A stretch of 46,052 nt of DNA from Chloroflexota bacterium (GTDB taxonomy: Bacteria > Chloroflexota > Limnocylindria > QHBO01). The DNA is taken from positions 1 to 46,052 of the forward strand of contig JACDEL010000012.1 in NCBI GenBank assembly GCA_013816405.1, given 5' to 3'. The notes under the pieces were generated by a model. That model had not been told where the DNA came from. It worked only from the letters and a program-made list of their open reading frames with translations, and made no database searches. Shown here one piece after another: positions 1-46,052 of this stretch. Each line of letters opens with the position of its first letter. The first letter of the stretch is position 1. Both the position numbers and the translations under genes were made by a program.

Positions 1-1363
1 CCTCCGCCCCGTGCGCCCCGACCTCCGGCTCGTGGATGCGAATCACCTCGGCCACCTGGTCACCAACTCGATGGACAGGATTGAGGGCGTTCATCGCTCC
101 CTGGAAGACGATCGCCACCCGCTTTCCGCGCACGGCGCGCAGATCCCGCTCGCCGAGCGCCATCAGGTCCTCGCCATCGAGCAGAACCTGCCCCGCCGTC
201 ACTCGGCCACCGGGGGGCAGGAGCCGGAGGAGCCCAAGCACGGAGGTTGTCTTGCCGCACGCGGACTCCCCTACCAGTCCCAGCGTTTCGCCCCGCTGAA
301 CCTCGAACGAGGCGTCGTGCACCGCCCGCAGCGGGCCGGCTGGCGAATCGAATTCGACCGTCAATCCCCGCACGCGCAGCAGCGGGGTGTCGTGGCGCGC
401 CGGCTCGACGCCCAGCCAGGCCATCCCCTCTGGCTCGGTGACGTGAGTCGAGCGATCCCGCTCGAGATGGTGCCGCTTGAGGCGCGGGTTGAGGACATCC
501 TCGAGCGCGGTGCCGAGCAGGATGGCGCCCAGCACAACCCAGACGATGGCAAAGCCCGGAGGCAGGAGGGCCCACCAGGCCCCCGCCGAGACGGCTCCGC
601 GGTCGAACGCGTAGTTCAGCATCTGGCCCCACGAGATGACGGTCGGATCGCCCAGGCCGATGAATGCCAGGCTCGACTCGGCCAGGATGGCGAGACTGAC
701 CGCGAGCACCATGCTGGCCAGGAGCAGGGGCAGGATCTGCGGCAGCACGTGGCGCCAGACGATGTGCAGGTCGCCCGCCCCGATGGCACGCGCGCGGAGC
801 ACGAACATCCGTTCCCGGACCGAGAGGGTCTGGGAGCGAATCAGGCGCGCGGCGCCCGTCCAGCCCAGCCCGCCGATGACGAGGATAATGTTCAGCAGGC
901 TGGGGCCCAGGATCGCCACGATCACGATCTGGAGTGCCAGGTCGGGGATGACCAGCACGAAATCGGTGAATCGCATGAGCAGGGTCGACAGCCGGCCACC
1001 CTGGTAGCCGGCGACCAGGCCAATGGTGCCGCCGATCACGATCGTCATCAGCGACGCCGCGAAGCCGACTATCAACGACACCCTGGCCCCGTAGATCAAC
1101 GCCGACAGCACATCGTTTCCGCCGTCATCGGTTCCCAGCAGGTGGGCGGCGGATGGCGACTGATAGATGTCCTCGATCCTGATGTGGGGGTGGGCGTAGG
1201 GGTCGTAGGGCGACAGCAGCGGGGCGAACACGGCGAGCACCACGGCCAGCACCAGCATCCCGAGCCCGATCGCGCCCATCGGACTGCGCGTGAGTCGCGT
1301 CAGGAAGCCGCGCTGCACGAGGCCGGTAATGGCGGGGGCGGCGGCCTGCACAACTGCCGTCAT
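1..1363 (-). CDS. Peptide ABC transporter permease-ATPase fusion (DppC-DppD type), cut by window edge
   Basis: The frame is open from ATG at 1363 to the window edge (454 codons visible), with no stop between permease and ATPase parts. Residues about 1-295 are a DppC/OppC permease: N-terminal membrane segment, periplasmic loop, further segments and the EAA-type loop (ARAIGAG) that contacts the ATPase. After a charged linker, residues from about 315 are an ABC ATPase with Walker A GESACGKT (365-372, K371) and Q-loop Q421. Signature and Walker B lie beyond the window. Starts 3 bp after the dppB stop, so it belongs to the peptide/dipeptide uptake operon with the two genes upstream. Permease-ATPase fusions of this type are known in some high-GC bacteria. 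Substrate not predictable beyond oligopeptide-like. Confidence 0.9.
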   Translation of the reverse strand, partial: MTAVVQAAAPAITGLVQRGFLTRLTRSPMGAIGLGMLVLAVVLAVFAPLLSPYDPYAHPHIRIEDIYQSPSAAHLLGTDDGGNDVLSALIYGARVSLIVGFAASLMTIVIGGTIGLVAGYQGGRLSTLLMRFTDFVLVIPDLALQIVIVAILGPSLLNIILVIGGLGWTGAARLIRSQTLSVRERMFVLRARAIGAGDLHIVWRHVLPQILPLLLASMVLAVSLAILAESSLAFIGLGDPTVISWGQMLNYAFDRGAVSAGAWWALLPPGFAIVWVVLGAILLGTALEDVLNPRLKRHHLERDRSTHVTEPEGMAWLGVEPARHDTPLLRVRGLTVEFDSPAGPLRAVHDASFEVQRGETLGLVGESACGKTTSVLGLLRLLPPGGRVTAGQVLLDGEDLMALGERDLRAVRGKRVAIVFQGAMNALNPVHRVGDQVAEVIRIHEPEVGAHGAE

Positions 1364-1366
1364 CTG

Positions 1367-2374
1367 CTAGGCCTCCCGCACGCGCGGGTCGAGCCAGCCA
1401 TACAGCAGCTCGGCCGCCAGGTTGGCCAGGACGACGCTAACCGCCAACAGCAGGAACGCGCCCTGCAGCACAGGGTAGTCGCGCTGGCGGACGGCATTGA
1501 CCGTCAGCGCGCCCAGCCCCGGCCACGAGAAGACGGACTCGATCTGGATCGCTCCGGACACGATGAAGCCCAGGTTGATGGCGATCAAGGTCACCATCGG
1601 CAGCATCGCATTGCGGAGTGCATGGTCGCGAATGACCCGGAAGGTCGAGAGCCCCTTGGCCCTGGCGGTGAGGATGTAGTCCTCGCTGAAGATCTGGATG
1701 ACGCTGCTCCGCATGATGAGCAGATACTCGCCCAGCAGGACCAGGGCGAACGTCAGGGTCGGCATCAACAGGTGACGCCCAAGGTCGGCGGCCGCCTCCC
1801 AGATCGAGGCGTACTCCGCGCCGATCGTTTGCTTGCCAGCAGTCGGGAGGTCGAACCATGCCGCACCGAGGAAGAGCAGGATGATGCCCATGAAGAATGT
1901 GGGCGTCGCCCACAGGATCAGCCCGATGGTCAACGCGCTGGCGTCAATGGTCGTGCCGCGCCGCCACGCGGCGATCAGGCCCGCGATCGTGCCGAGGACG
2001 ATCGCGAGGATGTTGGCTGGCAGGATCAGCCACAGCGTGTTGACCAGCCCGACCCCGAGCATGTCGACCACCGGGCGATCCCGGAACTGATAGCTTACGC
2101 CGAGGTCCCCAGCGGCCAGACGCCCGAGGTAAGCGACGAACTGGGAGTCGAATGGGTTGCCACCATCCATGTCAACGAAGAGGGGCCTGTCGAGGCCAAA
2201 GCGCGCCGTGAGAGCAGCCACCGTCTCAGGCGAGACGCGCGGATCGTGAGCAATAGACTTGGCAGGGTCTCCGGGCAGGATCCTGAACAGCACGAAATTG
2301 AACGTGATCACCAAGGCCAAGGTGAGCAACGCCCACCCGACCTTGGCGACCAGATACGCTCCGCGACCCCTCAT
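1367..2374 (-). CDS. dppB: Peptide ABC transporter permease (DppB/OppB family)
   Basis: 335 aa inner-membrane permease, the usual family length. The N-terminus has one membrane segment followed by the hallmark ILPGDP just outside the membrane. About five further segments follow. The EAA loop ARAKGLSTFRVIRDHALRNA (residues roughly 236-255) is the coupling helix to the ATPase. Lies between the binding lipoprotein gene upstream and the permease-ATPase fusion downstream, so one permease half of an ABC importer for peptides. Nickel or opine import is possible in this family, but the partner binding protein is of the peptide class. Confidence 0.93.
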   Translation of the reverse strand: MRGRGAYLVAKVGWALLTLALVITFNFVLFRILPGDPAKSIAHDPRVSPETVAALTARFGLDRPLFVDMDGGNPFDSQFVAYLGRLAAGDLGVSYQFRDRPVVDMLGVGLVNTLWLILPANILAIVLGTIAGLIAAWRRGTTIDASALTIGLILWATPTFFMGIILLFLGAAWFDLPTAGKQTIGAEYASIWEAAADLGRHLLMPTLTFALVLLGEYLLIMRSSVIQIFSEDYILTARAKGLSTFRVIRDHALRNAMLPMVTLIAINLGFIVSGAIQIESVFSWPGLGALTVNAVRQRDYPVLQGAFLLLAVSVVLANLAAELLYGWLDPRVREA

Positions 2375-2441
2375 TCGTCAGGCGGCGGGGGCGAGCGGCG
2401 GGGCTCGTCGCCCCGTCGCCGCGTCCCCTGACGGGTTTCGC

Positions 2442-4169
2442 CTACTGGACCGGCCGGATGACCGTCAGCGAGGCGGGATCGGTGAGCCCAAGGGTCACAG
2501 GCCCGGTCAACCATCCGCTGTACCTGTCGGTGCGGAATGCCTCCACATCCTGCGGATAGTACGAAACCATGTAGACCACGTCGTCGATCAGGATCTGCTG
2601 CATCTGGTGCACCTGATCCACCCTGGTGGCGTGGTCGAGCTCAATCCCCTGTGCGGCATAGAGGGCGTCGTATTCGGGATTGCAGTAGCCGGTTTCGCTG
2701 AACCCCGAGACCACTTCGGCGCAGGTCGCCACGCCGAGCAGGAATTGCGGATCGGGGTCCGAATCCCAGCCCCAGAGCATGATGTCGTAATCGAAGGCCG
2801 GGCAACACGCGGCGGTCAGCGCGCCGGTCGGATCCAGCCCCTGGATCGTGAGGTCGACGCCGATCTCGTTCCACATTCCCTTCAGCAGGTCGGCCTCGCG
2901 CGGCGCTGAGTCAATGTCATCGGCATAGAAGAAGCGGAAGGTGAGGTCGCCCGTGGGGCCGCAGGCGGTCATCGATGCCGGGCATTCGCGGATCCCGTCG
3001 CCATCAGTGTCCTTGTAGCCTGCGTCGTCAAGCAGCTTGTTGGCCGCATCCACGTCGAACGCGTAGTCAGAGACCTCGTTCGCGTAGTAATCCCCAAGGC
3101 CGAGCGGGGTGAGCGTCAATCCAGGTGTGGCGGTGCCCAGCTTGGCCACATCCACGATCTCCTGCTTGTCCATGGCCGTCGCCAGCGCGCGGCGAACCTC
3201 GAGGTCGAGGAGGGCCGGGTGTCCGGTGCACTTCCCGTCATCCGGCGGGCAGTTCTCCGGAGTCACCTGGTTGATGAACACGTCGCGCAGGCTGCCGGGG
3301 AACTCGTCGGCGATGTACACCTCGACGTTCTCGGTGTTCTTGAGCGTGGTGACCGCCGTGGCCGGGAACTCGGTGATCATGTCCACGTCGCCGTTCGTCA
3401 ATGCGGCGACGCGGGCATCGGAGTTGTCAATCGTCTGGAAGATCACCCCATCGATGTTCGCCGGGGTCCCCCAGTAGTCGCTGTTGGTTGCCAGGGTGAC
3501 ATGCTCGTTCGGCACGTTCTCGACCAGCTTGAACGGGCCGGAGCCGATCATCTCCTTATTCTCGAAGGCGATCGGGTCGGTGACCCCCTCCCATATGGCC
3601 TTCGGCAGGATGTACATGAATGCCATCCGCGATTCGAAGTTCCCCACTGCATCTGAGAGATGGATGAGGACCGTCGTCGGATCCGGCGCCTCCACCGACT
3701 CGCACACGTCGCAGTAGCTGGGCAGGTAGGGGAAGTCCGCAGTGTCGCGGTACAGCTCCAGCGTGAACTTCACGTCCTCGCTGGTCAGAGGCGTCCCATC
3801 GTGGAACGTGGCGTTGTCGACGAGCTTCAGGGTCCATGTCAACCCGTCCTCGCTCGGCGTCCAGTCGGTTGCCAGCTCAGGCACAAAGTTGCCCTCGCCG
3901 TCGAGACCGATCGGCGTGTCATACACGAGCTCATACAGGATGTACGACTCCTCGAGCAGGCCGTTGCCAGGATTCAATGAGTCGGGGGCTCCGGCCCACC
4001 CGATGTGGACCGTGCCGCCCGTGGCCGTCGAGGCGCTGCCTGATGGCCCTCCGCTCGCGCTCGTGTCAGGCGAGCCGGAATTGCCGGGGGTGCAGGCGGC
4101 CATCACCAGGCCGAGCACCACGAACAGGGACATCATGGAGGTGAAGCGGGCAGCGGTCGAAGCGGGCAT
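2442..4169 (-). CDS. Peptide-binding lipoprotein (SBP_bac_5 family)
   Basis: 575 aa extracellular solute-binding protein of the peptide/nickel class. The first 25 residues form a lipoprotein signal with lipobox VMAAC, acylated cysteine C26, followed by a Gly/Ser/Thr-rich linker typical of surface-anchored binding proteins. The mature part has the family features (VHIGWAGAPDSLNP near the start, then a long bilobal domain). The start at 4169 is supported by an AAGGAG Shine-Dalgarno about 6 nt upstream. First gene of a three-gene uptake operon with dppB and the permease-ATPase fusion. Captures ligand and delivers it to the membrane permeases. Confidence 0.93.
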   Translation of the reverse strand: MPASTAARFTSMMSLFVVLGLVMAACTPGNSGSPDTSASGGPSGSASTATGGTVHIGWAGAPDSLNPGNGLLEESYILYELVYDTPIGLDGEGNFVPELATDWTPSEDGLTWTLKLVDNATFHDGTPLTSEDVKFTLELYRDTADFPYLPSYCDVCESVEAPDPTTVLIHLSDAVGNFESRMAFMYILPKAIWEGVTDPIAFENKEMIGSGPFKLVENVPNEHVTLATNSDYWGTPANIDGVIFQTIDNSDARVAALTNGDVDMITEFPATAVTTLKNTENVEVYIADEFPGSLRDVFINQVTPENCPPDDGKCTGHPALLDLEVRRALATAMDKQEIVDVAKLGTATPGLTLTPLGLGDYYANEVSDYAFDVDAANKLLDDAGYKDTDGDGIRECPASMTACGPTGDLTFRFFYADDIDSAPREADLLKGMWNEIGVDLTIQGLDPTGALTAACCPAFDYDIMLWGWDSDPDPQFLLGVATCAEVVSGFSETGYCNPEYDALYAAQGIELDHATRVDQVHQMQQILIDDVVYMVSYYPQDVEAFRTDRYSGWLTGPVTLGLTDPASLTVIRPVQ

Positions 4170-4260
4170 CCGACTCTCCTTCGCGGGGCGTGGGCGATGG
4201 GCTGGCGGGAGGATGGCACAGGCCGCGCCCGGCGGTCAACGATTCAGACGCGCCGCCGAC

Positions 4261-4266
4261 TATGCT
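4261..4266 (+). promoter_or_regulatory. -10-like hexamer directly before a start codon
   Basis: TATGCT lies 7 nt before the ATG at 4274. A transcript initiated from it would begin at or next to the start codon, so a leaderless mRNA is likely. No convincing -35 and no Shine-Dalgarno are seen. Confidence 0.5.
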
Positions 4267-4273
4267 CGTGCGT

Positions 4274-6295
4274 ATGGTCACGCCGTCCGCGCGGGCGCTC
4301 GTCAACGCCCAGGTCGCGATCGAATCCTTCGACCTCTCGCCCGATGGGGCCTGGGTCGTCTACGCCGCCCGCACGGTCAGCCGCGGGGCGTACCGATCCC
4401 ACCTGTGGGCGGTGCGGTGGGAAGGGGGCAGGCCTCGGCGCGTCACCTCGGGGTCCGTCCGCGACTCGGTTCCGTCCATCAGCTCGAATGGCGTAGTCGC
4501 CTTCGTGCGCAGCCCCGCCGATGACGGCCGAGCCCGCGCAACCTCCAGCGCGCCGGACCGCGAGCCACAGATCTGGGTCGTCCCGCTGACGGGTGGGGAG
4601 CCCCGGCAGGTCACCCACCTGCCGCTTGGAGCTGGCTCGCCCCGATGGAGCCCCGGCGGGACGCGCCTCGCCCTCCTGGCGCATGCAGGGCCGCATCGCT
4701 TCGCGGTGGGCGCCGAACGGGCGGGACGCAGCCTCACCGCGCGACGCATCACGCGGACGGACTTCCGGGAAGACGGATCCGGCCTCCTCTCGCGCCGCAC
4801 GCACCTCTGGGTGGTCGGGTCGCGCCACGGCGCGCGGCCAGTCCAGGTGACCCACGGCGACTTTGAGGTGGAGCAGCCCGCCTGGGCACCGAACGGCGAC
4901 TGGCTCGCCTTCAGCGCCGACATGGGACCCGATGCCAACATCGAGCCACGGACGACCCTGCATCGCGTTGCCGCCAGCGGCAGCGAGGTCGGCCCCCTCG
5001 CCAGCCTGCGGGGCGACGCCCATCATCCCGCCGTTTCACCCGATGGCCGGTGGGTCGCCTTCCTGGGGACCGATATCCCCGACCCGCCGCAGCACACTCC
5101 CAAGCGGCTCTGGCTCGTGCCGGCCGAGGGCGGCACGCCCCGCTGCCTGACCCGGTCCCTCGACCGCTCGATCAGCTGCGACGCGTGGGCCGACCTCGTC
5201 CAGGCCGAAGACGGACAGGGGCCGGTATGGCTCTCCGAGACCGAGATCGGGGTTATCGTCGCCACCGAGGCACGCAACATCCCGTACCGCGTCTCGCTGA
5301 CAGGGGAGGTGCGGCAGCTCCTGGCTCCGGGACGCGTCATCGGCGCGGGCTTGAGGGCCGCTGCCGGCCACGTCGCGCTCAGCGCGGGCGTGGACCGTCA
5401 TGGCGCAGAGCTCTACGCGCTCGAGGGAGCCGGCAAGCGGGTGACCGCCCGCAGGCGCGCCCTGACAACCGACGGCAGCGGGTGGCAGCGACGCTTCCCG
5501 CTTCCCCGCTGGGACGAGCTGTCGGTCGCGACCGCGCGCGGGCCGATGCAGGTCTGGGTCGCCTCCCCGGCGGGCGCCTCGACCAAGCCGATGCCCACCA
5601 TACTCGAGCTCCACGGCGGTCCCGATGGCGCGCGGGGCCCCGGCGGGACGATGGACGCCACCTACCTCGCCGGTCACGGGTATCGGGTCGTCATGCCCAA
5701 CCACCGCGGATCGGCCACCTTCGGCAGCCCGTGGGCGGATGCCCTGCGCGGCCATTGGGGCCAGATCGACACGGACGACGTCCACGCGGCCCTGGACGAC
5801 GTGATCGCACGCGGGTTGACCGATCCCGACCGGATCGGGGTGATGGGCCTCTCGTATGGCGGCTTCCTGACGCAGTGGCTCATCGGCGTCAGCGACCGCT
5901 TCCGCGCGGGAGTGGCCGAGAACGGGGTAAGCAACCAGGTGAGCGCCTGGGCCAACTCCTACTTCGGGGTGCACTACTCGCGGCGTTGGAAGCTCGGCGA
6001 CCCGCTCTCGCGCGCCGGGATGCTGCGAATGTGGCGCTCGTCACCGCTCGCTAACGTCGCGCGGATCCGCACCCCACTCCTGATCCTCCAGGCAGAAGAT
6101 GACCTCATCTGCCCGCTTTCCGACAACGAGCAGCTCTTCGTCGCGCTGCGGGCACTGGGGCGCGAGGCGGAGCTGATCCTTTACCCCGAGGAGCACCACG
6201 AGATGAAGAGCGACGGGCGCCCGGATCGGCGCATCGACCGCATGGAGCGGATCCTGGCCTGGTTCGACCGATGGGTCCGCGAGCTGCCCGGCTAG
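4274..6295 (+). CDS. S9 family peptidase (prolyl oligopeptidase / acylaminoacyl-peptidase type)
   Basis: 673 aa from the ATG at 4274; an in-frame ATG at 4262 is inside the predicted -10 element and is less likely. The N-terminal half has repeated PD40/WD-like beta-propeller strands (SPDGAWVVY, SPDGRWVAFLG). The C-terminal alpha/beta-hydrolase domain has the nucleophile elbow GLSYGG with S527, acid D610 in the EDDLICP segment and base H641 or H642 near EEHHEM. No signal peptide, so cytoplasmic. Hydrolyses short peptides from the N-terminal side or after proline by family knowledge. Its position divergent from a peptide importer suggests it digests imported peptides; that link is inference. Its stop shares CTAG with the convergent gene. 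Confidence 0.92.
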   Translation: MVTPSARALVNAQVAIESFDLSPDGAWVVYAARTVSRGAYRSHLWAVRWEGGRPRRVTSGSVRDSVPSISSNGVVAFVRSPADDGRARATSSAPDREPQIWVVPLTGGEPRQVTHLPLGAGSPRWSPGGTRLALLAHAGPHRFAVGAERAGRSLTARRITRTDFREDGSGLLSRRTHLWVVGSRHGARPVQVTHGDFEVEQPAWAPNGDWLAFSADMGPDANIEPRTTLHRVAASGSEVGPLASLRGDAHHPAVSPDGRWVAFLGTDIPDPPQHTPKRLWLVPAEGGTPRCLTRSLDRSISCDAWADLVQAEDGQGPVWLSETEIGVIVATEARNIPYRVSLTGEVRQLLAPGRVIGAGLRAAAGHVALSAGVDRHGAELYALEGAGKRVTARRRALTTDGSGWQRRFPLPRWDELSVATARGPMQVWVASPAGASTKPMPTILELHGGPDGARGPGGTMDATYLAGHGYRVVMPNHRGSATFGSPWADALRGHWGQIDTDDVHAALDDVIARGLTDPDRIGVMGLSYGGFLTQWLIGVSDRFRAGVAENGVSNQVSAWANSYFGVHYSRRWKLGDPLSRAGMLRMWRSSPLANVARIRTPLLILQAEDDLICPLSDNEQLFVALRALGREAELILYPEEHHEMKSDGRPDRRIDRMERILAWFDRWVRELPG

Positions 6296-6837
6296 CCGCT
6301 CCCCTTGCGGCTCAGCCGATCGGCCAGCCCGCCGGCAACCAGCGCCAGCCCCAGCACGATGATGACCACCGAGCCGACCAGCCGGAACGCCTCTCCGCCG
6401 AACGCGGTCGCGAAGGCCAGGTAGGCGATCGCCGCCCCCACCGCCATCCCTGAGCCAATCCACTTGAAGGCCGGCAGGTCGGCGATCCAGCCGGCCGCAT
6501 AGAGGCCGATCCCGATGGAGAACGGGATCACGGTCCAGAGGTAGAACCAGGCCGGCCATCGGTCGTTGACGCTGGTGTACAGGAGCGTGCCACCGACACC
6601 CGCCAGGAAGGCGCCGGGGATCACCATTCCCGCCCGCAGCCGTCGATTCGGACCCGGAAGTCCCGCGGGCACCAGGAAGAAAGCGGACAGGATGACGATC
6701 ATGGCGGGCCACCAGGCCAGCAGCTCCTCGCTGATGCCGAGCCCGGAGAACCACCTGCCGAGCGGCTCGCTGGCCAGCACCAGCAGACCGATGACCAGCA
6801 GCATCAGGCCCAGCAGCAGCTCGACCGCTCGGCTCAT
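6292..6837 (-). CDS. Small multi-pass membrane protein, function unknown
   Basis: 181 aa, mostly hydrophobic, with about five predicted membrane segments. The N-terminus (ELLLGLMLLVIGLLVL) resembles the cell-wall-active or DUF5668-like envelope proteins with repeated short hydrophobic hairpins, but I cannot assign a family with confidence. Starts 5 bp after the acyl-CoA dehydrogenase stop, so probably cotranscribed with it. Its stop codon overlaps that of the convergent S9 peptidase in a shared CTAG. Confidence 0.7.
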   Translation of the reverse strand: MSRAVELLLGLMLLVIGLLVLASEPLGRWFSGLGISEELLAWWPAMIVILSAFFLVPAGLPGPNRRLRAGMVIPGAFLAGVGGTLLYTSVNDRWPAWFYLWTVIPFSIGIGLYAAGWIADLPAFKWIGSGMAVGAAIAYLAFATAFGGEAFRLVGSVVIIVLGLALVAGGLADRLSRKGSG

Positions 6838-6842
6838 CCGGC

Positions 6843-8039
6843 CTACATCTCCCCTTCGAAGGGGGGCTGGGGCATTCGCAACTGGCGATCCTGGCGGTAG
6901 CCGAGCAGGTAGTCGGCCTGCATCAGGGTGTGGATCTGGCTGGTTCCCTCGTAGATCACCGAGCCCTTGCTGTTGCGCAGGTAGCGTTCGACCGGGTACT
7001 CGTCGCTGTAGCCGTACGCGCCGTGGATCTGGATCGCGTCGAGGGCACTCTGGACCGCGTGGTCGGTGGTGAACCACTTGGCGAGGCCGGTCTCGCGGGT
7101 GTTGCGCTCTCCTCGATTCTTCTTCCACCCGGCCTTGAAGACGAGCAGCCTGCCAGCCTCGATGCCCGCATACATCTTCGAGATCATCTGCTTGACCAGC
7201 TGGTGCCGCCCGATCTCCTCGCCGAAGGCCTTCCGCTCGTGCGCGTACTTGACCGATGCGTCCAGGCAGGCCTGCGCCAGCCCCACCGACCCGGCCGCCA
7301 CGGTGTATCGGCCCTGGTCGATCGCGCTCATGGCGATGCTGAAGCCCTCGCCCTCCTCGCCGATGCGATTCTCGATCGGGACCTCGCAGTCGGAAAAGGT
7401 GAGGATGCCGGTGTTCCCGGCGCGCACGCCGAGCTTGCCGTGCAGCGAATCGGTGCTGAAACCGGCAAAGCCGCGCTCGACGACGAAGGCGGTGATGCCC
7501 TTGTGGCCGGCGCTCTTGTCAACGGTGGCGAATACCAGGAAGTTGTCGGCGGTATCGGCCAGGCTGATCCAGATCTTGCTGCCGTTGAGGAGGTAACGGT
7601 CGCCGTCGCGGCGCGCGGTGGTGGACAGGTTGGCCGCATCGCTCCCCACCCCGGGCTCGGTCAGCCCAAAGGTGGCCAGCTTCTCGCCGCGGGCCTGCGG
7701 CACGAGGTAGCGCCGCTTCTGGTCCTCGTTGGCCCATTGCAGCAGGGTCAGCGAGTTGAGGCCGGTATGGACCGAGAGGACCACCCGGAATGCGGTGTCC
7801 GCCCGCTCCATCTCCTCGCACAGCAGCGCGAAGGCGATGTAGTCCATGCCGGTGCCGCCGTAGCGCTCGGGGATCGGCAGCCCCAGCAGGCCGGCGGCAC
7901 CCATCTTCTCGTACAGCGAGCGGTCATACGTCGAGGTGGAGTCGAGCTCGTGGATGCGCGGCAGGATCTCTCGCTCGGCGAAGACGCGGGCGGTGCGCTG
8001 CACCTCGCGCTGCGAATCGGTCAGGGAAAAGTCGATCAT
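6843..8039 (-). CDS. Acyl-CoA dehydrogenase
   Basis: 398 aa FAD-dependent acyl-CoA dehydrogenase, standard length. The first family signature GLTEPGVGSD is at 125-134. The second region (QIHGAYGYSDEYPVERYLRN) precedes the catalytic base E364 in VIYEGTSQIH, the position used by short- and medium-chain and glutaryl-type enzymes. Oxidises an acyl-CoA to the 2,3-enoyl-CoA, passing electrons to ETF. Chain length or branched specificity cannot be told from motifs. Preceded by TAGAAT 9 nt before the ATG, suggesting leaderless transcription. First gene of a two-gene unit with a membrane protein. Confidence 0.93.
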   Translation of the reverse strand: MIDFSLTDSQREVQRTARVFAEREILPRIHELDSTSTYDRSLYEKMGAAGLLGLPIPERYGGTGMDYIAFALLCEEMERADTAFRVVLSVHTGLNSLTLLQWANEDQKRRYLVPQARGEKLATFGLTEPGVGSDAANLSTTARRDGDRYLLNGSKIWISLADTADNFLVFATVDKSAGHKGITAFVVERGFAGFSTDSLHGKLGVRAGNTGILTFSDCEVPIENRIGEEGEGFSIAMSAIDQGRYTVAAGSVGLAQACLDASVKYAHERKAFGEEIGRHQLVKQMISKMYAGIEAGRLLVFKAGWKKNRGERNTRETGLAKWFTTDHAVQSALDAIQIHGAYGYSDEYPVERYLRNSKGSVIYEGTSQIHTLMQADYLLGYRQDRQLRMPQPPFEGEM

Positions 8040-8048
8040 GAGGCTCGG

Positions 8049-8054
8049 ATTCTA
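8049..8054 (-). promoter_or_regulatory. -10 element of the acyl-CoA dehydrogenase gene
   Basis: TAGAAT on the minus strand, 9 nt before the ATG at 8039. The -35 is not clear. Predicted start point falls within about 2 nt of the start codon. Confidence 0.55.
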
Positions 8055-8117
8055 GCCGTCTGACGCGTCCCCTCTGGTCACCTGGCGCGAATCCTGACTC
8101 ACCCAGTAGGACTTCGA

Positions 8118-8146
8118 TTGACGGGCAAACAGCGCTCGGCTAGCCT
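8118..8146 (+). promoter_or_regulatory. Promoter of the FTR1-like gene
   Basis: TTGACG (8118-8123), 17-nt spacer, TAGCCT (8141-8146). The TTG start codon follows 9 nt later, giving an almost leaderless transcript. No iron-box-like palindrome was recognised. Confidence 0.55.
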
Positions 8147-8155
8147 TGATTTCCC

Positions 8156-9043
8156 TTGGATATCGGCTTTCTGACGACCGGGCTGCTCACCGGCCTCCGC
8201 GAGGGGGTCGAGGCAGCGCTCATCGTGAGCATCATCTTGGCCTACTTGGCCCGCACCGGAAACTCCCGTCGCTTCGGGCGCATCTGGGTCGGCGCCGGCG
8301 CCGCGATCGTGCTCAGCGCAGCGGTGGGCGGCGTGCTGTGGATCAGCATCGGCGGCCTCACCTCGCCCGCGGCGCAGTACTTCGAGGGGAGCGCCATGCT
8401 CCTCGCCGCCATCGTGGTGACGTGGATGCTCTTCTGGATGCGACGCACCGCCGCCAACATCAAGGGCGAGCTCCAGGCGGGCGTCGATCGCGCGCTCACC
8501 GACGGCAGCGTCTGGGCCCTCTCGCTCCTCGCTTTCACTGCGGTCATTCGCGAAGGGATCGAGACGTCGCTCTTCCTGCTCGGGCAGGCCACCGCGGCCA
8601 CGACCGAGCAGTCGGGGGCGGCGAGCACGCTGGTCGGGGCATTTATCGGCATCCTCATCGCGATCCTGCTCGGCTACGGCTTCTACCGCGGCGCGCGCGT
8701 GATCAACCTCGCACGCTTCTTCCGATGGACCGGGGTCGCGCTCGTCTTCATCGCCGGCGGACTGGTCAGCCACGCGGCTCACGAGTTCATCGAGGCGGGA
8801 CTGATCGGGTTCGGCACCTCAACAGCCTTCGACATCAGCGCCGTGCTGCCGGATGCACCGGAGGGCGGCAACCTGCTTGGACAGTTGCTGCGCGCGGTGT
8901 TCGGGTACAGCAGCACCCCCGAGTGGACGACCCTCGTCACCTGGGTCGTGTACGTGGTCGGCGTCCTGATCGTCTACCTGCAGCCGATGAAGCCGCAGCG
9001 GCCCGCCCCGCTCTCGAGCAGCGTACCCGCCGCCGGAGCCTGA
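8156..9043 (+). CDS. FTR1/EfeU-family iron permease
   Basis: 295 aa membrane protein with the two family REXXE motifs: REGVE (15-19) in the first segment and REGIE (132-136) in the fourth, the residues proposed to carry ferric/ferrous iron through the membrane. Seven or so hydrophobic segments fit EfeU/FTR1. Start is TTG at 8156; it gives a first membrane segment of the right length and lies 9 nt after a -10 element. The usual partners EfeO, EfeB or a multicopper oxidase are absent here, so the electron partner is unknown. Ends 3 bp before the convergent hydrolase gene. Confidence 0.9.
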   Translation: MDIGFLTTGLLTGLREGVEAALIVSIILAYLARTGNSRRFGRIWVGAGAAIVLSAAVGGVLWISIGGLTSPAAQYFEGSAMLLAAIVVTWMLFWMRRTAANIKGELQAGVDRALTDGSVWALSLLAFTAVIREGIETSLFLLGQATAATTEQSGAASTLVGAFIGILIAILLGYGFYRGARVINLARFFRWTGVALVFIAGGLVSHAAHEFIEAGLIGFGTSTAFDISAVLPDAPEGGNLLGQLLRAVFGYSSTPEWTTLVTWVVYVVGVLIVYLQPMKPQRPAPLSSSVPAAGA

Positions 9044-9046
9044 GCC

Positions 9047-9823
9047 CTACCCCTTCGCGGCGTCGTCGATGCCCATGAAGTCCAGCATCCGGCGCCAGGC
9101 ATCGGCCGATGCCTCGGCATGCTCACCGCTGAGCCGGTCGAAGAACGAATGGGGCGCCCCCGGATAGGTGACCGTGGTGTGACGAACACCGGCACGATCC
9201 ATCGCCTCGTCGAAGGCCTGCACTGCATCGGGTCCGATCCCCCGGTCCGCGCCGCCCCAGATTGCCAGCACCGGGGAGGTGAATCTCGGTGCTTCGTCGG
9301 CCGGGGCGGGGAGACCGGCGCTATTCGCACCCACCGGCCATCCGTAGAATCCGATCACCCCCGCGGCATCGATCCCGGATGCCGCCTGCAGGTAGCTGAG
9401 GCGCCCACCGAAGCAGAAGCCGACGGTGTACAGCCGTTCGACCGCTCCGCCCTCCGGCGAGCGCAGGTAGGCAGCGGCCGCTGCGATGTCTGCGTCGAGC
9501 GTCTCGTGGCGAGCCAGCGGCACATGGCTGGCGTAGTCGAAGTCGGCGCCGCGCCGGCCCGTCCCGGCCGTCCGGCTGAAGTAGTCGATCGCGACGGCGT
9601 CGACGCCCGCCTCCGCGAAGCGCAGCGCGAGCTCCTCGAAGAACGGGTGCAGGCCGCGCACGTCCGGCAGGATCACGATCCCCACCCCGCTCGGCGCGCC
9701 GGCGCGGGCGGCATATGCGGCCACCCTGGTGCCGTCGGCGGAGGTCAGCGTCAGCTCGCCGGCATCGAGCGCCACGCCGCCGATCGGCGGAAGCGGCGGT
9801 CGAGCGTCGACGTCGTAGCACAT
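9047..9823 (-). CDS. Dienelactone hydrolase family protein
   Basis: 258 aa alpha/beta hydrolase. Triad: C137 in GFCFGG, D193 in GGADRGI, H225 in PGAPHSFFD, the Cys-Asp-His arrangement of dienelactone hydrolases. The early DVRGLHPFFE segment is also typical. Family members hydrolyse dienelactones in chlorocatechol breakdown, but most genomic paralogues act on unknown esters, and no catechol pathway genes are nearby. Start ATG 9823 lies 5 bp after the rhomboid stop, so the two are cotranscribed. Confidence 0.9.
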   Translation of the reverse strand: MCYDVDARPPLPPIGGVALDAGELTLTSADGTRVAAYAARAGAPSGVGIVILPDVRGLHPFFEELALRFAEAGVDAVAIDYFSRTAGTGRRGADFDYASHVPLARHETLDADIAAAAAYLRSPEGGAVERLYTVGFCFGGRLSYLQAASGIDAAGVIGFYGWPVGANSAGLPAPADEAPRFTSPVLAIWGGADRGIGPDAVQAFDEAMDRAGVRHTTVTYPGAPHSFFDRLSGEHAEASADAWRRMLDFMGIDDAAKG

Positions 9824-9828
9824 GGTCG

Positions 9829-10986
9829 TCAGCCCAGCTGCTGGATCGCCACGTAGGTTCCCAGGACCAGCACCGCCGCGACCAGCAGGTAGGTACTGGC
9901 CCGCAGCGACGGCGAGATGCGTCGAGCGAGAAGCGAGCCGTCGGGCGCCCGCCACATGCCGCCCATGGTCGGCACGTTGGCAGGGGCCAGCAGCAGGCCG
10001 ATCACGCCGCCCACCACCAATCCGCCGACATGGCCGGTCCAGCTGATGTACGGAATGGCGAAGGTGATGATCAGGTTCAGGACGAGCAGCGTGCCGACCC
10101 GAGAGAGCATGGCCCTCGCCTGCGGCCCCAGCAGCAGGTGGCGCCTGCGCGAGACGACGAAGGCCAGGCCGAAGAGACCGAAGATGGCGCCCGACGCGCC
10201 GACCGCCGGGACGTTGGGCGCCAGCAGGATGGTGAGCACGTTCCCGCCCAGTGCGCACAGGAGGTAGATGACGGCGAATTCCACATGCCCGTACATCTGC
10301 TCGATGATCGGCCCGAAGAGCCAGAGCGCATACATGTTGAAGGCGATGTGCAGGATCCCAAGGTGGAGGAACGCCCCGGTGATCAGGCGCCACCACTCCC
10401 CGGCGGCTACGTCAGGCCCGTAGACAGCGCCCGCATTTGTGAGCGGCCCCGACCCACCGGTCAGGGAGAAGCCGGATCCCCCGGCAAGCGCCGCGTCGAC
10501 GACGAAGACCGCGGCGTTGATGGCGATGATCGCCCACGTCACCCAGGCCTGATAGCTGCCGTATGCGCCCCGCGCCCGGTTGAACTGGCGCCGCGAGGCG
10601 AAGTCATGGCCGGTCTCCTTGAGGAGCCAGGCGATGCGATTGGCGATCGCTCCGCGCTCCTCCGACGGGGCCCTCCGGTCGGCCTCCTGGTAGGCGGCGA
10701 CCGCCTCGTCCAGGTGGCCGTCGCGAACTTCCTGCTCGGCTACCTTGCGCCATCCGAGCCATCCCCTTGAGCCGCCCCGCTCGGCTGCGTGCTGCCAGGC
10801 GGCGAGGGCGCCGGGCTCATCGTCGAGGCGGTACCTGGCGTCGCCGATCGCAAGCCAGGCGGCGCTGCCCAGCTCGGCATCGGGATGCCCGGTCAGGGGG
10901 GCGAGGATCTGCACCGCCGCGTCGAGGTCGCCTGCGTCGAGGAGGCGCTGCCCCTCTGCGAGGCGCTGCCGCGGTTCATCGGCCAT
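9829..10986 (-). CDS. Rhomboid intramembrane serine protease with N-terminal TPR-like region
   Basis: 385 aa. Residues 1-130 are soluble helical repeats (TPR-like; alanine-rich pairs such as LDAAVQILAPL and LDEAVAAYQEA). A membrane domain follows with the rhomboid hallmarks: HLGILHIAFN (H208, H213, N217), catalytic S265 in GASGAIFG, and H319 in TGHVGG. About seven membrane segments including an extra C-terminal one. Cleaves substrates within or next to membrane helices; the TPR part may recruit substrate (inference). GATAAT 10 nt before the ATG indicates its own, possibly leaderless, promoter. The hydrolase gene follows. Confidence 0.9.
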   Translation of the reverse strand: MADEPRQRLAEGQRLLDAGDLDAAVQILAPLTGHPDAELGSAAWLAIGDARYRLDDEPGALAAWQHAAERGGSRGWLGWRKVAEQEVRDGHLDEAVAAYQEADRRAPSEERGAIANRIAWLLKETGHDFASRRQFNRARGAYGSYQAWVTWAIIAINAAVFVVDAALAGGSGFSLTGGSGPLTNAGAVYGPDVAAGEWWRLITGAFLHLGILHIAFNMYALWLFGPIIEQMYGHVEFAVIYLLCALGGNVLTILLAPNVPAVGASGAIFGLFGLAFVVSRRRHLLLGPQARAMLSRVGTLLVLNLIITFAIPYISWTGHVGGLVVGGVIGLLLAPANVPTMGGMWRAPDGSLLARRISPSLRASTYLLVAAVLVLGTYVAIQQLG

Positions 10987-10996
10987 GGGTCAGCGC

Positions 10997-11002
10997 ATTA
11001 TC
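10997..11002 (-). promoter_or_regulatory. -10 element of the rhomboid gene
   Basis: GATAAT on the minus strand, 10 nt before the ATG at 10986; no clear -35. Expected start point is within about 3 nt of the start codon. Confidence 0.5.
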
Positions 11003-11075
11003 GTCGGAAACGAAACGACCGCCGAGAGATTGGCACCTCGACGGTCGTCAAGCGCCCCCTTGGCGGGAACGGGCC

Positions 11076-11095
11076 GCCCCGGCGTGAGCCGGGGC
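11076..11095 (-). terminator. Perfect 8-bp GC hairpin after the HTH gene
   Basis: GCCCCGGC (11076-11083), loop GTGA, GCCGGGGC (11088-11095). Lies 20 bp beyond the stop of the minus-strand HTH gene. There is no T-run, so a factor-independent terminator is only possible. Confidence 0.4.
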
Positions 11096-11114
11096 CGGCA
11101 TCTATTGGCGCGAG

Positions 11115-11300
11115 CTACTTCGCGCGGCGGAGGAAGTCGAGCACGTCGTCGTAGCGGAAGCGTCGGTCGCCGCGCTTGCAGACCCGATAGAACGGGATCT
11201 CGCCGCGATCGCCGAGCCGCTTGACGGTGTTGACGTGCAGGTGCAGCAGATCGGCGACCTCGGTCGCCGTGAGCAGCTTCCCTACCTCGGTACTGATCAT
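11115..11300 (-). CDS. Excisionase/MerR-type helix-turn-helix DNA-binding protein
   Basis: 61 aa from ATG 11300; a GTG at 11333 would add 11 residues and cannot be excluded. The whole protein is one HTH_17-type domain: LLTATEVADLLHLHVNTVKR forms the turn, followed by the beta wing (IPFYRVCKRGDRRFRYDDVLDFL) that sets the family. Such single-domain proteins act as excisionases in mobile elements or as stand-alone regulators. No integrase is nearby, so a chromosomal regulator is more likely. TACTAT at 11373-11378 (minus strand) could be its -10. Confidence 0.85.
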   Translation of the reverse strand: MISTEVGKLLTATEVADLLHLHVNTVKRLGDRGEIPFYRVCKRGDRRFRYDDVLDFLRRAK

Positions 11301-11439
11301 CTGAATCGGTTTCCCAGTGCTGTTGAAGCACACGTGGACCGTTGAGGTGCGGAGCGCGCGGCTTCTGGCCGGATAGTAAGGTTGGGGTGGGCTGGGGAGC
11401 CCCGGTACTTTCGATCCGCTGACAGGGGTACTTCCGCGA

Positions 11440-11826
11440 ATGCCCGTCTACGAGCGACACGTCTTCGTGTGCACGCGCGGCGAGTGGTGCCCCTCGGTCG
11501 ACGGCGATGGCCTGGGCGTCCATGCCGCCCTCAAATCCGCCGTCCGCAGCACGGACCTGGGCGGGCGCGTGCGCGTCAACCACTCGGGCTGTTTCAGCCA
11601 GTGCGGCAATGGACCGATGGTCGTCGTCTATCCCGACGGCGTCTGGTACGCGGCGGTCACGCCGGCAGACGCGGCCGAGATCGTCGAGAGCCACCTGCTC
11701 GCCGGCCGGCCCGTCGAGCGCCTGCGCTACGACCCGCCCGAGTTCGGCTCGCACCAGCTCGAGCGCGAAGCCGATGGCCGGCCGATCGGTCGAACCGCCC
11801 CCTGGCCGGCGCGCGGCGAAGGCTGA
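11440..11826 (+). CDS. Thioredoxin-fold (2Fe-2S) ferredoxin
   Basis: 128 aa. Four cysteines spaced as in the NuoE-like/Shethna-type ferredoxins: C11 and C17 near the N-terminus, C51 and C55 in HSGCFSQCGNGP. Between them is a thioredoxin-like fold, followed by GPMVVVYPDGVWYAAVTP typical of the family. Carries one electron on a 2Fe-2S cluster in the cytoplasm. The redox partner is unknown. The downstream GT2 gene starts 7 bp after the stop, an odd but close pairing. No Shine-Dalgarno before the ATG; TACTTC ends 5 nt upstream. Confidence 0.88.
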   Translation: MPVYERHVFVCTRGEWCPSVDGDGLGVHAALKSAVRSTDLGGRVRVNHSGCFSQCGNGPMVVVYPDGVWYAAVTPADAAEIVESHLLAGRPVERLRYDPPEFGSHQLEREADGRPIGRTAPWPARGEG

Positions 11827-11833
11827 CCGCCTC

Positions 11834-12754
11834 GTGACGGAGGAGCTGCCGACCGAGGTGGCGCAGCTGCTCCAGCAACGCGCGGCAGCCCGTGCCGCTC
11901 GCGACTGGGTGGCCGCCGATGCACTCCGCGATCAGATCCGCAGCCTGGGCTGGGACACCGTTGACACGTCAGAGGGTTCCGCGGCCCGCCCGGCCGCTCC
12001 AGCGCCCACCCTTGACCTGCCGAGCCTGCTCGACCAGCCGGCCGGCCTGGACGCTTCCATCGTGGTCACGGTGGATGACCATCCGGACGACCTGCTGCGG
12101 CTGCTGCGCGGCCTGGCGGTGCGTCCTCCGAAGGTCGCCTGGGAGCTGCTCGTGGTGGCGAACGCCCCGGCGGAAGACCTCGAGCCGCTGCTCTTCGAGG
12201 CGTGGCCGGGCGATGGATCGCTGCCAGCACCGACCCTCCTGCCCATGCCCGTTCGCCTCGGCTGGGCCGATGCCGTCAACCTTGGGCTGCGACACAGCCG
12301 AGGGGGTGTCGCCATCCTGCTCGACACCTCATTGGAGCCGGTCGGCGAGATCATCGGTCCGCTCCTCGCCGCACTCGAGGATCCCGCAGTCGGGATCGCC
12401 GGCGGCTGGGGCGTGACGAGCGGCGATGGCCGTGACTTCGTCGATGCCTCGCCGGGCCTCGTCGACGCCATCGAGGCCTACTGCCTCGCCGTCCGACGCG
12501 AGGCGCTCCGATCAGTGGGCGGCTTCGACCCGCACTTCCGCTTTTACCGGCATGCCGATCTCGACTTCTCCTTCGCGGTCCGCGACGCGGGCTGGAAGGC
12601 GCTCCGCACGGATCCGCTGTCGTTCGTGCGCCACGTGCACCGCGGCTGGGAGGCTTACCCACCCGACGAGCGCGATCGGCTCAGCAAGCGCAACTTCTAC
12701 CGGTTCCTCAAGCGCTGGCGAGACCGCCCGGACCTCCTGTCGGGTGGCGTCTAG
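11834..12754 (+). CDS. GT2-like glycosyltransferase with N-terminal CysRS-tail-like domain
   Basis: 306 aa from GTG 11834. Residues about 11-48 (QQRAAARAARDWVAADALR onward to DTVDT) match the C-terminal tail region of cysteinyl-tRNA synthetases, where ARxxKDFxxADxIRD and a final DT are standard. The rest is a GT-A glycosyltransferase: VVTVDDHPDDLLRLLRGL start, a weak DXD position (LLDTS), and the acceptor region GGFDPHFRFYRHADLDFSF. The metal-binding aspartates look eroded, so catalysis is uncertain. Stop overlaps that of the convergent cupin in a shared CTAG. Similar to rhamnosyl-type GT2 proteins; acceptor unknown. Confidence 0.8.
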   Translation: MTEELPTEVAQLLQQRAAARAARDWVAADALRDQIRSLGWDTVDTSEGSAARPAAPAPTLDLPSLLDQPAGLDASIVVTVDDHPDDLLRLLRGLAVRPPKVAWELLVVANAPAEDLEPLLFEAWPGDGSLPAPTLLPMPVRLGWADAVNLGLRHSRGGVAILLDTSLEPVGEIIGPLLAALEDPAVGIAGGWGVTSGDGRDFVDASPGLVDAIEAYCLAVRREALRSVGGFDPHFRFYRHADLDFSFAVRDAGWKALRTDPLSFVRHVHRGWEAYPPDERDRLSKRNFYRFLKRWRDRPDLLSGGV

Positions 12755-13077
12755 CGATATCCCTCCAGGCAAGTGCAGCCCTGCGCTCCCACGATCGCGG
12801 AGTGGGGCGTCCCGGGCGGGAGGATGAACCCGTCGCCTGGCTGCAGGTCGACGGCCACCGCATCGGCTCCGACCAGGAAGGTGATCGAGCCCGCCGCGCA
12901 GACCAGCAGCTTGGTGTAGTCGTGGCTGTGCACGCCGTACCGGTCGCCCGGACCGTTCGACCAGGCGTGGGGCTCCACCCCGGCGTCGCGAAGGCGTTTC
13001 GCCGCGCTGGCGGCATCGGGCACGTCCTCGCGATCCCAGGGCAGGTTGATGCCCGGTGCCGGGAGAGATCGGTCCAT
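12751..13077 (-). CDS. Small cupin-domain protein
   Basis: 108 aa single-domain cupin. Motif 1 HSHDYTKLLVCAAGSITFLV supplies HxH and a later position occupied by Lys; motif 2 PGDGFILPPGTPHSA supplies the last His. The usual Glu of motif 1 is not obvious, so metal binding may be altered. Last gene of the polyamine transport operon, 8 bp after potC. May sense or modify a small ligand linked to transport (inference). Overlaps the convergent GT2 stop by 4 bp. Confidence 0.82.
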   Translation of the reverse strand: MDRSLPAPGINLPWDREDVPDAASAAKRLRDAGVEPHAWSNGPGDRYGVHSHDYTKLLVCAAGSITFLVGADAVAVDLQPGDGFILPPGTPHSAIVGAQGCTCLEGYR

Positions 13078-13085
13078 GCGTCCGG

Positions 13086-13886
13086 TCAGCGCGTGACCCC
13101 CGCCGTCTCGCCGGCGATGCGCTGGGCCAGGTAGACCGGGATCACCGACAGCAGGAGCAGGACCAGGGCCACAACATTCACGACCGGGAGCTCGGTTGGC
13201 CGCTGGATCGAAGCGAAGATCCAGATCGGGATCGTCTGCGTGCCCGCCCCCGCGGTGAAGAGCGTGACGATGATCTCGTCGAACGAGAGGGCGAACGACA
13301 GGAGCCCTCCCGACAGCAATGCGGTGCCCATGCCGGGCAGGGTGATGTGGCGGAAGGTCATCCAGCTGTCCGCTCCGAGATCGGCCGATGCCTCCTCGGG
13401 GGTCCGCGGCAGGCGGCGCAGCCTTGCGACCACGTTGTTGTAGGCGATGACCACGCAGAAGGTGGCGTGACCGATGATGATCGTCATCAGCCCGAAGTTC
13501 AGCCCCATCGTCTTGAAGGTGGTCTGCAGCGCGATGCCGGTGATCACGCCGGGCAGGGCGATGGGCAGGACCAGCGCAAAGGCGATCGTGTCGCGGCCGA
13601 AGAACGCGAAGCGCTGCACCGCCAGCGATGCGAGCGTGCCGAGGACGAGGGCGATGGCCGTCGCCGCCGACCCCGCGATGATCGAGTTCAGGAACGCGGC
13701 CCGGACGGCGGGGTTGGCTGCGGCCTCGCCGAACCAGTGCAGCGTCAGACCTGGCGGCGGCCAGGCGAGCGCCCGCGATTCGTTGAAGGCGTACACGGCC
13801 AGGATCACGAGCGGCAGGTACAGGAAGCCCAGCACGAGCCAGGTGCCGACCCGCAGGAGCACGCGGACGAAGGGCGACTCGGTCAC
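13086..13886 (-). CDS. potC: Spermidine/putrescine ABC transporter permease PotC
   Basis: 266 aa, six membrane segments, family length. The EAA coupling loop SADLGADSWMTFRHITLPGM is at about residues 169-188. The N-terminal YLPLVILAVYAFNESRALAW is characteristic of PotC-type permeases. Overlaps potB by 4 bp (ATGA), so the two are translationally coupled. Part of potA-potD-potB-potC. Confidence 0.92.
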   Translation of the reverse strand: MTESPFVRVLLRVGTWLVLGFLYLPLVILAVYAFNESRALAWPPPGLTLHWFGEAAANPAVRAAFLNSIIAGSAATAIALVLGTLASLAVQRFAFFGRDTIAFALVLPIALPGVITGIALQTTFKTMGLNFGLMTIIIGHATFCVVIAYNNVVARLRRLPRTPEEASADLGADSWMTFRHITLPGMGTALLSGGLLSFALSFDEIIVTLFTAGAGTQTIPIWIFASIQRPTELPVVNVVALVLLLLSVIPVYLAQRIAGETAGVTR

Positions 13887-14794
13887 AGCGACTCGAAGGC
13901 TCCGAGCCGCCTGGCGACGAACAGGTAGACGAGCATGATCACGATCGGGAATAGGGAGTAGGCCGCAGCGACCGGCAGGTTGCCAAGGGCGGAGTTGTCG
14001 TAGATCAGGTTGCCGATGAACTTCGCGTCTGCAACCAGGTCGGGGACGATGTAGTCACCCAGGCTGAGCGAGAAGGTGAAGATCGAGCCGGCCACCACCG
14101 CGGGGAACGCGAGCGGCAGGATCACCCGCCGAAACGTCGTTCCGGCCTTTGCGCCGAGGTCGGCCGAGGCCTCGAGCAAGGAATCGGGGATCCGCTCCAG
14201 CCCGGCATAGATCGGCAGGATCATGTAGGGCAGCCACAGGTAGCTGAGCACGAGCCAGGCGTTCGGCAGCTCGTCGAGCCCGGGGCCGGGAATGCCGAAC
14301 GGGCTGAGGACCCAGGAGAGGAACCCGTTTCCCTGCAGGATCGTTCGCCATGCGAAGGTCTTCACCAGGTAGGCCGCCCAGAGCGGCAGCAGCACCGCCA
14401 CGACCAGGGCGCCCCTCCGGCGCGGCGAGGCGATCCGGGCCATGTAGTACGCGATGGGGAAGGCCAGCAGAGCGTCGGTGATCGTGACCAGCACCGCGAT
14501 CAGGACCGTTCTTCCGGCGACGATGGCGTAGACCGGCTTGGTCAGGATGTCGGCGAATGCCTTCAGCGTCCAATCGAACGGGGCCACTTTGCCGGTGAAA
14601 GCGTCCTTGGCCCAGAACGCGTTCAGCAGCAGGATCACCAGCGAGCCGAGGTAGACCAGCCCGATCCAGAGCAGCGGTGCCGCGAGCAGCAGCCAAAGTT
14701 GCGCGCGTCGTCGCGGATAGAGCCAGCGGGCGAACCGCCGCCCGCGACTCTCGGTCTGCTCGTCGGGTTCGCCGGCCATGCCCGGAGCTGTCAT
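13883..14794 (-). CDS. potB: Spermidine/putrescine ABC transporter permease PotB
   Basis: 303 aa integral permease with a longer N-terminal cytoplasmic part (acidic, arginine-rich) before the first membrane segment (LLLAAPLLWIGLVYLGSLVI). The EAA loop EASADLGAKAGTTFRRVILP precedes the last segments. Forms the channel with PotC. Separated from the potD stop by 90 bp that contain GC-rich inverted repeats, the only real gap in the operon. Confidence 0.92.
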   Translation of the reverse strand: MTAPGMAGEPDEQTESRGRRFARWLYPRRRAQLWLLLAAPLLWIGLVYLGSLVILLLNAFWAKDAFTGKVAPFDWTLKAFADILTKPVYAIVAGRTVLIAVLVTITDALLAFPIAYYMARIASPRRRGALVVAVLLPLWAAYLVKTFAWRTILQGNGFLSWVLSPFGIPGPGLDELPNAWLVLSYLWLPYMILPIYAGLERIPDSLLEASADLGAKAGTTFRRVILPLAFPAVVAGSIFTFSLSLGDYIVPDLVADAKFIGNLIYDNSALGNLPVAAAYSLFPIVIMLVYLFVARRLGAFESL

Positions 14795-14884
14795 CGAGCC
14801 TCCGCGCTCACCTCGTGATCATGAGGCTCCCGGGGGCGGACCTCCCGGGGAGACAGACTCAGCCAGTACAACAAATCGCTTGGC
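14795..14884 (-). other. Intercistronic gap with inverted repeats
   Basis: Between potD and potB. Holds CCTC-GTGATCAT-GAGG and two GC-rich arms built on CCCGGG that can pair. Such hairpins often stabilise the upstream (binding-protein) part of an operon mRNA; that role is inferred. Confidence 0.35.
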
Positions 14885-16057
14885 TCAGGTACCCCGCAGC
14901 GTGCTCCAGGCCTCGATCCAGGCATCCTGGTCCTTGCATGCCGTCGCGTCGTCCGCGTCGGCGCAGGTGGCCTGCGGGGTGGTCCAGTACCAGATCTTGT
15001 CCCAGTACGCTTCGTCGCTGGCGTGCTGATCCTTGCAATGGCCCGCGGCAATCGCCTCGGCCGCGTCGCACGCCTTCTGCGTGACGGCCGCCTCTCCGAA
15101 CCACACGGTCGCCTGCGCATTCGCATCGGCCGAGATGATGTGGTTCATCCACCGGTACATGCAGTTGGGATGAGCCGCGTCCTTGGCGATCATCCAGGTG
15201 TCGGACCAGCCGGTTGAGCCCTCAGTCGGGAGAACCGCCTCGACCGGCGCCGGCGGGTCCTCGGCCTTCAGCAGGTTGACCTGGTACGGCCAGGTCGTCC
15301 CGATGACCGTGTCGCCTGATTCGAACGACTGCACCTGGTCGGTCAGCAGGCCCCAGTACACTGCGCCGTTGTCGCGCTGCTTCTCCAGCAGGGCAATGGC
15401 TGCCGCGAACTGCTCGTCGTTGAGCTGGTACGGATTGGTGATCCCCAGGTCGGGGTTCTTCTGCATGAGGTGCAGGGCCGCATCGGCGATGTAGATGGAG
15501 GAGTCATAGACGCTGATCTTGCCGGCGTAATCGGCGCCACCCTCGAAGATCGGGTCCCAGGTGGTGGGCGCGGTGGTCACGACGTCGGTGTTCCACATCA
15601 GCAGGTTCGGTCCGCGTCCATGCGGCACGCCGTACGGGACTCCCTCCTTCGAGTTGAAGTCCTTGAGCTTGAGGCCGTCGAAGACGTCCGCGTAGTTCGG
15701 GATCAGGTCGACGTTGACGGGGACCACGTCGCCCGCCGCCATCAGCCGGATCGTGGCGTCGCCGGAGAACGAGCCGCCGTCGTACTGGCCGCTCTGGAGC
15801 AGCTGGACGCCGTTGGCGGAGTCGCTCATCGGCGTGGAATTGACCTTGCAGCCGGTATCGGCCTCGAAGCCGGTCACCCAGTCGTAGGCCTTGTCGACGT
15901 CGCCGCGCTCGGCGTACCCATCCCAGATGATCAGGTTGAGTTCTTTCTCATTGTCCCCCAGTGAGGTCGGGGCTCCGCTCGGCACCGACGAGCCACAGGC
16001 TGCCATGACGATGCTGATGGTCACCAGGGCTGCCGGAATCGAAAGTCTCCGCATCAA
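14885..16057 (-). CDS. potD: Spermidine/putrescine-binding lipoprotein (PotD/PotF family)
   Basis: 390 aa. Signal ends in lipobox VMAAC with C21. The mature protein begins with the class pattern [10 protein letters not shown] and continues as a type 2 periplasmic-binding fold (SBP_bac_8 class), with the late [24 protein letters not shown] segment common in polyamine binders. Overlaps potA by 4 bp. Delivers polyamine to PotB/PotC; GABA or another amine is an alternative ligand. Several Asp and Trp positions likely contact the amines, but I cannot place each. Confidence 0.9.
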
Positions 16058-17175
16058 GTCTCCGCTCCCTCTGCTTCCCCCGATGTGGTGGTGCCGCCCT
16101 TCAGGGCCAGAACGTGCTGGCGCTGCCAGATGAGCCGGACGACCCGACCCTGGGCGGCAAGCGCCTCCATCGAGGACGCCTGCAGGTTCTGCTGGGTCAC
16201 GATCAGCTCGCCACCGGCGTCCAGGGCGACGATATAGCGCGTATCGGCGCCAAGGTACACCACTTCCCTGATCCGCCCAAGGGCGGAATGCTCATCCGTG
16301 GCGACCGAATCTTCAGGTGCACCGATGCGGATCTTCTCCGGTCGGACAGTGAAGGTGCCGTCCATTCCCAGGATGTCTCTCGCCGCGGCGGCGGAGAGCA
16401 GGTTCGAGGTTCCGACGAAGCTGGCCACGAAGGTCGTCAGCGGGTGCTCGTATACGTCTGCCGGCGTCCCCACCTGCTCGATCAGCCCTCGGTTGAAGAC
16501 GGCGATCCGATCGCTCATGACCAACGCCTCATCCTGGTCGTGCGTGACGTAGATGAAGGTGATGCCGACCTGGCCCTGAATCTCCTTAAGCTCGATCTGC
16601 ATCTCCTCGCGGAGCTTCAGGTCGAGGGCGCCCAACGGCTCGTCCAGCAGCAGCACGCGCGGCCGGTTGACGAGGGCGCGGGCCAGCGCCACCCGCTGCC
16701 GCTGGCCGCCCGAAAGCTGGGCCGGCCGGCGCTTCTCATAGCCCTCCAGCTGCACCATGCGCAGCGCGTCGTCTGTCCTGGAGGCGAGCTCGGCGGCGGG
16801 CGTCCTGCGTACCATCAGCCCGTAAGCGACGTTCTGGCCCACCGTCATGTGCGGGAAGAGCGCGTAGTCCTGGAAGACGGTGTTCACGTCGCGATCGAAC
16901 GGCGGGACGCCGGTCACATCCTTCCCGTGGAGCAGGATGCGCCCCTCGGTCGGCGTCTCGAACCCGGCGATCATGCGCAGGGTAGTCGTCTTGCCGGATC
17001 CCGACGGCCCGAGCATGGAGAAGAACTCCCCATCGCGGATCTCGAGGTCGACGCCGGAGACCGCGTCCACCTCGCCGAACCGCTTGACGAGGTGCTCGAG
17101 CGTGACCGCAGGAGCGCGCCGCGCCGGATCGGAGTCGGGTTGACCTGCGAGCGGTGTGCCGGGGGGTGCGGTCAT
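16054..17175 (-). CDS. potA: Spermidine/putrescine ABC transporter ATPase PotA
   Basis: 373 aa from ATG 17175, the normal PotA length; a longer frame upstream is non-coding. Walker [10 protein letters not shown] at 56-64 (K62), Q-loop in [10 protein letters not shown], signature LSGGQRQR, Walker B LLLDEP, switch histidine in [10 protein letters not shown]. The C-terminal third is the TOBE regulatory region ([11 protein letters not shown] and [13 protein letters not shown]). First gene of potA-potD-potB-potC-cupin, with a consensus TTGACA upstream. Confidence 0.94.
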
Positions 17176-17190
17176 CGGTTGGATTGGCGC

Positions 17191-17220
17191 ACTTTGGCGG
17201 TCCCGCCGGTCGCGTGTCAA
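17191..17220 (-). promoter_or_regulatory. Promoter of the potA operon
   Basis: Minus strand: consensus TTGACA (17220-17215), 18-nt spacer, weak -10 CAAAGT (17196-17191). Start codon 15 nt later. Divergent from the EamA gene. Confidence 0.5.
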
Positions 17221-17272
17221 GCACTCTGGGAGACGGCTGATACATTCCGCGTCGACCGATTCGGACCGAATC

Positions 17273-17280
17273 AGGAGGTG
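17273..17280 (+). promoter_or_regulatory. Strong Shine-Dalgarno that decides the EamA start
   Basis: AGGAGGTG sits immediately before codons CTG (17282) and ATC (17285). Only ATC has normal spacing; the nearest GTG (17309) is 28 nt away. A -10-like TACATT is at 17241-17246. Confidence 0.5.
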
Positions 17281-17284
17281 TCTG

Positions 17285-18121
17285 ATCGAACCTGGCGTCC
17301 TGCTCGGAGTGGGATCCGCGGCAGCGTGGGGCACCGGTGACTTTGCCGGCGGCCTGGCCGCTCGGCGCGCTGGCGGCATGCTCGTCACTGGCGGGGCGCA
17401 GATCGTCGGCTTCCTCGCGCTGCTCGTCGCCGTCGCGGTCCTGCGCCCGTCCCTGCCCGCGCCCTCGACGCTGGTCCTCGGCGCGCTGGGGGGCGTCGCG
17501 GGCGGGCTGGGCCTGGCGGCCCTGTACCGCGGGCTGGCGATGGGGACGATGGGACTTGTCTCCGCCGTCAGCGGGGTCGGCGGAGTGCTCATCCCGCTTG
17601 CCATCGGCACGCTGCTGCTCGGTGGCGTCATCCAGCCGCTGCAGCTTGCCGGTGTCGGCTGCGCCGTGCTGGCGATCGGCGCTGCGAGCGGTGCCACTAC
17701 CCGGGGCGTGAGCCGCGAAGCGTTGCTGCTGGCACTAGTCGCCGCGCTCGGCTTCGGCCTCTGGTTCGTCTTCCTCGATCGTGCATCCGAGCACGACCAG
17801 CTCTGGGCGCTGGTTGCCAGCCGCGGCTCCGCATCGCTCGTGGTCGGCGGCAGCGCGCTGCTGCGGGCAGACCGATCGCGACTTGGCTCGGTCGTCCCGC
17901 TGGTCGCACTCGCCGGGCTGCTCGACGTGGCAGCCAACGGGATGGTGGTCCTTGCCTTCGCGACCATCCCGGTCGGGATCGCGGCCGCGCTCTCGGGCAC
18001 CTATCCGCTCGCGACCATGCTCCTGGCTCGGGCGTTCCTTGGCGAGGCATTGCCGCGGCTCGGCCTGGCGGCTGTCGCCTTGGCCGTCATCGGCATCGTC
18101 TTGATCTCGCTCGGCGGCTGA
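17285..18121 (+). CDS. EamA/DMT-family membrane transporter
   Basis: About 278 aa if started at codon 17285. Two repeats of roughly five membrane segments each, the ten-helix EamA layout; the first helix carries [18 protein letters not shown], common at the start of this family. Transports small metabolites or amino acids outward or inward; substrate unknown. Start is unusual: a strong Shine-Dalgarno points at ATC (giving fMet-Glu-Pro-Gly-Val), with no ATG, GTG or TTG at usable spacing. A start at GTG 17309 would clip the first helix. Divergent from potA. Confidence 0.88.
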
Positions 18122-18160
18122 TCGACCGTGTCCTCAGGTGGGCCAGCCACCACCGGTGTG

Positions 18161-18247
18161 GGCACCTGGAGCTGGCATCCTGCGTGGCATGCGGGTTGCT
18201 CCGCGACGGCAACCGCCGCGCCGTGATGAACGGCGCGGATCGGTGCC
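18161..18247. other. Multi-hairpin structured intergenic element
   Basis: A 6-bp closing helix GGCACC (18161-18166) / GGTGCC (18242-18247) encloses three hairpins: CCTGC/GCGGG (18179-18195), GTTGC/GCAAC (18195-18213, sharing one base) and a 9-bp perfect stem CCGCGCCGT-GATGA-ACGGCGCGG (18216-18238). No T-run. Could be a terminator for EamA, a leader structure, or a small RNA. Confidence 0.4.
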
Positions 18248-18281
18248 TCGTCAGGAGACAGCGCCCGGCCTTACTGCCAGC

Positions 18282-18310
18282 TTATCAGCCGCTTAGGCGA
18301 CGGGTATCAT
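18282..18310 (+). promoter_or_regulatory. Promoter of the E1 operon
   Basis: TTATCA (18282-18287), 17-nt spacer, TATCAT (18305-18310). Leaves a leader of about 35 nt before the ATG at 18353. Confidence 0.5.
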
Positions 18311-18352
18311 GACCAGACCCCCACCGCCGACCACCACCGAGGCGCAGCCGCA

Positions 18353-20611
18353 ATGACCTTCGACCGCGTCGCCATCGTCGAGGCTTCGCTCGATGCATTC
18401 CTCGCGCAGGCAGCTGCCTCCGCCACACATCTGCAGCCGGACGCTCCAGTGCGCTCGGGAAGCGGGCTGAGCGCGCGCAAGGCGGTCGAGCTGTTCGAGG
18501 ACCAGCTCACGTCCCGCCAGCTGGACGTCGCGGCGCGTGAGCTGAAGAAGACGAACCGCAGCTTCTACACCATCAGCAGCGCGGGCCACGAGAACAACGT
18601 CGTGGTGGGGGCCCAGCTGCGGATCAACGATCCGGCCTTCCTCCACTACCGGTCTGGGGCACTGATGATGGCGCGCGCCCGTCAGCTGCCCGGCAGCACC
18701 CCGGCATTCGACGCCCTGCTGGGTATCGTCGCCAGCAGCGACGACCCGATCGCGGAGGGCCGGCACAAGGTGTGGGGCAGCTACCCGCTGTGGGTCCCTC
18801 CGCAGACCTCGACCATCGCCAGCCATCTCCCCAAGGCGATGGGCCTTGCCTTCAGCCTCGCCAGGGCCCGGCGCCTCGGCGTGGCCACCGACCTGCCGGA
18901 TGACGCGATCGTGCTCTGCTCCTTCGGTGACGCCACCGTCAACCACGCCACTGCCCTGGCGGCGATCAACACCGCCCGCTATGCCGTGCGACTCGGCCTG
19001 CCGATGCCGATCCTGTTCGTCTGCGAGGACAACGAGACGGGCATCAGCGTCCCGACCCCCGAGGGCTGGATCGCCTCGAGCTTCGGCCATCTCGAACACC
19101 TCCGCTACGACCTGGCGGAAGGGGAGATCGACGAGGTGTGGGACACGGTCGCCGAGGCGGTCCGGTTCGTGCGAGGCGCCCGGCGACCCGCGTTCCTGCA
19201 CCTCCGCACGGTCCGGCTGTGGGGCCATGCAGGCAGCGACGCCGAGCAGTCGTATCGGTCCGCCGAAGAGATCGCCGAGAACGAGGCGCAGGATCCGCTG
19301 CTGCGCAACGCCCGCCGCCTGATCGAGACCGGTGCAGCGACGCCGGACCAGCTCCAATCCATGCTGGCGGACACCCGCGAGCGAGTCATGGCCGCCGCCG
19401 AAGAGGCAACCCGCCGACCCCGACTCGAGACTACCGAAGAGGTCATCGCGCCGATGGCGCCTTATCACCCGGATCGCATCGTGGCTCGCGCGGCCACGCC
19501 GCTACTGGAACCCGCGGCACGCCTCGAGTTGCACAGCGGCACCCTGCCCGAGGACGCCCTGATACCCACCGCGCGAACGCTGGCCGGATGCCTGAACGCC
19601 GCGCTGGCGGATGAGCTGGGACGGCGGCCGGAGGTGATCCTGTTCGGAGAGGACGTCGGGCGCAAGGGCGGCGTCTACAACGTGACCAACGGGCTCCAGC
19701 GCCGATTTGGGACCGGGCGCGTCTTCGACACCCTGCTGGACGAGACCTCGATCCTCGGCATCGCTCAGGGCGCGGCGCACATCGGCCTCCTCCCGATCGC
19801 CGAGATCCAGTACCTGGCCTATCTGCACAACGCGCTCGATCAGCTGCGTGGCGAGGCGGCGACCCTCCAGTTCTTCAGTTCGGGACAGTTCCGCAACCCG
19901 ATGGTGGTCCGGGTCCCCGGACTCGCCTACCAGAAGGGCTTCGGCGGGCATTTCCACAATGACAACAGCGTCGGGGCCCTGCGCGACATCCCCGGCCTGG
20001 TGGTGGCGGTCCCGGCCCGGGGCGACGATGCGGCCAGGATGCTGCGCGGCGCCGTCGCCATGGCGGCCGAGGATGGACGCGTGGTCGTCTTCCTGGAGCC
20101 GATTGCCCTCTATCACGAGAAGGACCTGGAGACCGATGGCGATGGCGGCTGGCTGACCGACTACCCCGCGCCGCCGGCGGCTCTCCTGCCCGGTGAGGTG
20201 GGCATCTACGGCCCGCTGGACACCGGCACCGCCGACCTCCTGATCATCAGCTACGGCAACGGCCTGCGACTGTCGCTGCAGGCAGCGAGGCGGCTGCGCG
20301 AGGAGCACGAGATCGCCGTGCGAGTCCTCGACATCCGCTGGCTGAATCCACTCCCCCACCAGGCGATCCGCGAGCAAGCGGCGGCCATCGGCGCGGTGCT
20401 GATGGTCGACGAGTGCCGTCGAACCGGTGGCGGCGTGGCCGACGCGATCCTCGCGGATCTCGCCGAGGCAGGCATCGGTCGTCGCTTGTGGTCGGTCCGA
20501 GCGGTTGACAGCTTCGTGCCGCTTGGCTCGGCCACCAGCGCGGTGCTGATCGGCACCGACCAGATCGTGGCCGGAGCGCTGACCACGGTGAGCGGCAGGC
20601 TCCACGCATGA
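18353..20611 (+). CDS. 2-oxoacid dehydrogenase E1, alpha and beta subunits fused
   Basis: 752 aa thiamine-diphosphate enzyme. Residues about 40-370 are the E1-alpha part with the TPP/metal motif as GDA (G192-A194) through EDN about 30 residues later, instead of the common GDG...ENN. Residues about 415-750 are E1-beta (FGEDVGRKGGVYNVT, then DETSILGIAQGAA, AEIQYLAYLHNALDQ). Decarboxylates a 2-oxoacid, probably branched-chain, and acylates a lipoyl partner. Fused E1 proteins are known in several phyla. No E2 or E3 is in the window. The next gene overlaps by 4 bp and encodes an acyltransferase, so the acyl product might be passed to an acyl carrier (inference). Confidence 0.88.
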   Translation: MTFDRVAIVEASLDAFLAQAAASATHLQPDAPVRSGSGLSARKAVELFEDQLTSRQLDVAARELKKTNRSFYTISSAGHENNVVVGAQLRINDPAFLHYRSGALMMARARQLPGSTPAFDALLGIVASSDDPIAEGRHKVWGSYPLWVPPQTSTIASHLPKAMGLAFSLARARRLGVATDLPDDAIVLCSFGDATVNHATALAAINTARYAVRLGLPMPILFVCEDNETGISVPTPEGWIASSFGHLEHLRYDLAEGEIDEVWDTVAEAVRFVRGARRPAFLHLRTVRLWGHAGSDAEQSYRSAEEIAENEAQDPLLRNARRLIETGAATPDQLQSMLADTRERVMAAAEEATRRPRLETTEEVIAPMAPYHPDRIVARAATPLLEPAARLELHSGTLPEDALIPTARTLAGCLNAALADELGRRPEVILFGEDVGRKGGVYNVTNGLQRRFGTGRVFDTLLDETSILGIAQGAAHIGLLPIAEIQYLAYLHNALDQLRGEAATLQFFSSGQFRNPMVVRVPGLAYQKGFGGHFHNDNSVGALRDIPGLVVAVPARGDDAARMLRGAVAMAAEDGRVVVFLEPIALYHEKDLETDGDGGWLTDYPAPPAALLPGEVGIYGPLDTGTADLLIISYGNGLRLSLQAARRLREEHEIAVRVLDIRWLNPLPHQAIREQAAAIGAVLMVDECRRTGGGVADAILADLAEAGIGRRLWSVRAVDSFVPLGSATSAVLIGTDQIVAGALTTVSGRLHA

Positions 20612-21627
20612 CGCGGCGCGCGGTCCTCGCCTGCCCGGGGCGCGGGTCGTACGCCGCGGCCTCGTTGGGCTCGCTCCAGCCAGATCACCCGTGGGTTCAG
20701 CGCGCCGAGCAGCTGCGCGCCGGCTATGGCCTCGAGCCGCTGCTGGACCTCGACCGGGCCGATCGCTTCGACCCGGCCCGTCACCTCCAGCCGATCCATG
20801 CCTCACCGCTCATCTTCCTCGTCTCGATGCTCGACGCGGAGGCGGCGGTCGTCGACCATCGGGTCACCGCGGTCATCGGGAACTCGCTCGGCTGGTACAC
20901 GGCCCTGGCTGCGGCTGGCGCACTGCCCTTCGACGACGCCTTCCGGCTCGTCCAGGAGATGGCCATTCTGCAGCAGGAGCCACTGCCGAGCGGCGGTCCC
21001 GGCGGGCAGGTGATTTACCCGCTGGCAGATGCGGCCTGGCGACCCGACCCGCAGCTGCAGGCGGCGGTGGCGGCGGCCCTGGCCGAGCCGAGCGTCAACG
21101 GCGACGGCCAGGTGCACGAGAGCATCGACCTGGGCGCCTATGCCGTCCTGGCCGGCGACGAGGCCGGAGTCGAGCGTCTGCTCGGCCGCCTCGAGCCCGT
21201 GCGCGTCGGCGAGCGGATGTTCCCGCTTCGGCTCTCCCAGCACGGGCCCTACCACACCCCGCTGGTTGCCCATGTCGCCGAGGCCGCGCGTGACCAGCTC
21301 AGCGACCTGGATTGGCGAGCCCCGTCTGCGACCGTCATCGACGGGCGGGGCGTCCGCTGGACCCCATGGTCGACCGACCCCGTCGCACTGCGCGACTACA
21401 CCCTCGGCGAGCAGGTCACGTCTCCCTTCCGGTTCGCGGTCAGCGTCAGAGTTGCCCTGCGCGAGGAAGCGCCCGACGTGCTGGTGCTGCCCGGACCGGG
21501 CAATTCGCTGGGGGGCATCTGCGGGCAGCTCGTGGTCGCTGAGGGCTACCGTGGGATCCGCTCGCGCGAGGATTTCGAGACGGTCCAGCGCTCGGAAACT
21601 CCCGTCGTGCTGAGCATGCACCGCTGA
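20608..21627 (+). CDS. FabD-like acyltransferase with GNSLG nucleophile motif
   Basis: 339 aa, acyltransferase (malonyl-CoA:ACP transacylase) fold. Nucleophile elbow reads GNSLGW with S93, where FabD proteins usually have GHSLG. The second catalytic residue is H216 in the GPYHTPL segment, and the terminal LVLPGPGNSLGGICGQ region fits the family end. No ACP, KS or other fatty-acid genes nearby. Start overlaps the E1 stop (ATGA), so translationally coupled. Likely moves an acyl group between CoA and a carrier; which acyl group is unknown, though an E1 partner suggests a branched or unusual one. Confidence 0.82.
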   Translation: MTRRAVLACPGRGSYAAASLGSLQPDHPWVQRAEQLRAGYGLEPLLDLDRADRFDPARHLQPIHASPLIFLVSMLDAEAAVVDHRVTAVIGNSLGWYTALAAAGALPFDDAFRLVQEMAILQQEPLPSGGPGGQVIYPLADAAWRPDPQLQAAVAAALAEPSVNGDGQVHESIDLGAYAVLAGDEAGVERLLGRLEPVRVGERMFPLRLSQHGPYHTPLVAHVAEAARDQLSDLDWRAPSATVIDGRGVRWTPWSTDPVALRDYTLGEQVTSPFRFAVSVRVALREEAPDVLVLPGPGNSLGGICGQLVVAEGYRGIRSREDFETVQRSETPVVLSMHR

Positions 21628-21630
21628 CCG

Positions 21631-22530
21631 ATGCCTGAGCCCGATGCCAGCGGGTTCATCTCGCTCTCCGATCCGATCGACCTGGCACTCACGCTTGCCC
21701 CCATCGCTCACGGTCGCGGCGACCCGACGGTCCGCTTCGGCCCGGACGGCATCTGGCGCGCCACGCGCACGCCGGACGGCCCCGCCACGCTGCGGCTCAG
21801 ACTCGCGAAAGGTGGCGTCGAGGTTTCAGGATGGGGCGCCGGAGCCGCGAATGCGGTAGCGGCAGCGGCCGACCTCATCGGCGCGAACGACGATCCAGCC
21901 GCGCTCGTTCCGAGGCATCGGCTGATTGGCGAGCTGGTGTATCGGTTCCCTGGCCTGCGGCTGCCGCGCACCAATCGGCCATTCGAGGCCCTGCTGCCGG
22001 CGATCTGTGAGCAGAAGGTGGCCGGCGTCGAGGCGCGCGCCGCGTTCCGCGGCATCATCGCCAGCCACGGGGAACCCGCGCCCGGTCCCGCTGGCCTTCG
22101 CCTCGCGCCGACGCCGGCGACGCTGGCATCGCTCCCCTACTTCGCCTTTCATCGCTTCGGCCTTGAGCGTCGCCGCGCCGACCTGATTCGGCACACGGGG
22201 CAGCTCGCCTCGCGCTTCGAGGCGGCGTCGCCGGCCGAGGCGTATGCCCGGCTGGGAGCCGTGCCGGGGATCGGCCCATGGACGCTGGCCGAGGTGGGGC
22301 GCATCGCGTTCGGAGATCCCGACGCCGTGAGCGTCGGCGACTACCACCTGCCGAATGTCGTGGCCTGGGCGCTTGCACGTCAGCCGCGAGCGGACGACGC
22401 CCGGATGCTCGAGCTGCTCGAGCCATATCGAGGGCAACGCGGCCGCGTCCAGCGGCTGCTCGAGGCGAGCGGGATCCATGCTCCGCGCTTTGGGCCGCGC
22501 ATGGCGCCGCAGCGCATTGCCGGGATCTGA
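21631..22530 (+). CDS. AlkA-like DNA-3-methyladenine glycosylase
   Basis: 299 aa. N-terminal part resembles the AlkA beta-domain, then the HhH-GPD domain: FEALLPAICEQKVAGVEAR, hairpin VPGIGPWTLAEV (about 211-222) and catalytic D237 in SVGDYHLPN. Excises alkylated bases, mainly 3-methyladenine, from DNA. Starts 3 bp after the acyltransferase and is likely in the same transcript although functionally unrelated. Ends 3 bp before the CCA end of the convergent tRNA gene, so any terminator would lie within the tRNA region. Confidence 0.88.
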   Translation: MPEPDASGFISLSDPIDLALTLAPIAHGRGDPTVRFGPDGIWRATRTPDGPATLRLRLAKGGVEVSGWGAGAANAVAAAADLIGANDDPAALVPRHRLIGELVYRFPGLRLPRTNRPFEALLPAICEQKVAGVEARAAFRGIIASHGEPAPGPAGLRLAPTPATLASLPYFAFHRFGLERRRADLIRHTGQLASRFEAASPAEAYARLGAVPGIGPWTLAEVGRIAFGDPDAVSVGDYHLPNVVAWALARQPRADDARMLELLEPYRGQRGRVQRLLEASGIHAPRFGPRMAPQRIAGI

Positions 22531-22533
22531 GGC

Positions 22534-22610
22534 TGGCGTCCCCGGCAGGATTCGAACCTGCGACCCGCTGCTTAGAAGGCAGCCGCTCTGGTCCACTGAG
22601 CTACGGGGAC
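22534..22610 (-). tRNA. tRNA-Arg(UCU)
   Basis: 77 nt including an encoded CCA. Acceptor GTCCCCG pairs with CGGGGAC, discriminator G. D-arm GCTC/GAGC, anticodon stem GCTGC/GCAGC with loop CTTCTAA (anticodon TCT), T-arm GCAGG-TTCGAAT-CCTGC. All four stems are intact. Confidence 0.97.
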
Positions 22611-22657
22611 GGGCTGATCCTAGGATAGCCGCGGCAACGGCCGAATCGATGCGTTGG

Positions 22658-22663
22658 TAGACT
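22658..22663 (+). promoter_or_regulatory. -10-like hexamer of the 99-aa gene
   Basis: TAGACT ends 10 nt before the ATG at 22674. No Shine-Dalgarno and no clear -35. Confidence 0.4.
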
Positions 22664-22673
22664 TGCCGGCGAA

Positions 22674-22973
22674 ATGGCAGACGACCGCATCATCGCCCCG
22701 GTGCAGCTCCAGCCGACCCAGATCGAGACCGATCAGCAGCTGCTGCGCGACGAGGACCTGCTCAACGAGGAGCACCTCCGTCGGATGGACCAGGTGCTGC
22801 TGCGGCGCAACCTCGATCACGCCCGGATGTTCAGCCGCAAGCTCTCACTCGAGCTGCAGCAATTCGTCCACCTCTACACGCCGGAGGCCAACGAGCTGCG
22901 GCGGAGAATCGAGAAGTACATGGTCATGGAGCGCCTGATCGAACGCGAGATGGCGCGCCGCCACAGCTACTAG
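22674..22973 (+). CDS. Small charged helical protein, unknown function
   Basis: 99 aa, almost entirely predicted helix, rich in Glu, Arg and Leu (LLRDEDLLNEEHLRRMDQVL and ELRRRIEKYMVMERLIERE), consistent with coiled coil. No signal peptide, cysteine motif or known domain. Coding quality is good (strong GC bias at third codon positions, natural composition). Stands alone between a tRNA-Arg gene and a convergent small gene. I do not recognise the family. Confidence 0.72.
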   Translation: MADDRIIAPVQLQPTQIETDQQLLRDEDLLNEEHLRRMDQVLLRRNLDHARMFSRKLSLELQQFVHLYTPEANELRRRIEKYMVMERLIEREMARRHSY

Positions 22974-23117
22974 GCGCGCCATTTGTGGACATCCGGTCCC
23001 CGCGAATGGCTTGATGTGGACAACTCGTTGCGCCCAGGCACCATCGGGCAATTGGGCGATGGGGAGACGGCCGCCGCGTCACCTCGAGGTATGCGGCTTG
23101 CCTGCGAAGGCCCCTGG
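22974..23117. other. Intergenic region with two DnaA-box-like sites
   Basis: Between convergent small genes. Contains TGTGGACAT (22984-22992) and TGTGGACAA (23015-23023); the second is the reverse of TTGTCCACA, an actinobacterial-type DnaA box. Confidence 0.4.
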
Positions 23118-23435
23118 TCAGCCGGGCATGAGGGGAACGGCCACGCCCTCGATCGGCTGCAGGGGCACCGCCAATACGGCTCGCACCCAACCTGAGAGCC
23201 TGGGCATTTCGAAGAGGCTGAAGGTCAGCCCCCGCGCCGCGAACTGGTCGTGATCCCAGCCGTTGAACTCGCGCCGAGCGGCGACCGCGCACATTTCGTC
23301 GTACAGCTCGGGCCAGCCGACCGGCTTGCGGTCGTGGCAGAAGCGGATGAATTCAGCGACATCGGGAGGGGGCAGGTCGGCGGGTGGACCCGCCGGCATC
23401 GGTTGCGCAGACGAAGGCAGGGACCGCTGCGACAT
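23118..23435 (-). CDS. Small protein of unknown function with Pro-rich N-terminus
   Basis: 105 aa from ATG 23435, which has a GGAGG about 11 nt upstream. Residues 1-25 are proline-rich and probably disordered; residues 25-90 form a compact region with conserved-looking aromatics (EFIRFCHDRKPVGWPELYDE, EFNGWDHDQFAARGLTFSLF). No transmembrane segment. Real composition and a plausible start support coding, but the family is not recognised. Flanked on both sides by DnaA-box-like repeats. Confidence 0.68.
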   Translation of the reverse strand: MSQRSLPSSAQPMPAGPPADLPPPDVAEFIRFCHDRKPVGWPELYDEMCAVAARREFNGWDHDQFAARGLTFSLFEMPRLSGWVRAVLAVPLQPIEGVAVPLMPG

Positions 23436-23559
23436 GGTTGGGCGTACCTCCGAATCGCGGTAAGAAGAAGGTTCCCAAACGGGACCGATGATTGCGACCG
23501 ACCGAGGATAGGCGTCGGCGCCGAATGGTACGGGCCCAAACCAGCCTTGCGAAGGGGGT

Positions 23560-23613
23560 CTGTCCACCAACTTATCCACATTCGTTTCCACACGAAGGGC
23601 CCCGGGTGGACAT
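23560..23613. other. Cluster of DnaA-box-like sites
   Basis: Includes TTATCCACA (23572-23580), a perfect consensus DnaA box, with CTGTCCACC (23560-23568), GTTTCCACA (23584-23592) and the reversed TGTCCACCC (23605-23613). With the two sites near 23.0 kb this makes six related motifs in about 630 bp. Confidence 0.45.
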
Positions 23614-23654
23614 GCGCCGGTTCGACGGTGGAAAGGTCGCGCCGCGCCGCGTGG

Positions 23655-23660
23655 TAGGTT
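23655..23660 (+). promoter_or_regulatory. -10 element of the LLM oxidoreductase gene
   Basis: TAGGTT followed after 6 nt by the GTG start at 23667. Predicted transcription start is the GTG itself. Confidence 0.5.
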
Positions 23661-23666
23661 GGCGCC

Positions 23667-24554
23667 GTGGAGATCGGCGTGGTGGTGCCGCAGGGCTGGA
23701 CCGGCGAATACGACGGCTGGGAGCCGCGGCGCGCATGGGAGCGGACGATCGCGGTCACGCGCCAGGTGGAGCGCCTCGGCTTCGAATCGGTCTGGGTCTT
23801 CGATCATTTTCAGACCGAGCCCGAGCCGACCGATGAGCTGACCTTCGAGTCCTTCACGACGCTGGCCGCCCTGGCCGCCTCGACCGAGCGCGTGCGGCTC
23901 GGCCATGTCGTGATCTGCACGGCGTACCGCAACCCGGCCCTGACGGCAAAGATGATCGGCACCATGGACGTCATCAGCGGGGGGCGGATGGACCTCGGGA
24001 TCGGCGCCGGCTGGAAGGAGGACGAGTGGCGGGCGTATGGCTACGGCTTCCCGGACACGAAGACGCGCCTGGCGACCCTCGCCGACCACCTCGAGGTGAT
24101 CACTCGCATGCTGGGACCCGGCCGAGCAACGTTTGCCGGCACCTACGCATCCGTCACGGATGCTATCAATGTCCCACGCGGCCTCCAGGAGCCGCGGGTG
24201 CCCGTCATGGTCGGCGGCAACGGCCCGAACGTGACCTGGCGCCTGGCCGCCCGCTTCGCCGATGAGCTCAACCTCGACTGGCTGACCCCGGACGAGGTGC
24301 GGGAGGCCAAGCCAATCATCGCCTCTCGATGCGAGGAGATCGGGCGGGACCCCTCGACCCTGCGGCTGTCGGTGAACATCAGCCGATACGTCTTCAAGGA
24401 CGCCGGACCGTCGCGAGTCGAGCTGCTGGCTGGCTATCGCGAAGTCGGCGTCAACCGCGTGATGGGACTGATCCAGGAAACCGCCTCCAGCGACGAGCCA
24501 CTCGAATCGCTGGCTTCCGACGCACTCGCCGCCGGATGCACTCTCGCAGAATGA
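23667..24554 (+). CDS. LLM-class F420-dependent oxidoreductase
   Basis: 295 aa luciferase-like monooxygenase fold. N-terminal strand IGVVVPQG, then RQVERLGFESVWVFDHF, the LGHVVICTAYRNP segment and GRMDLGIGAGWKEDEWRAYG, diagnostic for F420-using LLM enzymes. The VPVMVGGNGPNVTWRLAARF motif precedes the C-terminal part. Reduces or oxidises an unknown substrate with F420 (FMN cannot be excluded). GTG start with no Shine-Dalgarno and a -10 just upstream, so probably leaderless. Monocistronic. Confidence 0.9.
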   Translation: MEIGVVVPQGWTGEYDGWEPRRAWERTIAVTRQVERLGFESVWVFDHFQTEPEPTDELTFESFTTLAALAASTERVRLGHVVICTAYRNPALTAKMIGTMDVISGGRMDLGIGAGWKEDEWRAYGYGFPDTKTRLATLADHLEVITRMLGPGRATFAGTYASVTDAINVPRGLQEPRVPVMVGGNGPNVTWRLAARFADELNLDWLTPDEVREAKPIIASRCEEIGRDPSTLRLSVNISRYVFKDAGPSRVELLAGYREVGVNRVMGLIQETASSDEPLESLASDALAAGCTLAE

Positions 24555-24671
24555 CTCCGCTGGGGGAGATCCCCGCGAGGTTGTTACGAATACTCACGTG
24601 CCACGACCGTTCGGCAATGGGCGGAATGATGCGCCAGCCGCAATGTCGCGTACTACGGTTAGGACGTCCCA

Positions 24672-24705
24672 CTGCTAAGTGGACCGGGAGTCGTCCACCA
24701 AGCAG
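24672..24705 (+). promoter_or_regulatory. Leader stem-loop directly before the CHRD-like gene
   Basis: CTGCT/AGCAG (24672-24676 / 24701-24705) and GTGGAC/GTCCAC (24679-24684 / 24693-24698) form an interrupted stem ending 2 nt before the Shine-Dalgarno AGGAG (24708-24712). It could control translation or mRNA stability. Confidence 0.4.
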
Positions 24706-24718
24706 ATAGGAGACACAC

Positions 24719-25348
24719 ATGAAGATCCGAACCGCCAAGATCGCTGGAGGCTTGCTCGTCGCCGCGGCGTTTGTCGTCGCGACGGCACCCGTTTTCGCCT
24801 CCGCCGGCGCATTCAGCGCCAGCCTCGCGCGGGTGCCGAACAAGGCCCCCCATGCCAGCAGTTCCGGACTGAATGTCACCGGCTCGGCCACCCTGACCCT
24901 CTCCGGAGTGAATCTCACTGCCCACATCACGGCCTCCGGGCTCAGCCCGAACCTGCCGCATCTGATGCATATCCATGGCGTGATCGGAGCGCAGAATGAC
25001 TGCCCGAGCAAGAGCGCCGACAGCAACGGTGACGGGCTCATCGATACGCTCGAGGGGCTGCCGTTCTATGGTCCTGTACTGGTGACCTTCTCGACCAGCG
25101 GCGACACAAGCCCCGGTGCAGCCTTCAACCTCAGCGCCGCTGTTGTGGCTGACAGTTCCGGGAACCTGAATTACACGCGGACGTTCAAGATCCCTTCGGA
25201 CGTCGCGGGCGACTTGGGCAATCTGCACATCGTGATCCACGGAGCCGACCTCAACCGCAACGGTGTCTATGACGGCGCGCTGTCGTCGCTCGGCATGGGC
25301 ATCCCGCTCGAGGCCGAGCTGCCAGTCTCGTGCGGTGCCATCAACTGA
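24719..25348 (+). CDS. Secreted CHRD-like protein with two calcium-loop motifs
   Basis: 209 aa. Sec signal peptide ending near VFASAGA (about residue 30). The mature part shows a CHRD-type beta fold with the HLMHIHG segment. Two EF-hand/dockerin-like loops are visible: DSNGDGLID from residue 101 and DLNRNGVYDG near the C-terminus, each with Asp/Asn ladders suited to Ca2+. Two cysteines (NDCPS and VSCGA) may form a disulfide. Function unknown; extracellular. Start fixed by AGGAG 6 nt upstream. A hairpin terminator follows. Confidence 0.8.
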   Translation: MKIRTAKIAGGLLVAAAFVVATAPVFASAGAFSASLARVPNKAPHASSSGLNVTGSATLTLSGVNLTAHITASGLSPNLPHLMHIHGVIGAQNDCPSKSADSNGDGLIDTLEGLPFYGPVLVTFSTSGDTSPGAAFNLSAAVVADSSGNLNYTRTFKIPSDVAGDLGNLHIVIHGADLNRNGVYDGALSSLGMGIPLEAELPVSCGAIN

Positions 25349-25370
25349 CTGACGTAACGGAATTCCAGGA

Positions 25371-25402
25371 GGGACACCGCCCGGGCTACCGGACGGTGTC
25401 CC
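25371..25402 (+). terminator. Hairpin terminator after the CHRD-like gene
   Basis: GGGACACCG (25371-25379) pairs perfectly with CGGTGTCCC (25394-25402) across a 14-nt loop. Only a short mixed T tract (TACTT) follows. Confidence 0.55.
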
Positions 25403-25481
25403 TACTTGCGCCCCGTCGTCGGAAGACGCTGCTGCGGCCTTGGCCAATTGAAGCTACCGTATCCCTCCTCGCGGCCGAAGG

Positions 25482-26432
25482 ATGACTACCTTGACGATTC
25501 CCGTTTTCAAGCCAGCCGAGAAGCTCCTCGCCGAGCTGGAGCCAGCCGCGGAGCAGCTCCTCAACCGCCACCTTGGGATGGCGAAAGAGTGGTTCCCGCA
25601 CGACTACATCCCGTACGCACTCGGACGGGATTACGACAAGGATCCCTGGACGCCAGATCAACCGCGCATCAGCGGCGTCGCCCAGATCGCGTTCGAGGTC
25701 AACCTGCTGACCGAGGACAATCTTCCCAGCTATCACCGCGAGATTCACCGCATGTTCGGCGCGGGTGATGGTGCATGGCTCAACTGGGTGAACCGATGGA
25801 CCGCGGAAGAGGGACGGCACGCCATCGTGCTGCGCGATTACCTGGTCGTGACGCGCAATATCGACCCGTACGCGCTTGAGCGCGGGCGCATGAATCAGCT
25901 GCAGATTGCGTACCACCACGACGATGGTGGCAACGTCCTGCGTGGCCTGGCCTACGTCGCCTTCCAGGAGCTCGCAACGCGGATCAGTCACCGCAATACC
26001 GGCCGATACTCCTCCGATCCGGTGGCTGATCGGATCATGACCCGCATCGCGTCAGATGAGAACCTGCACATGATCTTCTATCGCGACATCCTCTCCGAAG
26101 CGATCAAGATCGATCCGTCCGCTGCGGTCCATGCGATCGCCGATGAGATCACCGATTTCCAGATGCCGGGCGCCGGAATGGTGAACTTCACGCGGAAGGC
26201 CGCGCAGATCGCCAAGTCGGGCATCTATGACCTGCGCGTCCATCACGACGAGGTGATCTGGCCGCTCTTGAACCACTGGGGTGTCTTCGAGCTTGCCAAC
26301 CTGGACCGCTCAGCCGAGCTGCGTCGCGAGGAGCTGTCTCGATTCCTGGGACGTCTTGACGCCCAGGCCTCGCGATTTGAGGCCAGGCGAGCCAAAGGCG
26401 CAGACGCAGGTGCGTGGATGCCTCCCGAATAG
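25482..26432 (+). CDS. Soluble acyl-ACP desaturase (FA_desaturase_2)
   Basis: 316 aa ferritin-like diiron enzyme. Metal ligands are readable: E78 in TEDN, E110-x-x-H113 in EEGRH, E163 in FQELATR, and E193-x-x-H196 in SDENLH, the two ExxH pairs of stearoyl-ACP desaturases. Introduces a cis double bond into acyl-ACP using O2 and reduced ferredoxin. No membrane segment. Bacterial copies are known mainly from actinobacteria and some Chloroflexota. Monocistronic; the neighbouring region downstream is rearranged. Confidence 0.93.
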   Translation: MTTLTIPVFKPAEKLLAELEPAAEQLLNRHLGMAKEWFPHDYIPYALGRDYDKDPWTPDQPRISGVAQIAFEVNLLTEDNLPSYHREIHRMFGAGDGAWLNWVNRWTAEEGRHAIVLRDYLVVTRNIDPYALERGRMNQLQIAYHHDDGGNVLRGLAYVAFQELATRISHRNTGRYSSDPVADRIMTRIASDENLHMIFYRDILSEAIKIDPSAAVHAIADEITDFQMPGAGMVNFTRKAAQIAKSGIYDLRVHHDEVIWPLLNHWGVFELANLDRSAELRREELSRFLGRLDAQASRFEARRAKGADAGAWMPPE

Positions 26433-26701
26433 GTGCGCCTGCAAGACGTTGGCACTCCGGCGCACATGCCTCGCCTTGAAAGGCGCACGAACCCCGGGCG
26501 CCAACACGCGCCGCCGGACCGGCCAGCTCTCCGACTTCACCATTCCTTCCAGGGGAAGGTACGTATCGCTGCGAGGACGGTCCGAGTCCTGCCACGTGGT
26601 GATGTGAGGTCTGGTGCGGTACGTACTAGTCCTGTCCAGGCGCCTGCTAGCAAGTGGGGACCGAGACGTTTCGCACGGCTAGGCTGCTCATAGGCCGGTG
26701 C

Positions 26702-26719
26702 GACGTTGACGGCGCGAAG
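26702..26719 (+). repeat. 18-bp direct repeat, copy 1
   Basis: GACGTTGACGGCGCGAAG; identical copy at 27628-27645, 926 bp away. The pair brackets the zinc-ribbon gene and most of the frameshifted membrane gene. Confidence 0.75.
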
Positions 26720-26736
26720 AGCGTGCGCGCTATAGT
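26706..26736 (+). promoter_or_regulatory. Promoter of the zinc-ribbon gene
   Basis: TTGACG (26706-26711), 19-nt spacer, TATAGT (26731-26736). The spacer is longer than optimal. Confidence 0.45.
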
Positions 26737-26766
26737 CCAAATCTCGGCAGGGGACGAGGAGGGAGG

Positions 26767-26976
26767 GTGACCGTACGCGGTGATCGAATCCATGCACAGG
26801 TCCAAGGGTCCCAAATCGTGCCCTCGGATCGCGCTTGTCGCTCGTGCGCTCTCTCGGTAGAGGTTCTCCTGGTGCAGCCGATTCGTGTCGGGTGCCAGCA
26901 TTGCGGGCGAACATTCCTGATTCTTGCCCGGAGCCGATTCTCGAAAAGGTTCGCGGCCAGCCATATCTCTCTCTAG
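26767..26976 (+). CDS. Small double-CxxC (zinc-ribbon-like) protein
   Basis: 69 aa from GTG 26767, preceded by a long purine-rich Shine-Dalgarno (GAGGAGGGAGG). Two CxxC pairs, C24/C27 (ACRSC) and C43/C46 (GCQHCGRTF), spaced 15 residues apart, fit a one-zinc ribbon. Basic, no membrane segment. Could bind DNA, RNA or protein. The membrane gene begins 22 bp downstream, so the two probably form one unit. No family recognised; the start and motif support a real gene. Confidence 0.6.
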   Translation: MTVRGDRIHAQVQGSQIVPSDRACRSCALSVEVLLVQPIRVGCQHCGRTFLILARSRFSKRFAASHISL

Positions 26977-26998
26977 TCGCGGGGAGCGAGGCGCGGGG

Positions 26999-27678
26999 AT
27001 GATCAACGTCGAGGTCACCGAACAGGCGGGCGCGCGTCGGGTGCTGATGGTGCGCTTTCCGCGAGCCAAGATCGCCATCGGGACGGGTATGGTCACTGTG
27101 ATCGTCTTCGGTCTTCCCTGGCTCGCCGTTCCCTTCATGAACCCTGGGCAGGGTCGGTGGCCGGGTTGGGCCCTGAGCCTCGCCGTCGTCCTCGCTCTCG
27201 CCCTCCTTTTCGGCTGGTACCTCGTCCTACTCTTGATCACCGCCGTGCGGGGCGGCTTCTTCGGGCTCACGCCGACTAGCGTGCTCATCGACACCGGCCT
27301 GAGCTCGGTCCACATCCCCTGGACCGCGATCAGCGGCACGTCGGAGGACACCCTGGAGGGCAAACACCGCTCATATCCCGTTCTGCGCCTGTCTCTCCGC
27401 AGGGACTACAGAGTGCCGGCTGGCCCTGGCCTGCCGCCCTCTCGCCCGTCCTCCTGGGCTCCTCGAGGCGCAAACTGCGCATCCTGGCTTGGTGGTTTCA
27501 ACCAGTCCCCGTCGCCCGGATGGTGACAATCGTCCGCTATCTCGCCAGCCATCCCGAAGAGCGCCCGAGGATCGGCGACGCGGACCCTGACGCATGGCTC
27601 CATGCCCCGCTGACCGTGGGCCAGGGTGACGTTGACGGCGCGAAGGGCTCAAGCGGCGCCGGCCCCGGCGATCGGTAG
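26999..27678 (+). pseudogene. Frameshifted two-helix membrane protein
   Basis: Starts ATG 26999. Residues 1-140 form a coherent protein: two long hydrophobic helices (residues about 27-48 and 58-82), then GLTPTSVLIDTGLSSVHIPW, similar to bacterial PH-like/YdbS-type membrane proteins. After about 27410-27425 the first frame becomes Pro/Ser-rich and ends at 27526, while another frame carries on with a plausible tail (RILAWWFQPVPVARMVTIVR and YLASHPEERPRIGD) to a TAG at 27676-27678. This indicates a single indel in the DNA or an assembly error. Confidence 0.6.
27628..27645 (+). repeat. 18-bp direct repeat, copy 2
   Basis: Identical to 26702-26719. Lies in the 3' end of the frameshifted membrane gene. 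No promoter-like -10 follows it at normal distance. Confidence 0.75.
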
Positions 27679-27848
27679 CGTGCAGGCGGCCCCGGGTAGT
27701 GTCTCAGTTTGAGGGTGCGTGCTCTTCGTAGGGTTCCTGCTCTTCGGCCACCTTGTCGAGCAGCTCAAGCCGCTCGCGTTCGGCTTCCCGAGCGCGTACC
27801 GCCCGTCTCACGGTGACATTGCCGCCCGTGACGTGCGGATAGTGGGAG

Positions 27849-28022
27849 TCAGGTTCGTCGCTGCGACCAGACCTGCAAAACGCCTCCGGCGATAAGGGCC
27901 ACGATGCCCAGGACAATCACCGGTAAATCTCGATCGCCGGTCGACTGGTCCATCATTCCGACCACGATCAGAAAGATACCGAGCACCGCCAGAACGGCGG
28001 TAATTCCGGATCCCCAGTTCAT
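27849..28022 (-). CDS. 57-aa two-helix membrane protein
   Basis: Start ATG 28022 with GGAGGG 8 nt upstream. Two hydrophobic helices (residues about 8-24 and 34-51) joined by a short polar loop (MMDQSTGDRD), ending in the basic tail SQRRT. Small proteins of this shape are common stress or housekeeping membrane proteins without known role. The stop of the methyltransferase remnant overlaps its start codon. Confidence 0.65.
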   Translation of the reverse strand: MNWGSGITAVLAVLGIFLIVVGMMDQSTGDRDLPVIVLGIVALIAGGVLQVWSQRRT

Positions 28023-28187
28023 ATCGATCTCCCTCCTACGAGATGACGCGAGTGCATCTTAGTTGCGCAGGCCAGCAGCTGGGCATCGGTGGCATTGCCG
28101 GACTCATCGCGGAAGGTGACGTTGTAGTCGCGGTTGGAGTTGAAGGGCGGGTCGAGGTAGACCAAGGTCGACGGCGGCATCGGGCAG
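28019..28187 (-). pseudogene. DNA methyltransferase remnant with frameshift
   Basis: Short scrap of an N4/N6 DNA methyltransferase. One frame reads LPDAAVDL and, after one extra base at about 28163, the next reads VYLDPPFNSNRDYNVTFRDE and on to DAQLLA; together these match the region around the catalytic DPPF motif of type III-like or stand-alone modification enzymes. Homology ends at about 28070; after it the frame runs into the start of the 57-aa gene. The AdoMet motif and target-recognition parts are missing. Non-functional. Confidence 0.65.
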
Positions 28188-28189
28188 GC

Positions 28190-28580
28190 TCCAAGCTGTA
28201 GATTCCCGGATCCTCGAAGTCGATCGGGACTGATGTGCCGAAATACGGTGCCGCGACCACGGCGATGTTGGAAACGGGTCGAAACCCGGGACGCGATTCG
28301 GTCCGCAGACGAATCTGGAACCGACTGCTCCCGCTCGAGGCCGGCGTGAGCTCAAGCCAAAGGTAGAAGTCGACGGTACCGGTCCCGATGATCAGGGAGT
28401 CGCCGACCGCGTCCTCCGGGCGAGGCATGCCGTCGGGCCAAGGATCGTCACGGCTCCCTGGATCGAGCGCATAACTGAGCCGGTTTCGCTCGGGGTCCCA
28501 CGCTCGGGACTACAGCCGATAGGCCGGACCCGGATTGACCAGCCCCAGCCTCTTCATGATCTTGCGCCACTCGTGTGCGC
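28190..28580 (-). pseudogene. Unidentified interrupted frame
   Basis: A single minus-strand frame runs from just below the AAA/TPR gene to the methyltransferase scrap, broken by one TAG at 28510-28512. Before the stop it reads HEWRKIMKRLGLVNPGPAYR; after it, WDPERNRLSYALDPGSRDDP and later VDFYLWLELTPASSGSSRF, both with natural composition. No start codon follows the preceding stop. Likely a fragment of a larger protein. Family not recognised. Confidence 0.4.
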
Positions 28581-28593
28581 TAACCGATCAGCT

Positions 28594-30483
28594 TCAACCC
28601 TCGACGGTTGAATGCCGGATGCCGTCCAGTCTCGCGCGGATGCGCACCGGGGTAACGATGTCGCCCTTCTGCTCGTACAGGGCGATGGCCTGGACCAGGG
28701 CATCCGCCGCCTCATCGGCTCGCCCGGCGACCAGCAGGACGTCGGCCAGATCGGTCATGACGTCGGCGCGGTCGATGAGGAAGTCTGTTCCAGCGAGCAG
28801 CGCCACGGCCTCCCGGGCGAGCGGTTCTCCTTCGTCGACTCGTCCCTGGTGTGCGCGTACCCGGGCGAGCGAGCCCTTCCCAACGGGGGTGGCAAGTGAC
28901 GTTCCGGCCGCATCGGCGAACTCGGCGTATGGCTCCGCATCATTCCAGCGGTCCTGGGCGCAGAGCGCCCGGGCGAGGAATGCGTTGAGGAAGGGAGGCC
29001 TCTCGCCTTTGGCCGCGAGCGCATCGAATCCCTCCCTCAGAACCCGCTCAGCCGCGGCTGGCTCGCCCGCGACCATCTCGATGTCATAGGGAATTTCAGC
29101 GAAGAATTCGAACTGCCCGCGTTGCCCAGTGTCGAAAAAGAAGGCGCGGGATCGTTTCGCAAACTCACGGGCCCGCTCGAAGTCACCGCGCCGAGCGGTC
29201 AGGTGCCCCAAGGCGTGGAACATTGAGGCTTCCACGCTCCGCTGGTTCGCGTACTGAGCTATCACCTCTTCGCAGCGGCGAATCCCCGCGTCCGAGGGGG
29301 TGGGCCCCCGGACGATGTCTCGGCTCAGGGTGAGGAAGGCCTCGTACTCCTCAGGGAGGTCCCCCGCCTGGCGCGCGTGCTGAAGTACCTCTTCGATGGC
29401 CGCCTCCTCGTTGCCAGCCTGACCATTCATCCACGCGATTTGCCCGCGAAGGCTCCAGGCGCGAGCAAGCCCCCGCTCATCTGCGGCCCGTCCAAAGGTG
29501 GCCATCGCCCAATCGGCGTCCTTGACCGCCTGGTCGATGTCAGTCAGGCGCTCCAGCTTCCACCGCCAGCGCTGAACGAGCGCGTGGGCGAGGAGACGGT
29601 CGTTCGACACGGCGCGAGCGTGTTCGATCGCCTCGGCCCATATCCGATCCTTCTGGTCTTCATCCTGAACGACCGACGCGAGGTCCAGGCTGAGCTCGAT
29701 CCGGACCGGATCATCGGGAGGCAGCAGCGACAACGCACGGGAGAAGAGGTTTGCGGCCGCTGGGTAATCCGACCGGGCGAATGCTCGTGTTCCCGCCGCC
29801 GAGAGTCGCACCGCCGCGCGATGGGCGACGGCCCGATGTTCATCGGTCAGCGCCCCGAGCTCTTCGCGGTAGAGGTACGCCCGCTCGAGGTGATAGCCAA
29901 GGATCTCGTCCTGCTCCTCGGCACGGTCTCCGGCCGCCCGTTCCAGCCAGTTCGCGAAGCGCTCGTGAAGCGAGGCACGCATCGCCTTGGGCAGCGCCCC
30001 GTACGCGGATTCCAGGACCAGGATGTGGCGGAAGCGGAAAGCGTCCTCTCCCGCCAGCGTGGATCGGTCCGGCCGAATAAGGTCCTTGCGCACCAGCGCC
30101 TTCAGGAGCTCGTCGATCCGCCCCGTCCCCGATTCGGAGCCAACGTCCGAAACGGCCCCCCGGTAGAAGACCTTGCCCACCACAGAGGCGCGTCCGATCA
30201 GGTCGCGTTCCTCCGGCTCGAGCCGATCGAGCCGGGCCGACAAGAGAGCGGCGATGGTGGGGGGCACGGTGACCGTCACCTTCTCGTTCGTCGCCACCCA
30301 GCGGCCGTCCACGGATTGGATCAGGCCGTCATCGATCAGCATGGCGAGCATCTGCTCGACGAAGAGAGGGTTGCCGCCGGCGGCCTGCACAATCCTGCTG
30401 CTGACATCCTCGGCCAGATCGGTCGAGCCGACCAGGTTCGCGATGAGAGAGGGTGCGGGATGCCGTAGCAGCGCTGACGGCGC
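28594..30483 (-). pseudogene. AAA-ATPase/TPR regulator, N-terminally truncated
   Basis: C-terminal part (about 630 codons) of a large regulator of the adenylate-cyclase/LuxR-like AAA plus TPR class. The frame opens after a stop at 30484-30486; the homologous region begins near SLIANLVGSTDLAEDVSSR, followed by the hallmark AAGGNPLFVEQML, the winged-helix portion (ALLSARLDRLEPEERDLIG, FRFRHILVLESAYGAL) and about ten TPR-like repeats. The Walker A and B motifs and any cyclase domain expected upstream are absent. A GTG at 30390 could start a shorter product. Probably a dead gene. Confidence 0.65.
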
Positions 30484-30691
30484 TCATTCCGACGCTTATG
30501 ACTCAGGAGCCGACTGCCCGGTCACACCTTTGGGCGATCAGTAAGAGGGGCGCTTTCGCCGTCAAGCTCGACCTAGCCCGGCAGGCCGTGGAGGCCTATG
30601 ACCGGAGCGAATCCGAGCCTAACTAGAGCACATAGCTGGGCCTGATTCGCACATGGAGCCACGCTCGGGAGCACAGCGCTAGGGCCGGGGT
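30484..30691. other. Junction segment, no gene seen
   Basis: About 208 bp between the truncated regulator and the tRNA scrap. A short plus-strand frame (AISKRGAFAVKLDLARQAVE) ends at a TAG near 30625 and could be another fragment. Nothing else recognised. Confidence 0.3.
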
Positions 30692-30732
30692 GCATGTCAA
30701 GCAAGTGCTCTAACCAGCTGAGCTAGCCGCCC
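30692..30732 (-). pseudogene. 5' half of tRNA-Val(GAC)
   Basis: Reads GGGCGGC-TA-GCTC-AGCTGGTTA-GAGC-A-CTTGC-TTGACAT-GCA, i.e. acceptor 5' strand, intact D-arm, anticodon 5' stem and loop with anticodon GAC. After GCA the sequence leaves the tRNA: the anticodon 3' stem is cut to 3 bp and no T-arm or acceptor 3' strand follows. Marks a rearrangement junction at about 30691. Confidence 0.8.
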
Positions 30733-30811
30733 GCGGGGCCCGCATTGTGCCGGAGCAGCGCGAAGGTGGTCAACCGCGCCCCGTCGCCTATCGGCGTTTT
30801 AGGTCCATGCA

Positions 30812-31018
30812 TCAAGGCCCCGCGCGGCGCCCGACCAGGTGTGCGGCGAGCGCCACGCCACCGATTGCCAGCAGGAGGACGAGCACCTCCCCACCGGCGC
30901 TGCTGGCGAATGCGAAGGGAGCGTAGATCCACCAGCCCGAGAAAAGGAAGAAGAGGGTCAGCACTCCGGCGGCGAGCCAGAGCACCATCGCGATCACGGA
31001 ACGTATGGTCCAGACCAT
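30812..31018 (-). CDS. 68-aa two-helix membrane protein
   Basis: Two hydrophobic helices (about residues 7-33 and 45-62) separated by APFAFASSAGG, basic C-terminus (HLVGRRAGP). Starts 5 bp after the cupin stop and is likely the last gene of a three-gene unit. Function unknown. Confidence 0.7.
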   Translation of the reverse strand: MVWTIRSVIAMVLWLAAGVLTLFFLFSGWWIYAPFAFASSAGGEVLVLLLAIGGVALAAHLVGRRAGP

Positions 31019-31023
31019 GTCAG

Positions 31024-31356
31024 CTACCAGTCAATCGTCACGCAGGATTCGTCGCCGACCACCGTGGCGAGGTGCCCGGGCGAGATCTCGAGGTAGTCGC
31101 CCGCCTGGCCGACCACCTCGGTCCCATCGTCCATCAGGTAGCGGATGCGGCCGGACAGGATCACTTCGCGATGCTCCATCGGGCAGGACGGGTCGTCGCC
31201 CATCGGCTTGATGTACTGCTCCCAGCTCCAGCCCGGCTTCATCACGGAGCGCATGACCACGGTGTCGCCGACCTGGACGATCTCCGTGCGGCTCCCGTCG
31301 TCGGTCGGGTAGACCTCGTCCGGCTCGTTGAACGAGCGCCGTTCGATCCCGGCCAC
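31024..31356 (-). CDS. Cupin-domain protein
   Basis: 110 aa from GTG 31356; a longer open frame overlaps the upstream gene and is unlikely. Cupin barrel: MKPGWSWEQYIKPMG, then SCPMEHREVILSGRIRYLMD (motif 1, with E/H/E residues) and GQAGDYLEISPGHLATVVGD (motif 2 with PGH). Probably binds a metal or small ligand; no enzyme class assignable. Third from the end of a small minus-strand unit after the large operon. Confidence 0.8.
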   Translation of the reverse strand: MAGIERRSFNEPDEVYPTDDGSRTEIVQVGDTVVMRSVMKPGWSWEQYIKPMGDDPSCPMEHREVILSGRIRYLMDDGTEVVGQAGDYLEISPGHLATVVGDESCVTIDW

Positions 31357-31369
31357 GTCTATCCGCCGC

Positions 31370-31642
31370 TCACCGACGCCAGTCGGTGGAATACGGAACC
31401 ACGCCGAGCACGCGATGGATCTCGGCCCGATAGCGCACGCCGGACGGATGCCGTTCCAGCCAGCGCAGGTAGTCGGGATCGACGCGCGCAAGCTCCTCCA
31501 GCGTGGAGCCGGCGTAGTGCCCGAAGTCGAGCCTCGTCGGATCGAACGATGCGGTCAGCGGCGGCTCATGCCCGGGACCGACGGGGTGAAGGGGATCCTC
31601 GTCAATAGGAAACGCCTGAGGGTCGTCGGGGTGCCCGGCCAT
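31370..31642 (-). CDS. DUF3820/Exo-X C-terminal-like small protein
   Basis: 90 aa. The N-terminal 35 residues are Pro/Asp-rich and likely disordered. The core LDFGHYAGSTLEELARVDPD plus YLRWLERHPSG matches the small domain (FGKYKGxTLxELxxxDPxYLRWL) found in DUF3820 proteins and at the end of some exonuclease X homologues. It may bind nucleic acid. A GAGG Shine-Dalgarno is upstream and TAGGAT (31690-31685, minus) may be the -10 of this unit. Confidence 0.75.
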   Translation of the reverse strand: MAGHPDDPQAFPIDEDPLHPVGPGHEPPLTASFDPTRLDFGHYAGSTLEELARVDPDYLRWLERHPSGVRYRAEIHRVLGVVPYSTDWRR

Positions 31643-31732
31643 GCCAATCGCCTCTTTCGGGTCGCCATCGGGCGACGTGCCGCGATCCTACGCTCCGCAA
31701 GGGGAAGTTGCATGACGTTCCCGCGTGCTCGG

Positions 31733-33043
31733 TTAGCGGTTTGGCAGGTGTCCGCGGCGTCGCGTCTGGACAAAGGTCGTCGCGCGCCGGCCGACCGCGA
31801 TCCGCAGCAAAGCTGTCGGCACGACCACCAGCCAATGCGATAGGAAGAGGAAGCCCCTGCCGGCCCGACCGATGAGCTCAGGCCCATGCTCCCCATGCGC
31901 CGCCAGGCCCGCGAGGGCGAGCAGGAAGCTGCCGATCCCATACCCCAGGAACAGGGAGGCCGGCACGGTCCAGTCGGCTGGGCGCGGCAGCGGGATGGTC
32001 AACAGGCTGGCGATGATCGTCGTCACGAAGAGCGGCGGAATCACGAACTCGCCGGTGAAGGCGAGGAAGTCGAGCTTCCGGCCAAGCGGCACCTCCGACG
32101 CGCGCAACAGGCCGGGGCCGAGCTCGATCAGGCGCCGGATGCTGCCTTCCGCCCAACGCAACCTCTGTCGCCACAGGCCGGGGAGCGTCATCACCGCCTC
32201 CTCTCCGACCTCCACCTGCGGGGCCAGGGCGATCCGCTCCCCCGCCGCCACCAGTCGAGTCGAGAGCTCCAGGTCCTCGGTGAGCGCGGTCGGATTCCAG
32301 CCACCGAGCCGCTCGAGGGCACCGCGACGCACGAACATGCCGTTGCCGCGCAGCTCGGCACTGCCGTCGGTCGCGCGGCGGCCGCACTGGCTCGCCATGT
32401 CCATCACCAGCTCCTCATCCTGTGCCGCCGCCAACCAGCCGTGGTCGCGGTTGCGCGCCCGTCGCTGGACCTGCATGGCGGCCGCGTCCGGATCGGCCTG
32501 CCAGGCATCCATGACCCGCGTCACGAAATCGGGGGAGACACTGGCGTCGGCATCCAGCACGCCGATCACCTCGCCTCGTATCTCGGACTGCGCGAAGCTG
32601 AGCGCCGCAGCCTTCATGGCGGGGCCGTCGCCCGCCTCACGAAACACGACCCGCAGCCGATCCGGATGCATCGCAGCGGCCTGGCGAGCCAGCGGCCCCG
32701 TTGCATCAGTCGAGCCGTCATCGACGACCACGATGTCGAAACGCGGCTCGCCGCCCAGCGCGTAGTCCTGTTCCGCGAGCGATGCGAGCGTGGCGGCGAT
32801 GACCGGCTCCTCGTTCCGGGCTGCGACGAGGAGCGTGACCCAGGGTCGACCGCCATCTGTCGAGTTGGCGCCGTGCGCGGCGCGCATGGCCTGGTAGCCG
32901 CGGAGCGCGAGATAGGCGACGTACACCAGCGACACGGCGATGGCGGCCTGCAATGCGCGCGCCACGACGGCGAAGGTGATCGCCAGCGAGGCAATGACGG
33001 CGGAGGCGATGAGGATGGAGGCCGCCACCACCCGGGTCATCAT
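31733..33043 (-). CDS. Membrane-bound GT2 glycosyltransferase (processive type)
   Basis: 436 aa from ATG 33043, overlapping the MFS stop by 4 bp. Two N-terminal membrane helices, GT-A domain with VVVDDGSTDATGPLARQ, the DXD as DADAS, acceptor/catalytic TED in ALTEDLELS and QxxRW as QRLRW, the set found in cellulose, hyaluronan and PNAG synthases. Three to four C-terminal membrane helices follow. Polymerises or transfers a sugar at the membrane; sugar unknown. Last gene of the nine-gene operon. Confidence 0.88.
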   Translation of the reverse strand: MMTRVVAASILIASAVIASLAITFAVVARALQAAIAVSLVYVAYLALRGYQAMRAAHGANSTDGGRPWVTLLVAARNEEPVIAATLASLAEQDYALGGEPRFDIVVVDDGSTDATGPLARQAAAMHPDRLRVVFREAGDGPAMKAAALSFAQSEIRGEVIGVLDADASVSPDFVTRVMDAWQADPDAAAMQVQRRARNRDHGWLAAAQDEELVMDMASQCGRRATDGSAELRGNGMFVRRGALERLGGWNPTALTEDLELSTRLVAAGERIALAPQVEVGEEAVMTLPGLWRQRLRWAEGSIRRLIELGPGLLRASEVPLGRKLDFLAFTGEFVIPPLFVTTIIASLLTIPLPRPADWTVPASLFLGYGIGSFLLALAGLAAHGEHGPELIGRAGRGFLFLSHWLVVVPTALLRIAVGRRATTFVQTRRRGHLPNR

Positions 33044-34446
33044 GGTGGTTCCGGGCCGGCGAGATTGGTGCGATGCAGCCCGCCCGCCCTGTTGTGTCGC
33101 CACGAGAGAATCCCGAGCACAAGCGTGACGAGTCCCAGGATCGCCATCACCACCGGGATCCCGGCGCCCTTGACGAGGAGGTTCACCAGGTCGGCGGCAG
33201 CCGGCGCGACGAGCACCGGGAGGAAGGATGCGACCGACAGCAGGGTGTTGAGGATGCCGAAGATGCGGCCGCGGACCTCCACCGGCAGGTCCTCCTGCAG
33301 GGCGGTCTGGGCCGGGATGGCGACGAACGCGTATTCGACGCCAGCCGTGATGGCGATCACCACCACGAGTGCGATCAGCGACAGGAGGGGGCTGAGCGCG
33401 GCCGGCAGGTTGTTCTCGATCGGCTGCAGGGCGGGCGAAAGGAAGACGGTGATCGGCTTCACCAGTGCAAGGGCGATGAGCGTCAACCCCATCGCCACCA
33501 ACCCGCAGTCAATCAGGAGCCGCCGGGGGAGGTTGGCGCCATACGCGTTCAGGAAGAGGATGCCGAGGACGGCGCCCATCCCCGCCGGACCCATGACGAA
33601 GAAGAAGTCCTGTGGACGCAGCAGGAGGATGTCGGTCGCGAAGCCGGGCCCGATGGCACCCATCACCGCGATCAGACTGGCTGCGATCCCGAGGTAGGCC
33701 AGCGACCAGGCGATCGGTCGATGGCTGCGCACGAAGGCAATCCCCTCCTTGAGCTGGTCGAAGACCACCGTGAACGCTTGCCTGGTCTCCTTCACGCCGA
33801 TCTCCGCGTGCTTCTCCGGCGGGACACTCGGCAGCGGCACGATCGCGAGCGCCGCAAGGCCGAACATCACGGCCACCACGATGAACACGGCGTCCACGCC
33901 GAGCGTCGTGAGCAGCAGCGGGCCCAGGAAGCCGAAGCCGATGGCGAAGGTCGCGTTGATCGTCAGCACGAAGGTCGAATTGGCTGCCATCAGCTGCCGC
34001 CGATCGACCAGTCGAGGGATCGCCGTCAGCTCGGCGGGCACGAAGAAGGCGGTCACGGTGGCAACCAGAAGGTTGATCAGGAAGATCAGGCCGACGTTGC
34101 TGCCAACCAGCAGGAAGAGCACGATCCCGCCGGCGCGCAGCAGGTTCGAGGCCAGCATGATCAGGCGCGCGTCGCTCCGCTCGACCAGGACCCCGGCTAT
34201 GGCGCTGAAGGCGACGGCCGGCACCAGGAAGGTCAGGATCAGGACGGCGTTGGCGGTGTTCGAGCGGGTGGCCAACACCACGGTGGCCATGAGGCCGGCC
34301 AGCACCATGTTGCTGGCCAGCTGGCTGAGCACCTGCGCCACCCACAACAGCACGAATGAGCGGTTCGCAAAGACGGAGCCGGACGGCTCGGAGACCGGCA
34401 GGTCGGCCGGCAGGTCGACGTGTGGAGGCAGCTCCAGGTGGGCCAT
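33040..34446 (-). CDS. MFS transporter (exporter-type, MFS_3-like)
   Basis: 468 aa, about 12 membrane helices with a polar loop in the middle (near EKHAEIGVKETRQAF). N-terminal cytoplasmic stretch of about 28 residues before FANRSFVLLWVAQVLSQLAS, the typical opening of EntS-like and macrolide-exporter MFS proteins. Likely a proton-coupled exporter of a small molecule. Starts 3 bp after DUF951 and overlaps the GT2 gene. Substrate unknown. Confidence 0.88.
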   Translation of the reverse strand: MAHLELPPHVDLPADLPVSEPSGSVFANRSFVLLWVAQVLSQLASNMVLAGLMATVVLATRSNTANAVLILTFLVPAVAFSAIAGVLVERSDARLIMLASNLLRAGGIVLFLLVGSNVGLIFLINLLVATVTAFFVPAELTAIPRLVDRRQLMAANSTFVLTINATFAIGFGFLGPLLLTTLGVDAVFIVVAVMFGLAALAIVPLPSVPPEKHAEIGVKETRQAFTVVFDQLKEGIAFVRSHRPIAWSLAYLGIAASLIAVMGAIGPGFATDILLLRPQDFFFVMGPAGMGAVLGILFLNAYGANLPRRLLIDCGLVAMGLTLIALALVKPITVFLSPALQPIENNLPAALSPLLSLIALVVVIAITAGVEYAFVAIPAQTALQEDLPVEVRGRIFGILNTLLSVASFLPVLVAPAAADLVNLLVKGAGIPVVMAILGLVTLVLGILSWRHNRAGGLHRTNLAGPEPP

Positions 34447-34449
34447 CGG

Positions 34450-34656
34450 TCAGGTAGCCGCCTGTGGGCCACGCTCGAGGTGCGCCGTGAAACGGCGCTC
34501 GACGTCCAGGCGATCCATCAGGATCCGGTGACCACAACCCTCACACACCAGGCCGATGTCGGCGCCGATGCGTGTCACCCGCCATTCACGGCTGCCGCAC
34601 GGGTGAGCCTTGCGTAGCCCGATCCTGTCGCCGATGCGCAGGTCGACCGCGGCCAT
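34450..34656 (-). CDS. DUF951 protein
   Basis: 68 aa. Family pattern: GDRIGLRKAHPCGSREWRV, then GADIGLVCEGCGHRILMDR. Cysteines C20, C38 and C41 suggest a small metal-binding (rubredoxin-like) fold, with one ligand lacking. DUF951 proteins are common in Firmicutes and Chloroflexota near ribosome or chromosome-segregation genes; role unknown. Starts 2 bp after the TldE stop and ends 3 bp before the MFS gene. Confidence 0.88.
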   Translation of the reverse strand: MAAVDLRIGDRIGLRKAHPCGSREWRVTRIGADIGLVCEGCGHRILMDRLDVERRFTAHLERGPQAAT

Positions 34657-34658
34657 CG

Positions 34659-36032
34659 CTAGTCCTGGGCCTCCGCCCCGGTTGCTCCGGTGAACGCGAA
34701 CTTCGCCAGCCGCAACGCAGGCACCCGCGCGTTGATGCCGGAGTACTCCGCGGCCACGAGGCGCGTCTCCGAGCCGATCGCCTCGATGGTACTGAAGGCC
34801 TCGGGGATCGACTGCGTGAAACGCAGGTTGCGAATCGGTCGGCTGATGCGGCCATCCTCGATCAGGAACGTGCCGTCCTTGGTCATACCGGTCAGGATGC
34901 CTCTCTTGGCATGGACGATGTTGACGTAATGGAGGCGGGTCACCCACACGCCGCGCTCGATCCCGGACAGCATCACCTCCTTGGCGCTGGATCCGGGGGA
35001 CATGAACAGGTTCCAGGCCATTGGGCCGAAGGCATTCGGTGCCGGCAGCCCATGACCGGTCGACGCGACGCCGGCGCGCGCCGCTGTCGCGGTGTCGTGG
35101 ACCACGGCGCGCGCGACGCCATCACTGATCAGGTCGACACGCTGCTTGGGGACCCCCTCGTAGTCGATGGCCGTCGGCAGTCCGAGCGGATCCAGCCCAT
35201 CGTCCCAGATCGAGACGTTTGGGCCCATGATCTGCTGGCCGAGGTCCATGAATGAGCGCCCCTCCTCGACCGCCAGGGCGGAGAAGCCCATCCAGGACAG
35301 GTATTCGAGGATGGTCGCGACGGCGTACTCCTCAAGAATGACCGGGTACTCGCCGGGCTCGAGGTCAACCGCATCGTGGCTGCGGGATGCCTTATCAGCC
35401 GCCTCCTCGCCGACGGCCGCGGGGTCGATTGCGCGAATGTCAGGGCCGGTCGCCTGTGCGTAGCCGGACCCGCCGTCGCCGTCCATCATCACGGTCAGCA
35501 GCTTGGCCTGGGTGACGCTGTGCGTATTGCGCATGCCGCGCGAGTTTGCAACCGCGAGGGTGGCCGTCTCGGTCGAGAAGGCTCCGCTGGCTTCGAGGTG
35601 CCCGGCATCACCGGCAGCGATCACGGCCCGGGCGCCGACAGCGCGCAACTCCGGATCGGCCCGGGCAGTGGCGGCCACGAAGCCAAGGCCCGGGTCCGCG
35701 GTGGACGGGCTCGGCGCCGCCAGCGGTGCGCCATTCGGGTTCGGCGTTGCCAGCGCCAGTGTCGCCGAGGCGCGCTCAACCACCTCGCGCAACCCCTCAT
35801 CGTCGAGCCGGTTGGTGCTCGCTACGCCGGTCCGCATGTCGCGCACCAGCCGGATCCGCAAGGTGGCATCGCGCTCCGCCACGTTCTGGTGGATTCGCGA
35901 GTTGGCGAAGCGGGTCAGCGCAGCGCTGCGTTCGGTGAAGATCGCCTCCGCCTGCGCATCGGTTGCCAGCGAGAGGGTGTGGCTCAGCAGCGACTCGAGG
36001 GCCGCGGAATCCCAGCCGAGCGGCTCTACCAT
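34659..36032 (-). CDS. TldE/PmbA-like metalloprotease subunit
   Basis: 457 aa, PmbA/TldE family, the non-catalytic partner of TldD. Family landmarks: an early TRFANSRIHQNVAERDATLRI strand, the late MSPGSSAKEVMLSGIERGVW segment and GRISRPIRNLRFTQSIPEAF near the end. It lacks HExxxH, as expected for TldE. TldD/TldE heterodimers cut unstructured peptides and trim RiPP leaders in E. coli microcin B17 processing. Overlaps the tldD stop by 7 bp. Confidence 0.9.
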   Translation of the reverse strand: MVEPLGWDSAALESLLSHTLSLATDAQAEAIFTERSAALTRFANSRIHQNVAERDATLRIRLVRDMRTGVASTNRLDDEGLREVVERASATLALATPNPNGAPLAAPSPSTADPGLGFVAATARADPELRAVGARAVIAAGDAGHLEASGAFSTETATLAVANSRGMRNTHSVTQAKLLTVMMDGDGGSGYAQATGPDIRAIDPAAVGEEAADKASRSHDAVDLEPGEYPVILEEYAVATILEYLSWMGFSALAVEEGRSFMDLGQQIMGPNVSIWDDGLDPLGLPTAIDYEGVPKQRVDLISDGVARAVVHDTATAARAGVASTGHGLPAPNAFGPMAWNLFMSPGSSAKEVMLSGIERGVWVTRLHYVNIVHAKRGILTGMTKDGTFLIEDGRISRPIRNLRFTQSIPEAFSTIEAIGSETRLVAAEYSGINARVPALRLAKFAFTGATGAEAQD

Positions 36033-37474
36033 CGACCCACCCCGACCTCGACACCACGGAAGCGCGCTGGGGCGGCGCCGTGGCCAACGCCATGCGTCTG
36101 CATGGGCTCACCCTTGCCGCAGTTGGGGACGCCCCACAGCGTCCATTCCGACAGGCCGCAGATCGCGTCACAGCTTCCCCAGAAGCGCGGCGTGATGCCG
36201 GTGTAGGTAGGGTTCTTGACCATCTGCGTCAGCCTCCCGTTCCTGATCAGCCAGCCGATCTCCGTCCCGAACTGGAAGTTGAGGCGTCGGTCGTCGATGC
36301 TCCACGAGTGGTTGGTGCTGACGAAGAGGCCGTCCGCCGTGTCCGCGATAAGGTCGTCGAGCGTGCCGGCCTCGCCTGGCCGCAGGTTGACATTGGTCAT
36401 GCGGATGAGCGGAATCACGTTCCAGCCCGAGGCTCGGCTGCTGCCCATGCTGCGGCGACCGATGATCGGAGCCGTCTCCCGGCTGGTGAGATAGCCGACC
36501 AGCCGTCCGGCCGTCACGATCGGCACCTTCTGGGCCGCCACTCCCTCGTCGTCGAAGCCGAAGGTGCCGAGCCCTCCTGGCGCGGTCGCATCGGCCTCCA
36601 TGTTCACGATCTCGCTGCCGTACTGGAGCTGGTCGAGCTTGTCGAGAGTCAGGAAGCTCGTCCCCGCGAAGCTAGCCTCCATGCCGAGCACGCGGTCGAG
36701 CTCGATCGGGTGGCCACACGACTCGTGCACCTGGAGCGCCAGCTGCGGCGAGTCGACGATCAGGGTCATCTGGCCCGACGGGCATTGCGGTGCATCCAGC
36801 AGCGCGACCGCCTCCTCGGCGATGCGATGCGCGTTGTCGGCCAGGTGAAGGTCGCGGATCGCCTCGAAGCCGCCGGTCACGTGCTGACCGCCCGCCGACT
36901 GCGGGTAGCTGCGGCGCTGTACCTCATGTTCGTTGAAGGCCATCGCCTCGATCCCCGCCCCTGAGTCGACGATCTCCTGCTCGATGCGGGCGCCCTCGGT
37001 CGAGGCGAAGGTCTTTCGCTCACGACCGAACTCCATGCTGCTGGTGCGCAGGGTGACTCCCGCGACCTTGCCCATCACCGCATCGGCTTCGAACAGCAGG
37101 CGCAGCTTCTCGTCGAGCGGCACCCCGAAGGGGTCCTCGCGATATGGGGTGTGGTACACCGCCACCGCGGGCGGAGAGTCATCCAGCACGATCGGCTCGC
37201 GCGTCGCCAGGCCACTGGCCCGCGCGATGGCCACCGCCTCGCGGGCTGTACGCTCCACCTCGGCGCGTTCCATGCGCGAGCTCCCAGCGAATCCCCAGGC
37301 TCCGTCAAGCAGCACCCGGACGCCGAACCCGGCCGACCGGTGGGATCTCGCCTCGGCGAGATCCCCGTTCTTGACGGTCAGGGACTCGGTCGTCCGTTCG
37401 ACGATCCGCATATCGGCATAACCCGCGCCAGCGCTGTGCGCGACATCGAGGGCCAGGTCAATCAACTCCTGCAT
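36026..37474 (-). CDS. tldD: TldD-like zinc metalloprotease
   Basis: 482 aa from ATG 37474, preceded by GAGG; the longer upstream frame is not coding. Zinc site HESCGH (H250, E251, H255) with a cysteine inside, as in the family, and the C-terminal FWGSCDAICG and NCGKGEP segments that complete the active site. Works with TldE to degrade or trim extended peptides in the cytoplasm. Lies 20 bp after DUF881 gene 2. Possible substrates: cellular peptides or a modified peptide; no precursor gene was recognised here. Confidence 0.93.
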   Translation of the reverse strand: MQELIDLALDVAHSAGAGYADMRIVERTTESLTVKNGDLAEARSHRSAGFGVRVLLDGAWGFAGSSRMERAEVERTAREAVAIARASGLATREPIVLDDSPPAVAVYHTPYREDPFGVPLDEKLRLLFEADAVMGKVAGVTLRTSSMEFGRERKTFASTEGARIEQEIVDSGAGIEAMAFNEHEVQRRSYPQSAGGQHVTGGFEAIRDLHLADNAHRIAEEAVALLDAPQCPSGQMTLIVDSPQLALQVHESCGHPIELDRVLGMEASFAGTSFLTLDKLDQLQYGSEIVNMEADATAPGGLGTFGFDDEGVAAQKVPIVTAGRLVGYLTSRETAPIIGRRSMGSSRASGWNVIPLIRMTNVNLRPGEAGTLDDLIADTADGLFVSTNHSWSIDDRRLNFQFGTEIGWLIRNGRLTQMVKNPTYTGITPRFWGSCDAICGLSEWTLWGVPNCGKGEPMQTHGVGHGAAPARFRGVEVGVGRW

Positions 37475-37493
37475 AATTTCCTCATTCGACCGG

Positions 37494-38165
37494 TTATTCG
37501 ACCGGCTTACCGACAGCCGGCTCCAGCGAGAGCGCGCTCGCCGGCAACCGCACAGATGCCGCCTGATGGATCTGGATGGTCGCCTTGATGAACAGCTCCA
37601 GCTGGGAAATGATCCCACCTGGGCGCTCCATCGCGCCGAGCAGTCCGTCCGGTGACCCGATCGCCTGCAGCGTGAACCTCTCTCCCACCTCGATCCCGTC
37701 GAGCTCGATCGCCCGAGGACCCTCGATCGCCACCGAGCGAGCCGTGATCCGCACGCCATCGACGGCGATGGCCTCGGCGCCCGCGTTGCGAAGCTCGTTG
37801 ATCAGGTCGTTCACCGCGATCGCGTCGAGGTCGCCATCGACGTCCATCACGATCCCCTGCCCGTCGACCGGCGCCAGGCCGCCGAAGGCGGTGATGCGCC
37901 GGAGATCCTCGCGGCTGACCTGGAGGGCGCTCTCACCCTGTGGACCGGACACCTCGTATTGCCGCAGCTGCTCGCGGATGTCGGCCAGGCCCGAGCGCAG
38001 CTCCCGATTGCGCGCTGTGAGTGTCTCGATCAAGGTCGACAGCTCGGTCGCCGACAGGCGGCTGATGGCGATCGGGCGCGCCTGGGAGTTCAGCTGTCCC
38101 ACCCCGAGCAGGCCGATCAGCAGGGCCACGGCGAAGAGCGTGGCCTGGGCAACACGACTCTTCAT
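37494..38165 (-). CDS. DUF881 protein 2
   Basis: 223 aa. One N-terminal membrane helix (TLFAVALLIGLLGVGQL), a coiled-coil stretch (about residues 40-75), then the DUF881 domain with VDGQGIVMDVDG and LINELRNAGAEAIAVDG, followed by GERFTLQAIGSPDGLLGAM. Single-pass with the domain outside the cell; DUF881 folds resemble SpoIIIAH/YlxW-type proteins of monoderms. Start overlaps the previous stop by 1 nt (TGATG). Confidence 0.88.
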   Translation of the reverse strand: MKSRVAQATLFAVALLIGLLGVGQLNSQARPIAISRLSATELSTLIETLTARNRELRSGLADIREQLRQYEVSGPQGESALQVSREDLRRITAFGGLAPVDGQGIVMDVDGDLDAIAVNDLINELRNAGAEAIAVDGVRITARSVAIEGPRAIELDGIEVGERFTLQAIGSPDGLLGAMERPGGIISQLELFIKATIQIHQAASVRLPASALSLEPAVGKPVE

Positions 38166-38917
38166 CAGGGCACCACCTCGGTCGGGACGGCCCAGCGGAA
38201 CCGGGTGTTCCCGACGAATGCGGCCAGCTGAAGGGAATCCGGCGCCTGGCTGGCGAACTCGAGCCCGAAGACCTCGATGCGCTGCGCAACGCGACCCAGA
38301 AATGCGGGACTCGTCTGGAACTGGTCGAGCAGGCCCTCGGCACCGATCGCCTCGATGCGGAAGGGCGGAGACAGGAACGCGGTGTTGACGAGCACGGAAG
38401 CTCCCACGCCGTAGATGGACGACGTTGCCACGATGCGCTCGCCGTTGATCGTGATCGCCTCCGCGCCCGAGGACCAGAGCGCGACCGCGATGTCCCGCAG
38501 GTCGTCTACCAGCACGATGTAGTTGGCGGGGTTCTCGCCGTCAGGGATCACGCGCTTGGAGTCGGCGATCTCGATGATCACGCCGGGACCTCGCAGCGGC
38601 GTCAGGCCGACGGCAAGACGCACCTCCTCGAGGCGCAGGTTCACATCGGCCAGGGCCGACGACGAGGTGGTCGACGCCTTCTGGAAGTCCAGCACCTGGG
38701 CCTCGGCCGCGACGAGCTGGGCGCGGAGGTCCCCCTGCTCCGCCTCGAGCTTCGAGACCTGATCGGCCAGGACCTGCTGCACGGAGGTGGCGAACTGGAC
38801 CCGCTCTGGCGACCCGTTCCATTGCGCATAGCCGACGAAGCCGATTACCGCCAGCGCCCCGGCGATGCTGATCGCCCATTGCGGGCTGACCAGCAGCCGC
38901 CCTCGCCGCGCGGTCAT
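38165..38917 (-). CDS. DUF881 protein 1
   Basis: 250 aa from ATG 38917, overlapping the zinc-protease stop (ATGA). Membrane helix at about residues 15-33, coiled coil (VSKLEAEQGDLRAQLVAAEA), then DUF881 with GPGVIIEIADSKRVIPDGEN, LVDDLRDIAVALWSSGAEAI and ATSSIYGVGASVLVN. Paralogue of the next gene; the pair may form a heteromer on the outer face of the membrane (inference). Confidence 0.87.
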   Translation of the reverse strand: MTARRGRLLVSPQWAISIAGALAVIGFVGYAQWNGSPERVQFATSVQQVLADQVSKLEAEQGDLRAQLVAAEAQVLDFQKASTTSSSALADVNLRLEEVRLAVGLTPLRGPGVIIEIADSKRVIPDGENPANYIVLVDDLRDIAVALWSSGAEAITINGERIVATSSIYGVGASVLVNTAFLSPPFRIEAIGAEGLLDQFQTSPAFLGRVAQRIEVFGLEFASQAPDSLQLAAFVGNTRFRWAVPTEVVP

Positions 38918-40206
38918 GGGGACGCGTGCCGGCGGCGAGCGGCGACGAGGGCAACGACGACTCCCATTCCAAGTCCCGCCACGATCACTGCCGGGATCCA
39001 CCCCGCACCGCCGCCGGATTCGGCAGGCTGCCGGGACGACGAAGCCGAGGGGGCAGAGCTCTCCGTTGCGGGCGCGGCCGGCTGGGGTGGCCTGTCGACA
39101 TTCGATGGCAGGATTGGTGCCGGCTCGACCGCCGTGGGCGCCGCGACGCCGTACGAGGCGAAGTACGCGTCATACAGCTGGTCGGCCGTGACGCCCGTGC
39201 CCGCTTCAAGCGCCTCCGCATCGCCCGCCCCGTCCTGCCATGCGGCAGCAATGGCGGCGATCGCACCGCGGCCGTAGGTATTGATGACCATCTGGACCAT
39301 GGTGGCACCCTCATCGTAGGCGAGGCGCGCAGCCTGGTCTCCGATCGGGAACGACTCGGTGATTCCGTCGAACGCAAGAAGCGCACTCGCATCCGCGGCC
39401 GATCGGACCGCAGCCTCATGCCCACTCGCCGACTGCTGCTCGGACCACACCGCCAGGCCCTCGTTGAACCATTTGGCCGGATCGTGGAACGGGTTCGCGG
39501 TCACGTCCTGGAAGACAACATGCGTCACCTCGTGGGTCATCGTGGTCTCGAGGTAGCTGCTCGACCCGCCTCCCAGCCACATGAAGATCGTGCGCAGCGC
39601 AGGAAACGTCGCTGCGCCGGTCCATTCTCGAGCTCCAGGTCCCAGCGCGCCGAAGAAGTCGTTGCGGGAGTCGTAGACGAAGATGTCGATCGGGCCCGCC
39701 AGGTCGTGACCCAGCAGCGTCTCTGCCGCAGCCGCAGCGTCCGCGGAGACGGAGCCGAAGTGACGAGCCTGCGCCTCGGCCCCGCCGTACCAGTGCACCG
39801 TCGCCGCCGCGATCCGCGCCGAACGCCAGTCAAGCCCTGGGCGGTCGTCGTCGTAGAGGAGGGTCTTCTCGGGGCTGAGGGTCACCTCCTCGCCGTTTGT
39901 CGCGCGCCATCGATACGCGATCGAGGTGTTCGGCGTGATGGGCTCTGCGGCGGTGTCCCTGACAAACTCGGCGCTCAACGGTCCCGGATCGACGGGGACG
40001 ACCACGGTGGAGTCGGAGCCTGCGAATCGCAGCAGGAGCGCGAGCTGGTCGGGCGAGCCGCCCGGTAGCTGGACGGTGAAGCGCATCCGGCCCCCATAGG
40101 TCGCGTCCGCGGTCGTGGAGCCAAAGCCGCTGAACGCGGCAGCCGGAATCGGGATGGCGACGATCACGGCCAGCACGATCGCCGCCAGCAAGAGCCCTCG
40201 TCGCAT
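38914..40206 (-). CDS. Membrane-anchored zinc protease (peptidase MA / gluzincin-like)
   Basis: 430 aa from ATG 40206. N-terminal signal helix ending around IPAAAFSG, beta-rich N-domain, then HEVTH (H225, E226, H229) and the third ligand Glu in WFNEGLAVW about 25 residues later, a gluzincin layout. After a Pro/Ala/Ser-rich linker there is a C-terminal membrane helix (WIPAVIVAGLGMGVVVALVA) and a basic tail, so the protease domain faces outside. Substrate unknown. Overlaps both neighbours (ATGA). Confidence 0.82.
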   Translation of the reverse strand: MRRGLLLAAIVLAVIVAIPIPAAAFSGFGSTTADATYGGRMRFTVQLPGGSPDQLALLLRFAGSDSTVVVPVDPGPLSAEFVRDTAAEPITPNTSIAYRWRATNGEEVTLSPEKTLLYDDDRPGLDWRSARIAAATVHWYGGAEAQARHFGSVSADAAAAAETLLGHDLAGPIDIFVYDSRNDFFGALGPGAREWTGAATFPALRTIFMWLGGGSSSYLETTMTHEVTHVVFQDVTANPFHDPAKWFNEGLAVWSEQQSASGHEAAVRSAADASALLAFDGITESFPIGDQAARLAYDEGATMVQMVINTYGRGAIAAIAAAWQDGAGDAEALEAGTGVTADQLYDAYFASYGVAAPTAVEPAPILPSNVDRPPQPAAPATESSAPSASSSRQPAESGGGAGWIPAVIVAGLGMGVVVALVAARRRHASP

Positions 40207-41780
40207 CACTGCTCCCACGACACCCTGCCGAGGTCCAGAAGGCCGGTCGTCAGGTTGCCGAGGCCCCGCAGACCGGGCCGCACCAGCCACCAGCCGGCGC
40301 CATAGGCCCACGGAAGGACGGGCGCCTCGCTATCGACGCGATCGTCGACCGCCCGGTAGGCAGTGGCCTGTTCCGCATCGGTCTCGGCGGCAGATGCGAC
40401 CTCCAGCAGCCGCACGAATTCAGGATCGTTCCACCCGCCATAGTTGCTGGTGGCGGCGGGCAGCAGGAGCAGGCTGTAGAGCGCATACGGCGATGGGTAG
40501 TCGGCGATCCAGTTCATCGTGAAGACCTGCGGCGGGTCGTCGACCAGCGCCTGGAGGTAGTCGCGAAACTGCATCGTCTCGACCGTGATGTCGACGGCCA
40601 GCTCCTTCTCCCAGACCGTCACGGCCGGTCCCACACCCAGTCCGGAGCCATTCACCGTGATGGTTCCCAGGCGCGTCCGGTCGGTGTAACCGGCCGCGTC
40701 GAGAAGGCGGCGCGCCTCCCCCAGGTCGGTCACCTGGTCGTCCTCCAGGCCGTCCGGCCAGAGTGCCGGCGGCACGATGCTCGACGCAGGCGTGCCGCTG
40801 CTTCCCTCCGCGTTCGTGACGAGGCGCGGCCTGTCCAGGGCGAGGGCGAACGCTCGGCGCACCCGCGCGTCATCGAATGGAGGTCGCGTGGTGTCGAAGC
40901 CGAAGAACTGGATTCCGAGCGCCGCCGAGCGGTGGAGCGACGGCCCGAGATCGCGGTCGTAGGCAATCCAGCCGGCATCGAACGAGCCCACGCTGGTGAG
41001 GTCTACCTCGTCGTTGGCGAAGGCCGTCGCCGAGTCCCCGGTCAGGTTCGTGACCCATCGGATCTCCGCGATGGGGGGCGCCCCGGCGACGTATCGATCA
41101 TTGGCGCTCAGGATCAGGTCGGCGCCATCGGTCGCGCGGGTGACGTACGGCCCGGAGCCGATGAAGCTGTCGATCGACTGCCAACTGTCGTCCGTGCCGG
41201 TGGCGTTGCGCGGGACGACGAACGCGGTCGGAGTCGCCGTGATGGCCGGGAAGTACGCAGCGGGATGCCTGAGACGCACGGTCAGCGTCCGGGCATCGGG
41301 TGCATCGACGGCCACGCCATTTGCCGGACCGCCGGCAAGTCGCTCCGCCGCGCCTTCGATGATGCTCAGCACGTCCGGCGCGCTCGACCGCGTGGCAGGA
41401 TCCAGGATCCTGAGCCACGAACGGCGGACATCGGTGGCGTCGAGCGGACTGCCATCGCTGAACGTCAGCCCAGCTCGCATGTGGAACGTGTAGGTGCGGC
41501 CGTCCTCGCTGACCGACCACGATTCGGCCAGCGACGCATATGGCTTGCCATCCTCGTCCAGGCGTGTCAGGCCCGCATACAGCTGAAGCAGAAACTGGAC
41601 ATCGCCAGCGGTGTCGATGAAGGCCGGATCGCGGGTCGCGGGCTCGCCGCCGACGTAACGCAATGCCGGTTCGGCTGCGGAGGCGGGATGCGCCGGCAGC
41701 GATGAGGTGAAGGCCAGGAGGATGGCTGCGATGCCTGCGACGAGGCGCGGCAGCCGGTCCCGCGAGGTCAGGCGGCGCAT
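40206..41780 (-). CDS. Secreted peptide-binding-like protein (SBP_bac_5), no permease nearby
   Basis: 524 aa from ATG 41780. Sec signal with AxA cleavage (A33-S-A35), not a lipobox, so the mature protein would be released or retained by other means. Family features: LRYVGGEPATRDPAFID, GLTRLDEDGKPYASLAESW, then YTFHMRAGLTFSDGSPLDA. First gene of the large minus-strand operon; no transporter genes follow, which is unusual for a binding protein. It may act as an orphan peptide or chaperone-like binder with the adjacent zinc protease. Leaderless start 9 nt after TATACT. Confidence 0.85.
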   Translation of the reverse strand: MRRLTSRDRLPRLVAGIAAILLAFTSSLPAHPASAAEPALRYVGGEPATRDPAFIDTAGDVQFLLQLYAGLTRLDEDGKPYASLAESWSVSEDGRTYTFHMRAGLTFSDGSPLDATDVRRSWLRILDPATRSSAPDVLSIIEGAAERLAGGPANGVAVDAPDARTLTVRLRHPAAYFPAITATPTAFVVPRNATGTDDSWQSIDSFIGSGPYVTRATDGADLILSANDRYVAGAPPIAEIRWVTNLTGDSATAFANDEVDLTSVGSFDAGWIAYDRDLGPSLHRSAALGIQFFGFDTTRPPFDDARVRRAFALALDRPRLVTNAEGSSGTPASSIVPPALWPDGLEDDQVTDLGEARRLLDAAGYTDRTRLGTITVNGSGLGVGPAVTVWEKELAVDITVETMQFRDYLQALVDDPPQVFTMNWIADYPSPYALYSLLLLPAATSNYGGWNDPEFVRLLEVASAAETDAEQATAYRAVDDRVDSEAPVLPWAYGAGWWLVRPGLRGLGNLTTGLLDLGRVSWEQ

Positions 41781-41788
41781 GCGGAGGC

Positions 41789-41795
41789 TAGTATA
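41789..41795. promoter_or_regulatory. Overlapping divergent -10 elements
   Basis: TAGTATA reads TAGTAT on plus (41789-41794) and TATACT on minus (41795-41790). The plus GTG (41803) is 8 nt away and the minus ATG (41780) 9 nt. Only 22 bp separate the two start codons. Confidence 0.6.
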
Positions 41796-41802
41796 CGAGC
41801 CC

Positions 41803-42339
41803 GTGCAGCCGACCCATGACCACCGCTTTCGGCCGCAGCCCGCGGGCAGTCTCACGCTCAGACAGTTCGTCGAGTCACTTCGCCGATGGACGCCCGAGAT
41901 GCGGCAGGTTGCCCAGATCGCGTTGACTCGGTCGGAGACTGAGCGCCAGCAGTACCTCCGGGCGTTTCATGAGCGTCATCACGATCGCGAGCCCAAGCCG
42001 ATCGACTCCTTCGTCCGCTGGGCCTACTCGGACCCCCGGCTCGATCACGTCCCCGCGTTGCTGGCTGAGATCGAACGAGGCGAGGCTGACTACGAAAGCG
42101 CCCTGGAACACGAGGCTGATGTGCTGGTGCGGACCCGCGCGCACGGCAAGACGCCGGCCCAGCGCGTGCACGACTACCTCGCCCTCCTGGGGATGGAGGG
42201 GAGCGAGCCGGTGCGGGCCGCGATCGCAGGTCTGCTGCCGTCCGCCACCTCCGATGCCGCGGTGGTCGCAACCGTGCGCCAGATGCGCCGCCGGTGGTTG
42301 GAGCTGTTCGGCGACGATCCGTTCTTTGCCGAGGAATGA
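41803..42339 (+). CDS. Hypothetical helical protein
   Basis: 178 aa from GTG 41803. Largely alpha-helical with charged repeats (LRQFVESLRRWTPEMRQVAQ, ALLAEIERGEADYESALEHE). No membrane segment, no cysteine motif. Leaderless start from the divergent promoter. Overlaps the next gene by ATGA, so coupled. Family not recognised; codon use is normal for the region. Confidence 0.7.
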   Translation: MQPTHDHRFRPQPAGSLTLRQFVESLRRWTPEMRQVAQIALTRSETERQQYLRAFHERHHDREPKPIDSFVRWAYSDPRLDHVPALLAEIERGEADYESALEHEADVLVRTRAHGKTPAQRVHDYLALLGMEGSEPVRAAIAGLLPSATSDAAVVATVRQMRRRWLELFGDDPFFAEE

Positions 42340-43106
42340 ATAGCCGATTCGTCGCCGCGTCGCTGATCGCCGCTGCGCTCGTGCTGCTGGCTCCGATCCC
42401 GGTGTGGGCCCGCGCGCTCGGCGGGATCTTCACGCTGCCAGTCCCGCTCGCGCTGTACCTGGTCGCCGCTGGCGCGACGGTCGCCGTCTCCTTCGTGGTG
42501 GCGGTGGTGCTGGTTCGTCCCGCCGGACCGGTCGCCCGCTACCCAACCCGCCCGCTGAGCATGGACATGGCGAGCAGATCGCTGGTCGCCCTGCAGGTGA
42601 TTGGCCTTCTGTGGTGGTTCGGCACTATCCTGCTCGGCCTGGTCGTCGATCCCATCTCGCCGTTCCCCGCGGTGCTGTTCTGGATCGGGATCTGGGTGGG
42701 CCTGCCCATCATCTGTGTCCTGTTCGCCAATCCCTGGCCCGCTCTGAGCCCGTTCCGCACCGTGTTCACAGGGCTGAAACGACTGGCCAGGCTCATCGGT
42801 TTCGACCGCCTCGATGCGGCACTACGCTATCCGGCTCGCCTCGGCCGCTGGCCAGCGACACTCCTGCTGGTAGGTGGGGTGTGGGCAGAGCTGATCCTCC
42901 CCGGATCGCACTGCCCCGAGCACCCTCGCCGTCCTCGCGCACCGGCGCGCGCTGCGCGATCGGCACATCGCCCAATCCTGGCCGGCCTGTCACTGGTGGC
43001 GTTGATGATCGGCTACACGGTCCTGAGCCTCTGGATCATCGCCCTGCCGATCACCCAGGAGCCCGGCCACAGCCCGGCAACGGCGCTGGTTCGCGGATGG
43101 ACGTAA
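42336..43106 (+). CDS. FedA-like multi-pass membrane protein, probably internally deleted
   Basis: 256 aa from ATG 42336. N-terminal signal-like helix, then segments resembling the membrane proteins annotated as fenitrothion hydrolase (FedA): VLFWIGIWVGLPIICVLFAN, LSPFRTV, YPARLGRWPATLLLVGGVWA. Those are around 400 aa. After about 42895 this frame becomes Pro/Arg-rich for 20 codons, while another frame reads ILPDRTAPSTLAVLA; a last helix (LVALMIGYTVLSLWIIALP) returns in the first frame. So one or two indels or an internal deletion are likely. Overlaps ccdA by 10 bp. Confidence 0.5.
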   Translation: MNSRFVAASLIAAALVLLAPIPVWARALGGIFTLPVPLALYLVAAGATVAVSFVVAVVLVRPAGPVARYPTRPLSMDMASRSLVALQVIGLLWWFGTILLGLVVDPISPFPAVLFWIGIWVGLPIICVLFANPWPALSPFRTVFTGLKRLARLIGFDRLDAALRYPARLGRWPATLLLVGGVWAELILPGSHCPEHPRRPRAPARAARSAHRPILAGLSLVALMIGYTVLSLWIIALPITQEPGHSPATALVRGWT

Positions 43107-43807
43107 GCCTTGCCCTGGCCTTCGCGGCGGGACTCCTCAGCTTCGTCTCTCCATGCGTGCTGGCGCTTGTTCCGGTCTACCTCGCCTTCCTGGGCGAGTC
43201 GGCGACGGCCGACGGAGCTGGAACGGCAGCGATCACCTGGCGCGGCCCGGTCTTCACCCAGGCGCTCCTCTTCGTGGCTGGCTTTGCCGTCATCTTTCTG
43301 CTGCTCGGCACCTCGGTGGGCCTGTTCGGCAGCTTCCTTTTCCGGATCGATGTCGCTCGTCAGCTGGCCGGCGCGGTGGTCATCGGAATCGGGCTCCTCA
43401 CCACCGGCATCTTCGGACCGGTGCTCGATCGCTTCATGCGCTTCGGCGTTCGGACGGATCGCCTGCCCGACGCCCGAGCGGCCAGGGCGCTGACGCTGGG
43501 GGCGCTCGTGGCGATCGGCTGGACCCCCTGTATCGGCCCTGTCCTTGGCGCAATCCTGACCATGGGCGCTTCGAGCCGGGACGCATGGGTTGCGGCGCTC
43601 CTGCTGATCGCCTATTCCGCCGGGCTGGCTGTTCCCTTTCTGGCTGCGGCGCTGGCGTTGCCGCGCATTCAGCCCCTGCTCAATGCCCTGCGCCGCCACC
43701 ATCGGGCCGTGCAGGTCGTCTCCGGCCTCTTCATCATGGGGATAGGTGTGCTCATCCTGACGAACGCCTTCGCCCGCATGGCAGGGCTCTTCACCTTCTT
43801 CATCTGA
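43097..43807 (+). CDS. ccdA: CcdA/DsbD-type thiol-disulfide transmembrane transporter
   Basis: 236 aa, about six membrane helices, the CcdA size. The two functional cysteines are in the expected places: C20 in LLSFVSPCVLALVP and C145 in GWTPCIGPVLGAIL. Moves reducing equivalents across the membrane for cytochrome c maturation or other secreted thiol enzymes. Overlaps the upstream membrane gene; no cytochrome c assembly genes or thioredoxin partner in the window. Confidence 0.93.
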   Translation: MDVSLALAFAAGLLSFVSPCVLALVPVYLAFLGESATADGAGTAAITWRGPVFTQALLFVAGFAVIFLLLGTSVGLFGSFLFRIDVARQLAGAVVIGIGLLTTGIFGPVLDRFMRFGVRTDRLPDARAARALTLGALVAIGWTPCIGPVLGAILTMGASSRDAWVAALLLIAYSAGLAVPFLAAALALPRIQPLLNALRRHHRAVQVVSGLFIMGIGVLILTNAFARMAGLFTFFI

Positions 43808-43819
43808 CGAGGTACACCG

Positions 43820-44152
43820 ATGCACCCCGCCCTGTGGCTCGCGCTGGCGATCGGCTCGGAGATCATCGCCACCGTCTCGCTCAAGCTGTCGAACGGGTTT
43901 ACCCGACCGGGTCCGGCAGTGGTCGTGGTGGCAGGCTATGCGCTCAGTTTCTACGCGCTCTCGATCACCCTGCGGACCATCCCGCTGGGCGTGGTCTACG
44001 CCATCTGGTCCGGTGTGGGGACCGCCGCGATCGTCGTGATCGGTCTCTTCCTCTTCCGCGAGACGCTCGACGCTGCGAAGGTGGTCGGTATCGGCCTGAT
44101 TATCGCGGGGGTCGTGATGTTGAGCGGAGTGGGTGCCGCGACCGCCCAGTAG
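43820..44152 (+). CDS. SMR-family multidrug efflux protein (EmrE-like)
   Basis: 110 aa, four membrane helices. Essential E14 in the first helix (LAIGSEIIATVSLKLS), and the TIPLGVVYAIWSGVG segment of the family. Acts as a dimer exchanging protons for quaternary ammonium or guanidinium-like cations. GAGG Shine-Dalgarno upstream. Last gene of the plus-strand unit that begins at 41803. Confidence 0.9.
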   Translation: MHPALWLALAIGSEIIATVSLKLSNGFTRPGPAVVVVAGYALSFYALSITLRTIPLGVVYAIWSGVGTAAIVVIGLFLFRETLDAAKVVGIGLIIAGVVMLSGVGAATAQ

Positions 44153-44185
44153 GCCGCGGAACCCACCCCGAGTGAGATTGCCGGA

Positions 44186-44407
44186 TCAGCTGCCGGTCGG
44201 CAGGATGCTCTGTACCACGCTCTGTACCACGCTCGGCAGGACGCCGCCGCCGCTATCAACCGGCGAGCCGTTTCCGCTGCCGCCGTTCAGCAGGAACCAC
44301 CAGATCAGGAAACCGATGACGATGACGGCCAGGATCAGGCCGACGATCATGCCGGCCCCCATACCCTCGGAACCGTCGCCGGGCACGTTCACGTTGGTCT
44401 GACTCAT
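44186..44407 (-). CDS. 73-aa single-helix membrane protein with tandem repeat tail
   Basis: Start ATG 44407 with AAGGAGGA upstream. Polar N-terminus (SQTNVNVPGDGSEGMG), one hydrophobic helix (about residues 20-41), then Gly/Ser-rich and VVQSVVQS. The last part is encoded by a perfect 12-bp tandem duplication (44207-44230). Function unknown. Confidence 0.7.
   Translation of the reverse strand: MSQTNVNVPGDGSEGMGAGMIVGLILAVIVIGFLIWWFLLNGGSGNGSPVDSGGGVLPSVVQSVVQSILPTGS
44207..44230 (+). repeat. 12-bp perfect tandem duplication
   Basis: GCTCTGTACCAC twice, in frame inside the 73-aa gene; a short-repeat slippage product. Confidence 0.9.
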
Positions 44408-44629
44408 GGGCTTTGACTCCTCCTTATTAGGGGCAGACCGTGTGCAGTCCACCCGAGACTCACCAATGGTAAGGCGGCGAGGTTGCAAGCGCGTAGCATA
44501 TTCGGGAAGGCATGTGCCGCAAGACAGACATTAGAGCGGACGAATGGCGCTCACCGGACGCCGCCCGAGCCCCTATTCGGCCGCACAACCGTCACCGCTG
44601 AACCTGACTCAACAAGGAGGATCCGCAAG
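44408..44629. other. Gene-free stretch
   Basis: 222 bp between divergent small genes. Contains the Shine-Dalgarno AAGGAGG (44614-44620) of the next gene. No promoter or repeat recognised. Confidence 0.4.
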
Positions 44630-44743
44630 GTGTTTCCCATCATCACCGGCATGCTGATTGGATGGCTGCTCCGCTGGCTGATGCGTGGCCAAGACAGCGC
44701 GCGCCGGAGCCGGCGGACGCTAGCGGGACCTCGGGCGCGATGA
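44630..44743 (+). CDS. 37-aa miniprotein
   Basis: GTG at 44630 with AAGGAGG 9 nt upstream. A short hydrophobic helix (IITGMLIGWLLRWLM) followed by an Arg/Ser-rich tail, shape of a small membrane peptide. Supported by the strong ribosome site only; no family known. Confidence 0.45.
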   Translation: MFPIITGMLIGWLLRWLMRGQDSARRSRRTLAGPRAR

Positions 44744-44773
44744 GGCGCCTACCGTTCAGGACAGGGTGCTACG

Positions 44774-44872
44774 ATGACCAAGCGGCCCGATCAGGCCTCT
44801 CGTGGAAGAAACGGTCGTGGGTAGGGATCGGGCGCCGCCAAGAAGGCAGGCGGCAAGGCCAAGGACGGCTGA
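44774..44872 (+). pseudogene. Lys/Gly-rich short frame with in-frame TAG
   Basis: Reads MTKRPDQASRGRNGRG, TAG at 44822-44824, then GSGAAKKAGGKAKDG and stop. Another frame continues EAKVIGKQSKEAGGHA (to 44922). Composition recalls CsbD-type stress proteins. Either a decayed gene or chance. Confidence 0.25.
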
Positions 44873-45024
44873 GGCAAAAGTCATCGGCAAGCAGTCGAAG
44901 GAGGCCGGGGGGCACGCGTGATAGACCGAGGGTAGCCTCCGGCAGGGCTGGGCAAGACAAAACCTGCTGCACGTGACCTCGGCAATCGGGTTGGCTAGGC
45001 CACACTGCAATTGGAGGGTATGAC

Positions 45025-45294
45025 ATGAGCTTCTTTGCGTGGCTGGTGGTCGGCGCGCTCGCTGGCTGGATCGCCAGCAAGGTGGTCCCTGGTGACGAGC
45101 GCTACGGCTGGCTCGGCGGCCTCATCGCCGGCATCCTCGGCGGGGTGGTGGGTGGCTGGCTCTTCGGGCTGCTCACCAAAGAGGACTGGACGACCGGCAT
45201 CAACATCCCAACCATCATCGCCGCCATCGTCGGGGCCATCATCGTCGTGTTCCTGTGGAACACGTTCACCCGCCGTGGGGGGCGTGCCACCTAA
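45025..45294 (+). CDS. GlsB/YeaQ/YmgE family stress membrane protein
   Basis: 89 aa, three membrane helices. Family pattern LVVGALAGWIASKVVPGDER, then GLIAGILGGVVGGWLFGLL. GGAGGG Shine-Dalgarno at 45012-45017. Homologues are induced by general stress (transglycosylase-associated family); the biochemical role is not established. Confidence 0.92.
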   Translation: MSFFAWLVVGALAGWIASKVVPGDERYGWLGGLIAGILGGVVGGWLFGLLTKEDWTTGINIPTIIAAIVGAIIVVFLWNTFTRRGGRAT

Positions 45295-46052
45295 GGGCGA
45301 CGTTATCGACCGCAGCACAGACGCTTGCCAACCCGGCTCTTCCCATAGCTAGTGGTCTCGCTGGAGGAATCGTCAAGGTCTGGCACGCTGCATCGTTTAT
45401 GGCGCCCCCGGAGTGCCCTAACGCCGCCAACGACGCATTGGCCCACGCCCTCGCCTGGGCAAGCGCGAGCGCGTCGCAAGAGTCGGCCGGCGGGGGAATC
45501 CATGCATCGGCCGCCCATTTGGGTGGGCGCCTTGGATTTCGGGGCGGCATCCACCGAGCGCCGTGGCCAGGTCCTGCGGTTCCGCCTCGGTCGGGCTGTG
45601 ACACGGCAGCGGCCTTATCAGGGACTGCCTGGGTCGTACAGCTCCGCCGGGGCCCGCCTGGCCGGCACCCGACGCCTGTCGGAGCAGACCCGCAACAACT
45701 TGGCTCGGCTCGACACGTTGATCGAGCGAGCGCAAGGCTTAGTCCAGACCACGGCCCGGATGAAGCAGGTGCTCGAGGCGAGAATCGGCGAGGCCGCATC
45801 TGGGCAAGCTCGTCGAGCTTCGACGCCAGCACGACCAGGCCGCCGCCGCAATGCAGGAGGCGAAGGCGAGGAGGTTCGTCTTCGCGTCCTTCGCGGCGAG
45901 ATCTCGGCCGGTGCACAGGTAGCCGGGGGCCGGGTCCGCGTGCCCGGTGATGGCAACCGGGCGTACTCGTACAGCTCCGATCGCGTCGTCGAGGCAAGGT
46001 GATCTCGGGATAATCGCCGCGTCGCGATTGATCAGCCGGGCGAGGCGCGTTC
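45295..46052. other. Terminal stretch without a confident gene
   Basis: About 750 bp. Many long frames are open on both strands only because GC is high. The best candidate is a plus-strand coiled-coil stretch from about 45676 (SEQTRNNLARLDTLIERAQG, ARMKQVLEARIGEAA) that may continue in another frame (HLGKLVELRRQHDQAAAAMQ) to a TAG at about 45919, which would imply a frameshift at about 45795-45805. Not called as a gene. Confidence 0.3.

What the first reader, a model, noticed from the sequence alone, without database searches (positions are those of the whole stretch)
30484..30732. tRNA-Val(GAC) cut after its anticodon loop
The minus strand holds positions 1 to about 41 of a tRNA-Val(GAC) with perfect D-arm and anticodon, then changes abruptly. 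The 3' half is not found anywhere else in the window. Integrases normally leave a complete tRNA by duplicating the 3' end, so loss of the 3' half with the 5' half intact points to a different rearrangement or an assembly join.
Basis: seen in the sequence. Interest (0 to 1): 0.55.

Follow-up and report, generated by a model that had tools for sequence, protein, structure and literature searches.

The report
Orphan tRNA half left by mobile islands
The broken tRNA gene is the leftover front half made when mobile DNA islands jumped into the middle of a valine tRNA gene in an environmental Chloroflexota bacterium, each island bringing a replacement half so that one working gene remains; relatives show islands stacked on both sides of that gene.

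Summary
Window 30732-30691 (-) equals positions 1-42 of tRNA-Val(GAC), 42/42, E 5.5e-15. Copies broken at the same place occur in 11 of 177 genomes of the class, so it is no artefact. It is best read as the left end (attL) of an integrative island of the rarer polarity: the island carries promoter plus tRNA 5' half and displaces the native 5' half. The same genome has an intact tRNA-Val(GAC) at C8:10940-11016 and an orphan 3' half at C8:18109-18156. An empty-site pair (G045/G082) shows such an event. G131 has a complete tyrosine integrase beside its restored tRNA. The locus is two-sided: G011 has one 5' half and four 3' halves around one intact gene. Islands with 5' fragments are known but rare (159 of 3919 in Islander); my few searches found no report of two-sided stacks. 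The window's island is a remnant: no integrase hit on C78 or C8, and its far end is lost in a rearrangement or contig join between 24.5 and 30.7 kb.

The parts
30691..30732 (-). Orphan 5' half of the native tRNA-Val(GAC), positions 1-42 (attL)
   Evidence: 42/42 to C8:10940-10981, E 5.5e-15
30691..30703 (-). Shared core TGCTTGACATGCA (tRNA positions 30-42), the overlap of orphan 5' and 3' halves; crossover inferred in the 7-nt anticodon loop
   Evidence: BLAST matches of 5' halves end at 39-42 and of 3' halves start at 30-32
30733..30792 (-). Upstream region taken as native, with a sigma-70-like promoter by eye (TTGACC 30773-30768, 18 nt, CACAAT 30749-30744)
   Evidence: Sequence; lacks the GAGCACGAA motif of other upstream regions; match to G001 reaches only 20 nt upstream and is weak there; promoter consensus recalled, not scanned
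30629..30690 (-). Island end E that replaces the 3' half
   Evidence: Profile built without this copy hits 30687-30629 at E 3.5e-4; the 74-nt, 89% match to G002 across the junction has its 7 mismatches and one gap in the about 30 nt past the cut
28468..28516 (-). Second E copy, same orientation, with no recognisable tRNA half before it
   Evidence: Profile E 9.5e-10; 73% direct repeat 28465-28527 / 30626-30688
28594..30390 (-). 598-aa ORF with C-terminal TPR repeats between the two E copies, probably 5'-truncated (inference)
   Evidence: Pfam TPR_12 1e-8
24524..30690 (.). Lower-G+C region joining the tRNA-Val flank to a region that lies on another contig of G002; holds the island remnant and an unresolved join
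   Evidence: window 10700-24523 matches G002:C5:76605-90939, 30821-39179 matches G002:C4; G+C per kb 62.8-66.3% from 24 to 31 kb against 67.1-71.5% in 20-24 kb and 31-34 kb
30821..39179 (.). Native 5' flank of the tRNA-Val locus
   Evidence: 85% to L043:8364-1 (G002:C4 from 614000) over 8377 columns; parts of it also lie beside intact tRNA-Val in G001, G004 and G009

Best explanation
The half tRNA is attL of a tyrosine-recombinase island that integrated in the anticodon loop of tRNA-Val(GAC) with the less common polarity. The island's attP carries a promoter and tRNA positions 1-42 on one side and a conserved end E on the other. Crossover in the 7-nt loop leaves the native promoter plus native 5' half stranded in front of E (this window), and rebuilds a working tRNA at the other end from the island's promoter and 5' half plus the native 3' half (contig C8:10940). 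Mirror-image islands that carry the 3' half insert at the same loop and leave orphan 3' halves downstream. Repeated insertion into the one rebuilt gene stacks old islands outward on both sides. Shown by sequence: the halves, the intact gene, the empty-site pair, and an integrase next to the restored tRNA in a relative. Inferred: crossover position, catalysis, expression from the island promoter, that C78 and C8 are the two sides of one locus, and the order of events in this genome.
For: Intact gene plus orphan 3' half in the same genome. G045 versus G082: native upstream plus 5' half at 169/210, restored tRNA at 92/98, downstream flank at 82.7% over 1722 columns, with 1.6 kb inserted between the 41-nt repeats. 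G131: 5' half at 1181, complete 321-aa integrase (PF00589 1.3e-18, N-terminal SAM domain 6.1e-8) reading away from the restored tRNA at 10506. G002 tRNA-Leu(TAG): 5' half 42/42, integrase, and intact gene 12 kb on. Upstream motif: absent before the window's half, present before C8's intact gene. End E. Both flanks (window side and C8 side) lie around one intact tRNA-Val in G009:C2 and in G002:C4. Stacks: G140 three 5' halves, G049 and G081 two each; G011 four and G015 four 3' halves.
Against: None of the 14 integrase hits in our genome lies on C78 or C8, so its own island is a remnant. The two ends lie on different contigs and the far end in the window is lost. The only complete integrase found at tRNA-Val (G131) goes with a different end sequence (E2; 4 of 15 tails), so the recombinase of E1 is inferred. 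4 of 26 3'-half heads (G002 x2, G004, G133) gave no E hit; the 22 that did were in the profile. Related integrases beside tRNA-His and tRNA-Leu (G000) and tRNA-Lys (G011) had no 5' half in the stretches I fetched. No circular form or activity was tested.
Confidence: 0.87

Rival explanations
1. Assembly artefact: two unrelated contigs were joined at 30691.
For: The genome is a draft of 102 contigs, and a synteny break lies a few kb away.
Against: 5' halves broken at the same place occur in 10 other genomes, and a profile made without the window copy finds the end after the cut. The genome-contig scan gave 8 contigs from at least four differently labelled assembly sets, but by length these are the same contigs as 8 of the 11, and five bear one project label, so it is not a further independent sample.
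Confidence: 0.04
2. A second tRNA-Val(GAC) gene that lost its 3' half by random deletion or insertion.
For: The genome does hold another, different tRNA-Val(GAC) on C52.
Against: The cut lies within 3 nt of the same place in 15 halves from 11 genomes. The window flank lies beside the intact tRNA-Val in G001 and G004. An empty site is shown for the same kind of event in G045/G082.
Confidence: 0.04
3. One composite element: an island with E at both ends and a whole tRNA-Val inside inserts in the gene and leaves a 5' half on one side and a 3' half on the other.
For: G002 and G011 have 5' half, intact gene and 3' half in that order on one contig (G000 on two); E before 3' halves is like the reverse complement of E after 5' halves.
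Against: Within the stretches fetched, 5' halves occur without any 3' half in G082, G049, G131 and G140, and a 3' half without a 5' half in G004. In G082 the restored gene keeps native downstream sequence. Loss by homologous recombination could mimic this.
Confidence: 0.12

Closest known systems
Islander-type genomic islands in tRNA genes with a 5' tDNA fragment (PMC4383910, passages read)
   Same: tRNA split by integration, island restores the gene, displaced 5' fragment upstream, tyrosine integrase, anticodon-centred sites common; 159 of 3919 islands have a 5' fragment
   Different: Here both polarities stack at one gene; in our genome and several others no integrase is seen in the units; Islander lists 4 cases in its 'Tandems >= 3' row
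pTN3-like archaeal integrases (review PMC8371274, passages read)
   Same: Restored tRNA is read from the element's integrase promoter
   Different: Archaea; per the review seldom met in bacteria; no two-sided stacks in the passages read
Tycheposons (seen only through passages of PMC10872708)
   Same: Cargo islands bordered by a tRNA gene, with a tyrosine recombinase
   Different: tRNA-Met and XerD there, 4-200 kb; defining features not tested here
Integron cassette arrays (recalled)
   Same: Repeated site-specific insertion at one fixed site builds an array
   Different: No attC, attI or IntI was searched for; the target is a tRNA gene and growth goes both ways

Membership tests
tRNA-gene genomic island with 5' fragment | Intact tDNA plus displaced 5' fragment in the same orientation, fragment upstream | tested here: met
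   G002, G011, G049, G082, G131, G140 on one contig; in G000 the two lie on different contigs
tRNA-gene genomic island with 5' fragment | Empty site in a relative | tested here: met
   G045 versus G082; for G000 itself no relative with a clean empty site was shown
tRNA-gene genomic island with 5' fragment | Tyrosine integrase in the island | tested here: inconclusive
   Met in G131 and for tRNA-Leu in G002; N-terminal fragment in G082 (SAM domain below Pfam's cut-off; 72% to the G131 integrase over 88 aa); none on C78 or C8 of our genome
tRNA-gene genomic island with 5' fragment | Excision and integration activity | not testable with these tools
   No cultures or reads
Integron | IntI and attC sites | not tested
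   No integron search was run
Tycheposon | Published gene modules and recombinase clade | not tested
   Primary paper not read

The most novel reading that the evidence does not exclude
One clade of small tyrosine integrases in this Chloroflexota class uses the near-symmetric anticodon stem-loop in either polarity, so that a single tRNA gene acts as a two-way stacking site: 5'-carrying islands pile up upstream, 3'-carrying islands pile up downstream, and the working tRNA, with a promoter renewed by each 5'-type island, stays in the middle, giving a time-ordered record of islands on each side.
Probability: 0.35. Interest if true: 0.62.

Novelty: new variant of a known kind. Interest (0 to 1): 0.46.

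Why it matters
It turns an apparent broken gene into a scar of mobile DNA and shows that 5'-restoring integration, rare in the survey I read, recurs in one bacterial class. If both polarities use one integrase clade, it becomes testable how an integrase chooses which half of a tRNA to carry, and what a promoter swap does to an essential tRNA. Orphan halves also mark island ends in draft genomes whose islands have no integrase left.

Tried and rejected
An intron or split (trans-spliced) tRNA was dropped: the intact gene exists and a shared island end follows the cut. Tandem duplication of one large gene as the cause was dropped: the 914-aa cyclase/AAA/TPR protein upstream of the intact tRNA on C8 has no significant BLASTP match to the 598-aa ORF. 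I at first took all of window 1-30690 for island; one search showed that 10700-24523 is found elsewhere in G002. A decayed 5' half at G002:C4:623791-623825 (83% over 35 nt) is probable only. By eye the G002 tRNA-Leu tail resembles E, but the profile did not hit that tail at E<=1 (it hit L224:10890-10949), so I make no claim from it. D-arm-like letters before the second E copy do not have tRNA spacing and are taken as chance (by eye). Tycheposon membership was not pursued.

Rows dropped and choices made: the split of the 15 tails into E1 (11) and E2 (4: G081 x2, G082, G131) was made by eye. For the E profile I left out the window tail, the four E2 tails and four heads that looked unlike E (G002 x2, G004, G133), leaving 32 of 41 ends; two E1 tails inside the profile still score weakly (G123 E 0.08, G140 at 17079 E 0.04). 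The pairs in the score comparison are not independent. The upstream motif GAGCACGAA (one mismatch allowed, last 35 nt) was picked after seeing the sequences. The tree holds 18 rows chosen from the integrases at hand, with two short fragments (G082, G109) left out and the G011 fragment filling 32% of columns. Halves by BLAST were scored only in the stretches fetched; class-wide counts are exact-pattern counts.

Full report
What is there. The minus strand of the window at 30732-30691 is identical to positions 1-42 of tRNA-Val(GAC); the intact copy is at C8:10940-11016 of the same draft genome (2.50 Mb, 102 contigs). Past the cut the sequence is not tRNA. ARAGORN and Rfam call nothing there. The genome also holds an orphan 3' half, positions 30-77, at C8:18109-18156. 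The orphan halves overlap by 13 nt, TGCTTGACATGCA, which contains the anticodon loop.

It recurs. In a well-assembled relative, G002 (same genus, 7 contigs), one contig has the window's 5' flank (85% over 8377 columns), a 5' half with a related tail, an intact tRNA-Val 5 kb on, and a 3' half 2 kb further. The 74-nt match across the junction is 89%, but its differences (7 mismatches, one gap) lie in the about 30 nt past the cut, so the profile result below is the better evidence for a shared end. An exact-pattern search of 177 genomes of the class found the 5' arm in 49; in 11 of them at least one copy is broken after the anticodon loop. The mirror search found the 3' arm in 43 of 177, with orphan 3' halves in 7. 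With BLAST in the stretches I fetched there are 15 broken 5' halves (11 genomes) and 26 orphan 3' halves with enough flank to examine (10 genomes; 10 of the 26 in G019, a 560-contig assembly with 6% contamination). A scan of one genome per species returned 8 contigs, all titled Chloroflexi bacterium; by length they are the contigs of 8 of those same 11 genomes. Placement in the class Limnocylindria is my recollection of GTDB names, not a result.

Polarity and empty site. G045 and G082 belong to one genus. G045 has flank, intact tRNA and flank in one piece. G082 has the same upstream flank ending in a 5' half (169/210 identical), 1.6 kb of insert, then an intact tRNA that continues into the native downstream flank (92/98 at the gene, 82.7% over 1722 columns beyond). 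So the insert restored the 5' half and displaced the native one. G131 shows a larger case of 9.3 kb (5' half 1181-1221, restored tRNA 10506) with a complete 321-aa tyrosine integrase whose start lies beside the restored tRNA and which reads away from it. Its empty-site support is split: G135 matches the upstream side, G130 and G133 the downstream side. In G002 a tRNA-Leu(TAG) shows the same plan: 5' half 42/42, integrase, intact gene. The same search found no 5' half near tRNA-His and tRNA-Leu in G000 or tRNA-Lys in G011, although related integrases sit at their 5' sides.

Whose promoter. A motif near GAGCACGAA, picked after seeing the sequences, lies just upstream of the intact genes of G000 (C8), G002, G009, G011, G016, G019 and (another family) G109, and of the 5' halves of G002, G011 and G019. 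The window's 5' half and the intact genes of G001, G004, G008, G014 and G015 lack it. I read the window half as the native, outermost one, and the working gene on C8 as sitting behind an island promoter. G009 has the motif but no 5' half in the stretch fetched. In the genus of G049/G140 the upstream region looks alike in most halves and intact genes, so the test is not informative there.

Two sides. 5' halves stack upstream: three in G140, two each in G049 and G081. 3' halves stack downstream: four in G011 and four in G015. G011 also has a 5' half. Within the stretches fetched, G004 has a (decayed) 3' half only, beside the native upstream gene; G082, G049, G131 and G140 have 5' halves only. 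Both kinds thus seem to occur alone, which favours two mirror-image island types over one composite element. The island end after 5' halves (E1, 11 of 15 tails) resembles the reverse complement of the end before 3' halves: mean local score 23.2 over 286 pairs, against 13.2 with shuffled heads, 13.4 in the wrong orientation, and 13.9 and 13.7 with sequence upstream and downstream of intact genes. The other 4 tails (E2) do not resemble it (14.1). A profile made without the window's copy hits the window tail (E 3.5e-4) and a second copy at 28516-28468 (E 9.5e-10); 4 of 26 heads, left out of the profile, gave no hit.

Recombinase. The integrases at the 5' side of tRNA-Val (G131), tRNA-His (G000), tRNA-Lys (G011) and tRNA-Leu (G000, G002), and a C-terminal fragment that begins about 45-60 nt downstream of a 3' half in G011, fall in one clade (100/100) apart from XerC/D and from the 10 other integrases in the tree (18 rows chosen). 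The sides follow from coordinates. That one clade serves both polarities rests on two fragments (G011, with 32% of columns in the tree; G109, by BLAST only) and is the weakest link. Our genome has 14 integrase hits, none on C78 or C8.

What is not settled in this window. 10700-24523 matches a stretch that in G002 lies on another contig (C5:76605-90939), while 30821 onwards is the tRNA-Val flank on C4. The join lies in 24524-30690, a region of lower G+C. C8:1-10939 likewise has only one match over 1 kb in G002, at C4:815280-819109. A true rearrangement within old islands and a contig misjoin are both possible. The far C8 flank (LigD-like region; name from its sequence, not from a family search) and the window flank lie on either side of tRNA-Val in G002:C4 and G009:C2, which is why I take C78 and C8 as one locus.

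Comparison with what is known. Islander (passages read) lists 3760 islands with 3' and 159 with 5' fragments, 2083 with anticodon-centred sites, and 4 in its 'Tandems >= 3' row. A review of archaeal recombinases (passages read) says restored tRNAs are read from the integrase promoter for pTN3-like elements and that this is seldom met in bacteria. A third paper (PMC9897764, passages read) says that tRNA gene fragments left by integration are widespread. So the window feature is a member of a known, rare kind; the two-sided stacking is the part I did not find in print. The literature searches were few: seen as listings apart from the papers named; (Limnocylindria, integrase, tRNA) returned none.

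Noticed in passing
G000:C52:5217-5293 (L204): A second, different tRNA-Val(GAC) on a 6.3-kb contig beside an integrase hit (C52:4449-4994); possibly carried by a phage or island.
   Followed up: partly
window 25809-25876 (-): Rfam ASdes (mycobacterial sRNA) hit, 58.8 bits, antisense inside a fatty-acid desaturase gene (25482-26432 +); may only reflect conserved desaturase coding sequence.
   Followed up: no
window 28066-28188: A short stretch with four 93% copies listed on G002:C2 and weaker ones in G009, a dispersed repeat of unknown nature.
   Followed up: no
G000:C5:24954-25007 and C7:7830-7888: Two further partial tRNA matches that share a stretch of sequence, one beside an integrase fragment (C5:25133-25297); perhaps the scar of another tRNA island.
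   Followed up: partly
window 22534-22610: tRNA-Arg(TCT) with a small gap in synteny to G002:C5 just beside it; the matching G009 contig C8 ends within a base of this tRNA, which may be another island site.
   Followed up: no
G011:C17:44132-44075; G019:C375: E-like island ends with no tRNA half next to them: one in G011 (E 6.6e-8) and three weak ones (E 0.0016-0.0069) in G019:C375; secondary sites, old stack members or chance.
   Followed up: no
G002:C4:167295-167342: An orphan tRNA-Val 3' half about 460 kb from the main locus, so a piece may have moved in the chromosome.
   Followed up: partly

Follow-up and report, generated by a model that had tools for sequence, protein, structure and literature searches.

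A conserved heptamer as the candidate core of a bidirectional promoter shared by two apparently leaderless operons in a family of Chloroflexota

In the analyzed window, i.e., the whole 46,052-nt stretch of DNA (contig C78 of a 2.5-Mb genome that is 95% complete), two divergent operons are separated by 22 bp with the heptamer TAGTATA at the centre. Judging from the sequence and with a probability of about three in four, this heptamer is the −10 core of a bidirectional promoter of the sigma-70 type in the TAnnnTA configuration, and both transcripts would be leaderless or would begin within ~3 nt of the start codon. It is very probable that the apparently leaderless operons do share a two-way promoter. 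The reading is based on the sequence, the spacing, the conserved −10 hexamers and start codons, and the genome-wide use of the leaderless signal; from these we infer transcription in both directions, the exact start sites, that polymerases exclude each other, and that the minus direction is the stronger one.

Structure of the Junction

The intergenic region (41781–41802) lies between the minus-strand ATG (41778–41780) and the plus-strand GTG (41803–41805), and the layout is likewise compact in all relatives. The heptamer (41789–41795, no strand assigned) is composed of two overlapping hexamers of opposite orientation. The putative −10 hexamer of the plus operon, TAGTAT (41789–41794, plus strand), is 8 nt from the GTG, and its first T, 14 nt before this codon, falls into the 12–15 nt peak of leaderless genes described below. 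The putative −10 hexamer of the minus operon, TATACT (41790–41795, minus strand), is 9 nt from the ATG, with the first T 15 nt before it. The layout given in the original prediction, namely a 22-bp gap with TAGTATA at its centre and −10s 8–9 nt from the starts, was borne out by this reading of the sequence. Neither start codon of the junction is preceded by a Shine-Dalgarno match at the usual distance, and both starts thus carry the sequence pattern of leaderless (TA-led) genes. A scan of the 46-kb window for overlapping opposed TANNNT hexamers framed by starts at 12–15 nt returned this junction only.

Among the prokaryotic bidirectional promoters with symmetric −10s described by Warman, Grainger and colleagues, TAnnnTA is the most frequent configuration (18 bp); it pairs the −7T of one direction with the −11A of the other and prevents polymerases from occupying both orientations together (PMC12825309, PMC10268837). 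The overlapping opposite-strand −10s at 41789–41795 have this geometry. The start separation reported for bidirectional promoters is 7–25 bp (PMC12825309, PMC10268837). When the start codons are taken as transcript starts, their spacing (23 bp in the window, 21–23 bp in the relatives) is within this range; it is larger than the 18 bp preferred for transcript starts, which is a point against the bidirectional reading.

The −35 element of each promoter had been expected inside the opposite gene. This expectation found no support: the best TTGACA-like matches 15–19 bp upstream of the two −10s have only 3/6 and 2/6 bases, and in the leaderless genes of the congener G002 the best match averages 2.57 bases, versus 2.51 in shuffled sequences (sd 0.04), which is no clear excess of −35 elements. 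The junction therefore does not have the form of a classical sigma-70 promoter with a −35 box. Since everything lies within ~22 bp, it may be regarded as a near-minimal promoter of two operons. A search for RNA elements gave only a sub-threshold malK-III match lying inside a gene, which was rejected.

Genes of the Two Operons

The first gene of the minus-strand operon (40206–41780) encodes an extracellular solute-binding protein of family 5 (SBP_bac_5, Pfam PF00496, E 2.9e-68). According to Pfam, the remaining eight genes (31733–40209, minus strand) encode Peptidase_MA_2, two DUF881 proteins, TldD, TldE/PmbA, DUF951, MFS, and GT2 proteins, and adjoining genes overlap slightly or are up to 20 nt apart. 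Since none of the nine genes was recognised as encoding an ABC permease or ATPase, the solute-binding protein looks like an orphan.

As for the plus strand, the first gene (41803–42339) encodes a 178-aa protein without Pfam or NCBIfam matches. The second (42336–43106), overlapping the first by ATGA, encodes a 256-aa protein without a Pfam match. They are followed by genes of a DsbD/CcdA-like membrane protein (43097–43807, PF02683) and a small multidrug resistance (SMR) protein (43820–44152, PF00893). The gene spacings are consistent with the proposed nine-gene and four-gene operons.

Conservation in Related Genomes

The 178-aa protein was present in 19 of the 101 genomes of the comparison set, all from the family of the source organism (nine genera), and was seen in this family only. 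Public records with the gene are labelled Chloroflexota with one exception, JAICUY010000023.1, titled Steroidobacteraceae, which carries the Chloroflexota junction and the gene at 80% identity; its bin or label is probably wrong. Orthologues of the solute-binding protein seem to exist beyond the family (~35–43% identity).

The divergent pair of the 178-aa protein gene and the solute-binding protein gene is kept in all 19 genomes, i.e., in the source and 18 relatives (in G005, the minus gene was read mainly from a second contig). The original prediction had named conservation of the heptamer and its spacing in related genomes as a check. TAGTATA is unchanged in 19 of 19 junctions, with a minus-side ATG or GTG 6–8 nt beyond it and a plus-side GTG or ATG 7–8 nt beyond it, and no relative has the divergent pair without the heptamer. 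All seven heptamer columns are invariant, compared with 2 of 13 flanking intergenic columns (Fisher p = 0.0005), although the 19 genomes, being related, amount to fewer independent observations than their number. That TAGTATA is a functionless AT-rich heptamer arisen by chance would agree with the count of bare TANNNTA in the window, which is at chance level (6 found, 5.7 expected). This explanation is refuted by the invariance between variable flanks and by the fixed start distances in genomes that are not near-identical (16 distinct junction sequences), and its probability is negligible.

Two bases of the heptamer belong to one hexamer each: T41789 to the plus −10 and A41795 to the minus −10. 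Both are invariant in the 19 genomes. In leaderless genes of the congener, the base before the −10 is a T in 6% and the base after it is an A in 8%. Since the bases unique to each hexamer never change, the comparison points to selection on both −10s.

The start codons assigned to the two genes would be very close to the transcript 5′ ends, the predicted distance being ≤2 nt for the ATG at 41778–41780 and ≤3 nt for the GTG at 41803–41805. In the source genus, the plus frame is open up to an in-frame ATG at 41779 within the palindrome GCATGC, the other strand of which supplies the minus ATG. An upstream plus start was rejected in 12 of the 19 genomes, where an in-frame stop lies directly upstream of the assigned start and the intervening bases hold no other start codon; in nine of the 12, the TAG of the heptamer provides this stop. 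A start 3′ of the heptamer is thus correct in the 12 genomes, and the GTG at 41803 is correct here by homology. The minus start is likewise without a possible upstream alternative in four genomes. GCATGC (the 41778–41781 region) places an ATG on both strands at one site, so two reading frames could overlap there in the source genus; relatives with GCAC do not have this feature.

Leaderless Starts in the Lineage

Genome statistics were taken from G002, a nearly complete congener of 2,283,462 bases and 2207 called genes; its counts are approximate because the gene caller was home-made and starts were picked by codon usage. TANNNT with the first T 12–15 nt upstream was found at 282 of 2206 starts of G002, an approximately tenfold enrichment over the background of ~7.4 per position, which suggests that leaderless starts are an ordinary mode in the lineage. 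A Shine-Dalgarno peak is also present, indicating that not all starts of the lineage are leaderless.

This second peak, together with the existence of divergent genes with promoters in each other's coding sequence, might be taken to mean that both genes at the junction have leaders, their transcripts beginning within the opposite gene and including the spacer as part of an ordinary leader. Such an arrangement appears very improbable, given that neither start has a Shine-Dalgarno match at the usual distance and that the coding sequences next to the junction are less conserved than the heptamer.

Among the leaderless −10s of the lineage, the minus TATACT stands at the 74th percentile and the plus TAGTAT at the 15th. 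The plus hexamer is atypical, with no exact copy among the 282 leaderless −10s and T at the fourth position in only 3.5% of them, and this is a further point against the bidirectional reading. The much stronger minus hexamer would fit a heptamer that serves mainly the solute-binding protein operon, with the plus hexamer being incidental and the plus gene expressed otherwise. Nevertheless, T41789 lies outside the minus hexamer and is still invariant, the plus start is held 7–8 nt away in all 19 genomes, often with an in-frame stop just upstream, and any other promoter before the plus start must fall inside the minus gene. A one-way promoter is therefore considered unlikely, though it is the most probable of the alternatives. 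Under the bidirectional reading, the same difference between the hexamers suggests that the solute-binding protein operon would be transcribed more strongly than the plus operon.

Of the 289 divergent gene pairs of G002, 5 have overlapping −10s of opposite orientation between two starts of the leaderless type. An overlapping −10 on the antisense strand accompanies 11 of the 192 leaderless genes whose neighbour is divergent, versus 1 of the 209 whose neighbour is co-directional.

Other Divergent Junctions and One-Way Controls

Two of the four other G002 pairs with overlapping opposed −10s are widely conserved; orthology at these junctions was defined by the best match per genome only. The first is a Mur-ligase-like gene opposite an M20 peptidase gene (G002:C4, about 430702–430726), with the palindromic core AGTATACT and the configuration kept at 15 of 18 loci. 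From genus to genus its minus hexamer differs (TATACT, TATATT, and others) but retains the form TANNNT, as selection for two −10s would predict. The second is a HAD hydrolase gene opposite an HD-domain gene (G002:C4, about 633832–633853), where the configuration is kept at 10 of 15 loci. Its heptamer TATCGTA is unchanged in all 10, and the gap between the start codons is as short as 17 bp. The BrkB/LigD pair keeps overlapping −10s in 4 of 15 cases, and the EamA/inositol-phosphatase pair in 2 of 2.

These junctions also bear on the proposal that TAGTATA is a binding site of a regulator of both genes, with the promoters elsewhere. The heptamer is invariant and contains the palindrome GTATAC, as an operator might. 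On the other hand, the conserved stretch of 7 bp and two isolated flanking columns is short for an operator, and its position relative to both starts matches the genome-wide leaderless −10 signal. In addition, TAGTATA occurs only twice in the 2.28-Mb G002 genome, and the TANNNTA heptamers at the other divergent junctions have different sequences. An operator is thus improbable, somewhat more so than a one-way promoter.

As for −10s that serve one direction, a gene resembling thyX by its N-terminus has six different hexamers, with none found in 6 of 20 cases. The −10 of ligD hardly varies (TACCCT in 13 of 15), including loci where the promoter of the divergent neighbour has moved away. On the idea that bidirectional −10s change more slowly than one-way −10s, the two one-way controls compared are mutually discordant, the thyX-like −10 being variable and that of ligD nearly fixed.

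Discussion

The conserved heptamer, its spacing, the start codons, and the leaderless signal of the lineage support the original prediction of a symmetric −10 shared by two divergent, (near-)leaderless operons. According to the proposed mechanism, the housekeeping RNA polymerase would sit on 41789–41795 in either orientation, never in both together. Facing the minus direction, it would read TATACT and transcribe the solute-binding protein operon; facing the plus direction, it would read TAGTAT and transcribe the operon of the small protein and the DsbD-like and SMR proteins. Each transcript would have its 5′ end on the first nucleotide of the start codon or 1–3 nt upstream, leaving no room for a Shine-Dalgarno sequence, so translation would proceed as on leaderless mRNA.

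Bidirectional promoters with symmetric cores, leaderless genes, and divergent leaderless neighbours are already known. The junction resembles the promoters of Warman, Grainger and colleagues in the opposed −10s on one TAnnnTA core and in a start separation within 7–25 bp. It differs in being apparently leaderless in both directions, with ~20–23 bp between the starts and no recognisable −35, and in having a core that is invariant across nine genera. In those promoters, competition between the directions matters only when one of them is strongly active (PMC12825309).

TA-led bacterial genes have TANNNT ~12 bp upstream of the start, a pattern with a free middle in high-GC genomes, and account for ~4–6% of genes in those Chloroflexi genomes where they were found (PMC3160421). 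The junction has the same motif at about this distance; the TA-led signals are one-way, whereas the junction core would serve two directions. The share in G002 is ~13% of called starts, compared with the above ~4–6%, the methods being different.

In Mycobacterium tuberculosis, the divergent neighbours prpD (Rv1130) and Rv1129c both have mapped leaderless mRNAs; closely juxtaposed divergent promoters were called common in that work, and TANNNT was found without −35 (PMC3898074). The junction is similar in its divergent neighbours, both predicted to be leaderless here, and in TANNNT without −35. Unlike the junction, the M. tuberculosis pair includes a regulator as one partner.

What seems to be new is that such a core is conserved deeply and base for base within a family of Chloroflexota, and that this compact design recurs at other junctions. 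Most of what is known about bidirectional promoters comes from the mapping of transcription starts in model bacteria, and the junction adds comparative evidence: across the family no base of the core has changed, and the two partner genes and their start codons have kept their places on either side of it. It is conceivable, though we hold this only tentatively and consider it less probable than its opposite, that ultra-compact leaderless promoters of the two-way type (~17–24 bp start-to-start), lacking a −35 and an operator, form a class employed by the family; in these, competition for one polymerase site, unchanged across genera, would balance two unrelated operons. The junction may serve as a clean case for testing if two operons can be coupled by nothing more than competition between polymerases.
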